This document shows, piece after piece, positions 1-64,000 of a stretch of 64,000 bases of DNA. Origin of the DNA: Frigoribacterium sp. PvP032 (GTDB lineage: Bacteria; Actinomycetota; Actinomycetes; Actinomycetales; Microbacteriaceae). The notes under the pieces are model-generated. The model worked only from the letters and a program-made list of their open reading frames with translations. It had not been told where the DNA came from and searched no databases. Made by a program: the position numbers and the translations under genes. Position 1 is the stretch's first letter. The number at the start of each line of letters is the position of its first letter. Location: assembly GCF_017833035.1 (NCBI RefSeq), contig NZ_JAFIBM010000001.1:434001-498000 (forward strand), read 5' to 3'.

Positions 1-2249
1 GTGACCATGTTGTTCGGCGCCACGACGGTGGAGCCGTCGGCCGGGGTCTGGATCACGAACGGGTTGATGACGTCCGCGCTGGCGAGGACGGTGAGGGAGG
101 TCTTGCCGGTGACGGGGGTGCCGCCGACGAGGGTGTAGCTGGTGCCAAGCTCGTACCACTGGTGCGAGAGGAAGCCGGTCGCCGACCAGTTGCCGTGGCC
201 GTCGACGATCGTGTTGATCACCTGTCGGCCGGTGCCGGCGGTGAAGATCACCCGGGCGCCGGTGGTGCCGGTGCCGCTGAACGTGACGCGGTTGTCGGGG
301 GCGACGACCGTGCTGCCGTCGACGGGAGCGGTCAGCGTGTACGGCTGCACGATGCCGGCGGTGGGGTTCACCGTGATGGTGAGGGGGTGGTCGGTGCCGA
401 CGCCGGCGTGGGTGACGGTGGCTCGCAGGTTCTGCACCCCGAAGCCGACGCTGCCGATGCCGGACCAGTTGCCGGCGCCGTCGATGGTGGTGCTGGCGAC
501 GACTCGGCCGTTGTAGGTGTTGACGATCGAGACCGTGTCGCCGGTGGTGCCGGTGCCCGTGAAGGTGACCTGGTTCGTCGGGGCGATGACGGTGGCCCCG
601 TTCACGGGTGCGGTCAGCGCGAACGGCTGGTCGACGCCGGCGGAGGCGTTCACCGTGATGGTGAGGGGGTGGTCGGTGCCGACGCCGGCGTGGGTGACGG
701 TGGCCTTGAGGTTCTGCACGCCGAAGCCGATCATGCCGGTGCCGGACCAGTTGCCCTCGTCGTCGATCGTGGCGGTGGCCACGACGCGGCCGTTGTAGGT
801 GTTGACGACGTCCACGGTGTCGCCGGTGGTGCCGGTGCCGGTGAAGGCGACCTGGTTCGTCGGGGCGACGACGGTGTCACCGTCCTGGGGTGCGGTCAGC
901 GCGAAGGGCTGGTCGACGCCGTCGCCCTCCGGGTTCAGGGTGACCGAGGAGGTGGTGACGTTGTTGCCCTTGCCGGCCTGGGTGGCCTCGAGGACGTGCT
1001 TGCGGTCGTCGACGGCGGTCGTGCTGAGGTTCCAGCTGCCGTTGGCGAGCACGGTCGCGTTGCCGATGACGGTCGTGCGTCCCTGCTCGCGGACGGTGAC
1101 CTGGGCTCCGGCCTCGCCGGTGCCGCGCATGGCGACGGGGCCGCCGTCGTGGGCCATGTCGTCGACGGGTGCGGTGATCGACACTGCGGCGCCGTAGGCG
1201 ACGGTCTGACTGATCTCGCCGTTGGCCTCGCCGTCGATCTCCTGGTGGATCGTGACGGGGTAGTCGCCGCCGGTGTTCGGGGCGGGGATCTCCACGCTCC
1301 AGGCGCCGTCGTCGTTGGTAGAGGCGGTGGTGCGGGCGATCTCGGTGCCCTCGGCGTCGCGGATCACGACGACGGCGCCGGGGTGAGCGGTGCCCGAGGT
1401 GATGGCGTTCTGCGCGCGGTCGGCGGGGAACGACGTCGTGGCGATGACTGGGGCGACGTCAATCGTGGCGTCGACGCTGAAGTCAGCGGTCTTGACGCCG
1501 TCTTCCCACTGCTCCAAAGTAATCGTGTTCGTGCCGAGGTTGAGACCGCTCACGCTGGCCGACCAGGTTCCGGTCTCACTGGGGACGACCTGCTGGTCGC
1601 CGTTGACGATCACGGTCGAGCCTGGAGCGGCTCTGCCCGAGAGATGGGCGACGCGTCCGGCCGCGTCAATGGAATCGACCTGGCCGCGGAGGGATACGCG
1701 CAGTGCCTCGAATCGAAGAGCCGAGTTGAGACTGGAAGTCATAGTGAAGTAATTCCAGTCCACAACGAAGGCGGGAGCGGCTACCATGCGGCCGGTCATC
1801 TCGGAAACGACCCGCCCCTCGCCGTCCGTGCTGAACAGGGTTGCCTCTGTGCCACATTCCGTACTGAGGGGTACCAGGACGCCACCATTACCATAGTTAG
1901 GCATAACCGAGAGGCAGCCTGCGCGCGGGCCGTTCACCATCTTCATGGTGAAGTGGGCGCCCTCGTCCTCGATCTCGAAACTTGCAGCCTGGGCTTCTGC
2001 TGCTGCTCGGGTCGAGAAACGCCGAACGTCGAGCGGTTGTCCGGTCCTTGGGTCGACGAATGCCCAGAACGTGGAGGGACCTGCTTCGCCTACCAGCTTG
2101 ATGTGGCGGGGGTCGCCGGCTACGGCGGAGGCTGCGATTGGGGGATCCGTGGGTGTCGCGTTCGCTGCGCCAGTGCCGAATGACAGCCCGGTGAGGATGG
2201 TGGCCGCGGCGAGCCCGAGGGCTCCTGCGGTCTTGAGGTTCTTCTTCAT
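1..2249 (-). CDS. Secreted Ig-like repeat surface protein (5' part)
   Basis: An open minus-strand frame starts at ATG 2249 and is still open at base 1, so at least 749 residues are present and the C-terminus is outside the window. It begins MKKNLKTAGALGLAAATILT and continues through a hydrophobic stretch to an ANA-type signal peptidase site near residue 31, so the product is exported. Residues about 35-190 form a region rich in aromatic residues with two or three cysteines that I do not recognise. After it come beta-rich modules of about 90 residues, each with a GxxxxGDTV and GNWSG-like signature, resembling bacterial Ig-like (Big) adhesin modules. Two consecutive modules are almost identical with a 282-bp period. 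An anchor such as LPXTG would lie off the edge. Start choice rests on the signal peptide and the GGGAG just upstream. Adhesion or wall function is inferred from the architecture only. Confidence 0.85.
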   Translation of the reverse strand, partial: MKKNLKTAGALGLAAATILTGLSFGTGAANATPTDPPIAASAVAGDPRHIKLVGEAGPSTFWAFVDPRTGQPLDVRRFSTRAAAEAQAASFEIEDEGAHFTMKMVNGPRAGCLSVMPNYGNGGVLVPLSTECGTEATLFSTDGEGRVVSEMTGRMVAAPAFVVDWNYFTMTSSLNSALRFEALRVSLRGQVDSIDAAGRVAHLSGRAAPGSTVIVNGDQQVVPSETGTWSASVSGLNLGTNTITLEQWEDGVKTADFSVDATIDVAPVIATTSFPADRAQNAITSGTAHPGAVVVIRDAEGTEIARTTASTNDDGAWSVEIPAPNTGGDYPVTIHQEIDGEANGEISQTVAYGAAVSITAPVDDMAHDGGPVAMRGTGEAGAQVTVREQGRTTVIGNATVLANGSWNLSTTAVDDRKHVLEATQAGKGNNVTTSSVTLNPEGDGVDQPFALTAPQDGDTVVAPTNQVAFTGTGTTGDTVDVVNTYNGRVVATATIDDEGNWSGTGMIGFGVQNLKATVTHAGVGTDHPLTITVNASAGVDQPFALTAPVNGATVIAPTNQVTFTGTGTTGDTVSIVNTYNGRVVASTTIDGAGNWSGIGSVGFGVQNLRATVTHAGVGTDHPLTITVNPTAGIVQPYTLTAPVDGSTVVAPDNRVTFSGTGTTGARVIFTAGTGRQVINTIVDGHGNWSATGFLSHQWYELGTSYTLVGGTPVTGKTSLTVLASADVINPFVIQTPADGSTVVAPNNMV
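367..930. repeat. 282-bp in-frame tandem repeats encoding Ig-like modules
   Basis: The segment beginning TTCACCGTGATGGTGAGGGG at about 367 recurs at about 649 (offset 282 bp, exactly 94 codons), and TTGTAGGTGTTGACGA at 511 recurs at 793. Nucleotide identity is very high over most of each unit, so the duplication is recent or kept uniform by recombination. Confidence 0.85.
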
Positions 2250-2380
2250 GTGTATGGGGGGTTCTCCCGGTCGGGGCAGCAGGCTGCCGCGGTGATCAAC
2301 TAGTGAAATGTTAGACACGGCATGAGCAATGCACAACCTGACGAGTGCTATGCCTTGCGCCGCGCCTCCTTCGGCGTAAA

Positions 2381-2401
2381 CTTGAGCCAGATCAACTCAA
2401 G
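2381..2401. promoter_or_regulatory. HAIR element (HspR operator) upstream of clpB
   Basis: CTTGAGC, a 7-base spacer, then ACTCAAG. This matches the HspR-associated inverted repeat (CTTGAGT-N7-ACTCAAG) of actinobacteria at 13 of 14 arm positions with the exact spacer. It ends 18 bases before the chosen GTG start of the ClpB gene. Heat-shock control by HspR is inferred; hspR itself is not in the window. Confidence 0.85.
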
Positions 2402-2419
2402 TTCGAGAAAGGCACACCC

Positions 2420-4609
2420 GTGGCGAACATGCAGGGCGCTCCCGCCTCCACCGAGAAGCAGAAGAGCGCGCTCGAGAAGTACGGCGTCGACCTCACGGCG
2501 ATCGCCCGCAGCGGCAAGCTCGACCCCGTCATCGGCCGTGACGCCGAGATCCGTCGCATCAGCCAGGTGCTGACCCGGCGCACGAAGAACAACCCTGTGC
2601 TGATCGGCGAGCCCGGCGTCGGCAAGACGGCCGTGGTCGAGGGGCTCGCCCAGCGCATCGTCGAGGGCGACGTCGCCGACTCCCTCAAGGACAAGCGGCT
2701 GATCAGCCTCGACCTCGCCGCCCTCGTCGCCGGCGCGAAGTACCGCGGCGAGTTCGAGGAGCGCCTCAAGGACGTCCTCAAGGAGATCACCCAGAGCGAC
2801 GGCCAGGTCATCACCTTCATCGACGAGCTGCACACCCTCATGGGCGCGGGCGGCGGCGAGGGCTCGGTCGCCGCCTCCAACATGCTCAAGCCGATGCTCG
2901 CCCGCGGCGAGCTGCGGCTGATCGGCGCCACCACGCTCGACGAGTACCGCCAGTACATCGAGAAAGATGCCGCGCTCGAGCGCCGGTTCCAGCAGGTGTA
3001 CGTGGGGGAGCCGACGGTGGAGGACACGGTCGCGATCCTCCGTGGCCTCAAGGAGAGGTACGAGGCGCACCACGGCGTCACCATCACCGACGGCGCCCTC
3101 GTGGCTGCCGCCTCCTTGTCGAACCGGTACATCCCCAGCCGCCAGCTGCCCGACAAGGCGATCGACCTCGTCGACGAGGCGGGCTCCCGCCTCAAGATGG
3201 AGATCGACTCGTCGCCGGTCGAGCTCGACCAGCTCTACCGCGGCCTCGTCCGCCTGCAGATCGAAGAACTCGCGCTCAAGAAGGAGAAGGACGACGCCTC
3301 GCTCACCCGCCTCGCGACCCTGCGCGAGACGATCGCCGAGCAGCAGGCGGCCTTCGACGACCTGAACGCACGGTGGCAGGCCGAGAAGGCGGCGCTGCAG
3401 GGCGTCGGCACGCTCCGCAGCGACCTCAACGAGGCGCGCATCGACGCCGACCGTGCCCTCCGCGAGGGCCGCTACGAGGACGCGGCGCGCATCAGCTACG
3501 AGCGCATCCCCGACATCGAGAAGCGCCTCGCCGACGCCGAGTCGTTCGAGCAGAGCGACGAGCGGCTCGTGAGCGACAGCGTCACCGACTCCGACATCGC
3601 CGAGGTCGTCGCCGCCTGGACGGGCATCCCCGTCGGCCGGCTGCTCAGCGGCGAGACCGAGAAGCTGCTGCACCTCGAGAGCGAGCTCGGGAGGCGCCTG
3701 ATCGGCCAGCGCAAGGCGGTCGCGGCCGTCAGCGAGGCCGTCCGCCGTACCCGCGCCGGCATCAGCGACCCGGACCGCCCGACCGGCTCGTTCCTGTTCC
3801 TCGGCCCGACCGGGGTCGGCAAGACCGAGCTGGCGAAGGCTCTCGCCGACTTCCTCTTCGACGACGAGAAGGCCCTCGTCCGCATCGACATGAGCGAGTA
3901 CGGCGAGAAGCACAGCGTGTCCCGGCTCGTGGGCGCGCCTCCTGGGTACGTCGGCTACGAGGCCGGCGGCCAGCTCACGGAGGCGGTGCGCCGTCGCCCC
4001 TACAGCGTCGTGCTGATGGACGAGGTCGAGAAGGCGCACCCCGAGGTGTTCGACATCCTGCTGCAGGTGCTCGACGACGGCCGCCTGACCGACGGGCAGG
4101 GTCGCACGGTCGACTTCCGCAACACGATCCTCGTGCTCACGTCGAACCTCGGCTCGCAGGTGATCACCGACCCCGGCCTCAGCGACCCCGAGAAGGAGGA
4201 GCTGGTGCAGGGCATGGTCCGCCAGGCCTTCAAGCCCGAGTTCGTCAACCGGCTCGACGACATCGTCGTGTTCTCGACGCTGTCGACCGACGACCTCGGC
4301 CAGATCGTGTCGCTCTACGTCGACCGGCTCGGCCGTCGCCTGACGGACCGCCGGCTGTCGCTCGCGGTCACGCCCGATGCCCGGGCCTGGCTCGCCGAGC
4401 GCGGCTACGACCCGATCTACGGCGCCCGGCCGCTGCGTCGGCTCATGCAGAGGCAGATCGACGACCAGCTCGCCATGGCGCTGCTCGGGGGCTCGATCGC
4501 CGACGGCGACACGGTGCTGGTCGACGTGGCGCCCGACGGGGAGTCGCTGAGCGTCGCGCAGCAGGTCGTGGCGGAGCCGTCGGCAGAGGTGCTCGACGAC
4601 CTCGACTGA
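2420..4609 (+). CDS. clpB: ClpB-type AAA+ disaggregase lacking the N-domain
   Basis: 729-residue double AAA+ unfoldase of the Clp/Hsp100 family. Walker A1 GEPGVGKT lies near residue 63 and Walker B1 (FIDELHTL) near 134. A coiled-coil middle domain ([12 protein letters not shown] onward) spans about 275-375. Walker A2 [15 protein letters not shown] is near 462 and Walker B2 MDEVEKAH near 533, followed by a C-terminal D2-small domain. The M-domain and the absence of a visible LGF/IGF ClpP-docking loop favour ClpB over ClpC. Unlike classical ClpB (about 860 residues) it has no Clp_N repeat domain and starts almost directly at the D1 domain. I chose GTG 2420 because GAAAGG lies 7 bases upstream and because an earlier start would run through the HAIR operator. 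It should rescue aggregated proteins with DnaK, whose gene is not here. The N-less form appears common in relatives (from memory). Confidence 0.9.
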
Positions 4610-4646
4610 GCCGCGGCCGGTCCGCACGCAGGGCACACTGGGGCAC

Positions 4647-5273
4647 ATGAGCACCTGGGTGAAGATCTGCGGACTGTCCACTCCCGAGACGGTCGACGCG
4701 GCCGTCACGGCGGGTGCGGACGCCGTCGGGTTCGTCTTCGCGCCGGGCAGTCCGCGCACGGTCGACCCGGCGACCGCCCGTGCGCTGGTCGCTCGCGTGC
4801 CCGAGGGCGTCGAGACCGTCGGCGTGTTCCGCGGCCAGGGCGTGGCGGCGGTGCTCGAGCTGGCCCGCGCCTCCGGCGTCTCGACCGTCCAGCTGCACGG
4901 CGACGAGACCCCTGCGGACGTCGCGGCCGTGCGCGCCGCGGGGTTCCGGGTGATCCGCGCCGTCAGCGCGTCGCGCTACGCCGACGAGGCCGAGGAGGTG
5001 CGGGTCGCGTTCGGCGAGGACGCCCTGCTGCTCGACGCGGTCGACCCCGGTGCCGGGGCCGTGTTCGACGCGGCGCCGCTGCTCTCCTCGCCGCCATCGC
5101 GCCCGTGGTTGCTCGCGGGCGGTCTCACGCCCTCGAACGTCGCCGGCCTGCTCGGCTCGCTCCGCACCTCCGGTGCGGTCGGGGTCGACGTCAGCTCAGG
5201 CGTCGAGGCGTCCCGCGGCGTCAAGGACGTCGCGCTCATCGCCGACTTCGTCGCCGCGGCCCGCACGCCCTGA
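4647..5273 (+). CDS. trpF: Phosphoribosylanthranilate isomerase
   Basis: 208-residue (beta/alpha)8 enzyme of tryptophan biosynthesis, converting N-(5-phosphoribosyl)anthranilate to CdRP in the cytosol. The N-terminal VKICGLSTPE motif carries the catalytic cysteine. GADAVGFVFAPGSPR, the strand with VQLHGDE, the catalytic Asp strand LLDAVD and the phosphate loops LLAGGLTPSNV and GVDVSSGVE are all in the expected order, and the length is normal. It is a lone trp gene, 38 bp after clpB and ending 10 bp before the convergent threonine aldolase gene. Many actinobacteria use the dual-function PriA and lack trpF, so a stand-alone TrpF is worth noting. The start has no good SD; CACACT 7 bases upstream may be a weak -10 for a leaderless message. 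Confidence 0.93.
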   Translation: MSTWVKICGLSTPETVDAAVTAGADAVGFVFAPGSPRTVDPATARALVARVPEGVETVGVFRGQGVAAVLELARASGVSTVQLHGDETPADVAAVRAAGFRVIRAVSASRYADEAEEVRVAFGEDALLLDAVDPGAGAVFDAAPLLSSPPSRPWLLAGGLTPSNVAGLLGSLRTSGAVGVDVSSGVEASRGVKDVALIADFVAAARTP

Positions 5274-5283
5274 CCGCTCTCGG

Positions 5284-6330
5284 TCAGCCGAGCAGGGCCC
5301 GGAGGTCGGCGACCAGGCGGTCGACGTGCTCCTCGGTGGTGTCGAACGAGCACATGAGGCGCACCTCGCCGGTCGCCCTGTTCCAGTCGTAGAAGTGGTG
5401 CGCCTCCCGCAGCGGCTCGACCGTCGGGCGCGGCAGCACGACGAACACGGCGTTGGCCTCGACCGCCTGCGTGATCGTCACTCCGGGCAGCTCTGCGAGC
5501 GCCGCCGCCAGGCGGGTCGCCATCGCGTTGGCACGGGTCGCGGAGCGCAGCCAGAGCTCGTCCTCGAACATCGCGAGGAACTGCGCCGACGTGAAGCGCA
5601 TCTTCGAGGCCAGCTGCGCGTCCATCTTGCGGAGGAAGACCAGGCCGGCCCGCGCCTCCTCGGTGAAGGTCACCACCGACTCGCCGAGCACGAGCCCGTT
5701 CTTCGTGCCGCCCAGCGAGACGGAGTCGACGCCGGCATCGCGCGTCAGCGACCGCAGCGAGACCCCGAGCGAGGCGGCCGCGTTGGCGAGCCGGGCTCCG
5801 TCGAGGTGCACGGCCATCCCGTGCGCGTGTGCGCGGTCGGTGATCGCCCGCAGCTCGTCGGGCGTGTAGACCGTGCCGAGCTCGGTGCTCTGCGTGATCG
5901 TGACCGCGAGGGGCTGGGGACGCTGCTGGTCTCCCCAGCCGTAGGCCTGGCGGTCGATCAGCTCGGGAGTCAGCTTGCCGTCGGGCGTCGGCACCGTGAG
6001 CAGCTTGATGCCGCCGAGGCGCTCGGGCGCGCCGCCCTCGTCGGTGTAGACGTGCGCGGTGGTCGCGCAGATCACGGCGCCCCAGCGGGGCACGAGCGCC
6101 TGCAGAGCGGCCACGTTGGCCCCCGTGCCGGTGAGGACCGGGTCGAGGGAGGCGCCCTCGCCGAAGACCTCGCCGACCACCTCGCCGAGACGGCGCGTGT
6201 AGGGATCGGCACCGTAGGAGGCGACGTGCCCGCCGTTCGCGTCGACCATCGCCTGCAGGACCTCGGGGTGGGCCCCGGCGTAGTTGTCGGAGGCGAAGGA
6301 GTGGGCGGCAGGGTCGTGGAGTCGTGTCAC
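5284..6330 (-). CDS. Low-specificity L-threonine aldolase family PLP enzyme
   Basis: 348-residue fold-type I PLP enzyme of the beta-eliminating lyase/threonine aldolase family. It cleaves L-threonine or L-allo-threonine to glycine and acetaldehyde in the best-known members. Visible signatures are FASDNYAGAHPEVLQAM at the N-terminus, the substrate and PLP pocket (GTGANVAALQAL, TTAHVYTDEGGAPE), HLDGARLANA carrying the PLP-binding Asp, and SLGGTKNG with the Schiff-base lysine. The full family length is present. It is convergent with trpF and divergent from the gene at 6499. The start is GTG 6330. Threonine aldolase is the likeliest activity, but substrate stereochemistry cannot be read from sequence. 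Confidence 0.88.
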   Translation of the reverse strand: MTRLHDPAAHSFASDNYAGAHPEVLQAMVDANGGHVASYGADPYTRRLGEVVGEVFGEGASLDPVLTGTGANVAALQALVPRWGAVICATTAHVYTDEGGAPERLGGIKLLTVPTPDGKLTPELIDRQAYGWGDQQRPQPLAVTITQSTELGTVYTPDELRAITDRAHAHGMAVHLDGARLANAAASLGVSLRSLTRDAGVDSVSLGGTKNGLVLGESVVTFTEEARAGLVFLRKMDAQLASKMRFTSAQFLAMFEDELWLRSATRANAMATRLAAALAELPGVTITQAVEANAVFVVLPRPTVEPLREAHHFYDWNRATGEVRLMCSFDTTEEHVDRLVADLRALLG

Positions 6331-6401
6331 GGGTCCATCTTGCCGTCCGCCGCGGGGGAGGCGACCGGAGGCGCGGATCTCGACGAGAACTCGATGATCT
6401 C

Positions 6402-6429
6402 TTGTGAAATGCGAATGTCACACATAGAG
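6402..6429 (+). promoter_or_regulatory. Promoter with palindromic operator for gene at 6499
   Basis: TTGTGA (6402-6407) and TAGAGT (6425-6430) are separated by 17 bases and read toward the gene at 6499. The spacer is filled by an interrupted palindrome, TGTGANATNCGNATNTCACA (6403-6422), matching on 16 of 20 positions. Placed between -35 and -10 it is a plausible repressor operator. The regulator is not identifiable from the neighbours. Confidence 0.55.
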
Positions 6430-6498
6430 TGATGCCCAGCACCGCAGCTCGTCTCCTCGGCGGTGCGCCTGGCGCCTGCCCCACCCGAGAGGTCCGCC

Positions 6499-7050
6499 AT
6501 GTACTTCCTCCACACTCCCAAGCTCGTGCTCACCGGCTCGTCGCCCTCGCTCCGCGAGACGGCCGACCGAGCCGCCGCCCTCGGCGCCGAGGTCGTCGTC
6601 GTCGATCCGGCCTCCGTCGCCGCCGTCGGCACCTCGACGGTCGGCGCCCCGCCCGCCGATGCCGCGTCCGCGGAGGCCGCGTCCGCCGATGCCCCGCTCG
6701 CGGAGGCCCTGCTGGCCGTCGCCGACCTCGACGGCTTCGACGTAGCCGTGGTCGGGATCGCGCCGACCGGCTCGGCGGGCGACGACCTGCCCGCCGCAGC
6801 GGCCCTCCTCGGCCCCGGCCTCCGTCACGGGGCGCTGGTCATCGTCAGCAGCGCGTCGTCCGTCGAGCTCGACGGACGACGCCTCGCTCACGACCTCGCG
6901 GAGCGTTCCGGCCTCGAGCCCGGCGTCCAGTTCGACGTCGTCGGGGTCGAGGGTGTCGACGTGCGCTGGTCCACCGGCGACGAGGGGGAGCAGATCACCC
7001 GCTTCCTCGTGGCCCAGCTGGGAGTGGGTGCGCCCGTCCAGCGGGGCTGA
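6499..7050 (+). CDS. Uncharacterised alpha/beta protein
   Basis: 183 residues, starting at ATG 6499 behind GAGAGG. I do not recognise the family. The sequence alternates strands and helices (LVLTGSS, AEVVVVDPA, DVAVVGIAPTG, GALVIVSSASSVELDGRR, FDVVGVEGVDV), suggesting a small Rossmann-like or flavodoxin-like fold. An Ala-rich low-complexity insert of about 25 residues (DAASAEAASADAPLAEA) sits near residues 53-75. There is no signal peptide, membrane segment or obvious catalytic motif. It stands alone between the divergent threonine aldolase gene and the AEC carrier gene, under its own promoter with an operator-like palindrome, so it is probably regulated. Codon use looks native. Confidence 0.7.
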   Translation: MYFLHTPKLVLTGSSPSLRETADRAAALGAEVVVVDPASVAAVGTSTVGAPPADAASAEAASADAPLAEALLAVADLDGFDVAVVGIAPTGSAGDDLPAAAALLGPGLRHGALVIVSSASSVELDGRRLAHDLAERSGLEPGVQFDVVGVEGVDVRWSTGDEGEQITRFLVAQLGVGAPVQRG

Positions 7051-7157
7051 GTCCGCGACCGTCCTGCCCGGCGAGGTCCGCCCCACGGCGTCCGCCCCTC
7101 CCTCTTGCGCCACCCGTGTCGGTCGCCGACGTCGGCGGCCTGCACCAGGATGGTCAC

Positions 7158-8078
7158 ATGGGCGGAGTGCTGATCGGGTTCGGGATCATCGGGGTGATCA
7201 TCGCCGCCGGCTGGGTGGTCGGGCGCATCGACCTGCTCGGCCCGACCGGACACCAGGTGCTGTCCCGCCTCGTCTTCTTCGTCCTCACCCCGTGCCTGCT
7301 CTTCTCCACGATCTCGCGCGCCGACGTGCACGTGCTCTTCTCGGACCTCCTCGTGGTCTCGGCCCTCGCCTCCTTGGCGGCTGCCGTGATCTCGGTGGTG
7401 CTGCTGCGGTTCGTGCTGCGCCGCTCGGCCGCCGAGACGACCATCGGCACGATGGGCGGCGCCTACGTCAACGCGAACAACATCGGACTGCCCGTCGCGA
7501 CCTACGTGCTCGGCAGCGCCACCTTCGTCGCCCCGGTGCTGCTGTACCAGCTGCTCGTGCTGACCCCGATCGTGCTCTCGGTGATGGACACGGTGACGAA
7601 CCGAGGCAGCAGCCTGGGGCGCGCGATCGTCCGGCCGCTGCTCAACCCGCTGTTGATCGGGTCGGCGCTCGGGGTGCTCGTCGCGGTGCTCGAGATCGAG
7701 GTGCCCGACCCCGTCATGCAGCCGTTGCTGCTCGTCGGCGGCGCCGCGGTGCCCGTCGTCCTGATCTCGTTCGGCATGTCGCTGTCGGGCTCGAAGCCGC
7801 TGCAGGCGCGCGAGGGCCGGGTCGACATCGCGATCGCGACCGCCTTGAAGCTCGTGGTGATGCCGGTCGTCGCGTGGCTGCTCGGTGCCTTCGTCTTCGA
7901 CCTCGGGCACGACCAGCTGTTCGTCGCGGTCGTCCTGGCCGGCCTGCCGAGCGCCCAGAACGTCTTCAACTACGCCCAGCGGTACCAGACCGGGGTCACC
8001 GTGGCGCGCGACACCGTGCTCGTGACGACCATCGGGTCGGTGCCCCTGCTGGTGCTGGTGGCGGCGCTGCTCAAGTAG
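7158..8078 (+). CDS. AEC (auxin efflux carrier) family transporter
   Basis: 306-residue integral membrane protein with about ten hydrophobic segments spread over the whole length (GVLIGFGIIGVIIAAGWVVG at the start, VPLLVLVAALL at the end). The pattern, with the conserved NxNNIGLP-type motif (AYVNANNIGLPVATYVLG, near residues 100-115) and the C-terminal AGLPSAQNVFNYAQRY motif, identifies the AEC/malonate-carrier-like family, which exports or exchanges small organic anions. ATG 7158 is chosen because the first helix starts there and CCAGGA lies upstream. The substrate is unknown. The stop codon TAG lies inside a 14-bp palindrome (8077-8090) formed by inverted copies of the AGGAGGCG octamer. Confidence 0.88.
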   Translation: MGGVLIGFGIIGVIIAAGWVVGRIDLLGPTGHQVLSRLVFFVLTPCLLFSTISRADVHVLFSDLLVVSALASLAAAVISVVLLRFVLRRSAAETTIGTMGGAYVNANNIGLPVATYVLGSATFVAPVLLYQLLVLTPIVLSVMDTVTNRGSSLGRAIVRPLLNPLLIGSALGVLVAVLEIEVPDPVMQPLLLVGGAAVPVVLISFGMSLSGSKPLQAREGRVDIAIATALKLVVMPVVAWLLGAFVFDLGHDQLFVAVVLAGLPSAQNVFNYAQRYQTGVTVARDTVLVTTIGSVPLLVLVAALLK

Positions 8079-8090
8079 GAGGCGCCTCCT
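8077..8090. repeat. 14-bp palindrome of inverted AGGAGGCG octamers
   Basis: AGGAGGCGCCTCCT overlaps the stop codon of the AEC carrier gene, between it and the convergent exonuclease gene. It is the cleanest example of the octamer that recurs through this window. Confidence 0.8.
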
Positions 8091-8106
8091 CGGCTGGCAG
8101 GCCGGG

Positions 8107-8943
8107 TCAGAAGATCATCGGGCGGTCGTCGTCGAGCTCGGTGTCGAGCTCGAGGTCGACGACGACGGGCACGTGGTCGCTCGGGGCGTCGCCCTTGCGC
8201 TCGTCGCGGTGGATCGAGGCGTCGGTGACGAGGTCGGCGAACGGCGCCGAGCCCATGATGAAGTCGATCCGCATGCCCTCGTTCTTCGGGAACCGCAGCT
8301 GCTTGTAGTCCCAGTAGGTGTAGCCCTCTGGCAGGCGCGGGCGCACGACGTCGGTCAGGCCGGCCGCCTCGAACGCGGCGAAGGCGTCGCGCTCGGGCTG
8401 GCTGACGTGGGTGTGGCCCTCGAAGACGGACATGTCCCACACGTCGGTGTCGAGCGGCGCGACGTTCCAGTCGCCCATCAGCGCCAGCGGCTGGTCGGGG
8501 CGCTCGGCGATCCAGGCCTCGGTCTCCGCGGCGAGGGCGGCCAGCCAGTCGAGCTTGTAGTCGTAGTGGGGGTCGCCGAGCTCACGGCCGTTCGGCACGT
8601 AGAGCGACCAGAGGCGGACGCCCTCGACCGTGACGCCGATCGCGCGCGCCTCCTTGGGCTGGTCGGGCCCCTCCTGTCCCTTGGCGAAGCCGGGCTGGGT
8701 CGGGAACGTGATCGTGACGTCGTCCATCGGGAGGCGGCTCGCGAAGGCGACGCCGTTCCACTGGCTGAGGCCGTGCAGCTCGACCTCGTAGCCCGCCTCG
8801 CGGAACGCGTCGAACGGGAACTGCTCCGGCTTGCACTTGATCTCCTGCAGGCCCACGACGTCGACGTCCTCCCGGACGAGCCAGTCGACGACCCTGCCGA
8901 CTCGGGCACGGACGGAGTTGACGTTCCAGGTCGCGACGCGCAT
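8107..8943 (-). CDS. xth: Exodeoxyribonuclease III / AP endonuclease
   Basis: 278-residue endonuclease/exonuclease/phosphatase-fold enzyme that cleaves at abasic sites and trims 3' blocked ends in base excision repair. The motifs run in order: MRVATWNVNSVRAR (metal-site Asn), VVGLQEIKC with the catalytic Glu, SLYVPNGRELGDPHYDYKL (catalytic Tyr region), LMGDWNVAPLDTDVW with the Asp/Asn pair, YTYWDYK, RIDFIMGS, and SDHVPVVVDLEL with the catalytic His at the C-terminus. ATG 8943 is set by homology. TAGCGT lies 7 bases upstream, so the mRNA is probably leaderless. The gene diverges from pyrE. Confidence 0.93.
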   Translation of the reverse strand: MRVATWNVNSVRARVGRVVDWLVREDVDVVGLQEIKCKPEQFPFDAFREAGYEVELHGLSQWNGVAFASRLPMDDVTITFPTQPGFAKGQEGPDQPKEARAIGVTVEGVRLWSLYVPNGRELGDPHYDYKLDWLAALAAETEAWIAERPDQPLALMGDWNVAPLDTDVWDMSVFEGHTHVSQPERDAFAAFEAAGLTDVVRPRLPEGYTYWDYKQLRFPKNEGMRIDFIMGSAPFADLVTDASIHRDERKGDAPSDHVPVVVDLELDTELDDDRPMIF

Positions 8944-9011
8944 GCCGACCACGCTACCGGCAGGAGGCGGACCCGGCCTGGGCGGAGCCTCCTGCCCTAC
9001 CATTGGTCACC

Positions 9012-9563
9012 GTGACCGACGCACGAACGCAGCTCATCGACTACATCCGCTCCGAGGCCGTCTTCCACGGTGACTTCACGCTCACGAGCGGCAAGAAGGC
9101 GAGCTACTACATCGACCTCCGCAAGGTCAGCCTCGACCACCGCGTCGCGCCCCTGATCGGCCAGGTCATGGTCGACCTGATCGCCGAGGTGCCCGACGTG
9201 TTCGCCGTGGGCGGCCTGACGATGGGCGCCGACCCCATCGCGTCCGCCGTGCTGCACCAGGGCGTGGCGCTCGGCCGCGACTACGACGCCTTCGTCGTCC
9301 GCAAGGAGCCCAAGGACCACGGCCGCGGCAAGCAGGTCGAGGGCCCCGACCTCGAGGGGAGGCGCGTCGTCGTCCTCGAGGACACGTCGACCACCGGGGG
9401 CTCGCCGCTGGCCGCCGCGAAGGCGCTGGAGGCGGTGGGCGCGGTGATCGCGGGCATCGCGGTCGTCGTCGACCGCAGCACCGGCGCCCGCGAGGTCATC
9501 GAGGCCGCGGGCTACCCCTACTACGCGGCCATCGGGCTGGACGACCTGGGGCTGCAGCCGTGA
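9012..9563 (+). CDS. pyrE: Orotate phosphoribosyltransferase
   Basis: 183-residue type I PRTase that converts orotate and PRPP to OMP in de novo pyrimidine synthesis. FTLTSGKKASYYIDLRKV (orotate loop), VGGLTMGADPIASAV, VRKEPKDHGRGKQVEG (flexible catalytic loop) and the PRPP motif VVVLEDTSTTGGS near residues 118-130 are all intact. TACCAT at 8998-9003 is a likely -10 element 8 bases before GTG 9012, arguing for a leaderless transcript starting there; an in-frame TTG at 9003 would lie inside that -10. The stop overlaps the start of the next gene by 4 nt (GTGA), so the two are translationally coupled. Confidence 0.93.
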   Translation: MTDARTQLIDYIRSEAVFHGDFTLTSGKKASYYIDLRKVSLDHRVAPLIGQVMVDLIAEVPDVFAVGGLTMGADPIASAVLHQGVALGRDYDAFVVRKEPKDHGRGKQVEGPDLEGRRVVVLEDTSTTGGSPLAAAKALEAVGAVIAGIAVVVDRSTGAREVIEAAGYPYYAAIGLDDLGLQP

Positions 9564-12079
9564 GCGATGGCGACGACCGCCGCGGACGCGACGACGACGA
9601 GGAGGCGGGCCGCGACCCGGCCGCCGACACGTCGGGCCTCGACGCGGGCGACTGGCTCGCCGCGCAGTTCGACGACGACGCGGACGAGGCGGACGCGGAG
9701 GCCGACGCGGACGCAGAGGTCGACGCGGCTGACGAGGTCGATGCCGGTGCCGACGAGGTCGACGGGGGCTCCGACGGCGCCGGGCGACCCGAGCCGGTGA
9801 CGGCCGCGACGCCGATCTCGCCCGAGACGGTCAGCTCGCCGCCGTTCACCGTGCCGCCGGCCCCCACCGCCGAGTCGGACGTCGTCAAGAACTCGGGCCA
9901 CCCGATGGCGCTGGACCTCTCCGCGCTCGCCGGGGCCGTGCCCCCGCCGTCGACCGAGCCCACGCTGTCCGCCGAGCCGGTGCCGTCCGCCGATGAGGCC
10001 GAGGGTGACGAGCACGTCCCCGCCGAGGAGGCGGCACCTGCTGCCGAGCCCGCTGCGCCGCCGCGCCGTCAGGTGCCGCTCGCGGTCGCCCCGCGCCCCG
10101 TCGTGGCTCCTCCCGTCGAGCCGCCGCACGCACCCGCTGAGCCGGCAGCTGACGAGCACTCCGACGCTGTCGCCGCCGATGCGTCGGCGCACCCCGACGA
10201 GCCCGGCCCCTTCACGGCCCTGATCTCGCCTCCCGTCGCTCCGGAGCCCGTCTTCCCGTCGTCCTTCGACTGGAGCGCGCCGGCTGAGCCCGACGACCGG
10301 GGCGAGGGCATCGACCAGGCCGAGCACTCCCCGGACGACGACGACCTGGGCGCTGCCGAGATCGAGCCCGCCGAGGAGGCGCCCGTCACGTCGGACGAGG
10401 CTGCCGACGACGCGCAGACGCGCGCGTTCGACCTGCCGGCGGCCGAGGCCGAGCCCGAGCCTGAGGCCGAGCCCGAGCCCGAGGTCGAGGTCGAGGTCGA
10501 GCCTGAGCCCGAGCCCGAGCCCAAGCCCGAGGTCGAGATGCCCGCCTCGGAGCCAGAGGCAGCGGAGACTGCGGCTCAGCCGGAGCCCGCAGCTGAGCCG
10601 GAGCCCGCAGCTCAGCCGGAGCCTGCAGAGGAGCCGGAGCCGGAGCCGCCGTCCGCCGACGAGGCGACGACCCCGGAGCCCTGGTGGATCGCCGAGCACC
10701 ACGAGATGACTCGTCGTGAGCGCCGCGAGGCGGAGGCCGCCGGGGTCGTCGTGCCGCCCGCGGTCGCGGCCGAGCCGGACGGTGGCCCCGCCGCTGCGGG
10801 AGCCGACGACGTCGGCGACCAGAGCGGTGCCGGCACCGTCGCCGCGCCTCCTGCCGGGCTGCCGTTCGGTGCGCCGACGTCCGCGCCGCCCGCGTCCAGG
10901 CCGTCGGGCGTCGAGCAGGAGCCCACGTTCACCGAGCTGCTGGGAATCGTGCGTCCCTCGTCCGACACGCCCGAGACCGTCGAGGACACCCCGGGCGACC
11001 CGTCGGCCGACGCCGGTCGCAGCGACCTCGTGGACCCGGGGCCGCTGCCCACTGGCGGGTCCTGGGCGCTGAGCGACGAGCTGCCTGCGGAGGAGACCGC
11101 GGCCCGTGCGGGCGAGGAGCCGGTGACCGAGGCCGTCGCGCCGGTCGACGAACGGGCCGAGGAGCCGGTGGAGCCGGTCGATCTCGACGATCCCTTCGCC
11201 GCCCTCCGGGTCGAGGCCGAGGAGGACGCTCCGGACGCCGCCACGGCGGCGCTGCCCCTGGCCGGCGCCACGACGGCGACCCCGTCGGCCCCGGCTGCGG
11301 AACGACCCCGCTCTGCGTCGCACGGCGAGGGCGAGCTGCCCGGGCTGAGCGTCGGCGGGGCGTCGGCAGCGGTGCCGGCGACCGCCTCCTCGGCTGCCGC
11401 GCCCGCCGTGAGCCGAGGCGGTCAGTCGGCGTCGTCCGCGGCGTCGGGTCTCGGGACGGGCTCGTCCGCGACAGGGTCCGGGGGCGGCATCGCGTCGTGG
11501 TCTCGAGGCCGCAAGGTGCTGCTCGGCGTGGCCGCGGCACTCGTGATCGTCCTCGCTCTCGTCGCGCTCTTCGTCCTCAGCAGGTCGCTGTTCGCCGGCA
11601 CGCCGCAGCCGACCGAGGCCCCGGCTGCGGCCGTCGCCACCCGCACCGTCACCGCCGTGCCGGCCGAGGTCGCGCAGGAGGCGCCCGTCGGGCCGCTCGC
11701 CACGGGCACGCACCCGTGGAACGACCTGCTGGGAGGCGAGTGCTTCTCCGCATTCGAGAGTGCGTGGCAGCAGGACTACGAGGTCGTCGACTGCGGCCAG
11801 CCGCACGTCGCCCAGCTCGCGTCGATCGGTGCGCTCGACGCCGACCCGGCTGCGCCGTACCCGGGGAGCGACGCGCTGCAGTCGCAGATGTCCGTGCTCT
11901 GCACCGGGGCGAGCGCCCTCGACCTCGCGGCCGCTTCCACCTACCCCGACGCGCAGTTCAGCGCGAGCTGGCCGTCGACCGATGCCGAGTGGGCCGCCGG
12001 GGTCCGCTCGTACTGGTGCTTCGTCGACCGCGCCGGCGGCGAAGCGATGACGACCAGCGTGGCGCCGACCGCGGCCTGA
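9560..12079 (+). CDS. Large acidic membrane protein with C-terminal septum-formation-like domain
   Basis: 839 residues with GTG 9560 overlapping pyrE by 4 nt. Residues 1 to about 640 are low complexity, strongly acidic and Pro/Ala/Glu-rich, with EPEPEAEP-type repeats around 295-360, and are almost certainly disordered. One transmembrane helix (LLGVAAALVIVLALVALFVL) lies at about 653-673. The C-terminal ~130 residues contain WNDLLGGECFSAFESAWQQDY, VVDCGQPHVAQL, VLCTG and YWCFVDR. This is the spacing of cysteines and the CxxxH signature of actinobacterial septum-formation/DUF4190-associated extracytoplasmic domains. The predicted topology is a long cytoplasmic acidic tail, one helix and a small disulfide-bonded outer domain. 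A role at the septum or in the envelope is inferred from the domain only. Confidence 0.75.
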   Translation: MSDGDDRRGRDDDEEAGRDPAADTSGLDAGDWLAAQFDDDADEADAEADADAEVDAADEVDAGADEVDGGSDGAGRPEPVTAATPISPETVSSPPFTVPPAPTAESDVVKNSGHPMALDLSALAGAVPPPSTEPTLSAEPVPSADEAEGDEHVPAEEAAPAAEPAAPPRRQVPLAVAPRPVVAPPVEPPHAPAEPAADEHSDAVAADASAHPDEPGPFTALISPPVAPEPVFPSSFDWSAPAEPDDRGEGIDQAEHSPDDDDLGAAEIEPAEEAPVTSDEAADDAQTRAFDLPAAEAEPEPEAEPEPEVEVEVEPEPEPEPKPEVEMPASEPEAAETAAQPEPAAEPEPAAQPEPAEEPEPEPPSADEATTPEPWWIAEHHEMTRRERREAEAAGVVVPPAVAAEPDGGPAAAGADDVGDQSGAGTVAAPPAGLPFGAPTSAPPASRPSGVEQEPTFTELLGIVRPSSDTPETVEDTPGDPSADAGRSDLVDPGPLPTGGSWALSDELPAEETAARAGEEPVTEAVAPVDERAEEPVEPVDLDDPFAALRVEAEEDAPDAATAALPLAGATTATPSAPAAERPRSASHGEGELPGLSVGGASAAVPATASSAAAPAVSRGGQSASSAASGLGTGSSATGSGGGIASWSRGRKVLLGVAAALVIVLALVALFVLSRSLFAGTPQPTEAPAAAVATRTVTAVPAEVAQEAPVGPLATGTHPWNDLLGGECFSAFESAWQQDYEVVDCGQPHVAQLASIGALDADPAAPYPGSDALQSQMSVLCTGASALDLAAASTYPDAQFSASWPSTDAEWAAGVRSYWCFVDRAGGEAMTTSVAPTAA

Positions 12080-12144
12080 TCCGGCCGACCCGGCCCGCGC
12101 CTCCTGCGCTCTGCCGCTCGCGGATGCCGACGACGAGGCTCGAT

Positions 12145-12233
12145 CGCCGCAAATGCCGACCGCGGGGCCTGCAACAGCGGGATATCCACTCGATGCAGAG
12201 GCGCAGCGGGCCGATCGGTCGGCATTTGCGGCG
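12145..12233. repeat. Perfect 17-bp inverted repeat, 55-base loop
   Basis: The arms are CGCCGCAAATGCCGACC and its exact complement. The loop can form a further short stem (GCCTGCA with TGCAGAGGC). It lies downstream of the septum-domain protein. Confidence 0.85.
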
Positions 12234-12268
12234 CCCGCTCCCGCGCCCGCGCCCGCTCCCGCCCCCGC

Positions 12269-12290
12269 TCACTCTCAAATTTGAGAGTGA
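12269..12290. repeat. Perfect 22-bp AT-centred palindrome
   Basis: TCACTCTCAAA followed by its exact reverse complement. It is AT-rich at the centre inside very GC-rich DNA. It resembles an operator, but no gene starts nearby. Confidence 0.85.
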
Positions 12291-12418
12291 TCGGTCGTGC
12301 GGCGGCCGCGCCTGCAGGGCTGACGGCCGTGTCGACCGTGGATCTGTCTCGCTTCGGGGAGGCGGCAGCGGAGCCGGAGGCGGCTGAGGCGGCACCGGCG
12401 CCCGAGGCGGCAGCGGAG

Positions 12419-13231
12419 CTAGAGCTCGCTCGGCACCACGTCGGTCTCGAGCGGCTCCGCACGGACCAGCTCGTGCACGCCGCTCAGCACCTCGTTCGGC
12501 CTGAACGGGTAGCGGTCGATCTCGGCCTGGTCGCTGATGCCGGTCATGACGAGGATCGTGTGCAGCCCCGCCTCGATGCCCGCGACGACGTCGGTGTCCA
12601 TCCGGTCGCCGATCATCGCCGTGTTCTCGCTGTGGGCGCCGATCCGGTTCATCGCCGAGCGGAACATCATCGGGTTCGGCTTGCCGACGACGTAGGGCGA
12701 CTTGTTCGTCGCGGCCGTGATCATCGCGGCGATGGCCCCGGTCGCGGGCATCGGGCCGTCGGCGCTCGGGCCGGTCGTGTCGGGGTTCGTGACGATGAAC
12801 CGGGCGCCGCCGAGGATCAGCCGCACCGCCTTCGTGATCGCGTCGAACGAGTAGTTGCGGGTCTCGCCGACGACCACGTAGTCGGGGTCGGTCTCGGTCA
12901 TGATGAAGCCGGCCTCGTGCAGCGCGGTCGTCATGCCGGCCTCGCCGATCACGAACGCCGAGCCGCCGGGCATCTGCGAGCGGCAGAAGTCGGCGGTCGC
13001 GAGCGCGCTCGTCCAGATGCGCTCCTCCGGCACGTGCAGGCCGGACGCGCGGAGCCGCGCGCTCAGGTCACGCGGCGTGAAGATCGAGTTGTTCGTCAGC
13101 ACGAGGTAGGGCGTCCCCTCGTCCTGCCACTGCTGGATCAGCGCCGCCGCACCGGGCAGCGCCTGGTTCTCGTGCACCAGCACGCCGTCCATGTCGGTCA
13201 GCCAGCATTCGACCTCGTCGCGAGTACCCAT
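12419..13231 (-). CDS. HAD-superfamily IIA phosphatase (NagD-like)
   Basis: 270-residue HAD hydrolase of subclass IIA. Motif I is modified to DMDGVLV (near residue 13), motif II is the TN of VLTNNS (near 47), the C2 cap follows, then the conserved Lys of VVGKPNPMMF (near 190) and motif III/IV GDRMDTDVVAG (near 212). These are typical of NagD and related nucleotide or sugar phosphate phosphatases. ATG 13231 is chosen. TAAGGT lies 6 bases upstream, consistent with a leaderless message. It diverges from the methyltransferase at 13306. The exact substrate is not predictable; p-nitrophenylphosphatase or UMP/GMP phosphatase are usual family annotations. Confidence 0.88.
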   Translation of the reverse strand: MGTRDEVECWLTDMDGVLVHENQALPGAAALIQQWQDEGTPYLVLTNNSIFTPRDLSARLRASGLHVPEERIWTSALATADFCRSQMPGGSAFVIGEAGMTTALHEAGFIMTETDPDYVVVGETRNYSFDAITKAVRLILGGARFIVTNPDTTGPSADGPMPATGAIAAMITAATNKSPYVVGKPNPMMFRSAMNRIGAHSENTAMIGDRMDTDVVAGIEAGLHTILVMTGISDQAEIDRYPFRPNEVLSGVHELVRAEPLETDVVPSEL

Positions 13232-13305
13232 GGGCACACCTTACTGAGGGCAGGCGAACGCAGGAGGCGCGGTGCTCGTCGGCCCTGCACCCTACGCTGG
13301 CCGTC

Positions 13306-13971
13306 GTGACCGACCACGACGCCCGACCTGCCGAGTCCGCCGCCGACCCTGCCGCCGAGCCTCTCGTCGAGCACGGCGTCGGCCCGTGGCCCGGCGGCGA
13401 GGCCGCGTGGCCCGCCGGCGACCACTGGGACCCCGAGCTGCTGCGCGAGGGCGACCGCCGCAACGTCGTCGACCGCTACCGGTACTGGTCGCTCGACGCG
13501 ATCGTCGCCGACCTCGACCTGGTGCGGAACCCGTTCCACGTGGCGATCGAGAACTGGCAGCACGACATGAACATCGGCTCGATCGTGCGGAGCGCCAACG
13601 CGTTCGCGGCCGAGGCGGTCCACATCGTCGGGCGCCGACGCTGGAACAAGCGGGGCGCGATGGTGACCGACCGGTATCAGCACGTCCTGCACCACCCGGA
13701 CGTCGCCTCCTTCGTGGCCTGGGCGAAGGAGGCCGGGCTGGTCGTCGTCGCCGTCGACAACGTCGACGGCTCGGTGCCGCTCGAGACGACGGCGCTGCCC
13801 GAGCGCTGCGTCCTCGTGTTCGGCCAGGAGGGCCCGGGCCTCAGCCCTGCGGTGCTGGAGGCCGCCGAGCTGGTGGTCGAGATCTCGCAGTTCGGCTCCA
13901 CCCGCAGCATCAACGCCTCCGCCGCCGGGGCGGTCGTCATGCACGAGTGGGTGCGGCAGCACCGGTTCTAG
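13306..13971 (+). CDS. SpoU/TrmH-family 2'-O-ribose RNA methyltransferase
   Basis: 221-residue SPOUT methyltransferase using S-adenosylmethionine. The three family motifs are intact: IENWQHDMNIGSIVRSANAF near 78-97 (motif 1), VLVFGQEGPGLS near 167-178 (motif 2, AdoMet knot) and ISQFGSTRSINASAAGAV near 192-210 (motif 3). The first ~45 residues are an acidic, poorly conserved extension. GTG 13306 has TACGCT 7 bases upstream and no SD, so it is probably leaderless. The target could be tRNA G18 or 23S rRNA; sequence alone does not decide. Confidence 0.88.
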   Translation: MTDHDARPAESAADPAAEPLVEHGVGPWPGGEAAWPAGDHWDPELLREGDRRNVVDRYRYWSLDAIVADLDLVRNPFHVAIENWQHDMNIGSIVRSANAFAAEAVHIVGRRRWNKRGAMVTDRYQHVLHHPDVASFVAWAKEAGLVVVAVDNVDGSVPLETTALPERCVLVFGQEGPGLSPAVLEAAELVVEISQFGSTRSINASAAGAVVMHEWVRQHRF

Positions 13972-16163
13972 GACGCCGGGGCGGGCGGCGAGGCCGAGCC
14001 GAGGAGGCGGTCGGCCAGCAGGTCCCGTGTCGCGAGCGACGTCGCCTCGGTCAGGTGCGAGCGGTCCGTGCGCACGAGCCTGCCGCCCAGCACGGCCGGG
14101 CAGCGCCCGTCGACGCAGAACCACGCCGTCACATCGACGTGCTCGACCCGGGCCCCCACCGCCGCGGCCGCGGCTCGCTCGGCCGCGACCTGAGCGTGCT
14201 GCGACGCGGTGGTCGTCACGACGCAGGCGTCGGGACCGTCGTGGCGCGTCGCGCAGTCGCGCACGGCCGGGCCCGCCGGAGGGGCGCCGAGGAGCACCAC
14301 ACGCGGCGCGGCCGCCGTGAGGCGGCGCAGGCTCGACTCGGCGGCCTCTCGCCACTCGCGCTCCGCCGCCTCGGGTCCGATCGCCTCCGCCCGGCGGTCG
14401 AGCACGTTGACGCCGCCCGTGACGACGACGAGATCGGCTCCCTCGTCGGCGGCGAGGGCGAACATGGCCTCGCGGTCCGTGGCGCAGGCGGCCTCGAAGT
14501 CCTCGTCGTCATAGCGCGCGCCCGGTGGCAGGTCGACCGGCGTGCAGCCCGCGAAGGCGAGTGCGACGACGGCCCAGCCCGCGGGGACGAGCGCCTCGGC
14601 CACCCCGCTCGTCCAGCTCGCGGCGACGGAGTCCCCGATGACGACGGCCGTCCGCTCGGCGTCGACGGAGCCCCAGCGGCAGACCCGTGCGCGCGCGGGA
14701 TCGGGGGTCGGGTCGTGCCGGCAGCCGGTGCGAGGGTCCATCGCCGGGGGCAGCGAGCGGGCGAACGCCGTGTCGACCTCGCGGAGCTCGCCCTCGGACC
14801 AGGTGGTCGCCTGCAGGCCGGCGAGCGCCGTCTGCTCAGGGGCGGACACGGGGAGCGGCGGCACGTCGGCGACGCCGGGCGGGGCAGCGGAGAGGCCGAG
14901 CGCGCCGGCGAGCGCGGACGGGTCGCCGAGCTTCGTGGGCGAGCGGACCTGGGCCGCGGAGGCGGCCACGACGACGAGGGCGACCGCGAGGGCCACCGCG
15001 AGGCCGCGGGGAGCTCGGGCGGGCGCGGACGTGGTCGCGGGTGTGGGTGTGGGTGTGGACGTGGGTGTGGGCGCGGCGACCGGCTCGGGCGCCGGTGAGC
15101 GGCGCCTCCTGCCGGGGCTCTCCACCCACCGGTAGGAGGCGGCGCTCAGCACCAGGGTGAGCACGACCGAGACGGGCACCCGCCACCACGTCTCGACCAG
15201 CGCGCCGCCGATGACGGCCACGGGGAAGTGCCACAGGTAGATCGAGTACGACCGGCGCCCCGCCCAGACGAGGACGGAGCCGTTCAGGAGGCGGGGCAGG
15301 CCGCGCAGCTCGGTCGACCCGAACGAGACGACGAGGGCCGCGCCGACCACTGCGGGCAGCGCACCCGGCCACGGGAAGGCGACGGTCGGCTGGGTGGCGA
15401 CCAGGGAACCGGCGATGAGGAGGACGCCGAGGCTGGTCGCCGGGCCCCGCCAGGTCGCCAGGCGCCTGGCGACGACGGGTACGAACGCGGCGCAGGCGGC
15501 GCCGACGCCGATCTCCCAGGCCCGGCCGAAGGTGTCGAAGTAGGCGGCCTCGATGTCGGTCGCCGTGACGTGCCACGACCAGGTGGCCGAGGCCACGGAC
15601 GCGACGAGGGCGACGCAGCCGACGACCACGCGCCTCCTCGCTGCGTCCCCACGCCGGACGGCAGCCAGCACGAGCACGAGCAGGAGCGGCCAGACGGCGT
15701 AGAACTGCTCCTCGACCGCGAGCGACCAGAAGTGCTGGAGCGGCGAGGGCAGGCTGTCGTGCTGGAGGTAGTCGGTGCCCGCCGCGACCAGGTGCCAGTT
15801 GGCGCTGGAGGTCGCGGCGGCCACCGCGTCGAGCACGACGTCGAGGGCCTTCGGCGTCGACCAGACGATCCAGGACGCGGCGACGGTCACCACGAGGACG
15901 ACGGCGGCGACAGGGAGCAGGCGACGTGCCCGGCGGACGAAGAAGGCGCGCAGGTCGACCCGGCCGGCGCGGTCGTGCTCGTCGAGGAGGAGGCGGGTGA
16001 TCAGGTACCCCGAGATGACGAAGAAGACGTCGACGCCGATCACGCCGCCGACCGGCACGAAGAGGAGGTGGTACACCACGATCGCCAGGGCCAGCCAGCC
16101 CTTGAGCCCCTCGAGGTCACGGCGGTGGCTGAGCGGCGCGATCGTATCCGGGCATCTAGGCAT
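13968..16163 (-). CDS. OatA-like membrane acyltransferase with C-terminal SGNH domain (paralogue 1)
   Basis: 731 residues. The N-terminal half (about 12-345) is the Acyl_transf_3 membrane domain with around ten helices, beginning RRDLEGLKGWLALAIVVYH and including FFVISGYLI and HFWSLAVEEQFYAVWPLL. After a Thr/Pro-rich linker (PTPTSTPTPT, about 360-380) and an eleventh helix comes an extracytoplasmic SGNH esterase-like domain with the block I motif VVIGDSVAASW near 535 and the catalytic TDRSHLTEA near 705. Such fusions O-acetylate peptidoglycan, lipopolysaccharide or exopolysaccharide. It overlaps the end of the methyltransferase gene by 4 bp on the opposite strand and is divergent from a paralogue at 16279. 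The stop region carries an AGGAGGCG octamer (14002). Confidence 0.88.
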   Translation of the reverse strand: MPRCPDTIAPLSHRRDLEGLKGWLALAIVVYHLLFVPVGGVIGVDVFFVISGYLITRLLLDEHDRAGRVDLRAFFVRRARRLLPVAAVVLVVTVAASWIVWSTPKALDVVLDAVAAATSSANWHLVAAGTDYLQHDSLPSPLQHFWSLAVEEQFYAVWPLLLVLVLAAVRRGDAARRRVVVGCVALVASVASATWSWHVTATDIEAAYFDTFGRAWEIGVGAACAAFVPVVARRLATWRGPATSLGVLLIAGSLVATQPTVAFPWPGALPAVVGAALVVSFGSTELRGLPRLLNGSVLVWAGRRSYSIYLWHFPVAVIGGALVETWWRVPVSVVLTLVLSAASYRWVESPGRRRRSPAPEPVAAPTPTSTPTPTPATTSAPARAPRGLAVALAVALVVVAASAAQVRSPTKLGDPSALAGALGLSAAPPGVADVPPLPVSAPEQTALAGLQATTWSEGELREVDTAFARSLPPAMDPRTGCRHDPTPDPARARVCRWGSVDAERTAVVIGDSVAASWTSGVAEALVPAGWAVVALAFAGCTPVDLPPGARYDDEDFEAACATDREAMFALAADEGADLVVVTGGVNVLDRRAEAIGPEAAEREWREAAESSLRRLTAAAPRVVLLGAPPAGPAVRDCATRHDGPDACVVTTTASQHAQVAAERAAAAAVGARVEHVDVTAWFCVDGRCPAVLGGRLVRTDRSHLTEATSLATRDLLADRLLGSASPPAPAS

Positions 16164-16278
16164 GCAGCATATGTACCTGATCCGCCGCTCTTCTGCAATT
16201 CATGTTCCACAGGTAGAATATCGGCGACCGTGCCGGTGGATCAGACCGGGATGCCCCCACCCGACCCGAACGGCCCCG
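16164..16278. promoter_or_regulatory. Divergent promoter region between the acyltransferase paralogues
   Basis: This 115-bp spacer is AT-richer than its surroundings, with GTACATATG reading left and TAGAAT (16214-16219) reading right as -10 candidates. I could not define convincing -35 boxes. A shared control region is inferred from the geometry. Confidence 0.4.
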
Positions 16279-18525
16279 ATGACGACCACGCAGCGCACCG
16301 CCTTCCGACCCGACGTCGAGGGGCTCAGGGCGATCGCCGTCCTCGTGGTGGTGGCCGAGCACCTCGTCGGGTGGCCGGCGGGCGGCTTCGTCGGGGTCGA
16401 CGTCTTCTTCGTCGTGTCCGGCTTCGTCATCACCGCGGTGCTGCTCGCCGAGCTCGACGCCGCGGGCAGCGTGTCGCTGACCGCGTTCTACGCTCGTCGC
16501 GCCCGGCGGGTGCTCCCCGCGGCCGGGGTCGTCGTCGGCGTGGTCGTGGTCGCGGCGTGGGTGCTGTGGCTGGCGCCGCGTGCCTGGGCGACCGTGCTCG
16601 ACGCGGTCGCCGCGGCGCTGTTCGTCGAGAACTGGCACCTCGTGGCCCTCGGCACCGACTACCTCGCCGCGGACGGGGCCGTCTCGCCCCTGCAGCACTT
16701 CTGGTCGCTGGCCGTCGAGGAGCAGTTCTACCTCGTCTGGCCCCTCCTCGTGATCGCGGTCGCGCTGGCGGTCCGCGTCCTGCGGAGGCCAGGGGCGGCC
16801 AGGGCCCTGCTCGCGGTCGTGTTCTCCGGCGTGCTGCTGGGCTCGGCCGTCTGGAGCGCCTGGCGCACGGACGTCGCACCGTCCGCCGCCTACTTCGACT
16901 CCGTCGGCCGTGCGTGGGAACTCGCGGCCGGCGGCCTGGCCGCGCTCGCCGTCCCCGTGGCACGTCGTGTCCCCGTGACCGTCCGCCGGGCGCTGACGCT
17001 CGTCGGGCAGCTCGTGATCGTCGGGTCGGCGCTGTTCGTCGGGTCCGCCCTGGCGAGCGGCTCGGAGGCGGCCGGCGCCGTGACGGCGTTCCCGTGGCCG
17101 TGGGCGCTGCTCCCCGTCCTGGGGACCGTCCTCGTCGTGACCGCGGGGTCGGGCACGCTCGGCCGTGTGGAGGCCGTTCTCGTCTCCCGACCTGCCCGGT
17201 GGGTCGGTCGGCGGTCGTACTCCCTCTACCTCTGGCACTTCCCCGTGATCGTCTTCGCCGCCTCCTTCGGGCTCGACGGCCCGGCGTGGGTCGTCGCCCA
17301 GCTGGCGCTGACCCTGGCGCTGACCGTCGCCTCCTACCGCCTGGTCGAGCAGCGCGTGCAGCGCTCCGGCTGGCTGCGGCGCGCTGCGCACCCGGCCCCG
17401 GCCTCGGCCCCGGCCTCGGACTCGGGGAGGCGCGGTGCCGGAGGGCCTGTCGCCCAGGCTGCGCTCGCGGTCCTGGTGGGCGTCGTCGTGATCGGGACCT
17501 CGGCGGCACAGCTCAGGGGGCCGGCGTGGCTGGTCGACCCCGCGGCTGCGCGCGAAGTGAGCTCGGCTGGCGCGCCCGGCTCGGCCGGGGCGCCCGAGGC
17601 ACCGGGTTCGCACGGTTCGCTCGGCGACGGCCCGGTCTCGTGGGACGCGGCGTCGCTCCGAGCTGCCCTCGACGCTGCCGTCTCAGGCTCGGGAGACGTC
17701 CCGGTCGACGTTCTCGACGAGGCCTTCTCGTCGTCGTCCGTGCCGCAGATCGGCCCCGGGGGGTGCCGCTACGACGTGGGGACCGCCCCGGACCTGCTCG
17801 AGCCGTGCCTGGCCGGACCGGCCTCCGCCGAGCACGTGGCCGTCGTGGTCGGCGACTCGATCGCCCTCAGCTGGATGCCTGCCGTCGTCGAGGCCCTCGG
17901 CCCGGGCTGGCGGGTGCTGGGGCTCGGCATCGGGAGCTGCTCGACCGTGGACGCCCGGTTCCACGGCGGGGACGGACGCACGGCCTTCGCCGACGAGTGC
18001 GCGCGCAGCCGCTCGCACCTCGCGGAGCTCGTCGAGCGCACCGCGCCCGATCTCGTCGTCACCTCGTCGAGCGCCGCGGGCGTCGAGCGCCTCCTGAGCG
18101 GCGCCGACGGGGCAGAGGCGGCCGCCGAGTGGCGGCGTGGCACGACGTCGGCGGTGGCGAGGCTCTCCCGAGCTGGCGACGGTGCTCGTGTCGTGGTCCT
18201 GGGGGCGCCTCCTCGAGGGGCCTCGCCTGCGGACTGCGCGACGCGCGCGACCCGTGCGGGGCTGTGCTCGACGCAGGTGGAGCCGCGGTCGATCGCGGCC
18301 GCTGCGGCCGAGGCCGCGGGCGTGGCGGACGCCCTGACGGCCGGAGTCGACGCCGACTGGGTCGACGTCACGGACTGGTTCACGTCGGCCGACGGGCTCG
18401 TGCCGGTGACGGCAGGGCCCCTCCTCGTCCGCTCGGACGCACAGCACCTCACCACGGAGATGTCGCGCTCGCTCGCGGGCCTCGTCCGCCCGCACCTCGT
18501 CCCGGGGGCAGCCGCCGGAGGCTGA
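16279..18525 (+). CDS. OatA-like membrane acyltransferase with C-terminal SGNH domain (paralogue 2)
   Basis: 748 residues with the same architecture as the divergent neighbour. The Acyl_transf_3 domain starts FRPDVEGLRAIAVLVVVAEH and includes FFVVSGFVIT and HFWSLAVEEQFYLVWPLL, with a second block at RRSYSLYLWHFPVIV. A Pro/Ala/Gly-rich linker of about 60 residues follows, then the SGNH domain with VVVGDSIALSW near 525 and RSDAQHLTTEM near 718 as the DxxH motif. ATG 16279 is chosen because the conserved FRPDVEGLRA sequence follows within ten residues. The two paralogues are clearly diverged (roughly half the residues alike by eye), so they may modify different sugars or positions. Confidence 0.88.
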   Translation: MTTTQRTAFRPDVEGLRAIAVLVVVAEHLVGWPAGGFVGVDVFFVVSGFVITAVLLAELDAAGSVSLTAFYARRARRVLPAAGVVVGVVVVAAWVLWLAPRAWATVLDAVAAALFVENWHLVALGTDYLAADGAVSPLQHFWSLAVEEQFYLVWPLLVIAVALAVRVLRRPGAARALLAVVFSGVLLGSAVWSAWRTDVAPSAAYFDSVGRAWELAAGGLAALAVPVARRVPVTVRRALTLVGQLVIVGSALFVGSALASGSEAAGAVTAFPWPWALLPVLGTVLVVTAGSGTLGRVEAVLVSRPARWVGRRSYSLYLWHFPVIVFAASFGLDGPAWVVAQLALTLALTVASYRLVEQRVQRSGWLRRAAHPAPASAPASDSGRRGAGGPVAQAALAVLVGVVVIGTSAAQLRGPAWLVDPAAAREVSSAGAPGSAGAPEAPGSHGSLGDGPVSWDAASLRAALDAAVSGSGDVPVDVLDEAFSSSSVPQIGPGGCRYDVGTAPDLLEPCLAGPASAEHVAVVVGDSIALSWMPAVVEALGPGWRVLGLGIGSCSTVDARFHGGDGRTAFADECARSRSHLAELVERTAPDLVVTSSSAAGVERLLSGADGAEAAAEWRRGTTSAVARLSRAGDGARVVVLGAPPRGASPADCATRATRAGLCSTQVEPRSIAAAAAEAAGVADALTAGVDADWVDVTDWFTSADGLVPVTAGPLLVRSDAQHLTTEMSRSLAGLVRPHLVPGAAAGG

Positions 18526-19044
18526 CGCCCGCGGGCACGGCGGGGCCGCGCCCGTGAGCACGACGGGGCCGCGCCGAGAGGTGCCGTCGCCCGGCGCGAG
18601 CTTTCGACGTGTCCGTGTGGCCCGCCGTCCCCTGCGCGAGCCCGTTGAGCACGCGTGAGGCGCGCGGGTTCGGCGGGTCGCTGTCGTCGGTGGCGGGTCC
18701 GCGGCCGCCCGCCGTGCACAGCGGGAACCCGCCGCACCCGCGGGCAGCCCGCCGCACGCGCGTGGCACGCGCGTGTGGGGCACGCGCCTGGCGCCCGCCG
18801 CACGCGAGTGGCGGCCGCCGCACGCGCGGGGCAGCCGCCGCACGTGCGTGAGGGCCGCCGCGCGTTCGGGAGCTGCAGGGGTTCGGCGGGTCGCTGTCGT
18901 CGGTGGCGGGTCAGCGCCCGCCCGCCGTGCACGACGGGAACCCGCCGTGCACGACGGGAACCCGCCGCACCCGCGGGGAGCCCGCCGCACGTGCGTGAGG
19001 CCCGCCGTGCACCACGGGGACCCGCCGACATCGGCGGTGACGGG
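18526..19044. repeat. GC-rich repeat block between convergent genes
   Basis: 519 bp with no credible gene. It consists of degenerate units built on CCCGCCGCAC and CCCGCCGTGCAC. A segment starting GTTCGGCGGGTCGCTGTCGT occurs at 18668 and again at 18881 (offset 213 bp), and both copies run into CCGCCCGCCGTGCA. Short direct repeats follow (GTGCACGACGGGAACCCGCC twice, at about 18927 and 18947). It separates the acyltransferase gene from the convergent polymerase gene. Confidence 0.75.
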
Positions 19045-20526
19045 TCAGGGGCGGGTCGCCGCCCGGCGTCCGTGGCCCGGGTCGGGGAGATCGATCCCGG
19101 ACGCCGCCGGATCGGATGCCGCAGCGCGCACGCGCGGACTCTGAGCCGATGCGCCCGAGACCCCCGCGCTGACCGTGCTGGCCGCACTCGGCGCCCCGAC
19201 CGCGCTGGCCGCGCTCGCCGCGCCGACCGTGCGGGCAGGGCCTGTGGTGGCGACGACACCGTCGACGGCCGAGGACTCGTGCCGGCCGTCCTCGCCGCGC
19301 CGCCAGCCTCGGTCGGAGAGGCAGACCACCACGGTGAGCAGCAGCACCATCGTCGTCATCTTGAAGAAGTCGAAGGTCATCAGCGCCGACGCGAAGACGA
19401 TCAGGCCCGCACGCACGTCGCGACCTCCGCGGACGGCCGCGACGACGAAGAGCGCGACGACGAGCCCGGCCCCGACGAGCCCCTGGGTGGCGAGCGACGA
19501 CAACAGCTGGTTGTCGACGACGTTGAAGCCGGTGCCGAAGAAGTAGCCCTGGGCGAAGAGACGGCTCTCGCTCGACTCCCCGCTGCCGAAGAGCGCCTCG
19601 GCGGCGGGGCGGCCGATGAGCCGGGGCACAGCGGCCAGGTGGCCGGAGCGGTTGAGGAACGACCCGGACGACAACAGGGCGTCCACGGTCTGGGCGATGA
19701 CCGTCCAGCTGACGAGTGTGATCGCCGCGGCGGCGGCGGCCAGGACGGCGCCGCGCTGCCAGGTCGCCGCACGCCGCGAGCTCAGGAGGAGGTAGGCGAG
19801 CGCGAGGACCGCGGCGACGACCGCGCTCCGCGACCCCGACAGGACGACGCAGGTGCACAGCAGGGCGAACGCGGACCAGCGTGTGCCGGGCCCCCGTCGG
19901 TGCCAGGTGGTCAGCAGCAGCACGAGCCCCACCAGCAGCAGTGTGCCGTAGGGCAGGGCGTGCGACATCGTGCCCTGGACACGGACGAGGTCGCCGCCGA
20001 GGAGGTGGTTCTCGTTCCACAGCCCGCGTCCGGTCGCATAGACCTTGTAGCCCCAGAGCAGCGGCGCGCCGCGGGCGAACTCGACCAGGCCGGCGAGCGC
20101 CTGGAGCACCGCGACGACGACGACTCCGTCGACCAGGCGACGACGGTCGGCGGGGCTCGCCTGGCTGAGCACCAGCACCACGAGACCGGAGAGCAGCGCC
20201 ATGCGCAGGACGAGGCCGAGCCCCGCCGGGTAGGCGACGAACGTGATGAGCGAGGCGCTGGCGAACAGCGCCACGAGCACCAGGGGGGCGGCCGTGACGT
20301 GGATCGCCGCCCCGCCGCGCGGCGAGGCGGCCGTCAAGAGCAGGAGCACCAGGGTCGCGACGACGACGGCGTCGCACACCGGCTGGGGCACCAGCGGCGA
20401 CCAGGCGAAGCAGTGCACGCCGAGCACCAGCGCGACGACCGTGCCGCGGAGGACGTCACGACGCACCATCCTGGCCAGCACGAAGAACAGGGGGACGGCG
20501 AGGCCGCCGGCCGCCGCCGCGAGCAT
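19045..20526 (-). CDS. O-antigen ligase / polysaccharide polymerase-like membrane protein
   Basis: 493 residues with about eleven hydrophobic segments up to residue 420. The central block with ALLCTCVVLSGSRSAVVAAVLALAYLL is the conserved helix pair of the Wzy_C/O-antigen ligase family, preceded by a large loop (GYKVYATGRGLWNENHLLGG) and followed by a second one (RLIGRPAAEALFGSGES). The last ~70 residues are Ala/Ser/Val-rich low complexity. It is the last gene of the polysaccharide operon; its ATG (20526) overlaps the stop of the flippase gene by one base. It probably polymerises or transfers lipid-linked repeat units on the outer face of the membrane. Confidence 0.8.
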   Translation of the reverse strand: MLAAAAGGLAVPLFFVLARMVRRDVLRGTVVALVLGVHCFAWSPLVPQPVCDAVVVATLVLLLLTAASPRGGAAIHVTAAPLVLVALFASASLITFVAYPAGLGLVLRMALLSGLVVLVLSQASPADRRRLVDGVVVVAVLQALAGLVEFARGAPLLWGYKVYATGRGLWNENHLLGGDLVRVQGTMSHALPYGTLLLVGLVLLLTTWHRRGPGTRWSAFALLCTCVVLSGSRSAVVAAVLALAYLLLSSRRAATWQRGAVLAAAAAAITLVSWTVIAQTVDALLSSGSFLNRSGHLAAVPRLIGRPAAEALFGSGESSESRLFAQGYFFGTGFNVVDNQLLSSLATQGLVGAGLVVALFVVAAVRGGRDVRAGLIVFASALMTFDFFKMTTMVLLLTVVVCLSDRGWRRGEDGRHESSAVDGVVATTGPARTVGAASAASAVGAPSAASTVSAGVSGASAQSPRVRAAASDPAASGIDLPDPGHGRRAATRP

Positions 20527-21833
20527 CACGAGCCCATGCCCCGGTGGGAAAAGAGGGCCGTGACGGGCACACCGTGCGCCCGGGCGGCGCCCTGTCGTGC
20601 GGCGGTCTCGAGGCGGACCCGTGCCCGGCCCTGCAACGCGCGCCGCAGGTGTGCGCCCTGCACGGCTGCTCCGACGCCCTCGGCGAGGACGAGGGCGAGC
20701 ACGGCGCCGACGGCCCCGCCCGTCGCGCCCCCCAGCACGAGCGCCGGCAGGCCCACCAGGGCCGCGGCGGTGACGGCGGCGGTGATGCGCTCGGCCTCGC
20801 CGAGCGAGACGAGGCCGAGTGCGGTGCCCCGGGAGACGGACATCACGAGCAGCAGCGCGGCGACCGCGACGAGGAGGGGCGTCTCGAGCGCGACGGTCCC
20901 GCTGAACAACACGGGCGCGACGACGGGCATCAGCAGGACGAAGCACGCCGCCGCGACGGTGCCGGCGACCGTGTTGAGGAGGATCGCGACGACGACACGG
21001 CGTGTCCGCTCGGACGCCGGTGCGGAGCCGAGCCAGTTCTGCAGACGGGCCGGGAGTGCCCCGAGCACGGCGAAGCCCATGCGCATCGGACGGTCCGCAG
21101 CCGAGAACGCCGCCACGGCGGCCGGGGAGACCAGGCCGAGCACCGCGGCCGGCAGCATCGTGTAGACGGTGCTGATCGCGCGGCCGCGGAGGATCGTGAC
21201 CCGTGTGCCGACGATCCGGGGCGCAGAACGGACCGCGTGGAGCGAGGGCAGGGCTGGGAGGCGCCCCACGAGGGAGGCGACCGTCACGCTCACGACGGGG
21301 ACCACCAGGAGGAGCAGCCCGTAGACGACGAGGCCGGCGCCGGCCGTCATCGCGGCGGCGGCGACGAGCAGGAGCGCGACTCGGGGCAGGGCGTCTGAGA
21401 CGAGCGACGCTCCTGGTCTGCCGGCCCCGATGAAGAACCAGGCCGGCGACGCGGCACCGGTCAGCACCGTGCCGCCCGCGACGAGGGCCGCGGCGAGCGC
21501 GTGCTCGCCCACGACGAGCGCGGCGACCAGGCCGCACGCCGGCGCGACGACGGAGGCGGCGACGAGCTTGGCCGCGAGGCCCGCCTCCCACAGCTCTCGG
21601 CGTCCCTCGGCGTCGGCCCGGGCGACGGCCTGCACCTGGTCGAGCGACCAGCCGAGCTCGGCCACGACGTGGCCGGCGCCGCCGACGGCGAGCGCCACCG
21701 CGACGGCGGCCCAGCCGGCCGCCCCCGCGGTCGCCGTGACGGCCGGCATCACGAGCACGGGAGCGAGCGAGGCGACGAGAGGCGCGAGGACGAACAGGCC
21801 GAGGTGGCGCGCCTGTGCCGCGGCGCGCCTCAT
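20526..21833 (-). CDS. Polysaccharide flippase-like (MOP superfamily) membrane protein
   Basis: 435 residues with about twelve hydrophobic helices from residue 10 onward (LGLFVLAPLVASLAPVLVMPA, AAVAVALAVGGAGHVVAELGW, PLLVAVAALLLVMSVSRG). Size, helix count and position fit a Wzx-type lipid-linked oligosaccharide flippase. Motif conservation in this family is poor, so the call rests partly on the operon. ATG 21833 overlaps the stop of the glycosyltransferase gene by 4 nt, and its own stop overlaps the polymerase start by 1 nt, indicating tight translational coupling. Confidence 0.72.
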   Translation of the reverse strand: MRRAAAQARHLGLFVLAPLVASLAPVLVMPAVTATAGAAGWAAVAVALAVGGAGHVVAELGWSLDQVQAVARADAEGRRELWEAGLAAKLVAASVVAPACGLVAALVVGEHALAAALVAGGTVLTGAASPAWFFIGAGRPGASLVSDALPRVALLLVAAAAMTAGAGLVVYGLLLLVVPVVSVTVASLVGRLPALPSLHAVRSAPRIVGTRVTILRGRAISTVYTMLPAAVLGLVSPAAVAAFSAADRPMRMGFAVLGALPARLQNWLGSAPASERTRRVVVAILLNTVAGTVAAACFVLLMPVVAPVLFSGTVALETPLLVAVAALLLVMSVSRGTALGLVSLGEAERITAAVTAAALVGLPALVLGGATGGAVGAVLALVLAEGVGAAVQGAHLRRALQGRARVRLETAARQGAARAHGVPVTALFSHRGMGS

Positions 21834-22894
21834 CGGGGGGACCGCACGGCCAGGCGGGACCAGCCGAGCCGGACCACCTCGGCGAGCCGTCTGTCGACGT
21901 CGGGCACGGCGCGCGACGCGGCGACGGGGTCGACCGAGCACAGCGCGTCGGCGAGCGACGCCGCCGACCCCGGCGCGGTCGTGACGAGCAGGGGCCCGGC
22001 GGCCTCGGCGATCTCGGCCAGGGCCGGCGTCTCGGCGGTGACGACGACGCGTCCGCACGAGAGCCCCTGCCACACCTTGTTCGCGATGACGGAGCGCGCC
22101 TTCTCGGACGACCCGAAGATGCCCAGGGCGACGTCGGCGGAGGCGATGAGGCCGGCCAGCTCGCTCTCGGGCACCGGCCCCAGGAAGGTGCAGAGGCCGT
22201 CGAGGCCTCGTTCTCGGACGGCGTGCTCGGTCGCCGCGCGGGTGCCGCCGTCGCCGACGAGGGTGAGGTGCACGTCGCGGCGGCCCACGGTCAGGGCCAG
22301 GGCCTCGACCACGAGGTCGAGCCCGTGCAGGGGGATGTAGTTGCCGTACCAGAGCAAGTGGAGCGTCTCGCCGGGACCGCGGGGCGGGACCGCGACGGCC
22401 CAGTCGGGCGCGCCCACCGGCAGCGCGACGACGCGGGTCCGGACGGCGGCGCGGCTCGCGGCCGCCCGGCGCGCCCTGACATCGGTGTCGACGAGCCAGA
22501 CGTGGGCGGCGCGGAGCGCGAGTTCGTCCTGGAGGCGGAGGGCACTTGCGCGCAGCGAGCCGGGGCGCACGCGGCCCCAGTCGCCGACCTCGGTCTCGTG
22601 CAGGCCGACGAAGCCGTCGACCACCACCGTCGACCGGGTGAGCCTGCCGACCACGCCCACGTACGGGGCGTGCGCCAGGCGCAGCTCGCTCAGCACGACG
22701 ACGTCGTGCCGCAGACAGCCCCTGGCGAGGCGGACGACGTCGCGGAGGAGGCGCAGGGCGCGCGGGCCCCCACGGCTCGCCGTCAGCACGGTCACCTCGC
22801 ACCCCTCGGCGCGGAGGTGCTCGCGGAGGCGGCGGTTGCGCGGGTAGGACGTGTCGTGGACCCGGTACTGCAGCACGCGCAGGGGGCGGCTCAT
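21830..22894 (-). CDS. Group 1 (GT4-like) glycosyltransferase
   Basis: 354-residue GT-B glycosyltransferase. The N-terminal Rossmann domain starts LRVLQYRVHDTSYPRNRRLREHL. The C-terminal nucleotide-sugar domain holds LHLLWYGNYIPLHGLDLVVEAL, LTLVGDGGTR, TFLGPVPESELAGLIASADVALGIFG and the EX7E-like region around SEKARSVIANKVWQGLSCGRVVVTAE. The order of these elements is typical of GT4 enzymes that add sugars to lipid-linked intermediates. It overlaps the phosphatase gene upstream and the flippase gene downstream by 4 nt each. Donor and acceptor cannot be told. Confidence 0.87.
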   Translation of the reverse strand: MSRPLRVLQYRVHDTSYPRNRRLREHLRAEGCEVTVLTASRGGPRALRLLRDVVRLARGCLRHDVVVLSELRLAHAPYVGVVGRLTRSTVVVDGFVGLHETEVGDWGRVRPGSLRASALRLQDELALRAAHVWLVDTDVRARRAAASRAAVRTRVVALPVGAPDWAVAVPPRGPGETLHLLWYGNYIPLHGLDLVVEALALTVGRRDVHLTLVGDGGTRAATEHAVRERGLDGLCTFLGPVPESELAGLIASADVALGIFGSSEKARSVIANKVWQGLSCGRVVVTAETPALAEIAEAAGPLLVTTAPGSAASLADALCSVDPVAASRAVPDVDRRLAEVVRLGWSRLAVRSPR

Positions 22895-23484
22895 CGTGAG
22901 CCCGCCGACCTGTGCAGCCAGCGCGAGACCGACTCCACGGCTGTCCCGACGAGGAGGTGCGCTGCGTCGTAGGCGCGCTCGTCGCGGCCCCAGGGGTCGG
23001 GGACGTCGTCGAGGTCGGGAGCCGAGGGGGGCACGGTCGAGCCGCGCTCGGCGACGGCGAGCCGGACGGCCTCGCGGAGCCGCCCCTCGGCGTCGGGGGC
23101 GGCGGACCGGGCCTCGTCGGCGATCACGTCGCCGTGCTGCCCGACGACGCGGGCGAGCTCGAGCAGGGTCATCGCTTGGCGGACGACGCGCGGGTGCAGC
23201 TCGATGGCGGCCCGTCGGTGCTCGCGGGCGAGGCCGAGCACCAGGTCGGCGCCCGCGAGGTGCTCGACGGTGACCTGTGCAGCGACGTGGGCCGGGTCGA
23301 GCCCCGCCGCGGCGACGGCGACGGACACGTGCGGTGCCATGGGCTCGCCCACCACGGCCCGGGTGCCGGCGCTCGTGACGACGACGGGGAGGTCGGCGAG
23401 GCGGTCGCGGAGCAGCACCTCGGCGAGGGGAGATCGGCAGATGTTGCCGGTGCAGAGCACGAGCAGGGCGACGGGGGCGGTCAT
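22891..23484 (-). CDS. Low-molecular-weight protein-tyrosine phosphatase
   Basis: 197-residue cytosolic phosphatase. The P-loop CTGNICRSPLAEVLL (C11-X5-R17-S18) stands right at the N-terminus as in all LMW-PTPs, and the general acid Asp lies in DVPDPWG near residue 165. It should dephosphorylate the C-terminal tyrosine cluster of the tyrosine autokinase encoded immediately upstream, as in Wzb/Wzc pairs. ATG 23484 overlaps the kinase stop by one base and the gene's own stop overlaps the glycosyltransferase start by 4 nt. It is slightly longer than the 150-residue norm because of a C-terminal extension. Confidence 0.92.
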   Translation of the reverse strand: MTAPVALLVLCTGNICRSPLAEVLLRDRLADLPVVVTSAGTRAVVGEPMAPHVSVAVAAAGLDPAHVAAQVTVEHLAGADLVLGLAREHRRAAIELHPRVVRQAMTLLELARVVGQHGDVIADEARSAAPDAEGRLREAVRLAVAERGSTVPPSAPDLDDVPDPWGRDERAYDAAHLLVGTAVESVSRWLHRSAGSR

Positions 23485-24983
23485 CACGAGGAGGTCGTCA
23501 GGCCGGCGGTGCCGGCGGGGACTGCCTGGACCGCGGGGACGGCGGTGCCGCGATCGCCGCGTCGGCCCGACCCCGGCAGCACGTCGACCGCCGTCGGCAC
23601 GGTCGCCGTCGTCGGCGAGTCGCCGTAGTACGACTCGTAGCTCGTGTAGCCGTACGCGGCGGCCCCCTTGGCGGGGACCATGGTCAACACGATGCCGAGC
23701 ACCCTGCTGCCGACGCGGTCGAGCACGCCCAGGGCGTGCGTGAGCTGCCCGCCGGTGACCCGGCCGGCCCCGACGACCACGATGGTGCCCGAGGTCATCG
23801 TGCTGATGACGGCGGCGTCGGTCACGGGGAGGAGAGGCGGGGCGTCGATGATGACGTGGTCGAAGGTCGCGGTCAGCTCGTCGACGAGGGCGGCCATGGC
23901 GCGGGAGCCGAGAAGCTCGCTCGGGTTCGGCGGCGTGGTGCCGGCCGCGAGCACGGACAGGCGTCCACGGCCCCAGGGCTGGAGCACGTCCACGAGCTCG
24001 GTCCGCCCGATCAGCACGTCGGTGAGGCCCACCGCCCCGTCGAGGCCCATCACCTCGGCGAGCCGGGGGCGCCTCAGGTCGCCGTCGACGACGACGACGC
24101 TGGCGCCGGTCTCGGCGATGGCGATGGCGAGGTTCGCGCTCGTCGTCGACTTGCCCTCTGAGGGCAGCGCAGAGGTGAGCACGACGCTGCGGCCGTGCGT
24201 GTCGACGTCGAGGAACTGCAGGTTGGTGCGGAGGCTGCGGAAGGCCTCGGCACGGGGGCTGCGGGGGTCGGTGTGCACGAAGAGCGGGCGAGAGACGACG
24301 GTGGCGTCGTAGCCGACGGCGCCGATCACGGCGGCGTCGGTGACCTGTGCCACGTCGGCGAGGCCGCGGATCTTCGTGTCCAGCACGGCTCGGAGGGCCG
24401 CTCCGGCGAGGCCGAGCACGAGGCCGCCGAGCAGGCCGAGGCCGAGGGTGGTGGCCAGCCGCGGGCTCGCCGGATCGGTCGGCGCGGAGGCCGGCTCGAT
24501 GGTCTCGACCCTGACGGGAGTCGGCCCCCCGCCGACCGGCAGCTCGAGCTCGTCGGCCACGACCGTCGTGAAGCTGGCCCCGACGGCGGCGGCGATGCGC
24601 TGGGCGACCGCGGGGTCGCTGTCCACGGCCGACACGACCACGATCACCGTGTTGGCCGGTGAGGTCGCCGTGACCCGCGAGGCGAGCTCGGTCGTGCTCG
24701 TGTCGAGCCCCAGCTCGTCGATGACCGGCTGGAGCACCCGTGCGCTCGTGGCCACGGCGAGGTACGACGTCACCTTCTGCTGGGCGGCGCTGCTGCCCTG
24801 CACGATCTCCTGTGCGCTCGACTGGTCGACGCCCTGGACGGACACGAACACCTGCGTCGTCGAGACCCAGGAGGCGGGCAGCAGCACGAGGGCGAGGACG
24901 CCCGCCCCGAGGCCGAGGAGCACCCCGGCCGCGACGAGCGACCATCCCTTGCGCACGATGCGGACGTAGTCGGAGAGCTCCAT
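23484..24983 (-). CDS. Polysaccharide co-polymerase / tyrosine autokinase (Wzz-BY-kinase fusion)
   Basis: 499-residue bacterial tyrosine kinase. The N-terminal Wzz domain (ELSDYVRIVRKGW onward) is bounded by transmembrane helices near 16-36 and 178-200. The cytoplasmic BY-kinase domain follows, with Walker A SALPSEGKSTTSANLA (271-286), Walker A' VVVVDGDLRRPRL (296-308) and Walker B VIIDAPPLL (about 375). A tyrosine cluster (AYGYTSYESYYGDS) near 450-463 is the usual autophosphorylation site. It is the first gene of the exopolysaccharide operon and should control chain length together with the adjacent phosphatase. The start is ATG 24983, behind CGAGGATC. Confidence 0.92.
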   Translation of the reverse strand: MELSDYVRIVRKGWSLVAAGVLLGLGAGVLALVLLPASWVSTTQVFVSVQGVDQSSAQEIVQGSSAAQQKVTSYLAVATSARVLQPVIDELGLDTSTTELASRVTATSPANTVIVVVSAVDSDPAVAQRIAAAVGASFTTVVADELELPVGGGPTPVRVETIEPASAPTDPASPRLATTLGLGLLGGLVLGLAGAALRAVLDTKIRGLADVAQVTDAAVIGAVGYDATVVSRPLFVHTDPRSPRAEAFRSLRTNLQFLDVDTHGRSVVLTSALPSEGKSTTSANLAIAIAETGASVVVVDGDLRRPRLAEVMGLDGAVGLTDVLIGRTELVDVLQPWGRGRLSVLAAGTTPPNPSELLGSRAMAALVDELTATFDHVIIDAPPLLPVTDAAVISTMTSGTIVVVGAGRVTGGQLTHALGVLDRVGSRVLGIVLTMVPAKGAAAYGYTSYESYYGDSPTTATVPTAVDVLPGSGRRGDRGTAVPAVQAVPAGTAGLTTSS

Positions 24984-25049
24984 GTGATCCTCGCTTCGGG
25001 GCGACGGCCCGCCGACGATCATCGACTGGGGCACGCTCAGTGCGGGATC

Positions 25050-25077
25050 AATCTAACATTTCTCATTCAGATGTCAA
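25050..25077 (-). promoter_or_regulatory. Near-consensus sigma-70 promoter of the polysaccharide operon
   Basis: On the minus strand a perfect TTGACA (25077-25072) is followed by 16 bases and TAGATT (25055-25050). Transcription would begin near 25043, giving a leader of about 60 nt before the kinase ATG. It is one of the strongest promoter matches in the window and sits in a local AT-rich patch. Confidence 0.75.
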
Positions 25078-25116
25078 TGGTCGGGCCGGGGTCGGGTCCC
25101 GGCCGTCGGCTCGCCG

Positions 25117-26271
25117 TCAGCGGCGCAGCGACCGGCGGAGCGCCTCCTCGTAGGCGTCGCAGACCGACTGCCAGGTGTACGCGGCCTCGGCACGTGCCGC
25201 CGCCGCCTCCCGCAGGCGCTGCTGCTCGGCGGGGTCGTCGAGCAGGGCGACGACCGCCTCCGCGATCGCCTCCGGCTCGGGCGGGACGAAGACGCCCGCG
25301 TCGGCGAGCACCTCGCGGTTGTAGACCGTGTCGCGCGCGATCACCGGCGCACCGGTGAACATCGCCTGGACGAGGGCGGGGTTGGTGCCCCCGACGCTGT
25401 GGCCGTGGAAGTACGCGCCCGCGTGCTGCCAGAGCGCGAAGAGCCGGTCGTCGTCGCTGACGTGGCCGAGCCAGCGGACCCGGTCGTGCTCGGCGGCGAG
25501 GTCGCGGACGAGGTCGTCGAGCTCGCCGCCGTAGCCCGTCGACCCCACGATCACGACGTCGTGGTCGACGGCGATGCGTCGTGCGGCCTCGACGAACTCG
25601 ACGATCGAGTTCTCGGGCACGAAGCGGGCGACGACCAGGGCGTAGCCGCCGTGGGTCAGGCCCGGCTCGACGGGCAGCTCGCGCACGGGGTCGCCGCCGT
25701 AGGGGATGAAGGTGCCCTCGACGCCGAACTCGTCCCGCCAGCGGCGCACGATCTCGACGGCGTCGCAGACGAGGGCGTCCGCGAACCGGGCGGAGGCGCG
25801 GGCCCCGAGCTTGAAGACGGTCTTGGCCGCCCGGCCCCACTTGGCCCGCTCCCACTCGATGCCGTCGACGTTGATGATCACGGGCACGCCCCGGAGGCGG
25901 AGCAACGGCAGCCAGAACCCGTTCGCGACGTTCATCATCAGCACCGCGTCCGGCCTGCGCACGACGGCGTCGAGCACGGCCGTCAGCCCGTAGCTCAGGG
26001 TGCTCAGCGACCGGCTCTCGACGCCGCGCGTCGTGCGGGTGCGGACCCGGGGGTCGCGGGCGGGGTCGTCCTCGCGAACCGCCCCGTGCCGGCCGTAGAC
26101 CGTGACGTCCCACCCGGCGTCGACGAGCGCCGGCGCGATGCGGCGGACGGCGGTCTCGAAGCCGCCGTAGTAGCTCGGGTAGCCCCGCGTGCCGATCACG
26201 GCCACGGAGCGCCTGCGGCCGTCGGGGCGGCCGTCGAGGTCGCCGGAGGAGGGGCGGGGGCGAGGCGACAT
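25117..26271 (-). CDS. Glycosyltransferase with DUF1972-type N-terminus (rhamnosyl/galactosyltransferase-like)
   Basis: 384-residue GT-B enzyme. The motif VAVIGTRGYPSYYGGFETAVR near residues 22-42 is the DUF1972 signature seen in cps rhamnosyltransferases. The acceptor-side domain includes VIINVDGIEWERAKWG, and the donor domain includes PYGGDPV, VARFVPENSIVEFVEA, VIVGSTGYGGE, HVSDDDRLFALWQHAGAYFHGHSVGGTNPALVQAM and the usual C-terminal Rossmann helix. The start is ATG 26271; the ~20 residues before the Rossmann fold are basic and Pro-rich. It lies upstream of the operon promoter at 25050, so it may be transcribed separately. No initiating phosphoglycosyltransferase is in the window. Confidence 0.87.
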   Translation of the reverse strand: MSPRPRPSSGDLDGRPDGRRRSVAVIGTRGYPSYYGGFETAVRRIAPALVDAGWDVTVYGRHGAVREDDPARDPRVRTRTTRGVESRSLSTLSYGLTAVLDAVVRRPDAVLMMNVANGFWLPLLRLRGVPVIINVDGIEWERAKWGRAAKTVFKLGARASARFADALVCDAVEIVRRWRDEFGVEGTFIPYGGDPVRELPVEPGLTHGGYALVVARFVPENSIVEFVEAARRIAVDHDVVIVGSTGYGGELDDLVRDLAAEHDRVRWLGHVSDDDRLFALWQHAGAYFHGHSVGGTNPALVQAMFTGAPVIARDTVYNREVLADAGVFVPPEPEAIAEAVVALLDDPAEQQRLREAAAARAEAAYTWQSVCDAYEEALRRSLRR

Positions 26272-26405
26272 GGACGTCCGTTCCGAGAGGGGGCGCGCGG
26301 CGCACCACGGTACCGCAGGGCTGCCCGCCGACAGTGCTCGACCCGGGTGGGGACAGCTGCCGCGGGGCGTGTGCTCCTCCCCGTCCCGGGCTCTCCCCAT
26401 CTCGG

Positions 26406-26508
26406 CCTCTCCTCATTCAGGAACGTGAGTCCTGAGTTCGCACTGCGCAGGAGGCGCGCTCCTGATCCGTGCACAGCTCAGGACCCGAGAGGCGCGACTT
26501 CCTGAATC
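26406..26508 (+). repeat. TCAGGA/TCCTGA repeat element, copy A
   Basis: About 103 bp beginning CTCTCCTCATTCAGGAAC and ending CTTCCTGAAT. It contains three successive inverted TCAGGA...TCCTGA pairs separated by GTTCGCACTG and ATCCGTGCAC spacers. Copy C at 46596 shares its first 37 bases exactly. Copy B at 27034 is the same element in reverse, so A and B flank the DUF3151 gene as inverted repeats. It is probably a REP/MITE-like element. Confidence 0.85.
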
Positions 26509-26537
26509 CCGACGCCGCGACGCGAGAGGATGGGCGC

Positions 26538-26963
26538 ATGTCCTCCACGAACCTCCTCGGCGTGCCCGAGACCCTCCTGCCCGCCGACCCTGCCGTGACG
26601 GCCGACCTCGAGACGCTGTCGCTCGCCGAGGTCGTCGTCGCCCACCCGACGTCGTCGCTCGCCTGGGCCCTGCTCAGCGACGAGGCCTCCGCGCGGGGCG
26701 CCGACCTCGAGGCCTACGCGTACGCGCGGGTCGGCTACCACCGCGGTCTCGACGCGCTGCGCGGAGCCGGCTGGCGCGGACAGGGCCCCGTCCCGTGGTC
26801 GCACGAGCCGAACCGCGGCGTGCTGCGCTCGCTCTTCGCCCTGCGCCGCGGAGCCGCCGCGATCGGCGAGACCGCCGAGGTCGAGCGGCTCGGCACGTTC
26901 CTGGCCGACGCCGACCCCGCGGCTTCCCAGGCCATCGAGGCCGAGGAGGCGGGCCGACGCTGA
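26538..26963 (+). CDS. DUF3151 family protein
   Basis: 141-residue protein of the actinobacterial DUF3151 family, recognised by its N-terminal NLLGVPETLLPADP motif and by LAWALLSDEASARGADLEAYAYARVGYHRGLDALRGAGWRG-type helical repeats (quoted in parts: residues about 41-82). The middle looks like one or two tetratricopeptide-type helix pairs. ATG 26538 follows GAGAGGATG. No function is established as far as I know. It is a small free-standing gene whose flanks carry inverted copies of the same intergenic repeat. A C-terminal AGGAGGCG octamer overlaps the last codons. Confidence 0.8.
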   Translation: MSSTNLLGVPETLLPADPAVTADLETLSLAEVVVAHPTSSLAWALLSDEASARGADLEAYAYARVGYHRGLDALRGAGWRGQGPVPWSHEPNRGVLRSLFALRRGAAAIGETAEVERLGTFLADADPAASQAIEAEEAGRR

Positions 26964-26973
26964 CGACCGTCGG

Positions 26974-27056
26974 TCGCGCCTCCTGCGCTCTCACGATCCA
27001 GGACGAGGCCGCTCGCGCCTCCTGCCCTCTCGCAATTCAGGACATGGCTGCTCGCG
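26974..27056. repeat. 39-bp tandem repeat next to repeat copy B
   Basis: Two and a partial third copies of a 39-bp unit beginning TCGCGCCTCCTGCGCTCTC. Each contains an inverted AGGAGGCG octamer and a CAGGAC. Confidence 0.8.
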
Positions 27057-27135
27057 CGTCCTGATCAGTGCACGGTTCAGGACTCGCGATCCTGAGCAGT
27101 GCGGACTCAGGACTGATGTTCCTGAATGAGGAGAG
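27034..27135 (-). repeat. TCAGGA/TCCTGA repeat element, copy B (inverted)
   Basis: Read on the minus strand it starts CTCTCCTCATTCAGGAAC, as copies A and C do, continues AGTCCTGAGTCCGCACTGCT and ends with CAGGAC/TCCTGAATT units. A GGCAGA hexamer run (27133-27155) abuts its outer end. It sits between the convergent DUF3151 and YhgE genes. Confidence 0.82.
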
Positions 27136-27180
27136 GCAGAGGCAGAGGCAGAGGCGAGGCCCGGGCAGCGCGCCCGCGCC

Positions 27181-29268
27181 TCAGCCGATCAGCGAGGGGC
27201 GCAGGTCGCGCAGCGTCCGCTGACGCGTCATGCGGGCCGTGGCGAGCAGCGACACCAGCAGCGCCCCGAGCATCCAGAGCGCGAGCACGCCCGCGTCGGT
27301 CCAGGCGGTCGCCGTGCTGCCGCCGTACATCAGCTGGCGCAGGCCGTCGGTCGCGTAGCTCATCGGCAGCACGAAGTGCAGCGCGGCGAGGGGCCCCGGC
27401 AGCGTCTGCCACGGGAACGTCCCGCCGGCGGTGACCAGCTGCACGACCATGAGCACCAGCCCGAGGAACTGCCCGACGCTCCCGAGCAGCACGTTGAGCA
27501 TCATGATGATCGCCGCGAACGTCACGCTCGCGAGCGCCATCAGCCCGAGCATCCCCCAGGTGTGGGCGACCTCGAAGCCGAGCGCCCCGCGCACGATCGC
27601 GAACAGCGCGACCATCTGCAGCACGCCGAGCAGCGCGGGCGTCAGCCAGCCGGCCGCGACCACCCGCACCGGCGCCTTGACGGCGGTGATCGCCCGCTTC
27701 GACACGGGCTTCACGATCAGGAACAGCGCGTAGATGCCGATCCACGCGGCAAGGCTGATGAAGAAGGGGGCGAGCCCTGCGCCGTAGGTCCCGGCGCTCG
27801 TGAGCGGCTGGTCGGCGACGTCGACCGGGTCGCTGATCGCAGAGGCCTGGTCGTCGCGGCTCTGCTCGGTGCTCGCGGGGATCTCGCCGAGGCCGCTCTG
27901 CAGGCCGTCCCGCAGCTGCACCGCGCCGTCGTTGAGGCTGACGAGCCCGTCGCGCAGGCTGACGGTGCCGGTGCTCAGCGTGCCGAGCCCGGTCGACAGC
28001 GAGGCCGCTCCGGTCTCGAGGGTGTCGAGCCCCGACGACAACGAGGAGGCGCCCGAGGCAGCGCTCTGCGCTCCCGTCGCCAGCGTGGCGGCTCCCGAGG
28101 CCGCGTCGGAGATGCCGCCCGTCAGCGCCGGCGTCGCCGAGGCCAGCGCGGCCGCGCCCGCTGAGACCTTGTCGGCGCCCGCCGAGAGCGTCCCCACCTG
28201 CCCGTTCAGCTGCTGCACCTGCGTGTTCGCGTCGGCCAGCCCGTCGGTGACGGGGGCGAAGTAGGAGGCGACCTCGGCCGCCGAGGCGAGCGCCTCCTCC
28301 TGCGTCTGGCCTTGTGAGACGAAGAGGGCGACGAGCTGGCGGCCGATGGCGGCCTGCGTCTCGGGGGCGGCGTCGGCGGCCGCCTGGCTGGCCGTCGCGG
28401 CGTCGCCGACCGCGGTGGCGAGCTTCCGGTTGCCGTCGGCGACCTGGGCCGCGCCGTCGGCGAGCTGCTGCGTGCTGGCGGGCAGGCCGGCGGTCTGGTC
28501 GCGCAGCTGGTCGAGCCCGGTCGACAGGGTCGACGCGCCCGCGCTCAGCTGGGAGGTGCCGGTCGCGAGCGAACGCGCACCCGTCGCCGCGGTGCTCGCG
28601 CCCGTCGAGAGCTGGTCCGCACCCGACGACGCGTCGGCCGCCCCGGTCACGAGCTGGTCGGCGCCCGACACGGCGGAGTCCGCTCCGCTGACCAGCTGCG
28701 ACGCCCCGTCGACCGCGCTGCCGAGGTTCGTCCGGATGTCGGCGAGGCCGACGAGCAGGGTGGAGGCCGCCTCCTTGCCGACCTTCTCGGCCACCGAGGC
28801 GCGGATCGTCTTGCCGGCCTGCCCGGCGATCGTCGTCGACAGGTAGCTGTTCGAGTCGTTCGTCGCGAGCACGATCTGGGCGCGCTGCGGGTCGTCCGAG
28901 CTCGCCGAGGTCAGGTCGGCGCTGAAGTCGCGCGGGATGGTGAACGTGAAGTCGTACGTGCCGTCGCGCAGCCCGGCCGCGGCCTCGGCGGACGAGACCG
29001 TGTGCCAGTCGAAGTCGCCGCCGTCGACGACCTCGTCGGTCACCTGGTCGCCGTAGTTCGTGGCGCTGCCGTCGACGACGGCGCCCTGGTCCTCGTTCAC
29101 GAGGGCCGCGGGCACCTGGTCGAGGTTCGCGTACGGATCCTGGTTGGCCCAGAGGTAGAGGCCGCCGTAGAGCAGCGGCACCGTCATCAGGGCGACGAGC
29201 GCGAGGCGCGCCAGCCCGGTCGAGGTCAGCCGCTGCAGCTCGGCTCGGACGATGGCGATGATCTTCAC
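27181..29268 (-). CDS. YhgE/Pip family membrane protein
   Basis: 695 residues. One N-terminal helix (LARLALVALMTVPLLYGGLYLWA, about 18-40) is followed by a long extracytoplasmic region. That region holds the conserved NEDQGAVVDG and GTYDFTFTIPRDFSADL motifs and a coiled, heptad-like stretch of repeating GADQL/GASTL/GLDTL units (about 190-480). Five or six helices follow from about 520 to 690 (APFFISLAAWIGIYALFLIV and others). This is the ABC-2-like YhgE/Pip family, known from phage infection protein Pip and from type VII-linked export genes. The next gene upstream (29271, same operon, 2 bp apart) encodes a degenerate ABC ATPase, and a TetR regulator lies above it. A transport or envelope role is inferred. 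Confidence 0.9.
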   Translation of the reverse strand: MKIIAIVRAELQRLTSTGLARLALVALMTVPLLYGGLYLWANQDPYANLDQVPAALVNEDQGAVVDGSATNYGDQVTDEVVDGGDFDWHTVSSAEAAAGLRDGTYDFTFTIPRDFSADLTSASSDDPQRAQIVLATNDSNSYLSTTIAGQAGKTIRASVAEKVGKEAASTLLVGLADIRTNLGSAVDGASQLVSGADSAVSGADQLVTGAADASSGADQLSTGASTAATGARSLATGTSQLSAGASTLSTGLDQLRDQTAGLPASTQQLADGAAQVADGNRKLATAVGDAATASQAAADAAPETQAAIGRQLVALFVSQGQTQEEALASAAEVASYFAPVTDGLADANTQVQQLNGQVGTLSAGADKVSAGAAALASATPALTGGISDAASGAATLATGAQSAASGASSLSSGLDTLETGAASLSTGLGTLSTGTVSLRDGLVSLNDGAVQLRDGLQSGLGEIPASTEQSRDDQASAISDPVDVADQPLTSAGTYGAGLAPFFISLAAWIGIYALFLIVKPVSKRAITAVKAPVRVVAAGWLTPALLGVLQMVALFAIVRGALGFEVAHTWGMLGLMALASVTFAAIIMMLNVLLGSVGQFLGLVLMVVQLVTAGGTFPWQTLPGPLAALHFVLPMSYATDGLRQLMYGGSTATAWTDAGVLALWMLGALLVSLLATARMTRQRTLRDLRPSLIG

Positions 29269-29270
29269 GG

Positions 29271-30040
<770 letters not shown>

Positions 30041-30044
<4 letters not shown>

Positions 30045-30700
30045 GAGCGGTCCTCCGGGGTGCGCAGGGCGAGCGCGGGCGTGCTGCGGACGAGCTCGCC
30101 TGCCTCCCGCCAGCCGAGCCCGACCATGCCGAGCACGGCGAGCATCACGAGGCGGTGCCCCTCGGCGCGGTCGAGGTCGCGCACGGTCGCCTCGTCGAGC
30201 ACGGCCAGCGCCGACCCCTCGACGAGGTGGGCGAGGGTCTGGACGTCGACGTCGTCGCGCATCCGGCCCTCGGCGACTCCGCGGCGGACCGTCTCGAGCA
30301 GGAACGCCCGCAGCGGTGCGAGCGCCGTGGCCACGTCGCGCATCAGCGGCCCGCGCACGGTGAGCTGCGCCATGACGCGCACGTGCTCGACCTCGGCCCA
30401 GAGCCGCGCGCCGAGCTCGGCGAGCTGCACGACCGGGTCGTCGGACGGAGCCGGCACCGCCGCGGCGCCGATGCGGGCCGCGCCGCGCAGGGTCACCTCG
30501 CGCACGAGGTCGTCCCGGGTCGCGAAGTGCCCGTAGACGCTGCGTCGCGAGAGGCCCGCCTCGGCGGCGATCGCCTCGAGCGGCACGGCAGGGTCGACGT
30601 TGAGGAGGCGCACGGCGGCCGCCATCAGGGCCTCGCGGTTCGCGGCGGCGTCGCGCCGGGGCGCCCGGGTGGGGGCGGAAGGGGAAGACGGGGAGTGCAC
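30041..30700 (-). CDS. TetR family transcriptional repressor (YhgE operon)
   Basis: 219 residues with an N-terminal TetR helix-turn-helix (REALMAAAVRLLNVDPAVPLEAIAAEAGLSRRSVYGHFATRDDLV, about residues 20-63, quoted for position only in parts) and a helical ligand domain. I take GTG 30700 as start. The best promoter, TTGCAC-N17-TATGAT, has its -10 at 30713-30708, so transcription should begin at about 30700 and ATG 30712 would lie upstream of the mRNA. The message is then leaderless. A perfect 28-bp palindrome covers -35 and spacer, so the protein most likely represses itself and the downstream pseudo-ATPase and YhgE genes. Confidence 0.85.
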
Positions 30701-30707
30701 GTCCCCG

Positions 30708-30741
30708 ATCATACGATCTTGCACACTGGTGTGCAAGATCG
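30708..30741 (-). promoter_or_regulatory. TetR promoter overlapped by perfect 28-bp operator palindrome
   Basis: The -35 TTGCAC (30736-30731), 17-base spacer and -10 TATGAT (30713-30708) read left. The palindrome CGATCTTGCACAC-TG-GTGTGCAAGATCG occupies 30714-30741 and therefore buries the -35 and the whole spacer. This is the standard geometry of an autoregulated TetR operator. Confidence 0.82.
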
Positions 30742-30783
30742 TGACGATGGGATGCGACGAGGAGGCGTCGGTAGGGTCGGGCG

Positions 30784-31722
30784 ATGACCCTCGAGGAGGC
30801 GGCGCGGCAGCTCTACGTCCTGCCGCCGCAGCAGTTCACGGCCGCGCGCGACGCCCGGGCGGCCGAGGCGAAGTCGACCGGCGACGCCGCCATGGCGGCC
30901 TCCGTGCGCTCGTTGCGCCGCGCCTCCGCGTCGGCCTGGGCCGTCGACCTGCTCGCCCGGGAGGCCCCCGACGATCTCGCCGCCCTGGCCGGCCTCGGCG
31001 ACCGGTTCCGCACCGCCCAGTCCGACGGCGACCGCGCCGCCCTCTCCGCCCTCACCCGCGATCGGAAGGAGGCGCTGGCCGCTCTCGTCTCCCGCGCCCG
31101 CCTCCTCGCGTCCGACGCCGGCCACCCGCTCTCCGCCGCGGCGCTCGCCGAGGTCGACCAGACCCTCCGCGCGGCCGTGGCCGACGCGACCGCGGCTCTG
31201 GCCGTGCGCAGCGGTCGCCTCGTGCGGGCGCTCGCCGCCGACGGCCTCGAGGAGGCGGACCTCACCGACGCCGTCGCCGGCCCTGCCCCCGAGGGCGTCG
31301 CCCCGGCACGGCTCCGCGCGGCCTCTGCCGCAGCGCCCTCGGCCGTCGACGGGGGCGAGGGGGAGGCCGGACCTGCTTCGGGCGGGCGATCCGGGGCGCG
31401 CGACCGCAAAGAGGCACGGAAGGCAGCTGCCGAGGCTGCCCGACGAGCCGCCGAGCAGGCGGCCGCGGATGCCGAGCACGAGGCCGACGACGCGGAGGCG
31501 GCGCTCGCCGAGGTCGACGAGCGCGCCACCCGGCTGGCTCACGACCGTGACGACGTCCTCGGGCAGCTGCGCCGCCTCCGGGACGAGTTCGCCGCTGCCG
31601 AGCGTCGCGGCGCCGAGCTCGACGACCGCGAGAAGTTCCTCACCCGCGAGCGCCGCCGTGCCGCCGCCGACGCGGCCGCCGCCCGCCAGGCCGCCACCCG
31701 AGCCCGGGCCGCCCTCGACTGA
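30784..31722 (+). CDS. Actinobacterial coiled-coil protein of unknown function
   Basis: 312 residues, almost wholly helical and rich in Ala, Arg and Glu. The N-terminal part (QLYVLPPQQFTAARDARAAEAK, RRASASAWAVDLLAR) resembles a family of hypothetical proteins I have seen in many actinobacteria. The C-terminal half (about 200-312) is a long charged coiled coil ending in ARQAATRARAALD. There is no signal peptide or membrane helix. TAGGGT lies 6 bases before ATG 30784, so the mRNA is probably leaderless. It is divergent from the TetR gene; whether it shares that regulator is unclear because the palindrome lies about 40 bp upstream of its own start. Confidence 0.78.
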   Translation: MTLEEAARQLYVLPPQQFTAARDARAAEAKSTGDAAMAASVRSLRRASASAWAVDLLAREAPDDLAALAGLGDRFRTAQSDGDRAALSALTRDRKEALAALVSRARLLASDAGHPLSAAALAEVDQTLRAAVADATAALAVRSGRLVRALAADGLEEADLTDAVAGPAPEGVAPARLRAASAAAPSAVDGGEGEAGPASGGRSGARDRKEARKAAAEAARRAAEQAAADAEHEADDAEAALAEVDERATRLAHDRDDVLGQLRRLRDEFAAAERRGAELDDREKFLTRERRRAAADAAAARQAATRARAALD

Positions 31723-31780
31723 CGCGGCGCCTGTCCTGCTCTGCTCGCGCCTCACGCCTCGCGCCGGCGCCGCAGCGAAA

Positions 31781-31838
31781 CACCCCGGTGTGGACGATGC
31801 ACCCCGAAACGACGGGGTGCATCGTCCACACCGGGGTG
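31781..31838. repeat. Perfect 25-bp inverted repeat, 8-base loop
   Basis: The arm CACCCCGGTGTGGACGATGC plus ACCCC (31781-31805) is exactly complementary to 31814-31838, with loop GAAACGAC. It lies between the convergent coiled-coil and xylA genes. There is no U-tract, so it may be a bidirectional terminator-like hairpin or a mobile repeat remnant. Confidence 0.9.
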
Positions 31839-31854
31839 CGAGACGGCCGAGCGA

Positions 31855-33048
31855 CTAGCCCCGAGCGCCCATGAGGTGCTCGAGCGCGAGCTGCTGCAGG
31901 CGGACGAACCCGTACCCGTGGCCGCCGAAGTGCTGCCCCGCGTCGTAGTCCTCGTACGAGGCGCGGTCGGCGAGCAGCTGCTCGTAGCCCTCGCCCTCGC
32001 CGAGCGTCGGCGTCGACAGCTCCGCGACCTGGGAGGCGGCCAGCGCCTCCTGCACGTCGGGGTCGGCACGGAACGCCTGGGCGCGCTCCTTCAGCAGCAG
32101 GTACATGCGCATGTTGGCGGCGGCGGAGTCCCACACGCCCGAGATGTCCTCGGTGCGCGACGGCTTGTAGTCGAAGTGGCGAGGGCCGTCGTAGGTCGGG
32201 CCGCCCTGGGGCGAGCCGTGCTCGAGCAGGTCGACGAGCGAGAACGCGTTCTGCAGGTCGCCGTGGCCGAAGACCAGGTCCTGGTCGTACTTGATGCCGC
32301 GCTGGCCGTTGAGGTCGATGTGGAAGAGCTTGCCCTGGTAGAGCGCCTGGGCGATGCCGGCCGTGAAGTTGAGGCCCGCCATCTGCTCGTGGCCGACCTC
32401 GGGGTTCACGCCCGCCATCTCGGGGTGCTCGAGCGTCTCGATGAACGCGATGGCGTGGCCGAGCGTCGGCAGCAGGATGTCGCCGCGGGGCTCGTTCGGC
32501 TTGGGCTCGATCGCGAAGCGCAGGTCGTAGCCCTTGTCGAGCACGTACTGCGAGAGCATGTCGACGCCCTCCTTGTAGCGGGACAGGGCCGCCTGCACGT
32601 CCTTGGCGGAGTCGTACTCGGCGCCCTCGCGGCCGCCCCACATGACGAAGGTCTTGGCGCCCAGCTCGGCGGCGAGGTCGATGTTGCGGAGCACCTTGCG
32701 GAGCGCGAAGCGGCGGACGCCGCGGTCGTTGGAGGTGAAGCCGCCGTCCTTGAAGACGGGCGCGCTGAAGAGGTTGGTCGTCACCATCGGCACGATGATG
32801 CCGGTCGCCTCGAGCGCGCCCTTGAGGCGGTCGATCTGCTTCTGGCGCTCCGCGTCGGTCGAGCCGAACGCGAAGAGGTCGTCGTCGTGGAAGGTCAGGC
32901 CGTAGGCGCCCAGGCGGTCAAGGTTCTCGACGGCCTCGACCACGTCGAGGTCGGGGCGGGTCGGCCCGCCGAACGGGTCGGCGCCGGTGTAGCCGATCGT
33001 CCAGAGTCCGAAGGAGAACTTGTCGTCGCGGGTGGGAGTGGTCGTCAT
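31855..33048 (-). CDS. xylA: Xylose isomerase
   Basis: 397-residue TIM-barrel enzyme that isomerises D-xylose to D-xylulose (also glucose to fructose), of the shorter class I type found in actinobacteria. The catalytic His54-Asp57 pair lies in [38 protein letters not shown] (metal-binding Glu), [11 protein letters not shown] (Glu and His ligands), [16 protein letters not shown] (Asp ligands) and HFDYKPSR (last Asp ligand) are all intact. ATG 33048 is set by the family N-terminus. Its promoter (TTGTGA-N17-TATGTT) overlaps a ROK-type operator. It diverges from the sugar transport and oxidoreductase operon. Confidence 0.96.
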
Positions 33049-33074
33049 GTCCGGGGTCCTCGTCGTCGAGAGCG

Positions 33075-33095
33075 TTTGTTGTCGTCTCCAACATA
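33075..33095. promoter_or_regulatory. XylR/ROK operator 1 (xylA)
   Basis: TTTGTTG, 7-base spacer, CAACATA: an interrupted palindrome of 7-7-7 form, the same as the sites at 33213 and 45085. It overlaps the xylA -10 (TATGTT on the minus strand, 33095-33090), so binding should block initiation. Confidence 0.75.
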
Positions 33096-33118
33096 TGCGT
33101 TCGGGCCGTCGATCACAA
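33090..33118 (-). promoter_or_regulatory. xylA promoter
   Basis: On the minus strand TTGTGA (33118-33113), 17 bases, TATGTT (33095-33090). It leaves a leader of about 35 nt before the xylA ATG. Confidence 0.65.
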
Positions 33119-33186
33119 GGGCCTGCCCGTCGCCCCTCCCCACCCTGCGCCAGGCGGCAGAGCATCCCTCATGACCATGGAGAGGG

Positions 33187-33215
33187 TTGCGCCCCGATCT
33201 GCCCGCGCCTACTTT
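33187..33215 (+). promoter_or_regulatory. Promoter of the oxidoreductase/transport operon
   Basis: TTGCGC (33187-33192), 17 bases, TACTTT (33210-33215). Its -10 is overlapped by operator 2. An SD (GAAGGAG) precedes the first gene. Confidence 0.6.
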
Positions 33216-33233
33216 GTTGTTGACCACAACGAA
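33213..33233. promoter_or_regulatory. XylR/ROK operator 2 (transport operon)
   Basis: TTTGTTG, 7-base spacer, CAACGAA. The arms are near-perfect inverted repeats in the same 7-7-7 form as operators 1 and 3. It covers the -10 to start-site region of the operon that begins at 33261. Confidence 0.8.
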
Positions 33234-33260
33234 TGTGGTGACGAATGACGAAGGAGTCAG

Positions 33261-34535
33261 ATGTCCCCCCACGAGACCCTGCACGAGACCCGACGCGACC
33301 TCGGCGTCGCCATGGTCGGCCACGGCTTCATGGGCGCCGCCCACTCGCAGGCCTGGCGCACGGTGCCCGCGTTCTTCGACCTGCCGCTCGCGCCGCGGAT
33401 GACCGCCATCGTCGGTCGCGACGCCGACGCGACCCGTGCCGCGGCGGCCCGGTGGGGCTGGGGCCGGGCCGAGTCCGACTGGAGGCGCGTGGTCGAGAGC
33501 GACGACGTCCAGCTCGTCGACATCTGCTCGCCCGGCTCGACGCACGTCGAGATCGCGGTCGCCGCCCTCGAGGCCGGCAAGCACGTGCTCTGCGAGAAGC
33601 CGCTCGCCAACACCGTGGCCGAGGCCGAGCTCATGGCCGAGGCCGCGGCCCGGGCCGCCGAGCGCGGCGTCCTCGCGATGGTCGGCTTCAGCTACCGCCG
33701 GGTGCCCGCCATCACCTTCGCCCGCGACCTCGTCGCGCGGGGCGCGATCGGGGAGCTGCGCCAGGTGCGGGCCCTCTACCTCCAGGACTGGCTGGTCGAC
33801 CCCGAGGGCCCGATGACCTGGCGCCTCGACAAGAGCGTGGCGGGCTCCGGCTCGCTCGGCGACATCGGCGCGCACCTCGTCGACGCCGTGCAGTTCGTCA
33901 CGGGCCGGGCGCTGACCGACGTCAGCGGCCTGCTGCACACGTTCACGACCGAGCGCCCCCTGCTCGGCGAGGTCCGCGGCCTCGGCGGCACCGCCTCCTC
34001 CGAGCGCGGGCAGGTCACGGTCGACGACGCGGCCCTCTTCACCGCGAAGATCGCAGGAGGCGCCCTCGCGACCTTCGAGGCCACCCGCGTCGCGACCGGC
34101 CGCAAGAACGCGCTGCGGCTCGAGTTCAGCGGCACGGGCGGCGCGATCGCCTTCGACCTCGAGCGGATGAACGAGCTCGAGGTCTACGACGCCGGCGCCC
34201 CGGTCGACCGGCTCGGCTTCCGGCGCGTGCTCGTCACTGAGCCGGATCACCCCTACACGGGCTCGTGGTGGCCGACCGGCCACGGCCTCGGCTACGAGCA
34301 CGCCTTCAGCCACCAGGCCCGCGACCTCGTCACCGCGATCGCCGCGGGGGAGCAGCCGACCCCCTCCTTCGCCGAGGGCCTCCAGGTGCAGCGCGTGCTC
34401 GACGCCGTCGAGCGCAGCGCCGCCGACGGCAGCCGCTGGCTCGCGACCGACCCGACCGAGCCGACCGACCCGGCCGACGCGACCGACCCGGCCGCGGCCA
34501 CCGCGGCGACAGCCCCGGCCGAGGCAGCCCGGTGA
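33261..34535 (+). CDS. Gfo/Idh/MocA family oxidoreductase 1
   Basis: 424-residue NAD(P)-dependent sugar oxidoreductase. The Rossmann domain begins LGVAMVGHGFMGAAHSQAW (GxGxxG variant, about 15-33), followed by VDICSPGSTHVEIAVAALEAGKHVLCEKPLANT with the family EKP motif (Lys near 115). The C-terminal beta-sheet domain carries GSLGDIGAHLVDAVQFVTG with the Asp/His catalytic region. The last ~30 residues are a Thr-Asp-Pro/Ala low-complexity tail. It is the first gene of the operon, 28 bp after operator 2, and its stop overlaps the binding-protein start by 4 nt. It likely oxidises or reduces a sugar or glycoside; the substrate is unknown. Confidence 0.9.
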   Translation: MSPHETLHETRRDLGVAMVGHGFMGAAHSQAWRTVPAFFDLPLAPRMTAIVGRDADATRAAAARWGWGRAESDWRRVVESDDVQLVDICSPGSTHVEIAVAALEAGKHVLCEKPLANTVAEAELMAEAAARAAERGVLAMVGFSYRRVPAITFARDLVARGAIGELRQVRALYLQDWLVDPEGPMTWRLDKSVAGSGSLGDIGAHLVDAVQFVTGRALTDVSGLLHTFTTERPLLGEVRGLGGTASSERGQVTVDDAALFTAKIAGGALATFEATRVATGRKNALRLEFSGTGGAIAFDLERMNELEVYDAGAPVDRLGFRRVLVTEPDHPYTGSWWPTGHGLGYEHAFSHQARDLVTAIAAGEQPTPSFAEGLQVQRVLDAVERSAADGSRWLATDPTEPTDPADATDPAAATAATAPAEAAR

Positions 34536-35743
34536 CCCGCCGACGCAAGAGCAGCCTCGGCCTCGCGGTCGCCGCCGTGACCGCCGTCGCGCTCACGGGC
34601 TGTGCGGTCGACACCTCGTCCCCTCCCGGCCACGTGTCGGTGCTCGACAGCTACGGCGACGGCAACGACAACGTCGTGATCGGCGCGACGCTCGAGGCCT
34701 GCGGCCGAGAGCTGGGCGTCACGATCGACCGCACCTCGGTGCCGGGGTCGTCGCTGATCCAGAAGACCCTGCAGCAGGCGTCGTCGAGGACGCTCCCCGA
34801 CGTGCTCATGCTCGACAACCCCGACCTGCAGCAGATCGCGGAGACGGGAGCGCTGTCGCCGCTGACCGACTACGGCATCTCGACCGAGGGCTACGCCGAC
34901 GGGGTGCTCGACGCGGGCACCTACGACGGCGAGGTCTACGGCCTCGCGCCCACGGTCAACACCATCGCCCTCTTCTACGACCGTGACGCGCTCGCCGCGG
35001 CGGGCATCGCCCCGCCGACCACCTGGGCCGAGCTGACCGAGGCTGCGGCGGAGCTGACCGAGGGCGACCGCTACGGGCTCGCCTTCGCGGCGCCCGCCGC
35101 CTACGAGGGCGCCTGGCAGTTCCTCCCCTTCATGTGGTCGAACGGAGGCGACGAGCGCGACATCGCCACCGACGGGACGGCCGAGGCACTCCAGCTGATG
35201 ACCGACTTCGTGGCCGACGGCTCGGCCTCGCGCAGCGTCGTGAACTGGACGCAGGCCGACGTCAACGACCAGTTCATGGCCGGCCGTGCGGCGATGATGG
35301 TCAACGGCCCCTGGCAGATCCCCGCCCTGCAGGCCGACAGCGACGTCGACTACGGGATCGCGACCCTGCCGGTGCCCGAGGCAGGCGACACCCCCGTCGC
35401 GCCCCTCGGCGGCGAGGTCTGGACGGTGCCCCGCACGGGCGACGCCGAGAAGCAGGCCCTCGCGGCGCAGGTCGTCGAGTGCCTCAACACCGACGAGAAC
35501 CAGCTCGACATGGCCACGAAGCGATTCACGATCCCCTCGAAGACCGCCGTCGCGACCGAGTTCGGCCAGCAGGTGCCCGAGGAGCAGGTCTTCGTCGACC
35601 TCGTCGCCGACGCCCGCGCCCGCACGGCCCAGCTGGGCGTCGAGTGGCCGACCCAGGCGACCAAGATCTACACCGCCGTGCAGTCCGCACTGACGGGGCA
35701 GGCGACTCCCTCACGTGCCCTCGAGAGAGCGGAGGAAGGCTGA
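34532..35743 (+). CDS. Sugar ABC transporter substrate-binding lipoprotein
   Basis: 403-residue extracytoplasmic solute-binding protein (family 1, MalE-like). GTG 34532 overlaps the previous stop (GTGA). A twin-Arg-like basic start RRRKSSLGLAVAAVTAVA leads to the lipobox LTGC, so the cysteine near residue 25 is lipidated. The mature domain has the usual motifs (LPDVLMLDNPDLQQIAETGAL, VYGLAPTVNTIALFYDRDAL, FMAGRAAMMVNGPWQI). It should deliver an oligosaccharide or glycoside to the two permeases encoded next. ROK control and neighbours suggest a xylose-containing or related sugar. Confidence 0.9.
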   Translation: MTRRRKSSLGLAVAAVTAVALTGCAVDTSSPPGHVSVLDSYGDGNDNVVIGATLEACGRELGVTIDRTSVPGSSLIQKTLQQASSRTLPDVLMLDNPDLQQIAETGALSPLTDYGISTEGYADGVLDAGTYDGEVYGLAPTVNTIALFYDRDALAAAGIAPPTTWAELTEAAAELTEGDRYGLAFAAPAAYEGAWQFLPFMWSNGGDERDIATDGTAEALQLMTDFVADGSASRSVVNWTQADVNDQFMAGRAAMMVNGPWQIPALQADSDVDYGIATLPVPEAGDTPVAPLGGEVWTVPRTGDAEKQALAAQVVECLNTDENQLDMATKRFTIPSKTAVATEFGQQVPEEQVFVDLVADARARTAQLGVEWPTQATKIYTAVQSALTGQATPSRALERAEEG

Positions 35744-35744
35744 G

Positions 35745-36737
35745 ATGGCGACCACCACGACCACGACCACCGCGCAGGAGGCGGTCCGCGCCTCCCGCAG
35801 CCGCTCCTCCGTCGGGGCCGCGTCGGCCCCCGCACCTGCCTCAACGCGTCGGCGCGGACGCCGCGAGCGCACCGCGCAGCTGATGTTCCTCGTCCCGGCG
35901 CTCGTCTACATGGTGCTGTTCTTCGGCTACCCCGTCGTGCAGAACGTCGTGATGGGGTTCCAGGCGTACACGACCAAGACCTTCTACACGGGCGAGGCCC
36001 CCTTCGTCGGGCTGCAGAACTACGTCGAGGTGCTCGGCAGCGCCGTCTTCGGCAGCGCGCTGCTCAACACGGCGCTCTTCACGGTCGGCTCGCTGGTGGG
36101 CCAGTTCGTGCTCGGCCTGGCGTTCGCGCTGTTCTTCCGCAACCGGTTCCCGCTGAACGGCGTGCTGCGCTCGCTGATGCTGCTGCCCTGGCTGCTGCCG
36201 CTGATCGTCTCCAGCGCCGTGTGGAAGTGGATCCTCGACCAGGACAGCGGGGTGCTGAACCAGTTCCTCACCGGCACAGGCCTGGTCGCAGACCCGGTGC
36301 CCTGGCTGAACAGCCCGTCGCTGGCGCTCGTGACCGTGATCGCCGTCAACATCTGGATCGGCATCCCGTTCAACATGACCATCCTCTACAGCGGGCTGCA
36401 GGGCATCCCCGACGAGCTGTACGAGGCAGGCTCGCTCGACGGCGCCACCCGCTGGCGCGCGTTCCGCCACATCACGTGGCCGCTGCTCAGGCCTGTCGTG
36501 ATGGTCGTCCTCGTGCTCGGCGTCGTCTACACGATCAAGGTGCTCGACATCATCCTCGGCCTCACCAACGGCGGGCCCGCGAACTCGACGGCGACCCTCG
36601 CGACCGAGTCGTACAAGCTCTCGTTCACGCAGTTCGACTTCGGGGCGGGCGCGGCGCTCAGCAACGTCCTCATCGTCATCTCGGCGGTGTTCGCGATCGT
36701 CTACCTCCGCCTCAACAGGAAGGCCGTCGATGACTGA
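35745..36737 (+). CDS. Sugar ABC transporter permease, MalF/UgpA type
   Basis: 330 residues with six membrane helices from about 45 on (LMFLVPALVYMVLFFGYPVV first). The EAA loop that docks the ATPase, ELYEAGSLDGATRWRAFRHITWPLLRP, lies near 225-250. ATG 35745 is chosen because GGAGGAAGG is ideally placed upstream, one base after the lipoprotein stop. The first 40 residues are a Thr/Ser/Arg-rich cytoplasmic tail. It pairs with the next permease, whose start it overlaps by 8 bp. Confidence 0.93.
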   Translation: MATTTTTTTAQEAVRASRSRSSVGAASAPAPASTRRRGRRERTAQLMFLVPALVYMVLFFGYPVVQNVVMGFQAYTTKTFYTGEAPFVGLQNYVEVLGSAVFGSALLNTALFTVGSLVGQFVLGLAFALFFRNRFPLNGVLRSLMLLPWLLPLIVSSAVWKWILDQDSGVLNQFLTGTGLVADPVPWLNSPSLALVTVIAVNIWIGIPFNMTILYSGLQGIPDELYEAGSLDGATRWRAFRHITWPLLRPVVMVVLVLGVVYTIKVLDIILGLTNGGPANSTATLATESYKLSFTQFDFGAGAALSNVLIVISAVFAIVYLRLNRKAVDD

Positions 36738-37602
36738 CGCGACCCTCTCGCCGACCCTCGTCGCCCGAGGCGGCGAGCCGCGCCTCCGGAAGCCCAGGGG
36801 CAGGCACGCCTGGGTGAACACGATCATCGGGGTCGTGCTGCTCGGCATCATGTTGTTCCCCGTCTACTGGATGGTCAACATCTCTCTCCAGCCGGCGGGT
36901 GCTGCGGTCGAGGCCGCCTGGTTCCCGTTCGAGGCGCAGCTCGGCGGGTACGCCACCGCGATCGCCGAGCAGTCCGGCAACCTGCTGACGAGCCTGCTCG
37001 TCGCGCTCGGCAGCGTCGTGCTCAGCCTCGCGATCGCGACGCCGGCCGCGTACGCCCTGGCACAGTTCCGCCTCCGGTACGTCGACGTCGTGCTGCTCGC
37101 GATCCTCGTCGCCCAGATGATCCCGGGCATCGTCGTCGCGAACGCGCTGTACTCGGCGTTCAACACGCTCGGCCTGCTCAACTCGATCGGCGGGCTGATC
37201 CTGGCCGACTCGACCGCGGGCATCCCGTTCGCGATCCTCATCATGCGGGCGTTCATGCTCGGCATCCCGCCGTCGATCATCGAGGCGGCCAAGGTCGACG
37301 GCGCCGGTGCCTTCAGGGCCTTCCGGTCGATCGTCGTCCCGATCTCGCGCGACGCCCTCATCACCGCCGGGCTGTTCACGTTCCTCTTCACCTGGAGCGA
37401 CTTCCTCTTCGGCCTCACGCTCACCACCACCGAGCAGGTCCGGCCGATCACCCTCGGCATCTACCAGTACATCGGCACGTACACGTCCGACTGGAGCACC
37501 GTCATGGCCACCGCCGTGCTGGCGTCCCTGCCGGCCATCGTGCTGCTCGTCGTCGCGCAGAAGTTCGTCGCGGCCGGGGCGACCGGCGGCGCCGTCAAGT
37601 AG
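36730..37602 (+). CDS. Sugar ABC transporter permease, MalG/UgpE type
   Basis: 290 residues with six helices. The first ([22 protein letters not shown]) ends with the family motif, and the EAA loop [28 protein letters not shown] lies near 180-206. It overlaps the MalF-type gene by 8 bp. No ATP-binding subunit is encoded in this operon or anywhere in the window, so the importer must borrow a shared MsiK/UgpC-like ATPase, as carbohydrate importers in actinobacteria often do. Confidence 0.93.
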
Positions 37603-37645
37603 CGACCCGACCCGACCCGATCCACAGAGAACAGAGAGAAGACCC

Positions 37646-38419
37646 ATGACCACCCCCACCACCCCGCTCCGCGTCACCGTCTGGGGCGAGAACCGCCACG
37701 AGCAGATCGAGCAGCACGTCGCCGAGCGCTACCCCACCGGCATGCACGGTGCGATCGCCGAGGGCATCGGCGAGAACCTGCCCGACGCGCAGATCACCGT
37801 CGCGACGATGGACATGCCCGAGCACGGCCTCACCGACGAGGCCCTGGAGCAGACCGACGTGCTCACCTGGTGGGGCCACGCCGCGCACGCCGAGGTGAGC
37901 GACGAGGTCGTCGAGCGGGTGCACCGCCACGTCCTCGCCGGCATGGGCCTGATCGTGCTGCACTCCGGCCACTGGTCGAAGATCTTCACGAAGCTGATGG
38001 GCACGACCTGCACCCTCCGCTGGCGCAGCGAGCACGACCAGGAGCTCGTCTGGACCGTCAACCCGCAGCACCCGATCACGCGCGGCGTGCCGAACCCGAT
38101 CGTGATCCCCGAACAGGAGATGTACGGCGAGTACTTCGACGTGCCGACCCCCGACGAGCTGATCTTCATCTCGGGCTTCACGGGCGGCGAGGTGTTCCGC
38201 AGCGGCATGACCTACCGGCGCGGCTTCGGCAAGGTCTTCTTCTTCAGCCCCGGCGACCAGGACTTCCCCGTCTACCACCACCGCGACGTCCGCCGCGTGA
38301 TCGCGAACGGCGTCGAGTGGGCGCGCCCCGAGCGCGAGCGCGAGACGCCGACGCTGCTGCGCTACGAGAGCGGCCAGTACTTCCAGGGCGCCGACTACGA
38401 AGGGGCGCTCGAGCGATGA
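37646..38419 (+). CDS. ThuA-like protein 1 (trehalose-utilisation family)
   Basis: 257 residues with a class I glutamine amidotransferase-like fold and the ThuA pattern. [12 protein letters not shown] at the N-terminus, [77 protein letters not shown] and [21 protein letters not shown] are all visible, but the amidotransferase triad is not. ThuA proteins act with Gfo/Idh enzymes on 3-keto-glycosides in rhizobial trehalose and sucrose use. It follows the permease by 43 bp with SD AGAGAGAAG and overlaps the next oxidoreductase by 4 nt. Confidence 0.87.
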
Positions 38420-39594
38420 CGTTCCGCACGGTCGACAGCCGAGGAGGCGCGCTGCGCGTCGTCCAGGTCGGCGCGGGAGGCATGGGGCGGGCCTGGCTCC
38501 GCGCGCTCGCCGACAGCGCGGACGTCGAGCTGGTCGGCGTCGTCGACCTCGACCTCGACGCCGCCAGGGCGGGCGCCGAGCACCACGGCGACGCCTCGCT
38601 GCCCGTCTCGACCGACCTCGGCGCGATGGTGGCCGACCTCGCGCCCGACGCGGTGGTCGACGTGACGGTGCCGGTGGCCCACCACCCCGTCACGACGCAG
38701 TCGCTGTTCGCGGGCCTGCCCGTACTCGGCGAGAAGCCGGTCGCGCTCGACGTGGCCGAGGGCCTCTCGCTCGCGGCCGCCGCCGAGGTGACGGGCGAGC
38801 TGTTCATGGTCAGCCAGTCGCGTCGCTACGACGACCACCTGGTCGCCCTCAAGCAGCAGATCGGCCAGCTCGAGACGGTCGGGGCCGTGACGACGGAGTT
38901 CTTCAAGGCCCCGCACTTCGGCGGCTTCCGCGAGCAGATGGACGACGTGCTGCTGCTCGACATGGCCGTGCACCCGTTCGACTCGGTGCGCTGGCTGCTC
39001 GACGCCGACCCGGTGTCGGTCTGGTGCGAGTCGTTCAGCCCGGCATGGAGCTGGTACCGCGGCGACGCCGCCGCGAACGCCGTCTTCGAGTTCGAGGGCG
39101 GGGTCCGGTACGCGTACTCGGGCAGCTGGTGCAGCCCGGGCGCCGAGACCTCGTGGAACGGCTCGTGGCGCGTCAGCGGCTCGGCCGGCACCGCGCTCTG
39201 GGACGGCGACGAGGCTCCCGTGCTCTCCCTCGCGGACGAGACCGGCGCCTCCTCGTCGCCTCAGCTGCCGCAGCTGCCGACCGTCGGCGACGGCATCGAG
39301 GGGTCGCTCGCGGCCTTCGTCGGCGCCCTGCGCACCGGCGCCGTGCCGCACGGCGAGGTGCACGAGAACGTGATGAGCCTGGCGATGGTCGAGGCGGCGA
39401 TCGAGTCGACCCGCACCGGGCAGCGGGTCGTGATCGACGACCTGCTCGAGCGGGCGCTCGCGACGGCGATCGAACGGGAGGCGCGCGACGACGTCCGCGC
39501 CCGGCTCGAGTCGTGGACGTCGGTGCGTGCGGCCCTGCAGGCCGGGCCGACGACGGCGGCGACGACCTCGGCGACGACGGCGGCGAGCTCGTGA
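38416..39594 (+). CDS. Gfo/Idh/MocA family oxidoreductase 2
   Basis: 392 residues. The Rossmann start [19 protein letters not shown] (about 13-31) is followed by [23 protein letters not shown] with the EKP lysine, and [13 protein letters not shown]. The C-terminal catalytic domain includes [22 protein letters not shown] (Asp/His pair). A Thr/Ala-rich tail ends the protein. It is coupled by 4-nt overlaps to ThuA-like 1 upstream and ThuA-like 2 downstream. It is clearly different in sequence from oxidoreductases 1 and 3, suggesting a separate step on the same or a related sugar. Confidence 0.9.
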
Positions 39595-40283
39595 CGCGCC
39601 GGGCGCTGGTGGTCCGCGGCGGCTGGGAGGGCCACGACCCGATCGGCACGACCGACTCGTTCGTGCCGTTCCTCGAGCGGTCGGGCTTCGAGGTCAGCCT
39701 GCACGACGGCCCGGCGGTCTACGCCGACGCCGACGTGATGCGCACCGCTGACCTCGTGCTGCAGAACGTCACGATGTCGACGATCGAGGGCGCGCAGACC
39801 GCGGGGCTCCGCGCGGCCGTCGAGGCGGGCACCGGCCTGGCGGGCTGGCACGGCGGCATCGCGGACTCGTTCCGCGGCGACGCCGACTACCTGCACCTGA
39901 TCGGCGGGCAGTTCGCCGCACATCCCGGCAAGGCCGCGGCCGACCGGGTCGGCGACGAGACTGACGGCTTCGTGCGGCACGCGATCCGCTTCACCGAGGC
40001 GGCCGCGTCGCACCCGGTCACCGAGGGCCTCGACGACTTCGAGGTCGAGAGCGAGCAGTACTGGCTGCTGCACGACGACTACCTCGACGTGCTCGCGACG
40101 ACCACGCAGGAGGCGCGGGCCGGCGACCCCTGGACGCGCCCGGTGACCTCCCCCGCCGTCTGGACCCGCCAGTGGGGACTCGGCCGCATCGCGGTCGTCA
40201 CCCCGGGGCACTCGCAGGCCGTGCTCGACCACCCGACCGTCCGCACGCTCGTCGAGCGCGGCCTGCTGTGGGCCTCGCGATGA
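39591..40283 (+). CDS. ThuA-like protein 2
   Basis: 230 residues with a ThuA/class I amidotransferase-like fold. ALVVRGGWEGHDPIGTTDSF at the start, DLVLQNVTMSTIEGAQTAGLRAAVEAGTGLAGWHGGIADSFRG as the nucleophile-elbow region (residues about 54-96), HLIGGQFAAHPG, FEVESEQYWLLHDD and GRIAVVTPGHSQAVLDHPTV. It is shorter and more typical of stand-alone ThuA domains than protein 1. GTG 39591 overlaps the previous stop by 4 nt, and its own stop overlaps the third oxidoreductase. Having two ThuA proteins in one operon is unusual to my knowledge. Confidence 0.82.
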   Translation: MTRRALVVRGGWEGHDPIGTTDSFVPFLERSGFEVSLHDGPAVYADADVMRTADLVLQNVTMSTIEGAQTAGLRAAVEAGTGLAGWHGGIADSFRGDADYLHLIGGQFAAHPGKAAADRVGDETDGFVRHAIRFTEAAASHPVTEGLDDFEVESEQYWLLHDDYLDVLATTTQEARAGDPWTRPVTSPAVWTRQWGLGRIAVVTPGHSQAVLDHPTVRTLVERGLLWASR

Positions 40284-41389
40284 GCGGCACGGGCACGGTC
40301 CCGATGCGCGTCGGCGTCGTCGGCGTGGGCGTGATCAGCGAGCAGTACTTCGCCTCGTTCGGGCGGCTGCCCGGCCTCGCCCTCGAGGCCGTGGCCGACC
40401 TCGACCAGGCGCGGGCCGCCTCCGTCGCGGACCGTCTCGGCGTGCGGGCCCTCACCGTCGACGAGCTGCTCGCCGACGACCGGGTCGACGTCGTGCTCAA
40501 CCTCACGATCCCGGCGGCGCACGCCGAGATCGCGCTACGGGCGATCGCCGCCGGCAAGCACGTCTACGGCGAGAAGCCGCTCGCTCTCACGGTCGCCGAC
40601 GGCACGGCGGTGCTCGAGGCGGCCAGGGCGGCCGGCGTGCGGGTGGGCTCGGCGCCGGACACGGTGCTCGGCACCGGGGTGCAGACCGCCGCGCAGCTCG
40701 TCGCCTCGGGAGCGGTCGGCGAGCCCGTCGGCGCCGCCGTCTCGTGGACCGCGTCCGGCCACGAGGCCTGGCACCCTGCGCCGGACTTCTACTACCGGGC
40801 AGGAGGCGGCCCCCTCTTCGACATGGGCCCCTACTACCTGACGACGCTCGTGCACCTGCTCGGCCCGGTCGTCTCGGTGTCCGGCCTGGTCTCGCGCTCG
40901 ACCCGGCGCCGCACGATCGGCACCGGTCCCCGTGCCGGCGAGCAGCTCGAGGTCGACGTCGACACGCACGCGAGCGCGCTGCTGCGGCACGACTCTGGAG
41001 CGACGTCGACCGTGACGGTGAGCTTCGAGGTGTGGGGATCGCGGGCGCCGATCACGGAGTTCTACGGCACGCTCGGCACGATCGCCGTCCCCGACGCCAA
41101 CATGTTCGGCGACCCCGTCGAGCTGCTGACCGCCGACGACCGCACCTGGCGCGCGGTCCCGCCGACCGCGGGCTACCGCGACGCCGGACGCGGGTACGGC
41201 CTGGCCGACCTCGCCAGGGCGGTCGCCTCGGGGGAGCCGCACCGCGCCTCCGGCGACGTCGCCCTGCACGTGCTCGAGATCACGGAGGCGGTGGCCGCGT
41301 CGAGCGCCTCCGGCACCGTCGTGACGCTGGTCACGCGTCCGGAGGTGCCGCGGGTGGTGCCGCTCGGCGCCGAGCCGCACCTCGCGTGA
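40280..41389 (+). CDS. Gfo/Idh/MocA family oxidoreductase 3
   Basis: 369 residues. MRVGVVGVGVISEQYFASFGRL (about 9-30) is the NAD(P) fold, followed by VVLNLTIPAAHAEIALRAIAAGKHVYGEKPLALT (EKP lysine near 98). The catalytic domain has DFYYRAGGGPLFDMGPYYLTTLVHLLGP with the conserved D-x3-Y region. This GGPLFDMGPYYL pattern is typical of inositol- or glucose-fructose-oxidoreductase-like enzymes acting on free sugars or glycosides. ATG 40280 overlaps the ThuA-like 2 stop. It is the last catabolic gene before the ROK regulator, 34 bp away. Confidence 0.9.
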   Translation: MSGTGTVPMRVGVVGVGVISEQYFASFGRLPGLALEAVADLDQARAASVADRLGVRALTVDELLADDRVDVVLNLTIPAAHAEIALRAIAAGKHVYGEKPLALTVADGTAVLEAARAAGVRVGSAPDTVLGTGVQTAAQLVASGAVGEPVGAAVSWTASGHEAWHPAPDFYYRAGGGPLFDMGPYYLTTLVHLLGPVVSVSGLVSRSTRRRTIGTGPRAGEQLEVDVDTHASALLRHDSGATSTVTVSFEVWGSRAPITEFYGTLGTIAVPDANMFGDPVELLTADDRTWRAVPPTAGYRDAGRGYGLADLARAVASGEPHRASGDVALHVLEITEAVAASSASGTVVTLVTRPEVPRVVPLGAEPHLA

Positions 41390-41423
41390 CCGCCCCGATA
41401 GCCTGGTGACCAGGGAGGCCGCG

Positions 41424-42671
41424 GTGCAGGACGAGGCGAATGGCAGGACAGGCGCTCTGGCGACGGCGCTGCCCGATGCAGGAGGCGCCCCTCCCGCCGG
41501 TCGCGCCCGCCCCCTCCTCGACCGCCCTCGCGGCTCGAACCTCTCCACGGTGCTCGGCATCGTGCACGGCGCCGGACCGACCTCTCGCAGCGAGCTGACG
41601 CGCCTGACCGGCCTCAACCGCTCGACCATCGCCGCCCTCGTGGGCGAGCTCGTCGAGCGCGGCCTCGCCGTCGAGTCGGAGCCCGTCGCGGCCAACCGGG
41701 TCGGCCGCCCCAGCCCGGTCGTCAGCGCCTCACCTGATGTCGTGGCCTTCGCAGTGAACCCTGAGATCGACGCCGTGACCGTCGGCCGGGTCGGGCTCGA
41801 CGGGGTCGTGCAGCGCAGGGTCCGGCACGAGACCGACGGCGTGCCCACGGCGCTCGAGGCGGCCGAGATCGCGGCCCGCCTCGTCCGGGAGCTCGTCGAC
41901 GAGGTGCCCGCAGCCCGGGTCGTCGGCGTCGGCGCCGCCGTGCCGGGCCTCGTGCACGCGGACGGCGGCCTCGTCCGGCTCGCGCCGCACCTCGGCTGGG
42001 TCGACGAGCCGTTCGCGCGCCTCCTGTCAGACGCCACCGGCCTGCCCGCCCGGGCCGCCAACGACGCGAGCACCGCCGTCGTCGCCGAGGGCCTCTTCGG
42101 CGCCGGCGCCGGGGCGAGCGACCTCGTGTTCCTCAACGGAGGCGCGAGCGGCGTCGGCGGGGGAGTGGTCGTCGACGGCCACCCCCTGCGCGGCCGCGAC
42201 GGCTTCGCCGGCGAGATCGGCCACACGCTCGTCGAGTCGGCCGGGCGGCTCTGCCACTGCGGCGCCGTCGGCTGCCTCGAGACCGAGGTCGGCCAGGCGG
42301 AGCTGCTGACCGTCACCGGCCTGTCCCGCGCCCAGGCCGACGAGCTCGACGCCGCGCTCGCGACGGCGCTCGCCGAGGGCGACGCCGACGTGCGGCGCGA
42401 GGTCGAGCGGCAGGTCGACTACGTGGCGGTCGCGCTCCGCAACGTGCTCAACGCCTTCAACCCGTCGGTGATCGTGCTCGGCGGGTTCCTCGGGTCGCTG
42501 CAGGCCGCGGCGCCGGACCGGCTGCTCGACCGCGTGACCGCACAGGCGCTGCCCGGGCCGCGCGACGGCGTGCAGCTGCGACGTGCCGCGCTCGGCGCCG
42601 ACCGGCTGATGATCGGGGCCGCGGAGCTGGCGTTCGCCGACCTCCTGGCCGACCCGGCCCGCGCCTCCTGA
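41424..42671 (+). CDS. ROK family transcriptional repressor (XylR-like)
   Basis: 415 residues. An N-terminal winged helix-turn-helix (TSRSELTRLTGLNRSTIAALVGELVERGLAVE, about 50-82) is fused to a ROK sugar-kinase-like domain with VGVGAAVPGLV, NGGASGVGGGVVVDG (phosphate-binding region) and the zinc-site CHCGAVGCLE motif (about 278-287), all intact. GTG 41424 has AGGGAGG 5 bases upstream; another GTG at 41406 lacks an SD. It is the best candidate to bind the three TTTGTYG-N7-CAACRWA sites and release them when xylose or a related sugar is present. No such site is seen before its own gene, so it may be read from the operon. Confidence 0.9.
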   Translation: MQDEANGRTGALATALPDAGGAPPAGRARPLLDRPRGSNLSTVLGIVHGAGPTSRSELTRLTGLNRSTIAALVGELVERGLAVESEPVAANRVGRPSPVVSASPDVVAFAVNPEIDAVTVGRVGLDGVVQRRVRHETDGVPTALEAAEIAARLVRELVDEVPAARVVGVGAAVPGLVHADGGLVRLAPHLGWVDEPFARLLSDATGLPARAANDASTAVVAEGLFGAGAGASDLVFLNGGASGVGGGVVVDGHPLRGRDGFAGEIGHTLVESAGRLCHCGAVGCLETEVGQAELLTVTGLSRAQADELDAALATALAEGDADVRREVERQVDYVAVALRNVLNAFNPSVIVLGGFLGSLQAAAPDRLLDRVTAQALPGPRDGVQLRRAALGADRLMIGAAELAFADLLADPARAS

Positions 42672-42678
42672 CCCGGCG

Positions 42679-43395
42679 TCAGGCGGAGGCGGCCGCCGCG
42701 TGCCCGTGCTCGTCGCGCGTCGCCCAGACGGCGACCGCGGCCGGCCCGGCGAGGTCGACCGTGCCGTCGTCGAGCTCGACCCGCAGCGACCCCGCGTAGT
42801 CGCGGCGCTCGGCGACCCTGACGTGCGCGCCGACCCGCAGCTGCAGCGAGCCGAGGTAGCGGAGCAGCTCGGGCTCGTCGTCCGAGACGCGGACCACGTG
42901 GCCGCACTCGCCCTCGACGAACTCCTGCAGCGTGTGGGCGACGGGCCGCACGACGGTGCCGTCGGCCTGCGGGATCGGGTCGCCGTGCGGGTCCGCCGTG
43001 GGGCGCCCCAGCTCGACGTCGAAGGCCTCGAGCAGGCGGTCGCTGACGGCGTGCTCGAGCACCTCGGCCTCGTCGTGCACCTCGTCCCACGCGTAGCCGA
43101 GCCGCTCGACGAGGTACGTCTCGATCAGGCGGTGGCGGCGCACCATGCCGACGGCGACGTGCCGGCCGAGCTCGCTCAGCGCGATGCTGCGGTACGGCGT
43201 GTAGTCGATGAACCCGTCGCGCTCGAGCTTGCGGAGGTTGCCCGACACCGTCGACGCGCCCACCCCGAGCGTCGCCGCGATCTCGTTCGTCGTGATGCCG
43301 GGGGAGCCCTCTGCCGCCCACTCCTCGGCCTTCCAGATGACCTTGAGGTAGTCCTCGGTCATCGTCGAGCGGGTGGGTCCCGGTTCCGGTGGCAT
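42679..43395 (-). CDS. DtxR/MntR-family metal-dependent repressor
   Basis: 238 residues. The N-terminal winged helix (ITTNEIAATLGVGASTVSGNLRKLERDGFIDY), the helical dimer/metal domain (RHRLIETYLVERLGYAWDEVHDEAEVLEHAVSD) and the C-terminal FeoA/SH3-like domain (LRVGAHVRVAERRDYAGSL) are in order. In IdeR/DtxR the metal-site motif is HEEACxxEH; here the cysteine is replaced by glutamate (HDEAEVLEH), as in manganese-sensing MntR. I therefore favour MntR. ATG 43395 has TAGGAT 6 bases upstream, so the mRNA is probably leaderless. It is convergent with the ROK gene and has no obvious link to sugar use. Confidence 0.88.
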   Translation of the reverse strand: MPPEPGPTRSTMTEDYLKVIWKAEEWAAEGSPGITTNEIAATLGVGASTVSGNLRKLERDGFIDYTPYRSIALSELGRHVAVGMVRRHRLIETYLVERLGYAWDEVHDEAEVLEHAVSDRLLEAFDVELGRPTADPHGDPIPQADGTVVRPVAHTLQEFVEGECGHVVRVSDDEPELLRYLGSLQLRVGAHVRVAERRDYAGSLRVELDDGTVDLAGPAAVAVWATRDEHGHAAAASA

Positions 43396-43603
43396 GTCCC
43401 GATCCTAGGTCCCGCCTCCTGCGCCCCCACGCCCCTGCGCCCCCTCGTGCGCCCCCTCCTGCGCGTCCCGTCCGTCGAGGGCGGGTCGTCGTGCTCGAGG
43501 GCGGGTCGCCGCGGACCCGCCCTCGACCACTCTGACCCGCCCTCGACCGACAGCAGCGTGCAGCGTGCGCCGCAGGGCCGCGGCGTGCGGCTCAGCGCGG
43601 CGC
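43396..43603. repeat. Spacer with doubled inverted repeat
   Basis: No gene. Two direct copies of TCGAGGGCGGGTC (43475-43487, 43495-43507) are followed by two copies of the complement GACCCGCCCTCGA (43514-43526, 43534-43546). Two nested or alternative stems can form. An inverted AGGAGGCG octamer lies at 43413-43420. It is downstream of xylB and upstream of mntR, both on the minus strand, so it could end xylB transcription. Confidence 0.82.
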
Positions 43604-45076
43604 TCAGCGCGGCAGCGACCCCAGCGCCTGGGCCGCCCGGTAGCGCTCGCCGATCGCGGGCACGAGGTCCGGCTCCGAGGAGGCGCGGGTCGACACCGCC
43701 CACCCCGGTCGCGTCCCGGAGAGGGCCCAGGCCGCCTGCCGTGCCGCACCGTCCGCGACGTACTCGCCCGGCGCGGGCACCGTCACCGGCACGTCGAGCA
43801 CCTGGGCCGCGACGGCCTGCACGGCCGGGTTCAGCGCGGCGCCGCCGATCAGCAGCACGCGCCGCACCTCCACCCCCTGGTCGCGCACGGCGGCGGCACC
43901 GTCGGCGAGGGCGGACAGCATCCCCTCGACGGCAGCCCTCGCGAGGTTCTCGCGGGTGGTCGAGGCGAGCGTCAGCCCCGAGAGCGTCGCCGTCGCGTCG
44001 GGCAGGTCGGGCGTGCGCTCGCCCTCGAAGTACGGCACGAGCGAGACCCCGCCGGCACCGGGCTCCGCGGCGAGCGCGAGCCGGGCGAACTCGTCGTGGT
44101 CGACGCCGAGCAGCGTGCCGACCGACGACAGCACGCGGGCTGCGTTGAGGGTGGCGACGAGCGGCAGGAACCCGCCGGCCGCGTCGGCGAACCCGGCGAC
44201 CGTGCCCGAGCCGTCGCGGACGGGCGCGTCCGTCACGGCGAACGCCGTCCCGCTGGTCCCGATGCTGATGACGAGGTCGCCGACGCCGGCGTCCAGCCCG
44301 AGGGCCGCGCCGGCGTTGTCGCCGGCGCCCGCCCCGACCAGGACCCCCTCGGGGACCGGCCCGTGCGCGACCGTCGTGCCTGCCGCCTCCGACGGTCCCA
44401 GCACCCGCGGCAGCACGACGGCGTCGCCGGAACCGGCCCCCGCGGTCGCTTCCCGCCCGGCCCGCCCGAGCGCCCGCTCGAACAGCTCCAGGTCGTACGC
44501 CTCGTCGCCCGGGCTCCAGTACGAGGTGCCGCTGGCGTCGCTGCGGTCGGTGACGAGCGCCTCCAGGTCGGGGCCGAGCGGCGAGGAGGCGGCGGGCCCG
44601 TGCCCGAGGAGCCGCCAGGTCAGCCAGTCGTGCGGCAGCGCCACCGCGGCGACGCGTGCCGCGTTCGCGGGCTCGGCGTCGCGCAGCCAGCGCAGCTTCG
44701 TGGCCGTGAAGGAGGCGACGGGCACCGAGCCGGTCCGTCGCGCCCACTCCTCGGCCCCGAGCTCGGCGGTCAGGTCGCGTGCGGCGGGGGCGCTGCGGGT
44801 GTCGTTCCAGAGCAGCGCGTCGCGTACGACCACGCCGTCGGAGTCGAGCACGACCATGCCGTGCTGCTGCCCGGCGACCGAGATCGCGGCGACGTCGTCG
44901 AGGCCGCCGGCCGCGTCGATCGCCTCGACGAGGGCGTCCCACCAGGCGTCGGGCGGCACCTCGGTGCCCTCCGGGTGCCGGGCGGTGCCCTGGCGCACCA
45001 GCTCTCCGGTGACGGTGTCGCGGATCACGACCTTGCAACTCTGGGTCGAGGAGTCGACCCCGGCGACGAGACTCAT
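43604..45076 (-). CDS. xylB: Xylulokinase
   Basis: 490-residue FGGY-family kinase that phosphorylates D-xylulose with ATP, following XylA. It starts [17 protein letters not shown] (phosphate 1 motif), with [11 protein letters not shown] (substrate-contact motif), LLWNDTRS, the catalytic Asp region [16 protein letters not shown] near 248, the second FGGY-type block [10 protein letters not shown] and the adenosine motif [17 protein letters not shown] near 402. ATG 45076 is set by the family N-terminus. Operator 3 ends 9 bp upstream of it. It lies 12 kb from xylA but shares the regulator site. Confidence 0.95.
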
Positions 45077-45084
45077 GGCCGTAG

Positions 45085-45105
45085 TTTGTCGTATCGCGCA
45101 ACGAA
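45085..45105. promoter_or_regulatory. XylR/ROK operator 3 (xylB)
   Basis: TTTGTCG, 7-base spacer, CAACGAA, the same 7-7-7 form as operators 1 and 2. It lies 9 bp upstream of the xylB ATG, a repressing position. Confidence 0.75.
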
Positions 45106-45148
45106 TTCCTAGAGCGGTGCCGGGCGGCGTGGCGCGCCTCCTCGTCGG

Positions 45149-45177
45149 TAGACTCAAGTGCACCTGACACGGTGCAC
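45149..45177 (+). promoter_or_regulatory. purA -10 and leader hairpin
   Basis: TAGACT (45149-45154) is a good -10. Just inside the transcript, GTGCACC-N6-GGTGCAC (45158-45177) is a perfect 7-bp inverted repeat that could be an operator or a leader stem-loop. Confidence 0.5.
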
Positions 45178-45221
45178 GCGTGCCTCACCCAGGTGCGATC
45201 GCCGACCGCGAGGAGACGACC

Positions 45222-46508
45222 ATGCCCGCAGTAGTCATCATCGGAGCCCAGTGGGGCGACGAAGGCAAGGGCAAGGCGACCGACCTGCTCGGCAGCCGCA
45301 TCGACTACGTCGTCAAGTTCAACGGCGGCAACAACGCGGGCCACACGGTCGTCATCGGCGACCAGAAGTACGCCCTGCACCTGCTGCCCTCCGGCATCCT
45401 GTCGCCCGGCGTCACGCCGGTCATCGGCAACGGCGTCGTCATCGACATCGAGGTGCTCTTCGACGAGCTCGACGCGCTGATCGCCCGTGGCGTCGACGTC
45501 TCGAAGCTCAAGGTCAGCGCCAACGCGCACGTCATCACGCACTACCACCGCACCCTCGACAAGGTGACCGAGCGGTTCCTCGGCAAGCGCCAGATCGGCA
45601 CGACCGGTCGCGGCATCGGCCCGACCTACGCCGACAAGATCAACCGCGTCGGCATCCGTGTGCAGGACATCTTCGACGAGGGCATCCTGCGCCAGAAGGT
45701 CGAGGCGGCCCTCGACCAGAAGAACCACCTGCTCGTCAAGATCTACAACCGCCGTGCGATCGAGGCCGACGAGATCGTCGACTCGCTGCTCTCGTACGCC
45801 GAGCGGCTGAAGCCCATGGTGGCCGACACGGCGCTCGAGATCCACCAGGCGCTCGAGGCCGACAAGACCGTCCTCTTCGAGGCCGGCCAGGCGACCATGC
45901 TCGACGTCGACCACGGCACGTACCCGTTCGTCACGTCGTCCTCCGCGACCGCAGGAGGCGCCTCCACCGGCTCCGGCATCGGTCCCGGCCGCATCCAGCG
46001 CGTCATCGGGATCGTCAAGGCGTACACGACCCGTGTCGGCGCCGGTCCCTTCCCGACCGAGCTGTTCGACGCCTCCGGCGAGTTCCTCCGGGCCAACGGC
46101 TTCGAGTTCGGCACGACCACCGGTCGTCCGCGTCGCTGCGGCTGGTACGACGCCCCGATCGCCCGGTACTCGGCGCGGATCAACGGCGTGACCGACTTCG
46201 TCCTGACCAAGCTCGACGTGCTCACGGGCCTCGAGACGATCCCGGTCTGCGTCGCCTACGACGTCGACGGCGTGCGTCACGACGAGGTCCCGGTGTCGCA
46301 GAGCGACTTCCACCACGCCGTGCCGATCTACGAGGAGTTCCCCGGCTGGAGCGAGGACATCACCGGAGCACGCGAGTTCAGCGACCTGCCGCAGGCCGCA
46401 CAGGACTACGTCCTCGCCGTCGAGGCGATGAGCGGCGCCCGCATCTCGGCGATCGGGGTCGGCCCCGGTCGCGAGGCCGTCGTCGTCCGCCACGACCTCC
46501 TCCCCTGA
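45222..46508 (+). CDS. purA: Adenylosuccinate synthetase
   Basis: 428-residue GTP-dependent enzyme joining IMP and aspartate to form adenylosuccinate in AMP synthesis. The N-terminal P-loop [16 protein letters not shown] (8-23), [11 protein letters not shown] with the catalytic His41, [15 protein letters not shown] (IMP loop), [17 protein letters not shown] and [10 protein letters not shown] (aspartate loop), RCGWYDAP, and [13 protein letters not shown] with the guanine-specific TKxD are intact and in order. ATG 45222 follows GAGGAG. It is free-standing and divergent from xylB across 145 bp. Confidence 0.97.
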
Positions 46509-46750
46509 CCCGCCCCAGCCCGCCCAGCACCTGGCACGTGGCCCCGGCCCGCGGCGCTGGTCGTCCGGGCGCTGGTCGTCCGCCTCCGCCTCCGCCTCTC
46601 CTCATTCAGGAACGTGAGTCCTGAGTTCGCACAGCTCGGGACTCCCGCTCCTGATCCGTGCACGATTCAGGAACCAGCACGCCCAACTTCCTGAATAGCG
46701 CTGCAACCGAGCCAGACGCAGAGCCGGCAGCCGAGGAGGCGCCGCCCGCC
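46509..46750. other. Convergent spacer containing repeat copy C
   Basis: 242 bp between purA and the convergent maleylpyruvate isomerase-like gene. It holds a CGCCTC hexamer run (46579-46596), repeat copy C and an AGGAGGCG octamer at 46735. No gene is seen. Confidence 0.8.
46596..46696 (+). repeat. TCAGGA/TCCTGA repeat element, copy C
   Basis: It starts CTCTCCTCATTCAGGAAC and is identical to copy A for 37 bases, then diverges except for CTCCTGATCCGTGCAC and the terminal CTTCCTGAAT. It directly follows a CGCCTC hexamer run, as copy B follows a GGCAGA run. It is intergenic between convergent genes. Confidence 0.85.
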
Positions 46751-47359
46751 TCAGACGACGCTGAACCCGTCCCCGAGCCGGCCGCGTCCCGTCAGCGCGA
46801 GCAGCACCTCCTCGCCGTGGCCCTGCATCGTCGCGGTCCGGGCGGCGAGCGCCGCGGTGTCGGCGACGGCAGCCGACGGCAGCGTGTGCGTCAGCCCGGT
46901 CGCGCGAGACAGGTCGATCGTGTGCACGACGAGCTCGAACACGCGAGTCCGCAGGTACTCGCCGAGCGGGATCCCCATGCCGCCGAGCGACACGATCCGG
47001 TTGCCCGGAGCCCGGTCGAGAGCCGCACGCGACTCGGCGAGCGCCTCGGCGACCCGGCCGGCGGGGTCGTCGCCGAGCCAGCGGCCGGCCTCGACGCCCC
47101 GGGCGTGCACGCCGTCCGCGTCCGTGAACTGCGATGCGTACGCCGAGTACCAGGCCTCGGCCGACGGGATGGTCACGTCGCTCGGCTCGTCGAGCCCGAG
47201 GTAGGTCGAGACGGTGAGCACGGCCCGGGAGGCGTGCCCTGCCAGGTCGCGGACGGTCCAGCGGTCGAGGCCGGGCTCGTCCCACTGCTCGGGGCGGACT
47301 CGCGACAGGAGGTCGACGAACGACTCGGCCGACTGGCCGAAGGTGCGGGGAGTGGTCAC
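46751..47359 (-). CDS. Mycothiol-dependent maleylpyruvate isomerase-like (DinB-fold) protein
   Basis: 202 residues of the actinobacterial maleylpyruvate isomerase/DinB-like superfamily. LDRWTVRDLAGHASRAVLTVSTYL (about 34-57) supplies the first helix pair and a metal-site His, and YLRTRVFELVVHTIDLSRATGL (about 148-169) carries the family E-x3-H signature that binds metal. Members use mycothiol as cofactor or are uncharacterised. GTG 47359 is preferred because CAGGA lies 7 bases before it. It is divergent from the GNAT gene with a 36-bp gap. The actual substrate is unknown; no aromatic-catabolic genes are nearby. Confidence 0.8.
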   Translation of the reverse strand: MTTPRTFGQSAESFVDLLSRVRPEQWDEPGLDRWTVRDLAGHASRAVLTVSTYLGLDEPSDVTIPSAEAWYSAYASQFTDADGVHARGVEAGRWLGDDPAGRVAEALAESRAALDRAPGNRIVSLGGMGIPLGEYLRTRVFELVVHTIDLSRATGLTHTLPSAAVADTAALAARTATMQGHGEEVLLALTGRGRLGDGFSVV

Positions 47360-47395
47360 GTGCACATCCTGCTCCGCCCCTGCCAGGATCGACCC

Positions 47396-48028
47396 ATGTC
47401 GCTGTCCGGCCCGCTGCCCCCCGTCCCCCTCGTCGGCCGTCTCGTGACGGTCGCCCCGCTCAGCCGCGACGACCTGCCCGAGCTGCACCGGGCGATCGGC
47501 CGGCCCGAGGTCTTCGCCGGCGGCTGGGGCGGCGGCGCGGCGGCGTACCGCGACGGCTACGACGCGTGGGCCGAGTTCATGCGCGGCTACCTGCTCTGGG
47601 ACGAGGGCCTCGTCTACGGCGTCCGTCGCGCCGTCCCGGCAGGGGAGGCCCCGGGTGAGCTCGTCGGCACGACCACCGTCGGCCTCGTCGACCTCCGCTG
47701 CGAGAGCGCGCACGTCGGCTGGACCGCCTACGCACCCGAGGTCTGGGGCACCGGCGTCAACGTCGAGACGAAGCTCCTCGTGCTCGGCTCGCTCTTCGAG
47801 CACGGCCTCGGGCGTGTCCAGCTCCAGGCCGACGCGCTCAACGTGCGGTCGCGCGCGGCGATCACCAAGCTCGGCGCGACCCTCGAGGGAGTGCTCCGCC
47901 GGGCCCAGCCGCGGGCCGACGGCTCGTGGCGCGACACCGCCGTCTACTCGATCCTCGCCGACGAGTGGCCGGGCGTCCGGGATGGTCTCACGCGCCGTCT
48001 GGAGACTGTTCAGCAACCGTCCAGATGA
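47396..48028 (+). CDS. GNAT family N-acetyltransferase (RimJ/RimL-like)
   Basis: 210 residues. The fold is read from LVGRLVTVAPLSRDDLPELHRAI at the start, LVGTTTVGLVDLRCESAHVGWTAYAPEVWGTGVNVETKLLVLGSLFEHGLGRVQLQADALNVRSRAAITKLGATLEGVLRRAQ through the middle (given in blocks; residues about 85-165), which contains the acetyl-CoA loop region and the N-x-R-S-x3-I-x-K-L-G-A-x-x-E-G motif typical of the RimL branch. The substrate may be a ribosomal protein N-terminus or a small molecule. It has no operon partner; the ohr gene follows by 19 bp. Confidence 0.85.
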   Translation: MSLSGPLPPVPLVGRLVTVAPLSRDDLPELHRAIGRPEVFAGGWGGGAAAYRDGYDAWAEFMRGYLLWDEGLVYGVRRAVPAGEAPGELVGTTTVGLVDLRCESAHVGWTAYAPEVWGTGVNVETKLLVLGSLFEHGLGRVQLQADALNVRSRAAITKLGATLEGVLRRAQPRADGSWRDTAVYSILADEWPGVRDGLTRRLETVQQPSR

Positions 48029-48047
48029 GGGGTCGACTGTTGCTCTC

Positions 48048-48473
48048 ATGACTCTGGAGATCGCTTACACCGCCATCGCCCACGCCACCGGCGGGGGCCG
48101 TGACGGCCACGTCCGCAGCGAGGACGACACCCTGGACTTCGAGACGCGTCCTCCCAAGGAGATGGGCGGGTCCGGCGAGGGCACCAACCCCGAGCAGCTC
48201 TTCGCAGCCGGCTACGCCGCGTGCTTCCTCAGCGCGATGCACGCGGTCGCCCGCAAGCTCGAGGTCGACACGAAGGACTCGTCGGTCAGCGCGAGCGTCG
48301 GCATCGGCCCGAACGGCGAGGGCGGCTTCGGCCTCGCCGTCGAGCTCGACATCTACACGCCGAACGTCCCGGCCGACCGCCGCCAGGAGCTCGCCGACGC
48401 CGCGCACCACGTGTGCCCGTACTCGAACGCCACCCGCGGCAACGTCGAGGTCACGCTGACCCTCGTCGACTGA
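48048..48473 (+). CDS. ohr: Organic hydroperoxide resistance protein
   Basis: 141-residue Ohr/OsmC thiol peroxidase that reduces organic hydroperoxides. The two catalytic cysteines are present: AAGYAACFLSAMHAVA near residue 60 and HHVCPYSNATRGN near 125. The conserved Arg is in ATGGGRDGHVRSEDDTLDFE and the Glu in LFAAGYAACF context. The length is exactly typical. ATG 48048 follows the GNAT gene closely. No ohrR gene is beside it. A 36-bp perfect palindrome that can serve as terminator lies 31 bp after the stop. Confidence 0.92.
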   Translation: MTLEIAYTAIAHATGGGRDGHVRSEDDTLDFETRPPKEMGGSGEGTNPEQLFAAGYAACFLSAMHAVARKLEVDTKDSSVSASVGIGPNGEGGFGLAVELDIYTPNVPADRRQELADAAHHVCPYSNATRGNVEVTLTLVD

Positions 48474-48503
48474 CGCAGCAGCAGCAGCAGCACAGCAGCA
48501 GCG
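48474..48503. repeat. CAG trinucleotide run
   Basis: Roughly eight interrupted GCA/CAG units directly after the ohr stop codon. Confidence 0.8.
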
Positions 48504-48504
48504 A

Positions 48505-48540
48505 AGGAGGCGCGTCCCGCGATCGCGGGACGCGCCTCCT
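48505..48540. terminator. Perfect 36-bp palindrome (candidate terminator)
   Basis: AGGAGGCGCGTCCCGCG, AT, then the exact complement. The ends are two inverted AGGAGGCG octamers. It is followed by CGTCTG rather than a U-tract, so termination would depend on stem strength alone. Confidence 0.65.
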
Positions 48541-48578
48541 CGTCTGCCCGCCCGCCCTCGCGGTCGGCCCCGACGCGT

Positions 48579-48640
48579 CGCATCACGTTCCGAGCATCAC
48601 GTCCCGCCCCCGTGGGACGCGATGCTCGGAACACGATGCG
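48579..48640. repeat. 27-bp imperfect inverted repeat, 8-base loop
   Basis: The arm CGCATCACGTTCCGAGCATC continues ACGTCCC (48579-48605) and pairs with 48614-48640 with three or four mismatches. The arm itself is a tandem pair of GCATCACGT units. It lies between ohr and the chorismate mutase gene. Confidence 0.8.
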
Positions 48641-48679
48641 GCACGCCCCGCCGCGGGGGCGCCCCGATAGGGTCGGTGC

Positions 48680-49045
48680 ATGGCACTCGACAGTCCCCTC
48701 GGCGCGGACAGCCCCCTCACGACCGACGACCGCGAGGCGATCGACGAGCTCTCGAGCATCCGTCAGAGCATCGACAACATCGACGCAGCGCTCGTGCACC
48801 TGCTCGCCGAGCGCTTCAAGTTCACGCAGTCGGTGGGGCACCTCAAGGCCGCGGCGGGCATGCCGGCCAGCGACCCCGAGCGCGAGCGCGTGCAGATCCA
48901 GCGCCTCCGTCAGCTCGCCGAGGAGTCGCACCTCGACCCGGCCTTCGCCGAGAAGTTCCTCGGCTTCATCGTCGGCGAGGTCATCCAGCACCACCAGCGC
49001 ATCGCGAACGACGCCGCAGGGTCCTCGTCCGAGGGCCGGGCGTGA
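48680..49045 (+). CDS. Chorismate mutase (AroQ class)
   Basis: 121-residue all-helical protein. ELSSIRQSIDNIDAALVHLLAERFKFTQSVGHLKAAAGMPASDPERERVQIQRL (in blocks, residues about 23-76) contains the AroQ active-site residues: the first-helix Arg, the Lys of GHLKA and the Arg/Glu of the following segment. A long final helix VGEVIQHHQRIAN follows. It catalyses chorismate to prephenate. ATG 48680 has TAGGGT 6 bases upstream and no SD, so it is probably leaderless. Its stop overlaps the next gene by 4 nt. Confidence 0.88.
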   Translation: MALDSPLGADSPLTTDDREAIDELSSIRQSIDNIDAALVHLLAERFKFTQSVGHLKAAAGMPASDPERERVQIQRLRQLAEESHLDPAFAEKFLGFIVGEVIQHHQRIANDAAGSSSEGRA

Positions 49046-50133
49046 GCGACGCCGCAGCCGGGCGAGACTCCGCAGCCGGGCAGGGTGCCCCGGCGATCGA
49101 CTTCCCCGCGGCCGACGGAGGCTCGCCGCAGCGCCTCTACGTCGGCTCGTACACCCCGTCGAGCGGCGGCTCCGGCGCGGGCATCACCGTGCTCGAGCGC
49201 ACGGCTCCCGGCCAGCCGTGGCAGTCGGTGCAGACCGTCGAGGCCGACGACCCCTCCTTCCTGGTCGCGACCGAGGGCGCGCTGCACGCCGTGTCCGAGA
49301 CGACGGAGGGGCGGGTCCTGTCGTACACCGTCTCCGCCGGTCGCCTGGTGGCCGCGTCGAGTGTCGCCTCCGGGGGATCCGCGCCCTGTCACGTGCTGTT
49401 CGACCCCGCGTCCGGCGCGCTGGTCGTGACGAACTACGTGGGCGGGACGGTCTCCGTCCTCTCGAGCGACCCGTCGCTCACGAGCCGGGTCGCGCACACG
49501 GTCGCGCTGCCCGTCGGGCACGGCCCCGTGCAGGAGCGCCAGGAGCGCCCGCACGCGCACCAGGCCTCGCCCACCCCGTGGGGCACCCTGTTGGTCAGCG
49601 ACCTCGGGACCGACCGCCTGGTCGAGATCGCCGTCGACCCCGTCGCCCTCGTGCCCGAGATCGTCGGCGTGCACCTGCTGCCCGCCGGGGCAGGCCCGCG
49701 CCACGTCGTGTGGCTCGGCGACCGCCTCGTCGTGGCCGGCGAGCTCGACGCGCGGCTGCACGTGCTCCAGCGCGTCGGCGAGAAGCTGGTCGTCGACCAC
49801 AGCGTCGAGGTCTTCGAGGGCTCGGCGTCGGCGTCGGGAGTCTTCCCGTCGCACCTCGACGTCGACGGCGGACGTGTCTACGTCGCCACCCGTGGGCGCG
49901 ACAGCATCAGCGTCCTCGCGCCCGGCGACGACGGCCGGCTCCAGCTCGTCGGAGAGGCCCCCTGCGGCGGCACCTGGCCGCGGCACTTCGCGATCACGCC
50001 CGGAGTGATGTACGTCGCGAACCAGGGCTCGGACACGGTCGCCGTGCTGCCGCTCGACCCCGAGACGGGCGTCCCCGGCGAGCCCCTCGACGTGTTCACG
50101 CTCGGCAGCCCCGCCTGCATCCTCCCCGCCTGA
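49042..50133 (+). CDS. Lactonase family seven-bladed propeller protein (6-phosphogluconolactonase-like)
   Basis: 363 residues. After a 30-residue acidic lead, RLYVGSYTPSSGGSGAGITVLER opens the first blade. Blades repeat as SFLVATEGALHAVSE, PCHVLFDPASGALVVTNYVGGTVSVLS, HAHQASPTPWGTLLVSDLGTDRLVE, GPRHVVWLGDRLVVAGEL, FPSHLDVDGGRVYVATRGRDSISVLA and WPRHFAITPGVMYVANQGSDTVAVL. This is the Pgl/lactonase family (PF10282). GTG 49042 overlaps the chorismate mutase stop. The pairing with chorismate mutase looks like transcriptional convenience. Cytosolic, with no signal peptide. Confidence 0.85.
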   Translation: MSDAAAGRDSAAGQGAPAIDFPAADGGSPQRLYVGSYTPSSGGSGAGITVLERTAPGQPWQSVQTVEADDPSFLVATEGALHAVSETTEGRVLSYTVSAGRLVAASSVASGGSAPCHVLFDPASGALVVTNYVGGTVSVLSSDPSLTSRVAHTVALPVGHGPVQERQERPHAHQASPTPWGTLLVSDLGTDRLVEIAVDPVALVPEIVGVHLLPAGAGPRHVVWLGDRLVVAGELDARLHVLQRVGEKLVVDHSVEVFEGSASASGVFPSHLDVDGGRVYVATRGRDSISVLAPGDDGRLQLVGEAPCGGTWPRHFAITPGVMYVANQGSDTVAVLPLDPETGVPGEPLDVFTLGSPACILPA

Positions 50134-50150
50134 CCCTCCCGCCCCGCCGC

Positions 50151-50735
50151 TCAGCGCGCGAGGCTGCGCAGCAGCGCGACGACCTCGTCGACGGAGGCGC
50201 GGCCGCGGTGCGAGGCGCCGGCCGAGCCCGGTGCACCAGCCGCGACCGACGCCTCCTCGAACTGGGCGGGGGTGAAGTAGAGCCCGTCCGAGACGAGGCA
50301 GACGAGGCTGGCGACGGCGGGGTCGCCGACCTCGTCGAGCACGACCGCGTACCAGCGGTCCTGCATGGCGGTCAGCGCGGCGACGGCCTGCGGCCAGCGT
50401 CCGCTCGCGCCGAGCCCGGCCACGGCGGTGATGCACCGGTCGAGCGGGTCGTCCTCGGGGATGGCCGACCTCGAGGAGGTGCGGATGAAGTAGTCGACGA
50501 CGCCGTCGGCAGCCGAGGTCATCCGTGCCACGTCGTCCTCGAGGAGTGCGCCGAGGCGGGCGACGAGCCCGTCGACGAGCGCCTCGCGTGAGGGGAAGTG
50601 GTAGAGCAGCCCGCCCTTCGAGACGTCGGCGGCGGCGGCCACGGCGTCGAACGTGGCGCTGCGCTCGCCGGTCTCGACGACGAGGTGCTCGAACGAGTCG
50701 AGCATCTTCTCTCGGGCTGACGGACGCGGGCTCAT
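50151..50735 (-). CDS. TetR family repressor of the adjacent MFS pump
   Basis: 194 residues. The HTH region (MLDSFEHLVVETGERSATFDAVAAAADVSKGGLLYHFPSREALVDGL, in parts, about 11-57) is typical TetR with the GGLLYHFPSREAL helix. The ligand domain is of the TetR_C_6-like type. ATG 50735 has TACAGT 6 bases upstream (on its strand), so it is probably leaderless, and that -10 overlaps the proximal operator. It is divergent from the MFS gene with two palindromic sites between, so it likely represses both. Confidence 0.87.
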   Translation of the reverse strand: MSPRPSAREKMLDSFEHLVVETGERSATFDAVAAAADVSKGGLLYHFPSREALVDGLVARLGALLEDDVARMTSAADGVVDYFIRTSSRSAIPEDDPLDRCITAVAGLGASGRWPQAVAALTAMQDRWYAVVLDEVGDPAVASLVCLVSDGLYFTPAQFEEASVAAGAPGSAGASHRGRASVDEVVALLRSLAR

Positions 50736-50746
50736 CCTGTTACTGT

Positions 50747-50786
50747 ACCGTCTGGACGGTGAAGCTGTACCGTCCGGACGGTACAG
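50747..50786. promoter_or_regulatory. Tandem TetR operators between repressor and MFS genes
   Basis: Two copies of the palindrome ACCGTCYGGACGGT occur at 50747-50760 and 50769-50782. The second extends to a perfect 22-bp CTGTACCGTCCGGACGGTACAG (50765-50786). Their centres are 22 bp apart, two helical turns, so two dimers could bind on one face. Confidence 0.85.
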
Positions 50787-50822
50787 CCAGCCCCGACGCC
50801 CACCACGACCATCGAGAGCCCC

Positions 50823-52400
50823 ATGAGCACCCGCGACGCCCGCCGCACCCCCGACGCGACGACCCCCGCACAGACGACCCCGACCACGACGCCCCCAGCG
50901 CCGACCAAGGCCGGCGCCCGCCAGTGGGCCGCCCTCGTCGTCCTGATGCTCCCGGTCCTCCTCGTCTCGGTCGACAACACGGTGCTGAGCTTCGCCCTCC
51001 CCGAGATCTCGACCGCGCTGCAGCCCTCCGCGGCCGCGCAGCTCTGGATCGTCGACGTCTACTCCCTCGTCCTCGCGGGCCTGCTCGTCGCGATGGGCTC
51101 GCTCGGCGACCGCTTCGGCCGCCGACGCCTCCTCCTCATAGGGGCCAGCGGCTTCGCGGCCGTGTCGGTCGTCGCCGCGTTCGCGCCGAGCGCCGAGGCG
51201 CTGATCGCGGCCCGTGCCGTGCTCGGCTTCTTCGGCGCGATGATCATGCCCGCCACGCTGTCGCTGCTGCGCAGCACCTTCACCGACCGCGATCAGCGCC
51301 GCCTGGCCATCGCGATCTGGGCGAGCGGCTTCGCGGCCGGCTCCGCGCTCGGCCCGATCGTCGGGGGAGTCCTGCTCGAGCACTTCGCCTGGGGCTCGAT
51401 CTTCCTCATCGCCGTGCCGGTGCTGCTGCCCCTGCTCGTCGCCGCGCCGATCCTCGTCGTCGAGAGCCGTGACCCTGCCCCCGGTCCGTTCGACCTCGTC
51501 TCGGTCCTGCTCTCCCTGCTCGCGATGGCCCCGGTCGTCGCCGCGATCAAGCAGCTCGCGACGCACGGTCCCGGCCTCGACGTGCTGGCCCTCGCGGTCG
51601 TCGGCGTCACGGCGGGCTGGTTGTTCGTCCGCCGTCAGCTTCGGCGTCCGCGCCCGCTGCTCGACGTGCGGCTGTTCACGAACCCGGTCTTCGCGGGCTC
51701 GATCGTCGTCAACCTGCTGGCCATCACCTCCCTGGTGGGCTTCCTGTTCTTCACGACGCAGCACCTGCAGCTCGTCGTGGGCCTCCGTCCGCTGCACGCT
51801 GCGCTGACCCTGTTGCCCGGCCTCGTCGTCATGGTGCTGTCCGGGCTCGCGGTCGTGCCGCTCGTCCGCCGGGTAGCACCGCGCAGCATCGTCGCCGTCG
51901 GCCTCGCAGCCGCGGCCGTCGCCTACGGAGCGGTCTGGCTGTCCGGCGCCGACGCCCCGGTGTGGGTCTTCGTCGTCAGCTTCGCCCTGGTCGGCCTCGG
52001 CGTCGGGGCCGCCGAGACCATCTCGAACGACCTGATCATCGCGGCGGTCCCCGCCGACCGCGCGGGAGCCGCCTCGGCCGTCTCCGAGACCGCCTACGAG
52101 GTCGGGGCGGTGCTCGGCACGGCCGTCCTCGGCAGCATGCTCACGGCGATCTACCGCGGCGCCCTCGTGGTGCCCGACTCGGTGCCCGCCGACGCCGCCT
52201 CTGCCGCCCGCGAGACCCTCGGCGGAGCCGTCGCCGCCGCCGAGCCCCTCGAGCCGTCGCTCGCGACAGCCCTGCTCGACGCCGCGACGCACGCCTTCGA
52301 CACCGGTCTCGTCGCGACCGCCGCGGTCGGCGCCGGCGTGATGGTGCTCGCCGTCGTGGTCGCCCTCGTGGCCCTCCGTCGGGCCTCCGCGCACGACTGA
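50823..52400 (+). CDS. MFS multidrug exporter, DHA2 (EmrB/QacA) family
   Basis: 525 residues with 14 membrane helices. Helix 1 with motif D1 LLVSVDNTVLSFALPEIS (about 43-60), motif A GSLGDRFGRRRLLLIGASGF (about 92-111), motif B-like ARAVLGFFGAMIMPATLSLLR, and motif C GFAAGSALGPIVGGVLLEHFAWGSIF (about 170-195) define the proton-driven drug antiporter family. The first 35 residues are a Thr/Pro-rich cytoplasmic tail. It is under the divergent TetR protein through two operators. Substrates are unknown; quaternary compounds or dyes are typical. Confidence 0.92.
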   Translation: MSTRDARRTPDATTPAQTTPTTTPPAPTKAGARQWAALVVLMLPVLLVSVDNTVLSFALPEISTALQPSAAAQLWIVDVYSLVLAGLLVAMGSLGDRFGRRRLLLIGASGFAAVSVVAAFAPSAEALIAARAVLGFFGAMIMPATLSLLRSTFTDRDQRRLAIAIWASGFAAGSALGPIVGGVLLEHFAWGSIFLIAVPVLLPLLVAAPILVVESRDPAPGPFDLVSVLLSLLAMAPVVAAIKQLATHGPGLDVLALAVVGVTAGWLFVRRQLRRPRPLLDVRLFTNPVFAGSIVVNLLAITSLVGFLFFTTQHLQLVVGLRPLHAALTLLPGLVVMVLSGLAVVPLVRRVAPRSIVAVGLAAAAVAYGAVWLSGADAPVWVFVVSFALVGLGVGAAETISNDLIIAAVPADRAGAASAVSETAYEVGAVLGTAVLGSMLTAIYRGALVVPDSVPADAASAARETLGGAVAAAEPLEPSLATALLDAATHAFDTGLVATAAVGAGVMVLAVVVALVALRRASAHD

Positions 52401-52512
52401 CCCGCAGGAGGCGCGAGGCACGCCCCGCAGGAGGCGCGAGCCAGCTCTCCCAGGAGGCGCGAGTCGCTCCCCGGCGACCGCCCGCGACCCCCTGCAGGAG
52501 GCGCGGCGCCCC
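52401..52512. repeat. Array of four CAGGAGGCGCG motifs
   Basis: AGGAGGCG occurs at 52406, 52429, 52452 and 52496, each preceded by C and followed by CG; three continue as CGAG. The spacing is 23, 23 and 44 bp. The array fills the spacer between the MFS gene and the leuB promoter. Confidence 0.88.
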
Positions 52513-52524
52513 TCCCCGCGCAGG

Positions 52525-52562
52525 TACAGTGAAGGGTCACCCGCCTCGCCGACCCCAGGAGT
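52525..52562 (+). promoter_or_regulatory. leuB -10 and SD
   Basis: TACAGT (52525-52530) is the likely -10; the SD AGGAG (52558-52562) stands 3 bases before the ATG. The leader is about 30 nt. Confidence 0.5.
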
Positions 52563-52565
52563 CCC

Positions 52566-53648
52566 ATGTCGCGCACCGTCCGCCTCGCCGCCGTCCCCGG
52601 CGACGGCATCGGCCCCGAGGTCGTCGCCGAGGCGCTGAAGGTGCTCGAGGTCGCGGCAGGTGCCGACGCCTCCTTCGAGGTGACGCCGTTCGAGCTCGGC
52701 GCGACGCGCTACCTCGAGACCGGCGACATCCTCACCGACGACGACCTGGCGGCGCTCGCCTCGCACGACGCGATCCTGCTCGGCGCCGTCGGCGGCGACC
52801 CGCGTGACCCCCGCCTCAAGGGCGGCATCATCGAGCGCGGCCTGCTGCTGAAGCTCCGCTTCGCGTTCGACCACTACGTCAACCTCCGCCCGACGACCGT
52901 GTACCCGGGTGTCCCGTCGCCGCTGTCGGACCCGGGCGAGGTCGACTTCGTCGTCGTCCGCGAGGGCACAGAGGGCCCCTACGTCGGCAACGGCGGCTCG
53001 CTCCGTGCCGGCACGCCGCACGAGATCGCCAACGAGGTGAGCGTCAACACCGCGCACGGCGTCGAGCGCGTCGTCCGCTTCGCGTTCGAGAAGGCGCGCA
53101 GCCGCCGGGGTCGCCTGACCCTGGTGCACAAGACCAACGTCCTCGTCTTCGCGGGCGGCCTCTGGCAGCGGATCGTCGACGCCGTCGCCGCCGAGTACCC
53201 CGACGTCGAGGTCGACTACCAGCACGTCGACGCGGCGACCATCCACCTGGTCGTCGACCCGGCCCGCTTCGACGTGATCGTCACCGACAACCTGTTCGGC
53301 GACATCCTCACCGACCTCGCCGGAGCGATCAGCGGCGGCATCGGGCTCGCGGCATCGGGCAACCTCAACCCGAGCGGGGCGTTCCCGAGCATGTTCGAGC
53401 CCGTGCACGGCTCGGCGCCGGACATCGCCGGCCAGCAGCTCGCCGATCCGACCGCTGCGGTCCTGTCCGTCGCGCTCCTCCTCGACCACCTGGGCCTCGA
53501 GGAGGCGGCGGCACGGGTCCGCGAGGCCGTCGAGGCCGACATCGCCTCGCGTCAGCAGTCCGCGGGCACCCGCCGCAGCACGTCCGAGATCGGCACGGCG
53601 ATCGCCGACCGCGTCGCCGCCCTCACCCGCCAGGAGGCCGCATCATGA
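52566..53648 (+). CDS. leuB: 3-isopropylmalate dehydrogenase
   Basis: 360-residue beta-decarboxylating dehydrogenase of leucine synthesis, NAD-dependent. [17 protein letters not shown] at the start, [15 protein letters not shown], the Arg-rich substrate motif [32 protein letters not shown], the catalytic Tyr/Lys region, and the metal Asp motif [34 protein letters not shown] (in parts, about 238-270), then [13 protein letters not shown]. It resembles the actinobacterial leuB subtype. It overlaps ilvE by 4 nt. Confidence 0.95.
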
Positions 53649-54781
53649 GCCAGACCCCCGACACCGCCACGACAGCCGACGCCACGACCGCCGAGTTCGG
53701 CCTCAGCTTCGAGCTGACCCCGTCCGAGTCGGTCCGCGACAGCGCCGAGCGCGAGGTCATCCTCAGCGATCCCGGCTTCGGCAAGCACTTCACCGACCAC
53801 ATGGTCTCGATCCGCTGGACCCTCGACGAGGGCTGGCACGCCGCGCGCGTGCACCCGTACGGGCCGCTCCAGCTCGACCCGGCGGCGTCGGTGCTGCACT
53901 ACGCACAAGAGATCTTCGAGGGCATGAAGGCCTACCGCCACGCGGACGGCTCGATCTGGTCCTTCCGCCCCGACGCGAACGGCCGCCGCCTCCAGCGCTC
54001 GGCCCGGCGCCTGGCGCTGCCCGAGCTCTCGACCGACGACTTCGTCGAGAGCGTCAAGCAGCTGGTGCGGGTCGACAGCTCATGGGTGCCGAGCGCGCCC
54101 GAGACGAGCCTCTACCTGCGGCCGTTCATGATCGCGAGCGAGAGCTTCCTCGGCGTCCGCGCGGCCCAGCAGGTCGACTACCACGTGATCGCGAGCCCGG
54201 CCGGCGCGTACTTCACCGGAGGCGTGGCCCCGGTCTCGATCTGGCTCACCACGAACTACGCCCGCGCGGGCAAGGGCGGCACGGGGGCCGCCAAGACGGG
54301 CGGCAACTACGCCTCGTCGCTGCTGCCGCAGCAGGAGGCCTACGAGAACGGCTGCCAGCAGGTGCTGTTCCTCGACTCGTCCGAGAGCACCTACATCGAA
54401 GAGCTCGGCGGCATGAACGTCGTGCTCGTCTACGCGGACGGCACCCTGGTCACCCCCGACAGCGACTCGATCCTCGAGGGCATCACCCGCGACTCGATCC
54501 TCGAGCTCGCCGAGGCGCGTGGCCACCGGGTCGAGCGCCGCCGGGTGTCGCTCGACGAGTGGCGTGACGGGGTCGAGAACGGCGACATCGTCGAGGTCTT
54601 CGCCTGCGGCACCGCCGCCGTGGTCGTCCCGATCGCCGAGCTCAAGGGCGAGGGCTTCCTCGTGGGCTCGCCCGCCGCCGAGGGCGGACCCCTCACGATG
54701 TCGCTGCGCGAAGAGCTCACCGACATCCAGTACGGGCGTCGTGAAGACGTCCACGGATGGATGACGAGGCTCGACGCATGA
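53645..54781 (+). CDS. ilvE: Branched-chain amino acid aminotransferase
   Basis: 378-residue fold-type IV PLP transaminase for leucine, isoleucine and valine. [77 protein letters not shown] with the PLP-lysine just before GGNYA, and [17 protein letters not shown] plus [14 protein letters not shown] near the C-terminus are family hallmarks of the type II (BCAT) branch. ATG 53645 overlaps leuB (ATGA) and the stop overlaps the FAH gene (ATGA). It acts directly after LeuB in leucine synthesis. Confidence 0.96.
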
Positions 54782-55548
54782 AGATCGCACGGTTCGCGAC
54801 CCCCGGAGAAGACCCCCGCTACGGCATCGTCGACGAGCGCGAGCTGATCGTGCTCGCGGGCGACCCGATGTACAGCGGCTACGAGACCACGGGCGAGCGC
54901 GTCTCGCTCCGCTCGGCCAAGCTGCTCGCGCCGGTCATCCCGCGCTCGAAGGTGGTGGGCGTGGGCCTGAACTACCACGACCACGCCGACGAGCTGGGGC
55001 AGACCCCGCCGGAGGCGCCCCTGCTGTTCCTGAAGCCGAACACGACCGTCATCGGCTTCGGCGACTCCATCCAGCTGCCGCCCGACATCGGGCAGGTCGA
55101 CTTCGAGGGCGAGCTCGCCATCGTGATCGGCTCGATCGCCAAGCGCGTCAAGGCCGAGGACTACCAGGACGTGGTCTTCGGCTACACGATCGCGAACGAC
55201 GTCACCGCCCGCGACGTCCAGTCGGCCGACGGCCAGTGGACGCGCGCGAAGGGCTACGACACGTTCCTGCCGCTCGGCCCGTACATCGAGAACGAGTTCG
55301 ACTGGAGCGACGCGACCATCGAGACCCGAGTCGACGGCGAGGTCAAGCAGCGCGAGTCGACGATGCAGATGATCCACAAGATCCCCGAGCTGATCGAGTA
55401 CGTGACCGACGTGTTCACGCTGCTGCCCGGCGACGTGATCCTCACCGGCACGCCGGCCGGCATCGGCCCGTTCACCGCCGGCGAGACCGTCGAGGTCGCG
55501 ATCTCGGGCATCGGCTCGCTGATCAACCCCGCCAAGAACCGCGTCTAG
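54778..55548 (+). CDS. Fumarylacetoacetate hydrolase family protein
   Basis: 256 residues of the FAH superfamily (acylpyruvase/2-keto-3-deoxy acid-like). An N-terminal ~60-residue lobe is followed by KVVGVGLNYHDHADELG (about 60-76), PLLFLKPNTTVIGFGDSI, VDFEGELAIVIGSIAKRV with metal Glu residues, FGYTIANDVTARDVQ and KGYDTFLPLGPYI, then VILTGTPAGIGPFTAGETVEVAISGIGSL. All metal ligands look intact. It is coupled to ilvE by a 4-nt overlap. This ilvE-FAH pairing recurs in relatives (from memory). Oxaloacetate decarboxylase or acylpyruvate hydrolase are likely activities; the substrate is unproved. Confidence 0.88.
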   Translation: MKIARFATPGEDPRYGIVDERELIVLAGDPMYSGYETTGERVSLRSAKLLAPVIPRSKVVGVGLNYHDHADELGQTPPEAPLLFLKPNTTVIGFGDSIQLPPDIGQVDFEGELAIVIGSIAKRVKAEDYQDVVFGYTIANDVTARDVQSADGQWTRAKGYDTFLPLGPYIENEFDWSDATIETRVDGEVKQRESTMQMIHKIPELIEYVTDVFTLLPGDVILTGTPAGIGPFTAGETVEVAISGIGSLINPAKNRV

Positions 55549-55557
55549 GCACCGTCG

Positions 55558-56577
55558 GTGACGACCCCGGCACCGTCCGCCGCGCCTCCGCGTCGACGGG
55601 TCCTCCCCGGGGTCGGCCTCGCGGCTGCGGTGCTCGCGGTCGCGTGGCTGCTGCACCTGGTGCTGCCGGCGGTCCCGGTCCTGACCGGCTGCGTCGTCCT
55701 CGGCATCGCCCTCGGTCAGGTCCCGGTGTTCCGACCAGCACTCGACGGGGTGCTCGCACCCGGGCTGACGCTCTCGGCCAAGCGCCTGCTCCGCATCGGG
55801 GTGGTCCTGCTGGGGCTCAAGTTGAGCCTGGTCGACGTCGCCGGGCTCGGCTGGGCCACGGTGCTCAGCGTGGTCGGGATCCTGGTCGCGACGTTCTTCG
55901 TGACCTGGCTGCTCGGGAGGTGGGCGAGGCTCCCCGGTGACCAGCCCCTCCTGCTCGCGGCCGGCTTCTCGATCTGCGGGGCGTCGGCGATCGGCGCGAT
56001 GTCGGCGGTGACCCGCGACCGCGGCAAGGACGCGGCGACCCCGGTGGCCTTGGTCACCCTGTGCGGGACCGCGGCGATCGCGGTCCTCCCCGCGCTCGGC
56101 TCGGCGCTCGGCCTGACGCCGGTGCAGTTCGGCGCGTGGACCGGGGCGAGCGTGCACGACGTCGGCCAGGTGGTCGCGACCGCGCAGACCGCCGGCGCCT
56201 CGGCACTGGCGATCGCGGTGGTGGTCAAGCTCACGCGGGTGGTGATGCTCGCGCCCGTGGTCGCGATCACCTCCGCGGTGGTCCGTCGCGGGGGTGGCGA
56301 CGCCGGCACCCGACCTCCCCTGGTGCCCCTGTTCGTGATCGGCTTCCTGGCCGCGGTCGTGCTGCGCACCCTGGTCGACCTGCCGGAGGCGGTCGTCACC
56401 GGAGCCGACACGGTCCAGACGGTGCTGCTCGGCCTGGCACTCGTCGGGCTCGGGTCGAGCGTCCGGCTCGAGCGCCTCGCCCGCACCGGTGGTCGCGCCG
56501 TCCTGGTCGGCCTCGGCTCCTGGGTCTTCGTCGCGGGGCTGTCGCTGCTCGTGGTCCTCGCGCTTCCCCTCGCCTGA
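55558..56577 (+). CDS. YeiH family putative anion exporter
   Basis: 339 residues of the YeiH/UPF0324 family (Cons_hypoth698, PF03601) with about ten helices. TLSAKRLLRIGVVLLGLKLSLVDVAGLG, GFSICGASAIGAMSAVTRDRGKDAATPVALVTLCGTAAIAVLP (in parts, about 140-182), GAWTGASVHDVGQVVATAQ and the C-terminal GLALVGLGSSVRLERLARTGGRAVLVGL are characteristic. Family members are annotated as sulfate exporters but function is weakly supported. GTG 55558 lies 10 bp after the FAH stop, possibly in the same transcript. It interrupts FAH and the rRNA operon. Confidence 0.88.
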   Translation: MTTPAPSAAPPRRRVLPGVGLAAAVLAVAWLLHLVLPAVPVLTGCVVLGIALGQVPVFRPALDGVLAPGLTLSAKRLLRIGVVLLGLKLSLVDVAGLGWATVLSVVGILVATFFVTWLLGRWARLPGDQPLLLAAGFSICGASAIGAMSAVTRDRGKDAATPVALVTLCGTAAIAVLPALGSALGLTPVQFGAWTGASVHDVGQVVATAQTAGASALAIAVVVKLTRVVMLAPVVAITSAVVRRGGGDAGTRPPLVPLFVIGFLAAVVLRTLVDLPEAVVTGADTVQTVLLGLALVGLGSSVRLERLARTGGRAVLVGLGSWVFVAGLSLLVVLALPLA

Positions 56578-57214
56578 TCGAGGGCCAGGGTCGCGCCCGT
56601 CACCATGCCCTGGGATGCCCTGTGCCGGGCGCTGACGGCCGATCGGGCCCTGGAACCTTGATTTTCCGGGGATCCGCGTTGCGACACGCCCGGGATGTGG
56701 CAGGGTTTGGACGATGTGGCTGGTGTGCCTGTAATGTTTCCTCTTGTCACCACGGAGGTGCGGCGGAGCGAAGCTTCACCGGCCTTCTTGTGACACTGAC
56801 CTCCAAGTCCTCGAGTTGCTGCTGGTTCTGCTAGCTGGCCTCGGACCAAGTGGGTTGCGAACACTGATCCAGATGGTGTAGCGTCATGGCTCGTCGTGAG
56901 AACGGCACCGGCTCTCAGGAGTCGAAGAGCGATGGTCTTGCAACTGGAAGATCGGTGCTAAGGTTTCACAGCCGCTCCGGGCGATGGTCTTATATGAGAT
57001 CGGGTCTCTGATGCGTTTGGTCCTTGAGAACTCAACAGCGTGCACATTGTCAAATGCCAAATTATACCCTGGCATTGTCGGCGGCTTCGGTCGCTGATGG
57101 TGTTTAGGTTTCTTTGAGATTGACGGACAATCAACAATCGTCAGATTGTTTTGTTCTTTCAGTCAGCATCAAATTCAGCAGTTATCACCTTTTTCCGGTG
57201 GTTCTGTTTTTTCT
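56578..57214 (+). other. rRNA operon upstream and leader region
   Basis: 637 bp with no gene. It falls in GC from the YeiH end to the AT-rich leader. It contains the promoter at 56707-56735, a weaker second candidate (TTGCGA at 56855, TGTAGC at 56877), and CCTTGAGAACTCAACAGCGT (57022 on), a typical actinobacterial pre-rRNA leader sequence. A related TTTTGAGAACTACACAGTGG lies in the spacer (59037). Confidence 0.75.
56707..56735 (+). promoter_or_regulatory. rRNA operon promoter P1
   Basis: TTGGAC (56707-56712), 17 bases, TGTAAT (56730-56735). The start would be near 56742, about 470 nt before 16S. The match and spacing are strong for a stable-RNA promoter. Confidence 0.7.
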
Positions 57215-62332
<5,118 letters not shown>

Positions 62333-62559
62333 ACACTCTTCCCCTGTAGAGGAGGAAGAAAGATTGCTACGCGTCCACTATGTGGTTCCCGAAAGACGGT
62401 CGGCAACGACTGCTTTACGGAACACCCCTCACACCACCACGTCCTGTGCGGTGTGGGGACAACAGAACAGACAAGTCCCACTGACAGCGTTGGTGGGCAT
62501 GGTCTGAAACAGACTTCACCCTCACCCGAGGCTCAAGTTTCGGGGGTTGTGTGGTAAAT

Positions 62560-62679
62560 GTTTCGGCGGCCATAGCGAGAGGGAAACGCCCGGTCCCATT
62601 CCGAACCCGGAAGCTAAGACTCTCAGCGCCGATGGTACTGCAAGGGGGACCTTGTGGGAGAGTAGGACACCGCCGGACT
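62560..62679 (+). rRNA. rrf: 5S ribosomal RNA
   Basis: About 120 nt. GTTTCGGCGGCCATAGCGAG, then CCCGGTCCCATTCCGAACCC and GTGGGAGAGTAGGACACCGC are the standard actinobacterial 5S blocks; the 5' and 3' strands pair (TTCGGCGGC with CGCCGGACT). It lies 227 bp after 23S. Confidence 0.96.
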
Positions 62680-62688
62680 CCTTTTGAT

Positions 62689-62724
62689 AGAAGAGCCCCT
62701 CCACTGGAGGGGCTCTTCTTGTTT
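62689..62724 (+). terminator. rRNA operon intrinsic terminator
   Basis: A perfect 14-bp stem, AGAAGAGCCCCTCC with GGAGGGGCTCTTCT around the loop ACT (62689-62719), runs into TGTTT. It is the only classical GC-stem/T-rich terminator I see in the window. Confidence 0.85.
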
Positions 62725-62776
62725 AACCCGCACCTCCCTCTGACGGACCGGCTGTACGCCGGTAGGATCGTGACCG

Positions 62777-64000
62777 ATGTCTGCTCCCTTCTCCACCGCC
62801 TCCGGCGCCGATGTGCGCGTGCGGTTCTGCCCCTCTCCCACCGGGACTCCCCACGTGGGTCTCATCCGTACCGCCCTGTTCAACTGGGCCTACGCGAGGC
62901 ACCACGGCGGCAAGTTGATCTTCCGCATCGAGGACACCGACGCCAGCCGTGACAGCGAGGAGAGCTACGAGCAGATCCTCGACGGTCTGCGCTGGCTCAG
63001 GCTCGACTGGGACGAGGGCGTCGACGTCGGCGGTCCGCACGCTCCCTACCGTCAGTCGTTGCGTCACGACATCTACCGCGACATCATCGACCGGCTCCTC
63101 GAGCGCGGCCTGCTGTACGAGAGCTACGCCACGGGCGAGGAGATCGAGGCGCGCAACGTCGCCGCCGGTCGAGACCCCAAGCAGGGCTACGACAACTTCG
63201 AGCGCGACCTCACGGATGAGCAGCGCGCTGCCTACAAGGAGGAGGGGCGTCAGCCGGCCCTCCGCCTGCGCGTGCCCGACCGCGACCTGAGTTTCGACGA
63301 CCTGGTGCGCGGCGAGATCACCTTCCCCGCCGGCTCGTTCTCCGACTTCGTCGTGGTGCGTCCGAACGGCGTGCCGCTCTACACGTTCGTCAATCCCGTC
63401 GACGACGCGCTGATGGGCATCACCCACGTGCTGCGCGGCGAGGACCTGCTCTCGTCGACTCCTCGTCAGATCGCGCTCTACGAGGCGCTGGTCGAGCTGG
63501 GCATCACCGAGTTCGTGCCCCGCTTCGGCCACCTGCCGTACGTGATGGGCGACGGCAACAAGAAGTTGTCCAAGCGCGACCCTGCCTCGAACCTGTTCCA
63601 CCACCGCGACCGCGGCTTCATCCCCGAGGGCCTGGTCAACTACCTGTCCCTGCTCGGCTGGTCCTTCTCCCACGACCGTGACGTGTTCAGCCTCGACGAG
63701 ATGGTCGCGGCCTTCGACGTGACGGACGTGAACCCCAACCCGGCTCGCTTCGACATCAAGAAGGCGGAGTCGATCAACGGGGACCACGTCCGCCTCCTCG
63801 AGGTCGGTGACTTCACGCAGCGCCTGCTGCCCTATCTCGACGGTGTCGTCAGCGACCCGCCCACCGAGGCCGAGGCTGCCGTGCTCGCCCAGGCCGCACC
63901 GCTCGTGCAGGAGCGCATGACGCTGCTCGGCGAGGCGAAAGGGATGCTGTCGTTCCTCTTCACGGCCGACGACGAGCTCGAGTACGACGAGGACGCGACG
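62777..64000 (+). CDS. gltX: Glutamyl-tRNA synthetase (5' part)
   Basis: 408 residues are in the window and the frame is open at the right edge (usual length about 490-500). It is a class I aminoacyl-tRNA synthetase. The HIGH-equivalent [20 protein letters not shown] (21-40), the Glu-binding [31 protein letters not shown] and the KMSKS-equivalent KKLSKRD (near 260) are intact. ATG 62777 is placed by the family N-terminus. TAGGAT lies 8 bases upstream and no SD is seen, so the mRNA is probably leaderless, starting just past the rRNA terminator. The discriminating or non-discriminating type is not decidable here. Confidence 0.95.

Follow-up and report, generated by a model that had tools for sequence, protein, structure and literature searches.

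Introduction

In M. smegmatis, the regulator XylR was footprinted on CATCTTATGTTCGTCGAGAGAACAAAATA, its binding to DNA is inhibited by D-xylose, and it and the xylose cluster Ms6021-18, in which MSMEG_6021 is XylA, have a promoter region in common, according to the report on it (PMC10138657). In Bacillus and Paenibacillus, XylR, a ROK protein, represses xylA and xylB and binds in the absence of xylose, and the Firmicutes XylR regulons are also described as including transporters (PMC9104551, PMC2873477; excerpts). An actinobacterial repressor of the xyl operon is likewise reported from Streptomyces, where xylA is divergent from xylB-xylR (PMC6149001, in part). Two sugar pathways share genes with the locus analysed here, namely the Thu system, which is described as combining sugar transport with ThuA and the oxidoreductase ThuB for assimilation through 3-keto derivatives, and the levoglucosan pathway (lgdA, lgdB1, lgdC), in which Gfo-family dehydrogenases accompany an ABC transporter cassette in the portions available (PMC10066097, PMC7676230). 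The term ThuA has no occurrence in PMC10066097.

The window, that is the whole stretch of 64,000 nucleotides that was analysed (G000:C1:434001-498000), belongs to a complete Frigoribacterium genome of 3.33 Mb and carries a XylR regulon that is well supported and of an already known kind. Its operators share the TATGTT-N9-AACAAA core of the M. smegmatis footprint given in that report, and differ from those listed in the Bacillus and Paenibacillus excerpts (TTNGTTT-AAACNAA for B. subtilis, GTTT-N7-AAAC). Unlike in M. smegmatis, the regulator gene is the last of a long oxidoreductase/ThuA operon, and xylB carries a site of its own; the arrangement also differs from the Streptomyces one. Compared with the Thu system as far as its description was available, there are two ThuA and three oxidoreductase genes, operators of XylR type and an operon without an ATPase gene, while compared with the levoglucosan pathway the operon has no PF01261 gene and two ThuA genes instead. 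The new parts are an apparently moved xylB with its own operator, a distant fourth site and a nested Gfo/ThuA operon under the same predicted switch. In a literature search to which most subscription papers were closed, no paper on both XylR and Microbacteriaceae was found, and none of the titles and abstract openings listed joined ThuA to a XylR regulon. The locus offers a concrete and testable XylR regulon for this family.

Results

The genes are ordered as xylA (minus strand), then gfo1, sbp, perm1, perm2, thuA1, gfo2, thuA2, gfo3 and the ROK gene (plus), an mntR-like gene and xylB (both minus), and purA (plus). The xylose isomerase XylA (31855..33048, minus strand) scores 645.5 bits with NCBIfam TIGR02631 (cut-off 447), and the xylulokinase XylB (43604..45076, minus strand) scores 378.3 bits with TIGR01312, just under the cut-off of 380.25. 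Three repeats with a 7-7-7 spacing had been proposed as ROK operators by the initial annotation, and all three were found where it had placed them: operator 1 at xylA (33075..33095), operator 2 at the oxidoreductase/ThuA/ROK operon (33213..33233) and the weak operator 3 at xylB (45085..45105). All are imperfect palindromes, to which no strand is assigned. The motif first given for them, TTYGTYG-N7-CAACRAA, matches these three sites only in the window at 0 or 1 mismatch, and up to 3 mismatches has 31 matches there on both strands against a shuffle mean of 9.0, most of the non-operator ones being GC-rich. As a genome probe it proved poor, with 390 matches per strand (control 39) when used with a CRACRAA right half and up to 2 mismatches. 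Its seventh letters (G...C) are not fixed among the sites upstream of xylA, and the operator core is TWTGTT-N9-AACAWA.

Conservation was examined in the 34 xylA upstream regions that could be placed among 80 ROK-related loci plus the window. The sequence TATGTT-N9-AACAAA was observed directly, with up to 2 mismatches, in 32 of the 34 (not in those of L018 and L057), whereas 200 letter shuffles gave 0.11 on average and never more than 1, so that at xylA the check in relatives suggested with the initial annotation turned out in its favour. A weight matrix was then built on 27 of the xylA-upstream sites with the Frigoribacterium loci excluded. Among the 63,980 window positions it ranked 33075 1st (score 27.3), 33213 2nd (22.7) and 45085 4th (11.7), and of these three only 33075 has its orthologues in the training set; the position ranked 3rd, 57150 (12.7), lies inside the 16S rRNA leader and was taken as chance. 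The M. smegmatis XylR footprint CATCTTATGTTCGTCGAGAGAACAAAATA scores 29.3 with the same matrix. In the 934 kb of 49 ROK loci, 52 positions reached a score of at least 18, 27 of them training sites and 25 new, compared with 0 in the reversed sequence, and 70 positions reached at least 11, compared with 2.

The initial annotation also held that two of the sites overlap -10 elements, which is likely at xylA and possible at 33213. On the minus strand, positions 33090-33095 read TATGTT, likely the -10 box of xylA, and TTGTGA (33113-33118, minus strand) stands 17 bp before it. Operator 2 overlaps TACTTT (33210-33215), a possible -10 box of the oxidoreductase/ThuA operon, with TTGCGC at 33187-33192 and a spacer of 17 bp, and GAAGGAG (33250-33256) is a possible ribosome-binding site ahead of gfo1, all three read by eye. 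A scan of 33040-33270 with a sigma-70 consensus promoter gave nothing, and the promoter assignment is drawn from the alignment of the xylA sites. In these, position 2 of the promoter-side half is A in 31 of 32 (TATGTT or TAAGTT), the far half has A at the mirror position in 30 of 32, where a perfect palindrome would need T, and a hexamer that agrees with TTGACA in at least 4 of 6 letters lies 16-18 bp upstream of the promoter-side half in 20 of 32 (9.8% at shifted anchors), the other 12 lacking such a -35 match. Because of this bias, the mirror asymmetry and the TTGACA-like hexamer, one operator half at xylA probably doubles as the -10 box, which would account both for the asymmetry of the site and for the action of a repressor there; the same is suggested for the Microbacteriaceae, Micrococcaceae and Mycobacteriaceae loci.

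The position of xylB sets Frigoribacterium apart. In 45 of 46 non-Frigoribacterium rows (the exception being L051), xylB lies directly behind xylA on the same strand with a gap of 4-259 bp, and the best operator score in the 300 bp preceding xylB is negative in all 46. In Frigoribacterium, the gene is located past the ROK and mntR-like genes, and in four of seven strains (the present one, PhB116 (L010), Leaf263 (L014) and G110) a site stands ahead of it, ending in the window 8 bp, and not 9 bp as had been noted, before the ATG at 45074-45076. The site is missing in ACAM 257, PhB160 and G035, where a different sequence precedes xylB, in PhB160 with a gene for a sugar-binding regulator domain; PhB160 and G035 have identical coordinates and are probably one genome, so that the count may be four of six. 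For xylB, conservation thus extends to part of the genus only, and to a weak site. Since xylB has moved in Frigoribacterium and has a site of its own there and none elsewhere, it seems to have left the xylA operon and then to have gained its own operator.

The ROK-family regulator, the proposed XylR, is encoded last in the operon (41406..42671, plus strand; Pfam ROK PF00480, 148.9 bits, cut-off 22.9), about 8.4 kb from xylA and 0.9 kb from xylB. It is 90-92% identical to the ROKs of Frigoribacterium sp. ACAM 257 and PhB116 and 45-49% identical to those of eight Mycobacteriaceae loci other than that of M. smegmatis XylR. For an N-terminal helix-turn-helix speak its alignment, from residue 38, with the repressor Mlc (1z6r) and the segment TGLNRSTIAALVGEL, which is well conserved among its kin, while Pfam MarR_2 gives 24.5 bits, below the cut-off of 27. 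At E<=1e-60, which defines this ROK type, the sole match in its own genome is itself, and 14 ROK-domain match rows were obtained there, some being pieces of one gene. Association of the operator with this ROK type is directly observed in 150 genomes of the family, in which 79 strict sites were found: 59 genomes have both, 2 (G005 and G027) the site without a ROK match, 52 of the 111 ROK-bearing genomes the ROK without a strict site, and 37 neither (Fisher p = 1.8e-8, from related genomes that are not independent draws). The reversed pattern gave 11 matches in 9 of the 150 genomes, compared with the strict site in 61. Of the 75 strict sites listed, 56 have a ROK homologue no more than 15 kb away, where about 0.7 were expected, and 22 have one no more than 1 kb away.

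In a tree of 103 ROK homologues and four rows, two of them identical, for paralogues from the window's own genome, in which some rows come from one genome (e.g. L018/L226 and L050/L237), the window ROK falls in a clade of 52 rows (98/99) together with the site-flanked and xylA-adjacent L038, L056 and L075. The neighbour labels are mixed across the tree and xylA adjacency requires at least 10 changes; a single XylR clade marked by this adjacency was not supported. In many relatives two ROK paralogues lie near the same motif, and because of these pairs and of the 14 ROK-domain rows, sequence alone does not settle which ROK binds. Nevertheless, because the sites are conserved, match the M. smegmatis XylR footprint and co-occur with this ROK type in 59 of 61 site-bearing genomes, the most fitting interpretation of the ROK at 41406 is that it is XylR and acts on its own operon by way of the site at 33213. 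Its designation as the ligand by the initial annotation is supported by this co-occurrence, by the proximity of 56 of the 75 listed sites and by the published mycobacterial footprint.

The operon on the plus strand contains a Thu-type module, with ThuA domains beside Gfo/Idh/MocA oxidoreductases and sugar ABC transporter genes. Module A consists of the oxidoreductase gene gfo1 (33261..34535), thuA2 (39588..40283; PF06283, 143.2 bits) and the oxidoreductase gene gfo3 (40283..41389). Module B consists of sbp for an ABC sugar-binding protein (34532..35743; SBP_bac_8, 157.9 bits), the permease genes perm1 (35745..36737) and perm2 (36730..37602), both with BPD_transp_1, thuA1 (37652..38419; PF06283, 117.9 bits; PDB 1t0b) and the oxidoreductase gene gfo2 (38419..39594). 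Among 123 loci, many of them short, module A is intact in 16 (two pairs each from one genome) and module B in 6, the window included, and the window operon is module B inserted between gfo1 and thuA2 of module A; sbp, perm1 and perm2 are missing at the corresponding place in PhB116 and ACAM 257. The nearest named NCBIfam family of gfo1 is levoglucosan dehydrogenase (NF052479), an assignment that was rejected with 360.8 bits, far below the equivalog cut-off of 650.

A link of these genes to xylose had been drawn from the sites, and at this locus it is supported. Operator 2 recurs in L009 and L010 and, with a lower score (12.1), in G110, gfo1 and xylA are divergent around a site in L016, L154, L163, L166 and L177, and G028 and G103 have moderate sites (15.8 and 16.3) immediately in front of gfo1, at a distance of several kb from that of xylA, and further ones (21.8 and 21.3) before the ROK gene. 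The link does not extend to homologous loci in general: read by eye, a site of at least 15 within about 300 bp of gfo1 was seen in 7 of the 30 loci fetched for the 95 gfo1 matches and not in the other 23, G055 (L221) has none before gfo1, and 34 of the 95 matches lie within 15 kb of the window's ROK type.

The regulon had also been described as spanning 12 kb, to which it is not confined. Exact matches to TWTGTY-N9-RACRWA occur at four places in the 3.33 Mb, the three window operators and 1630307-1630327, about 1.16 Mb away, and all four precede sugar genes; with 1 mismatch, there are 23 forward and 28 reverse matches against 4 and 6 in controls. A substrate-binding protein starts 155 bp past the fourth site and scores 468.2 bits with ChvE NF040907, over the cut-off of 460, and 199 bits with TIGR02634 xylF, below the cut-off. 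By eye, the two genes that follow look like an ATPase and a permease, and no -35 element was seen at the site. Both the site and its gene also occur in G110 and G035 (L137, L138), the two genomes of this genus in the family sample.

Discussion

Very probably, the ROK at 41406 is a XylR repressor that binds all four sites and is released by xylose, switching uptake, isomerase, kinase and the oxidoreductase/ThuA operon together. Without xylose, it would occupy the TWTGTT-N9-AACAWA repeats, cover the likely -10 boxes both of xylA and of the operon that encodes it and keep RNA polymerase off, and it would also sit 8 bp ahead of the start codon of xylB and in front of the ChvE-type transporter. Its binding and repression are inferred from the sites, and xylose as the effector by analogy with the mycobacterial relative. 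Upon release by xylose, all these functions would be turned on together, with the ROK gene at the operon end providing negative feedback. The operon itself may import a xylose-containing glycoside and open it through a 3-keto sugar as in the Thu system, the xylose passing to XylA and XylB; this substrate and chemistry are proposed tentatively, at somewhat less than even chances. Placing an uncharacterised Gfo/ThuA operon under a predicted xylose switch narrows the search for its substrate.

It is scarcely credible that a GC-rich genome has produced these repeats by chance. The loose motif has hundreds of matches at 2 mismatches, against which stand the four exact core sites, all before sugar genes, the 32 of 34 conserved xylA regions and the 25 non-training positions of at least 18 with none in the reversed control; the three operators are not chance. 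It is improbable, although less so, that the operators are real and that their main ligand is another ROK paralogue or a second regulator, the window ROK serving its own operon as a sensor of a xyloside or some other sugar. Besides the 14 ROK-domain rows, G008, G028 and G055 lend this some weight, their closest paralogue to the window ROK (58-63%) adjoining an alpha-xylosidase gene and a more distant ROK (about 50-51%) being nearest to the strict site. However, at E<=1e-60 this ROK type has a single match in the genome, the window ROK's own operon carries an operator of the same motif, and alpha-xylosidase operons beside ROKs of the window clade have the same sites in front.

A heavier objection, which we hold to be a real possibility while leaning against it, is that XylR controls xylA, xylB and the transporter, and that the oxidoreductase/ThuA operon is included only through its divergence from xylA, with an anhydrosugar or another glycoside as substrate. 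The best NCBIfam match of gfo1 (361 bits) would agree with this, as would the 23 of 30 gfo1 loci without a site directly in front, the 61 of 95 matches that have no ROK of this type within 15 kb and the separate LacI-linked alpha-xylosidase operon without a site in this genome. On the other hand, the score of gfo1 falls well short of the cut-off for levoglucosan dehydrogenase, a second site belongs to the operon itself and is shared with L009, L010 and more weakly G110, and in G028 and G103 the sites before gfo1 are kilobases away from that of xylA.

Xylosides are candidate substrates mainly because alpha-xylosidase operons with this ROK clade carry sites. In L015, L216, L217, L221 and L222, sites of at least 18 precede the binding-protein gene of such operons, and a ROK of the window's 52-row clade stands at the far end (that of L217 on the overlapping L218). 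Between xylA and ROK, strains PhB160 and Leaf263 have genes for a binding protein, two permeases, an alpha-xylosidase and what looks by eye like a LacI-type regulator. The alpha-xylosidase scores 1145 bits in PhB160 (cut-off 606), that of Leaf263 is 87% identical to it, and homologues of the enzyme were seen in 25 of 90 loci, a figure that includes two overlapping pairs. Possibly, although this is rather doubtful, the slot from the xylA operator to ROK is exchangeable in Frigoribacterium under the same XylR-type operators, holding either a hydrolytic alpha-xylosidase cassette (PhB160, Leaf263) or, as in this strain, an oxidative Gfo/ThuA cassette that would release xylose from a xyloside by a hydrolase-free route. 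Replacement of a missing alpha-xylosidase by the Gfo/ThuA cassette is ruled out here, since this strain carries an alpha-xylosidase gene at 0.89 Mb, within the LacI-linked operon. No operator was found at that operon (best score 0.4, which is also that of a dropped 1-mismatch pattern match at 893932). In ten genomes searched, an alpha-xylosidase over the cut-off was missing in G110, G103 and G087, and ACAM 257 and PhB116 carry the Gfo/ThuA genes and also an alpha-xylosidase.

Organization of the oxidoreductase/ThuA operon

In the window, the module formed by gfo1, thuA2 and gfo3 encloses, at positions 34532-39594, a second module made of sbp, perm1, perm2, thuA1 and gfo2, and the three transport genes sbp, perm1 and perm2 are absent from the corresponding place of the operon in PhB116 and ACAM 257. 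The gfo3 product (40283-41389) has a Tyr in the sequence DMGPY where the gfo1 equivalent is the His of DIGAH, a position which we take to be the catalytic motif of the Gfo family.

In Frigoribacterium PhB160 and Leaf263 (loci L013 and L014, approximately 3000-11200), the slot between xylA and the ROK gene is occupied by a sugar transporter and an alpha-xylosidase in place of the oxidoreductase/ThuA genes. The genome of PvP032 itself holds a LacI-linked operon (G000:C1:887627-896479, L256) in which an alpha-xylosidase gene is accompanied by genes for a binding protein and two permeases; this operon has no XylR-type site.

Further operator matches

Strong sites scoring 26.6 were observed about 1.4 kb 5' of gfo1, with one gene intervening, in G120 (L168, 4086) and G050 (L169, 4125). 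In Arthrobacter and relatives (L019, L021, L024-L026, L034 and L042), a second site lies at least 100 bp upstream of the xylA site and close to a divergent gene whose product, judged by eye, resembles an alditol (xylitol) oxidase. High-scoring sites also precede a putative GH10-type xylanase gene, recognized by eye (L134, 1501-1521), and an alpha-xylosidase gene (L035, 7539-7559), both pointing to a broader regulon in relatives. Finally, a weak matrix match of 12.7 at window positions 57150-57170, in the AT-rich leader directly 5' of a 16S rRNA gene, is probably due to chance.
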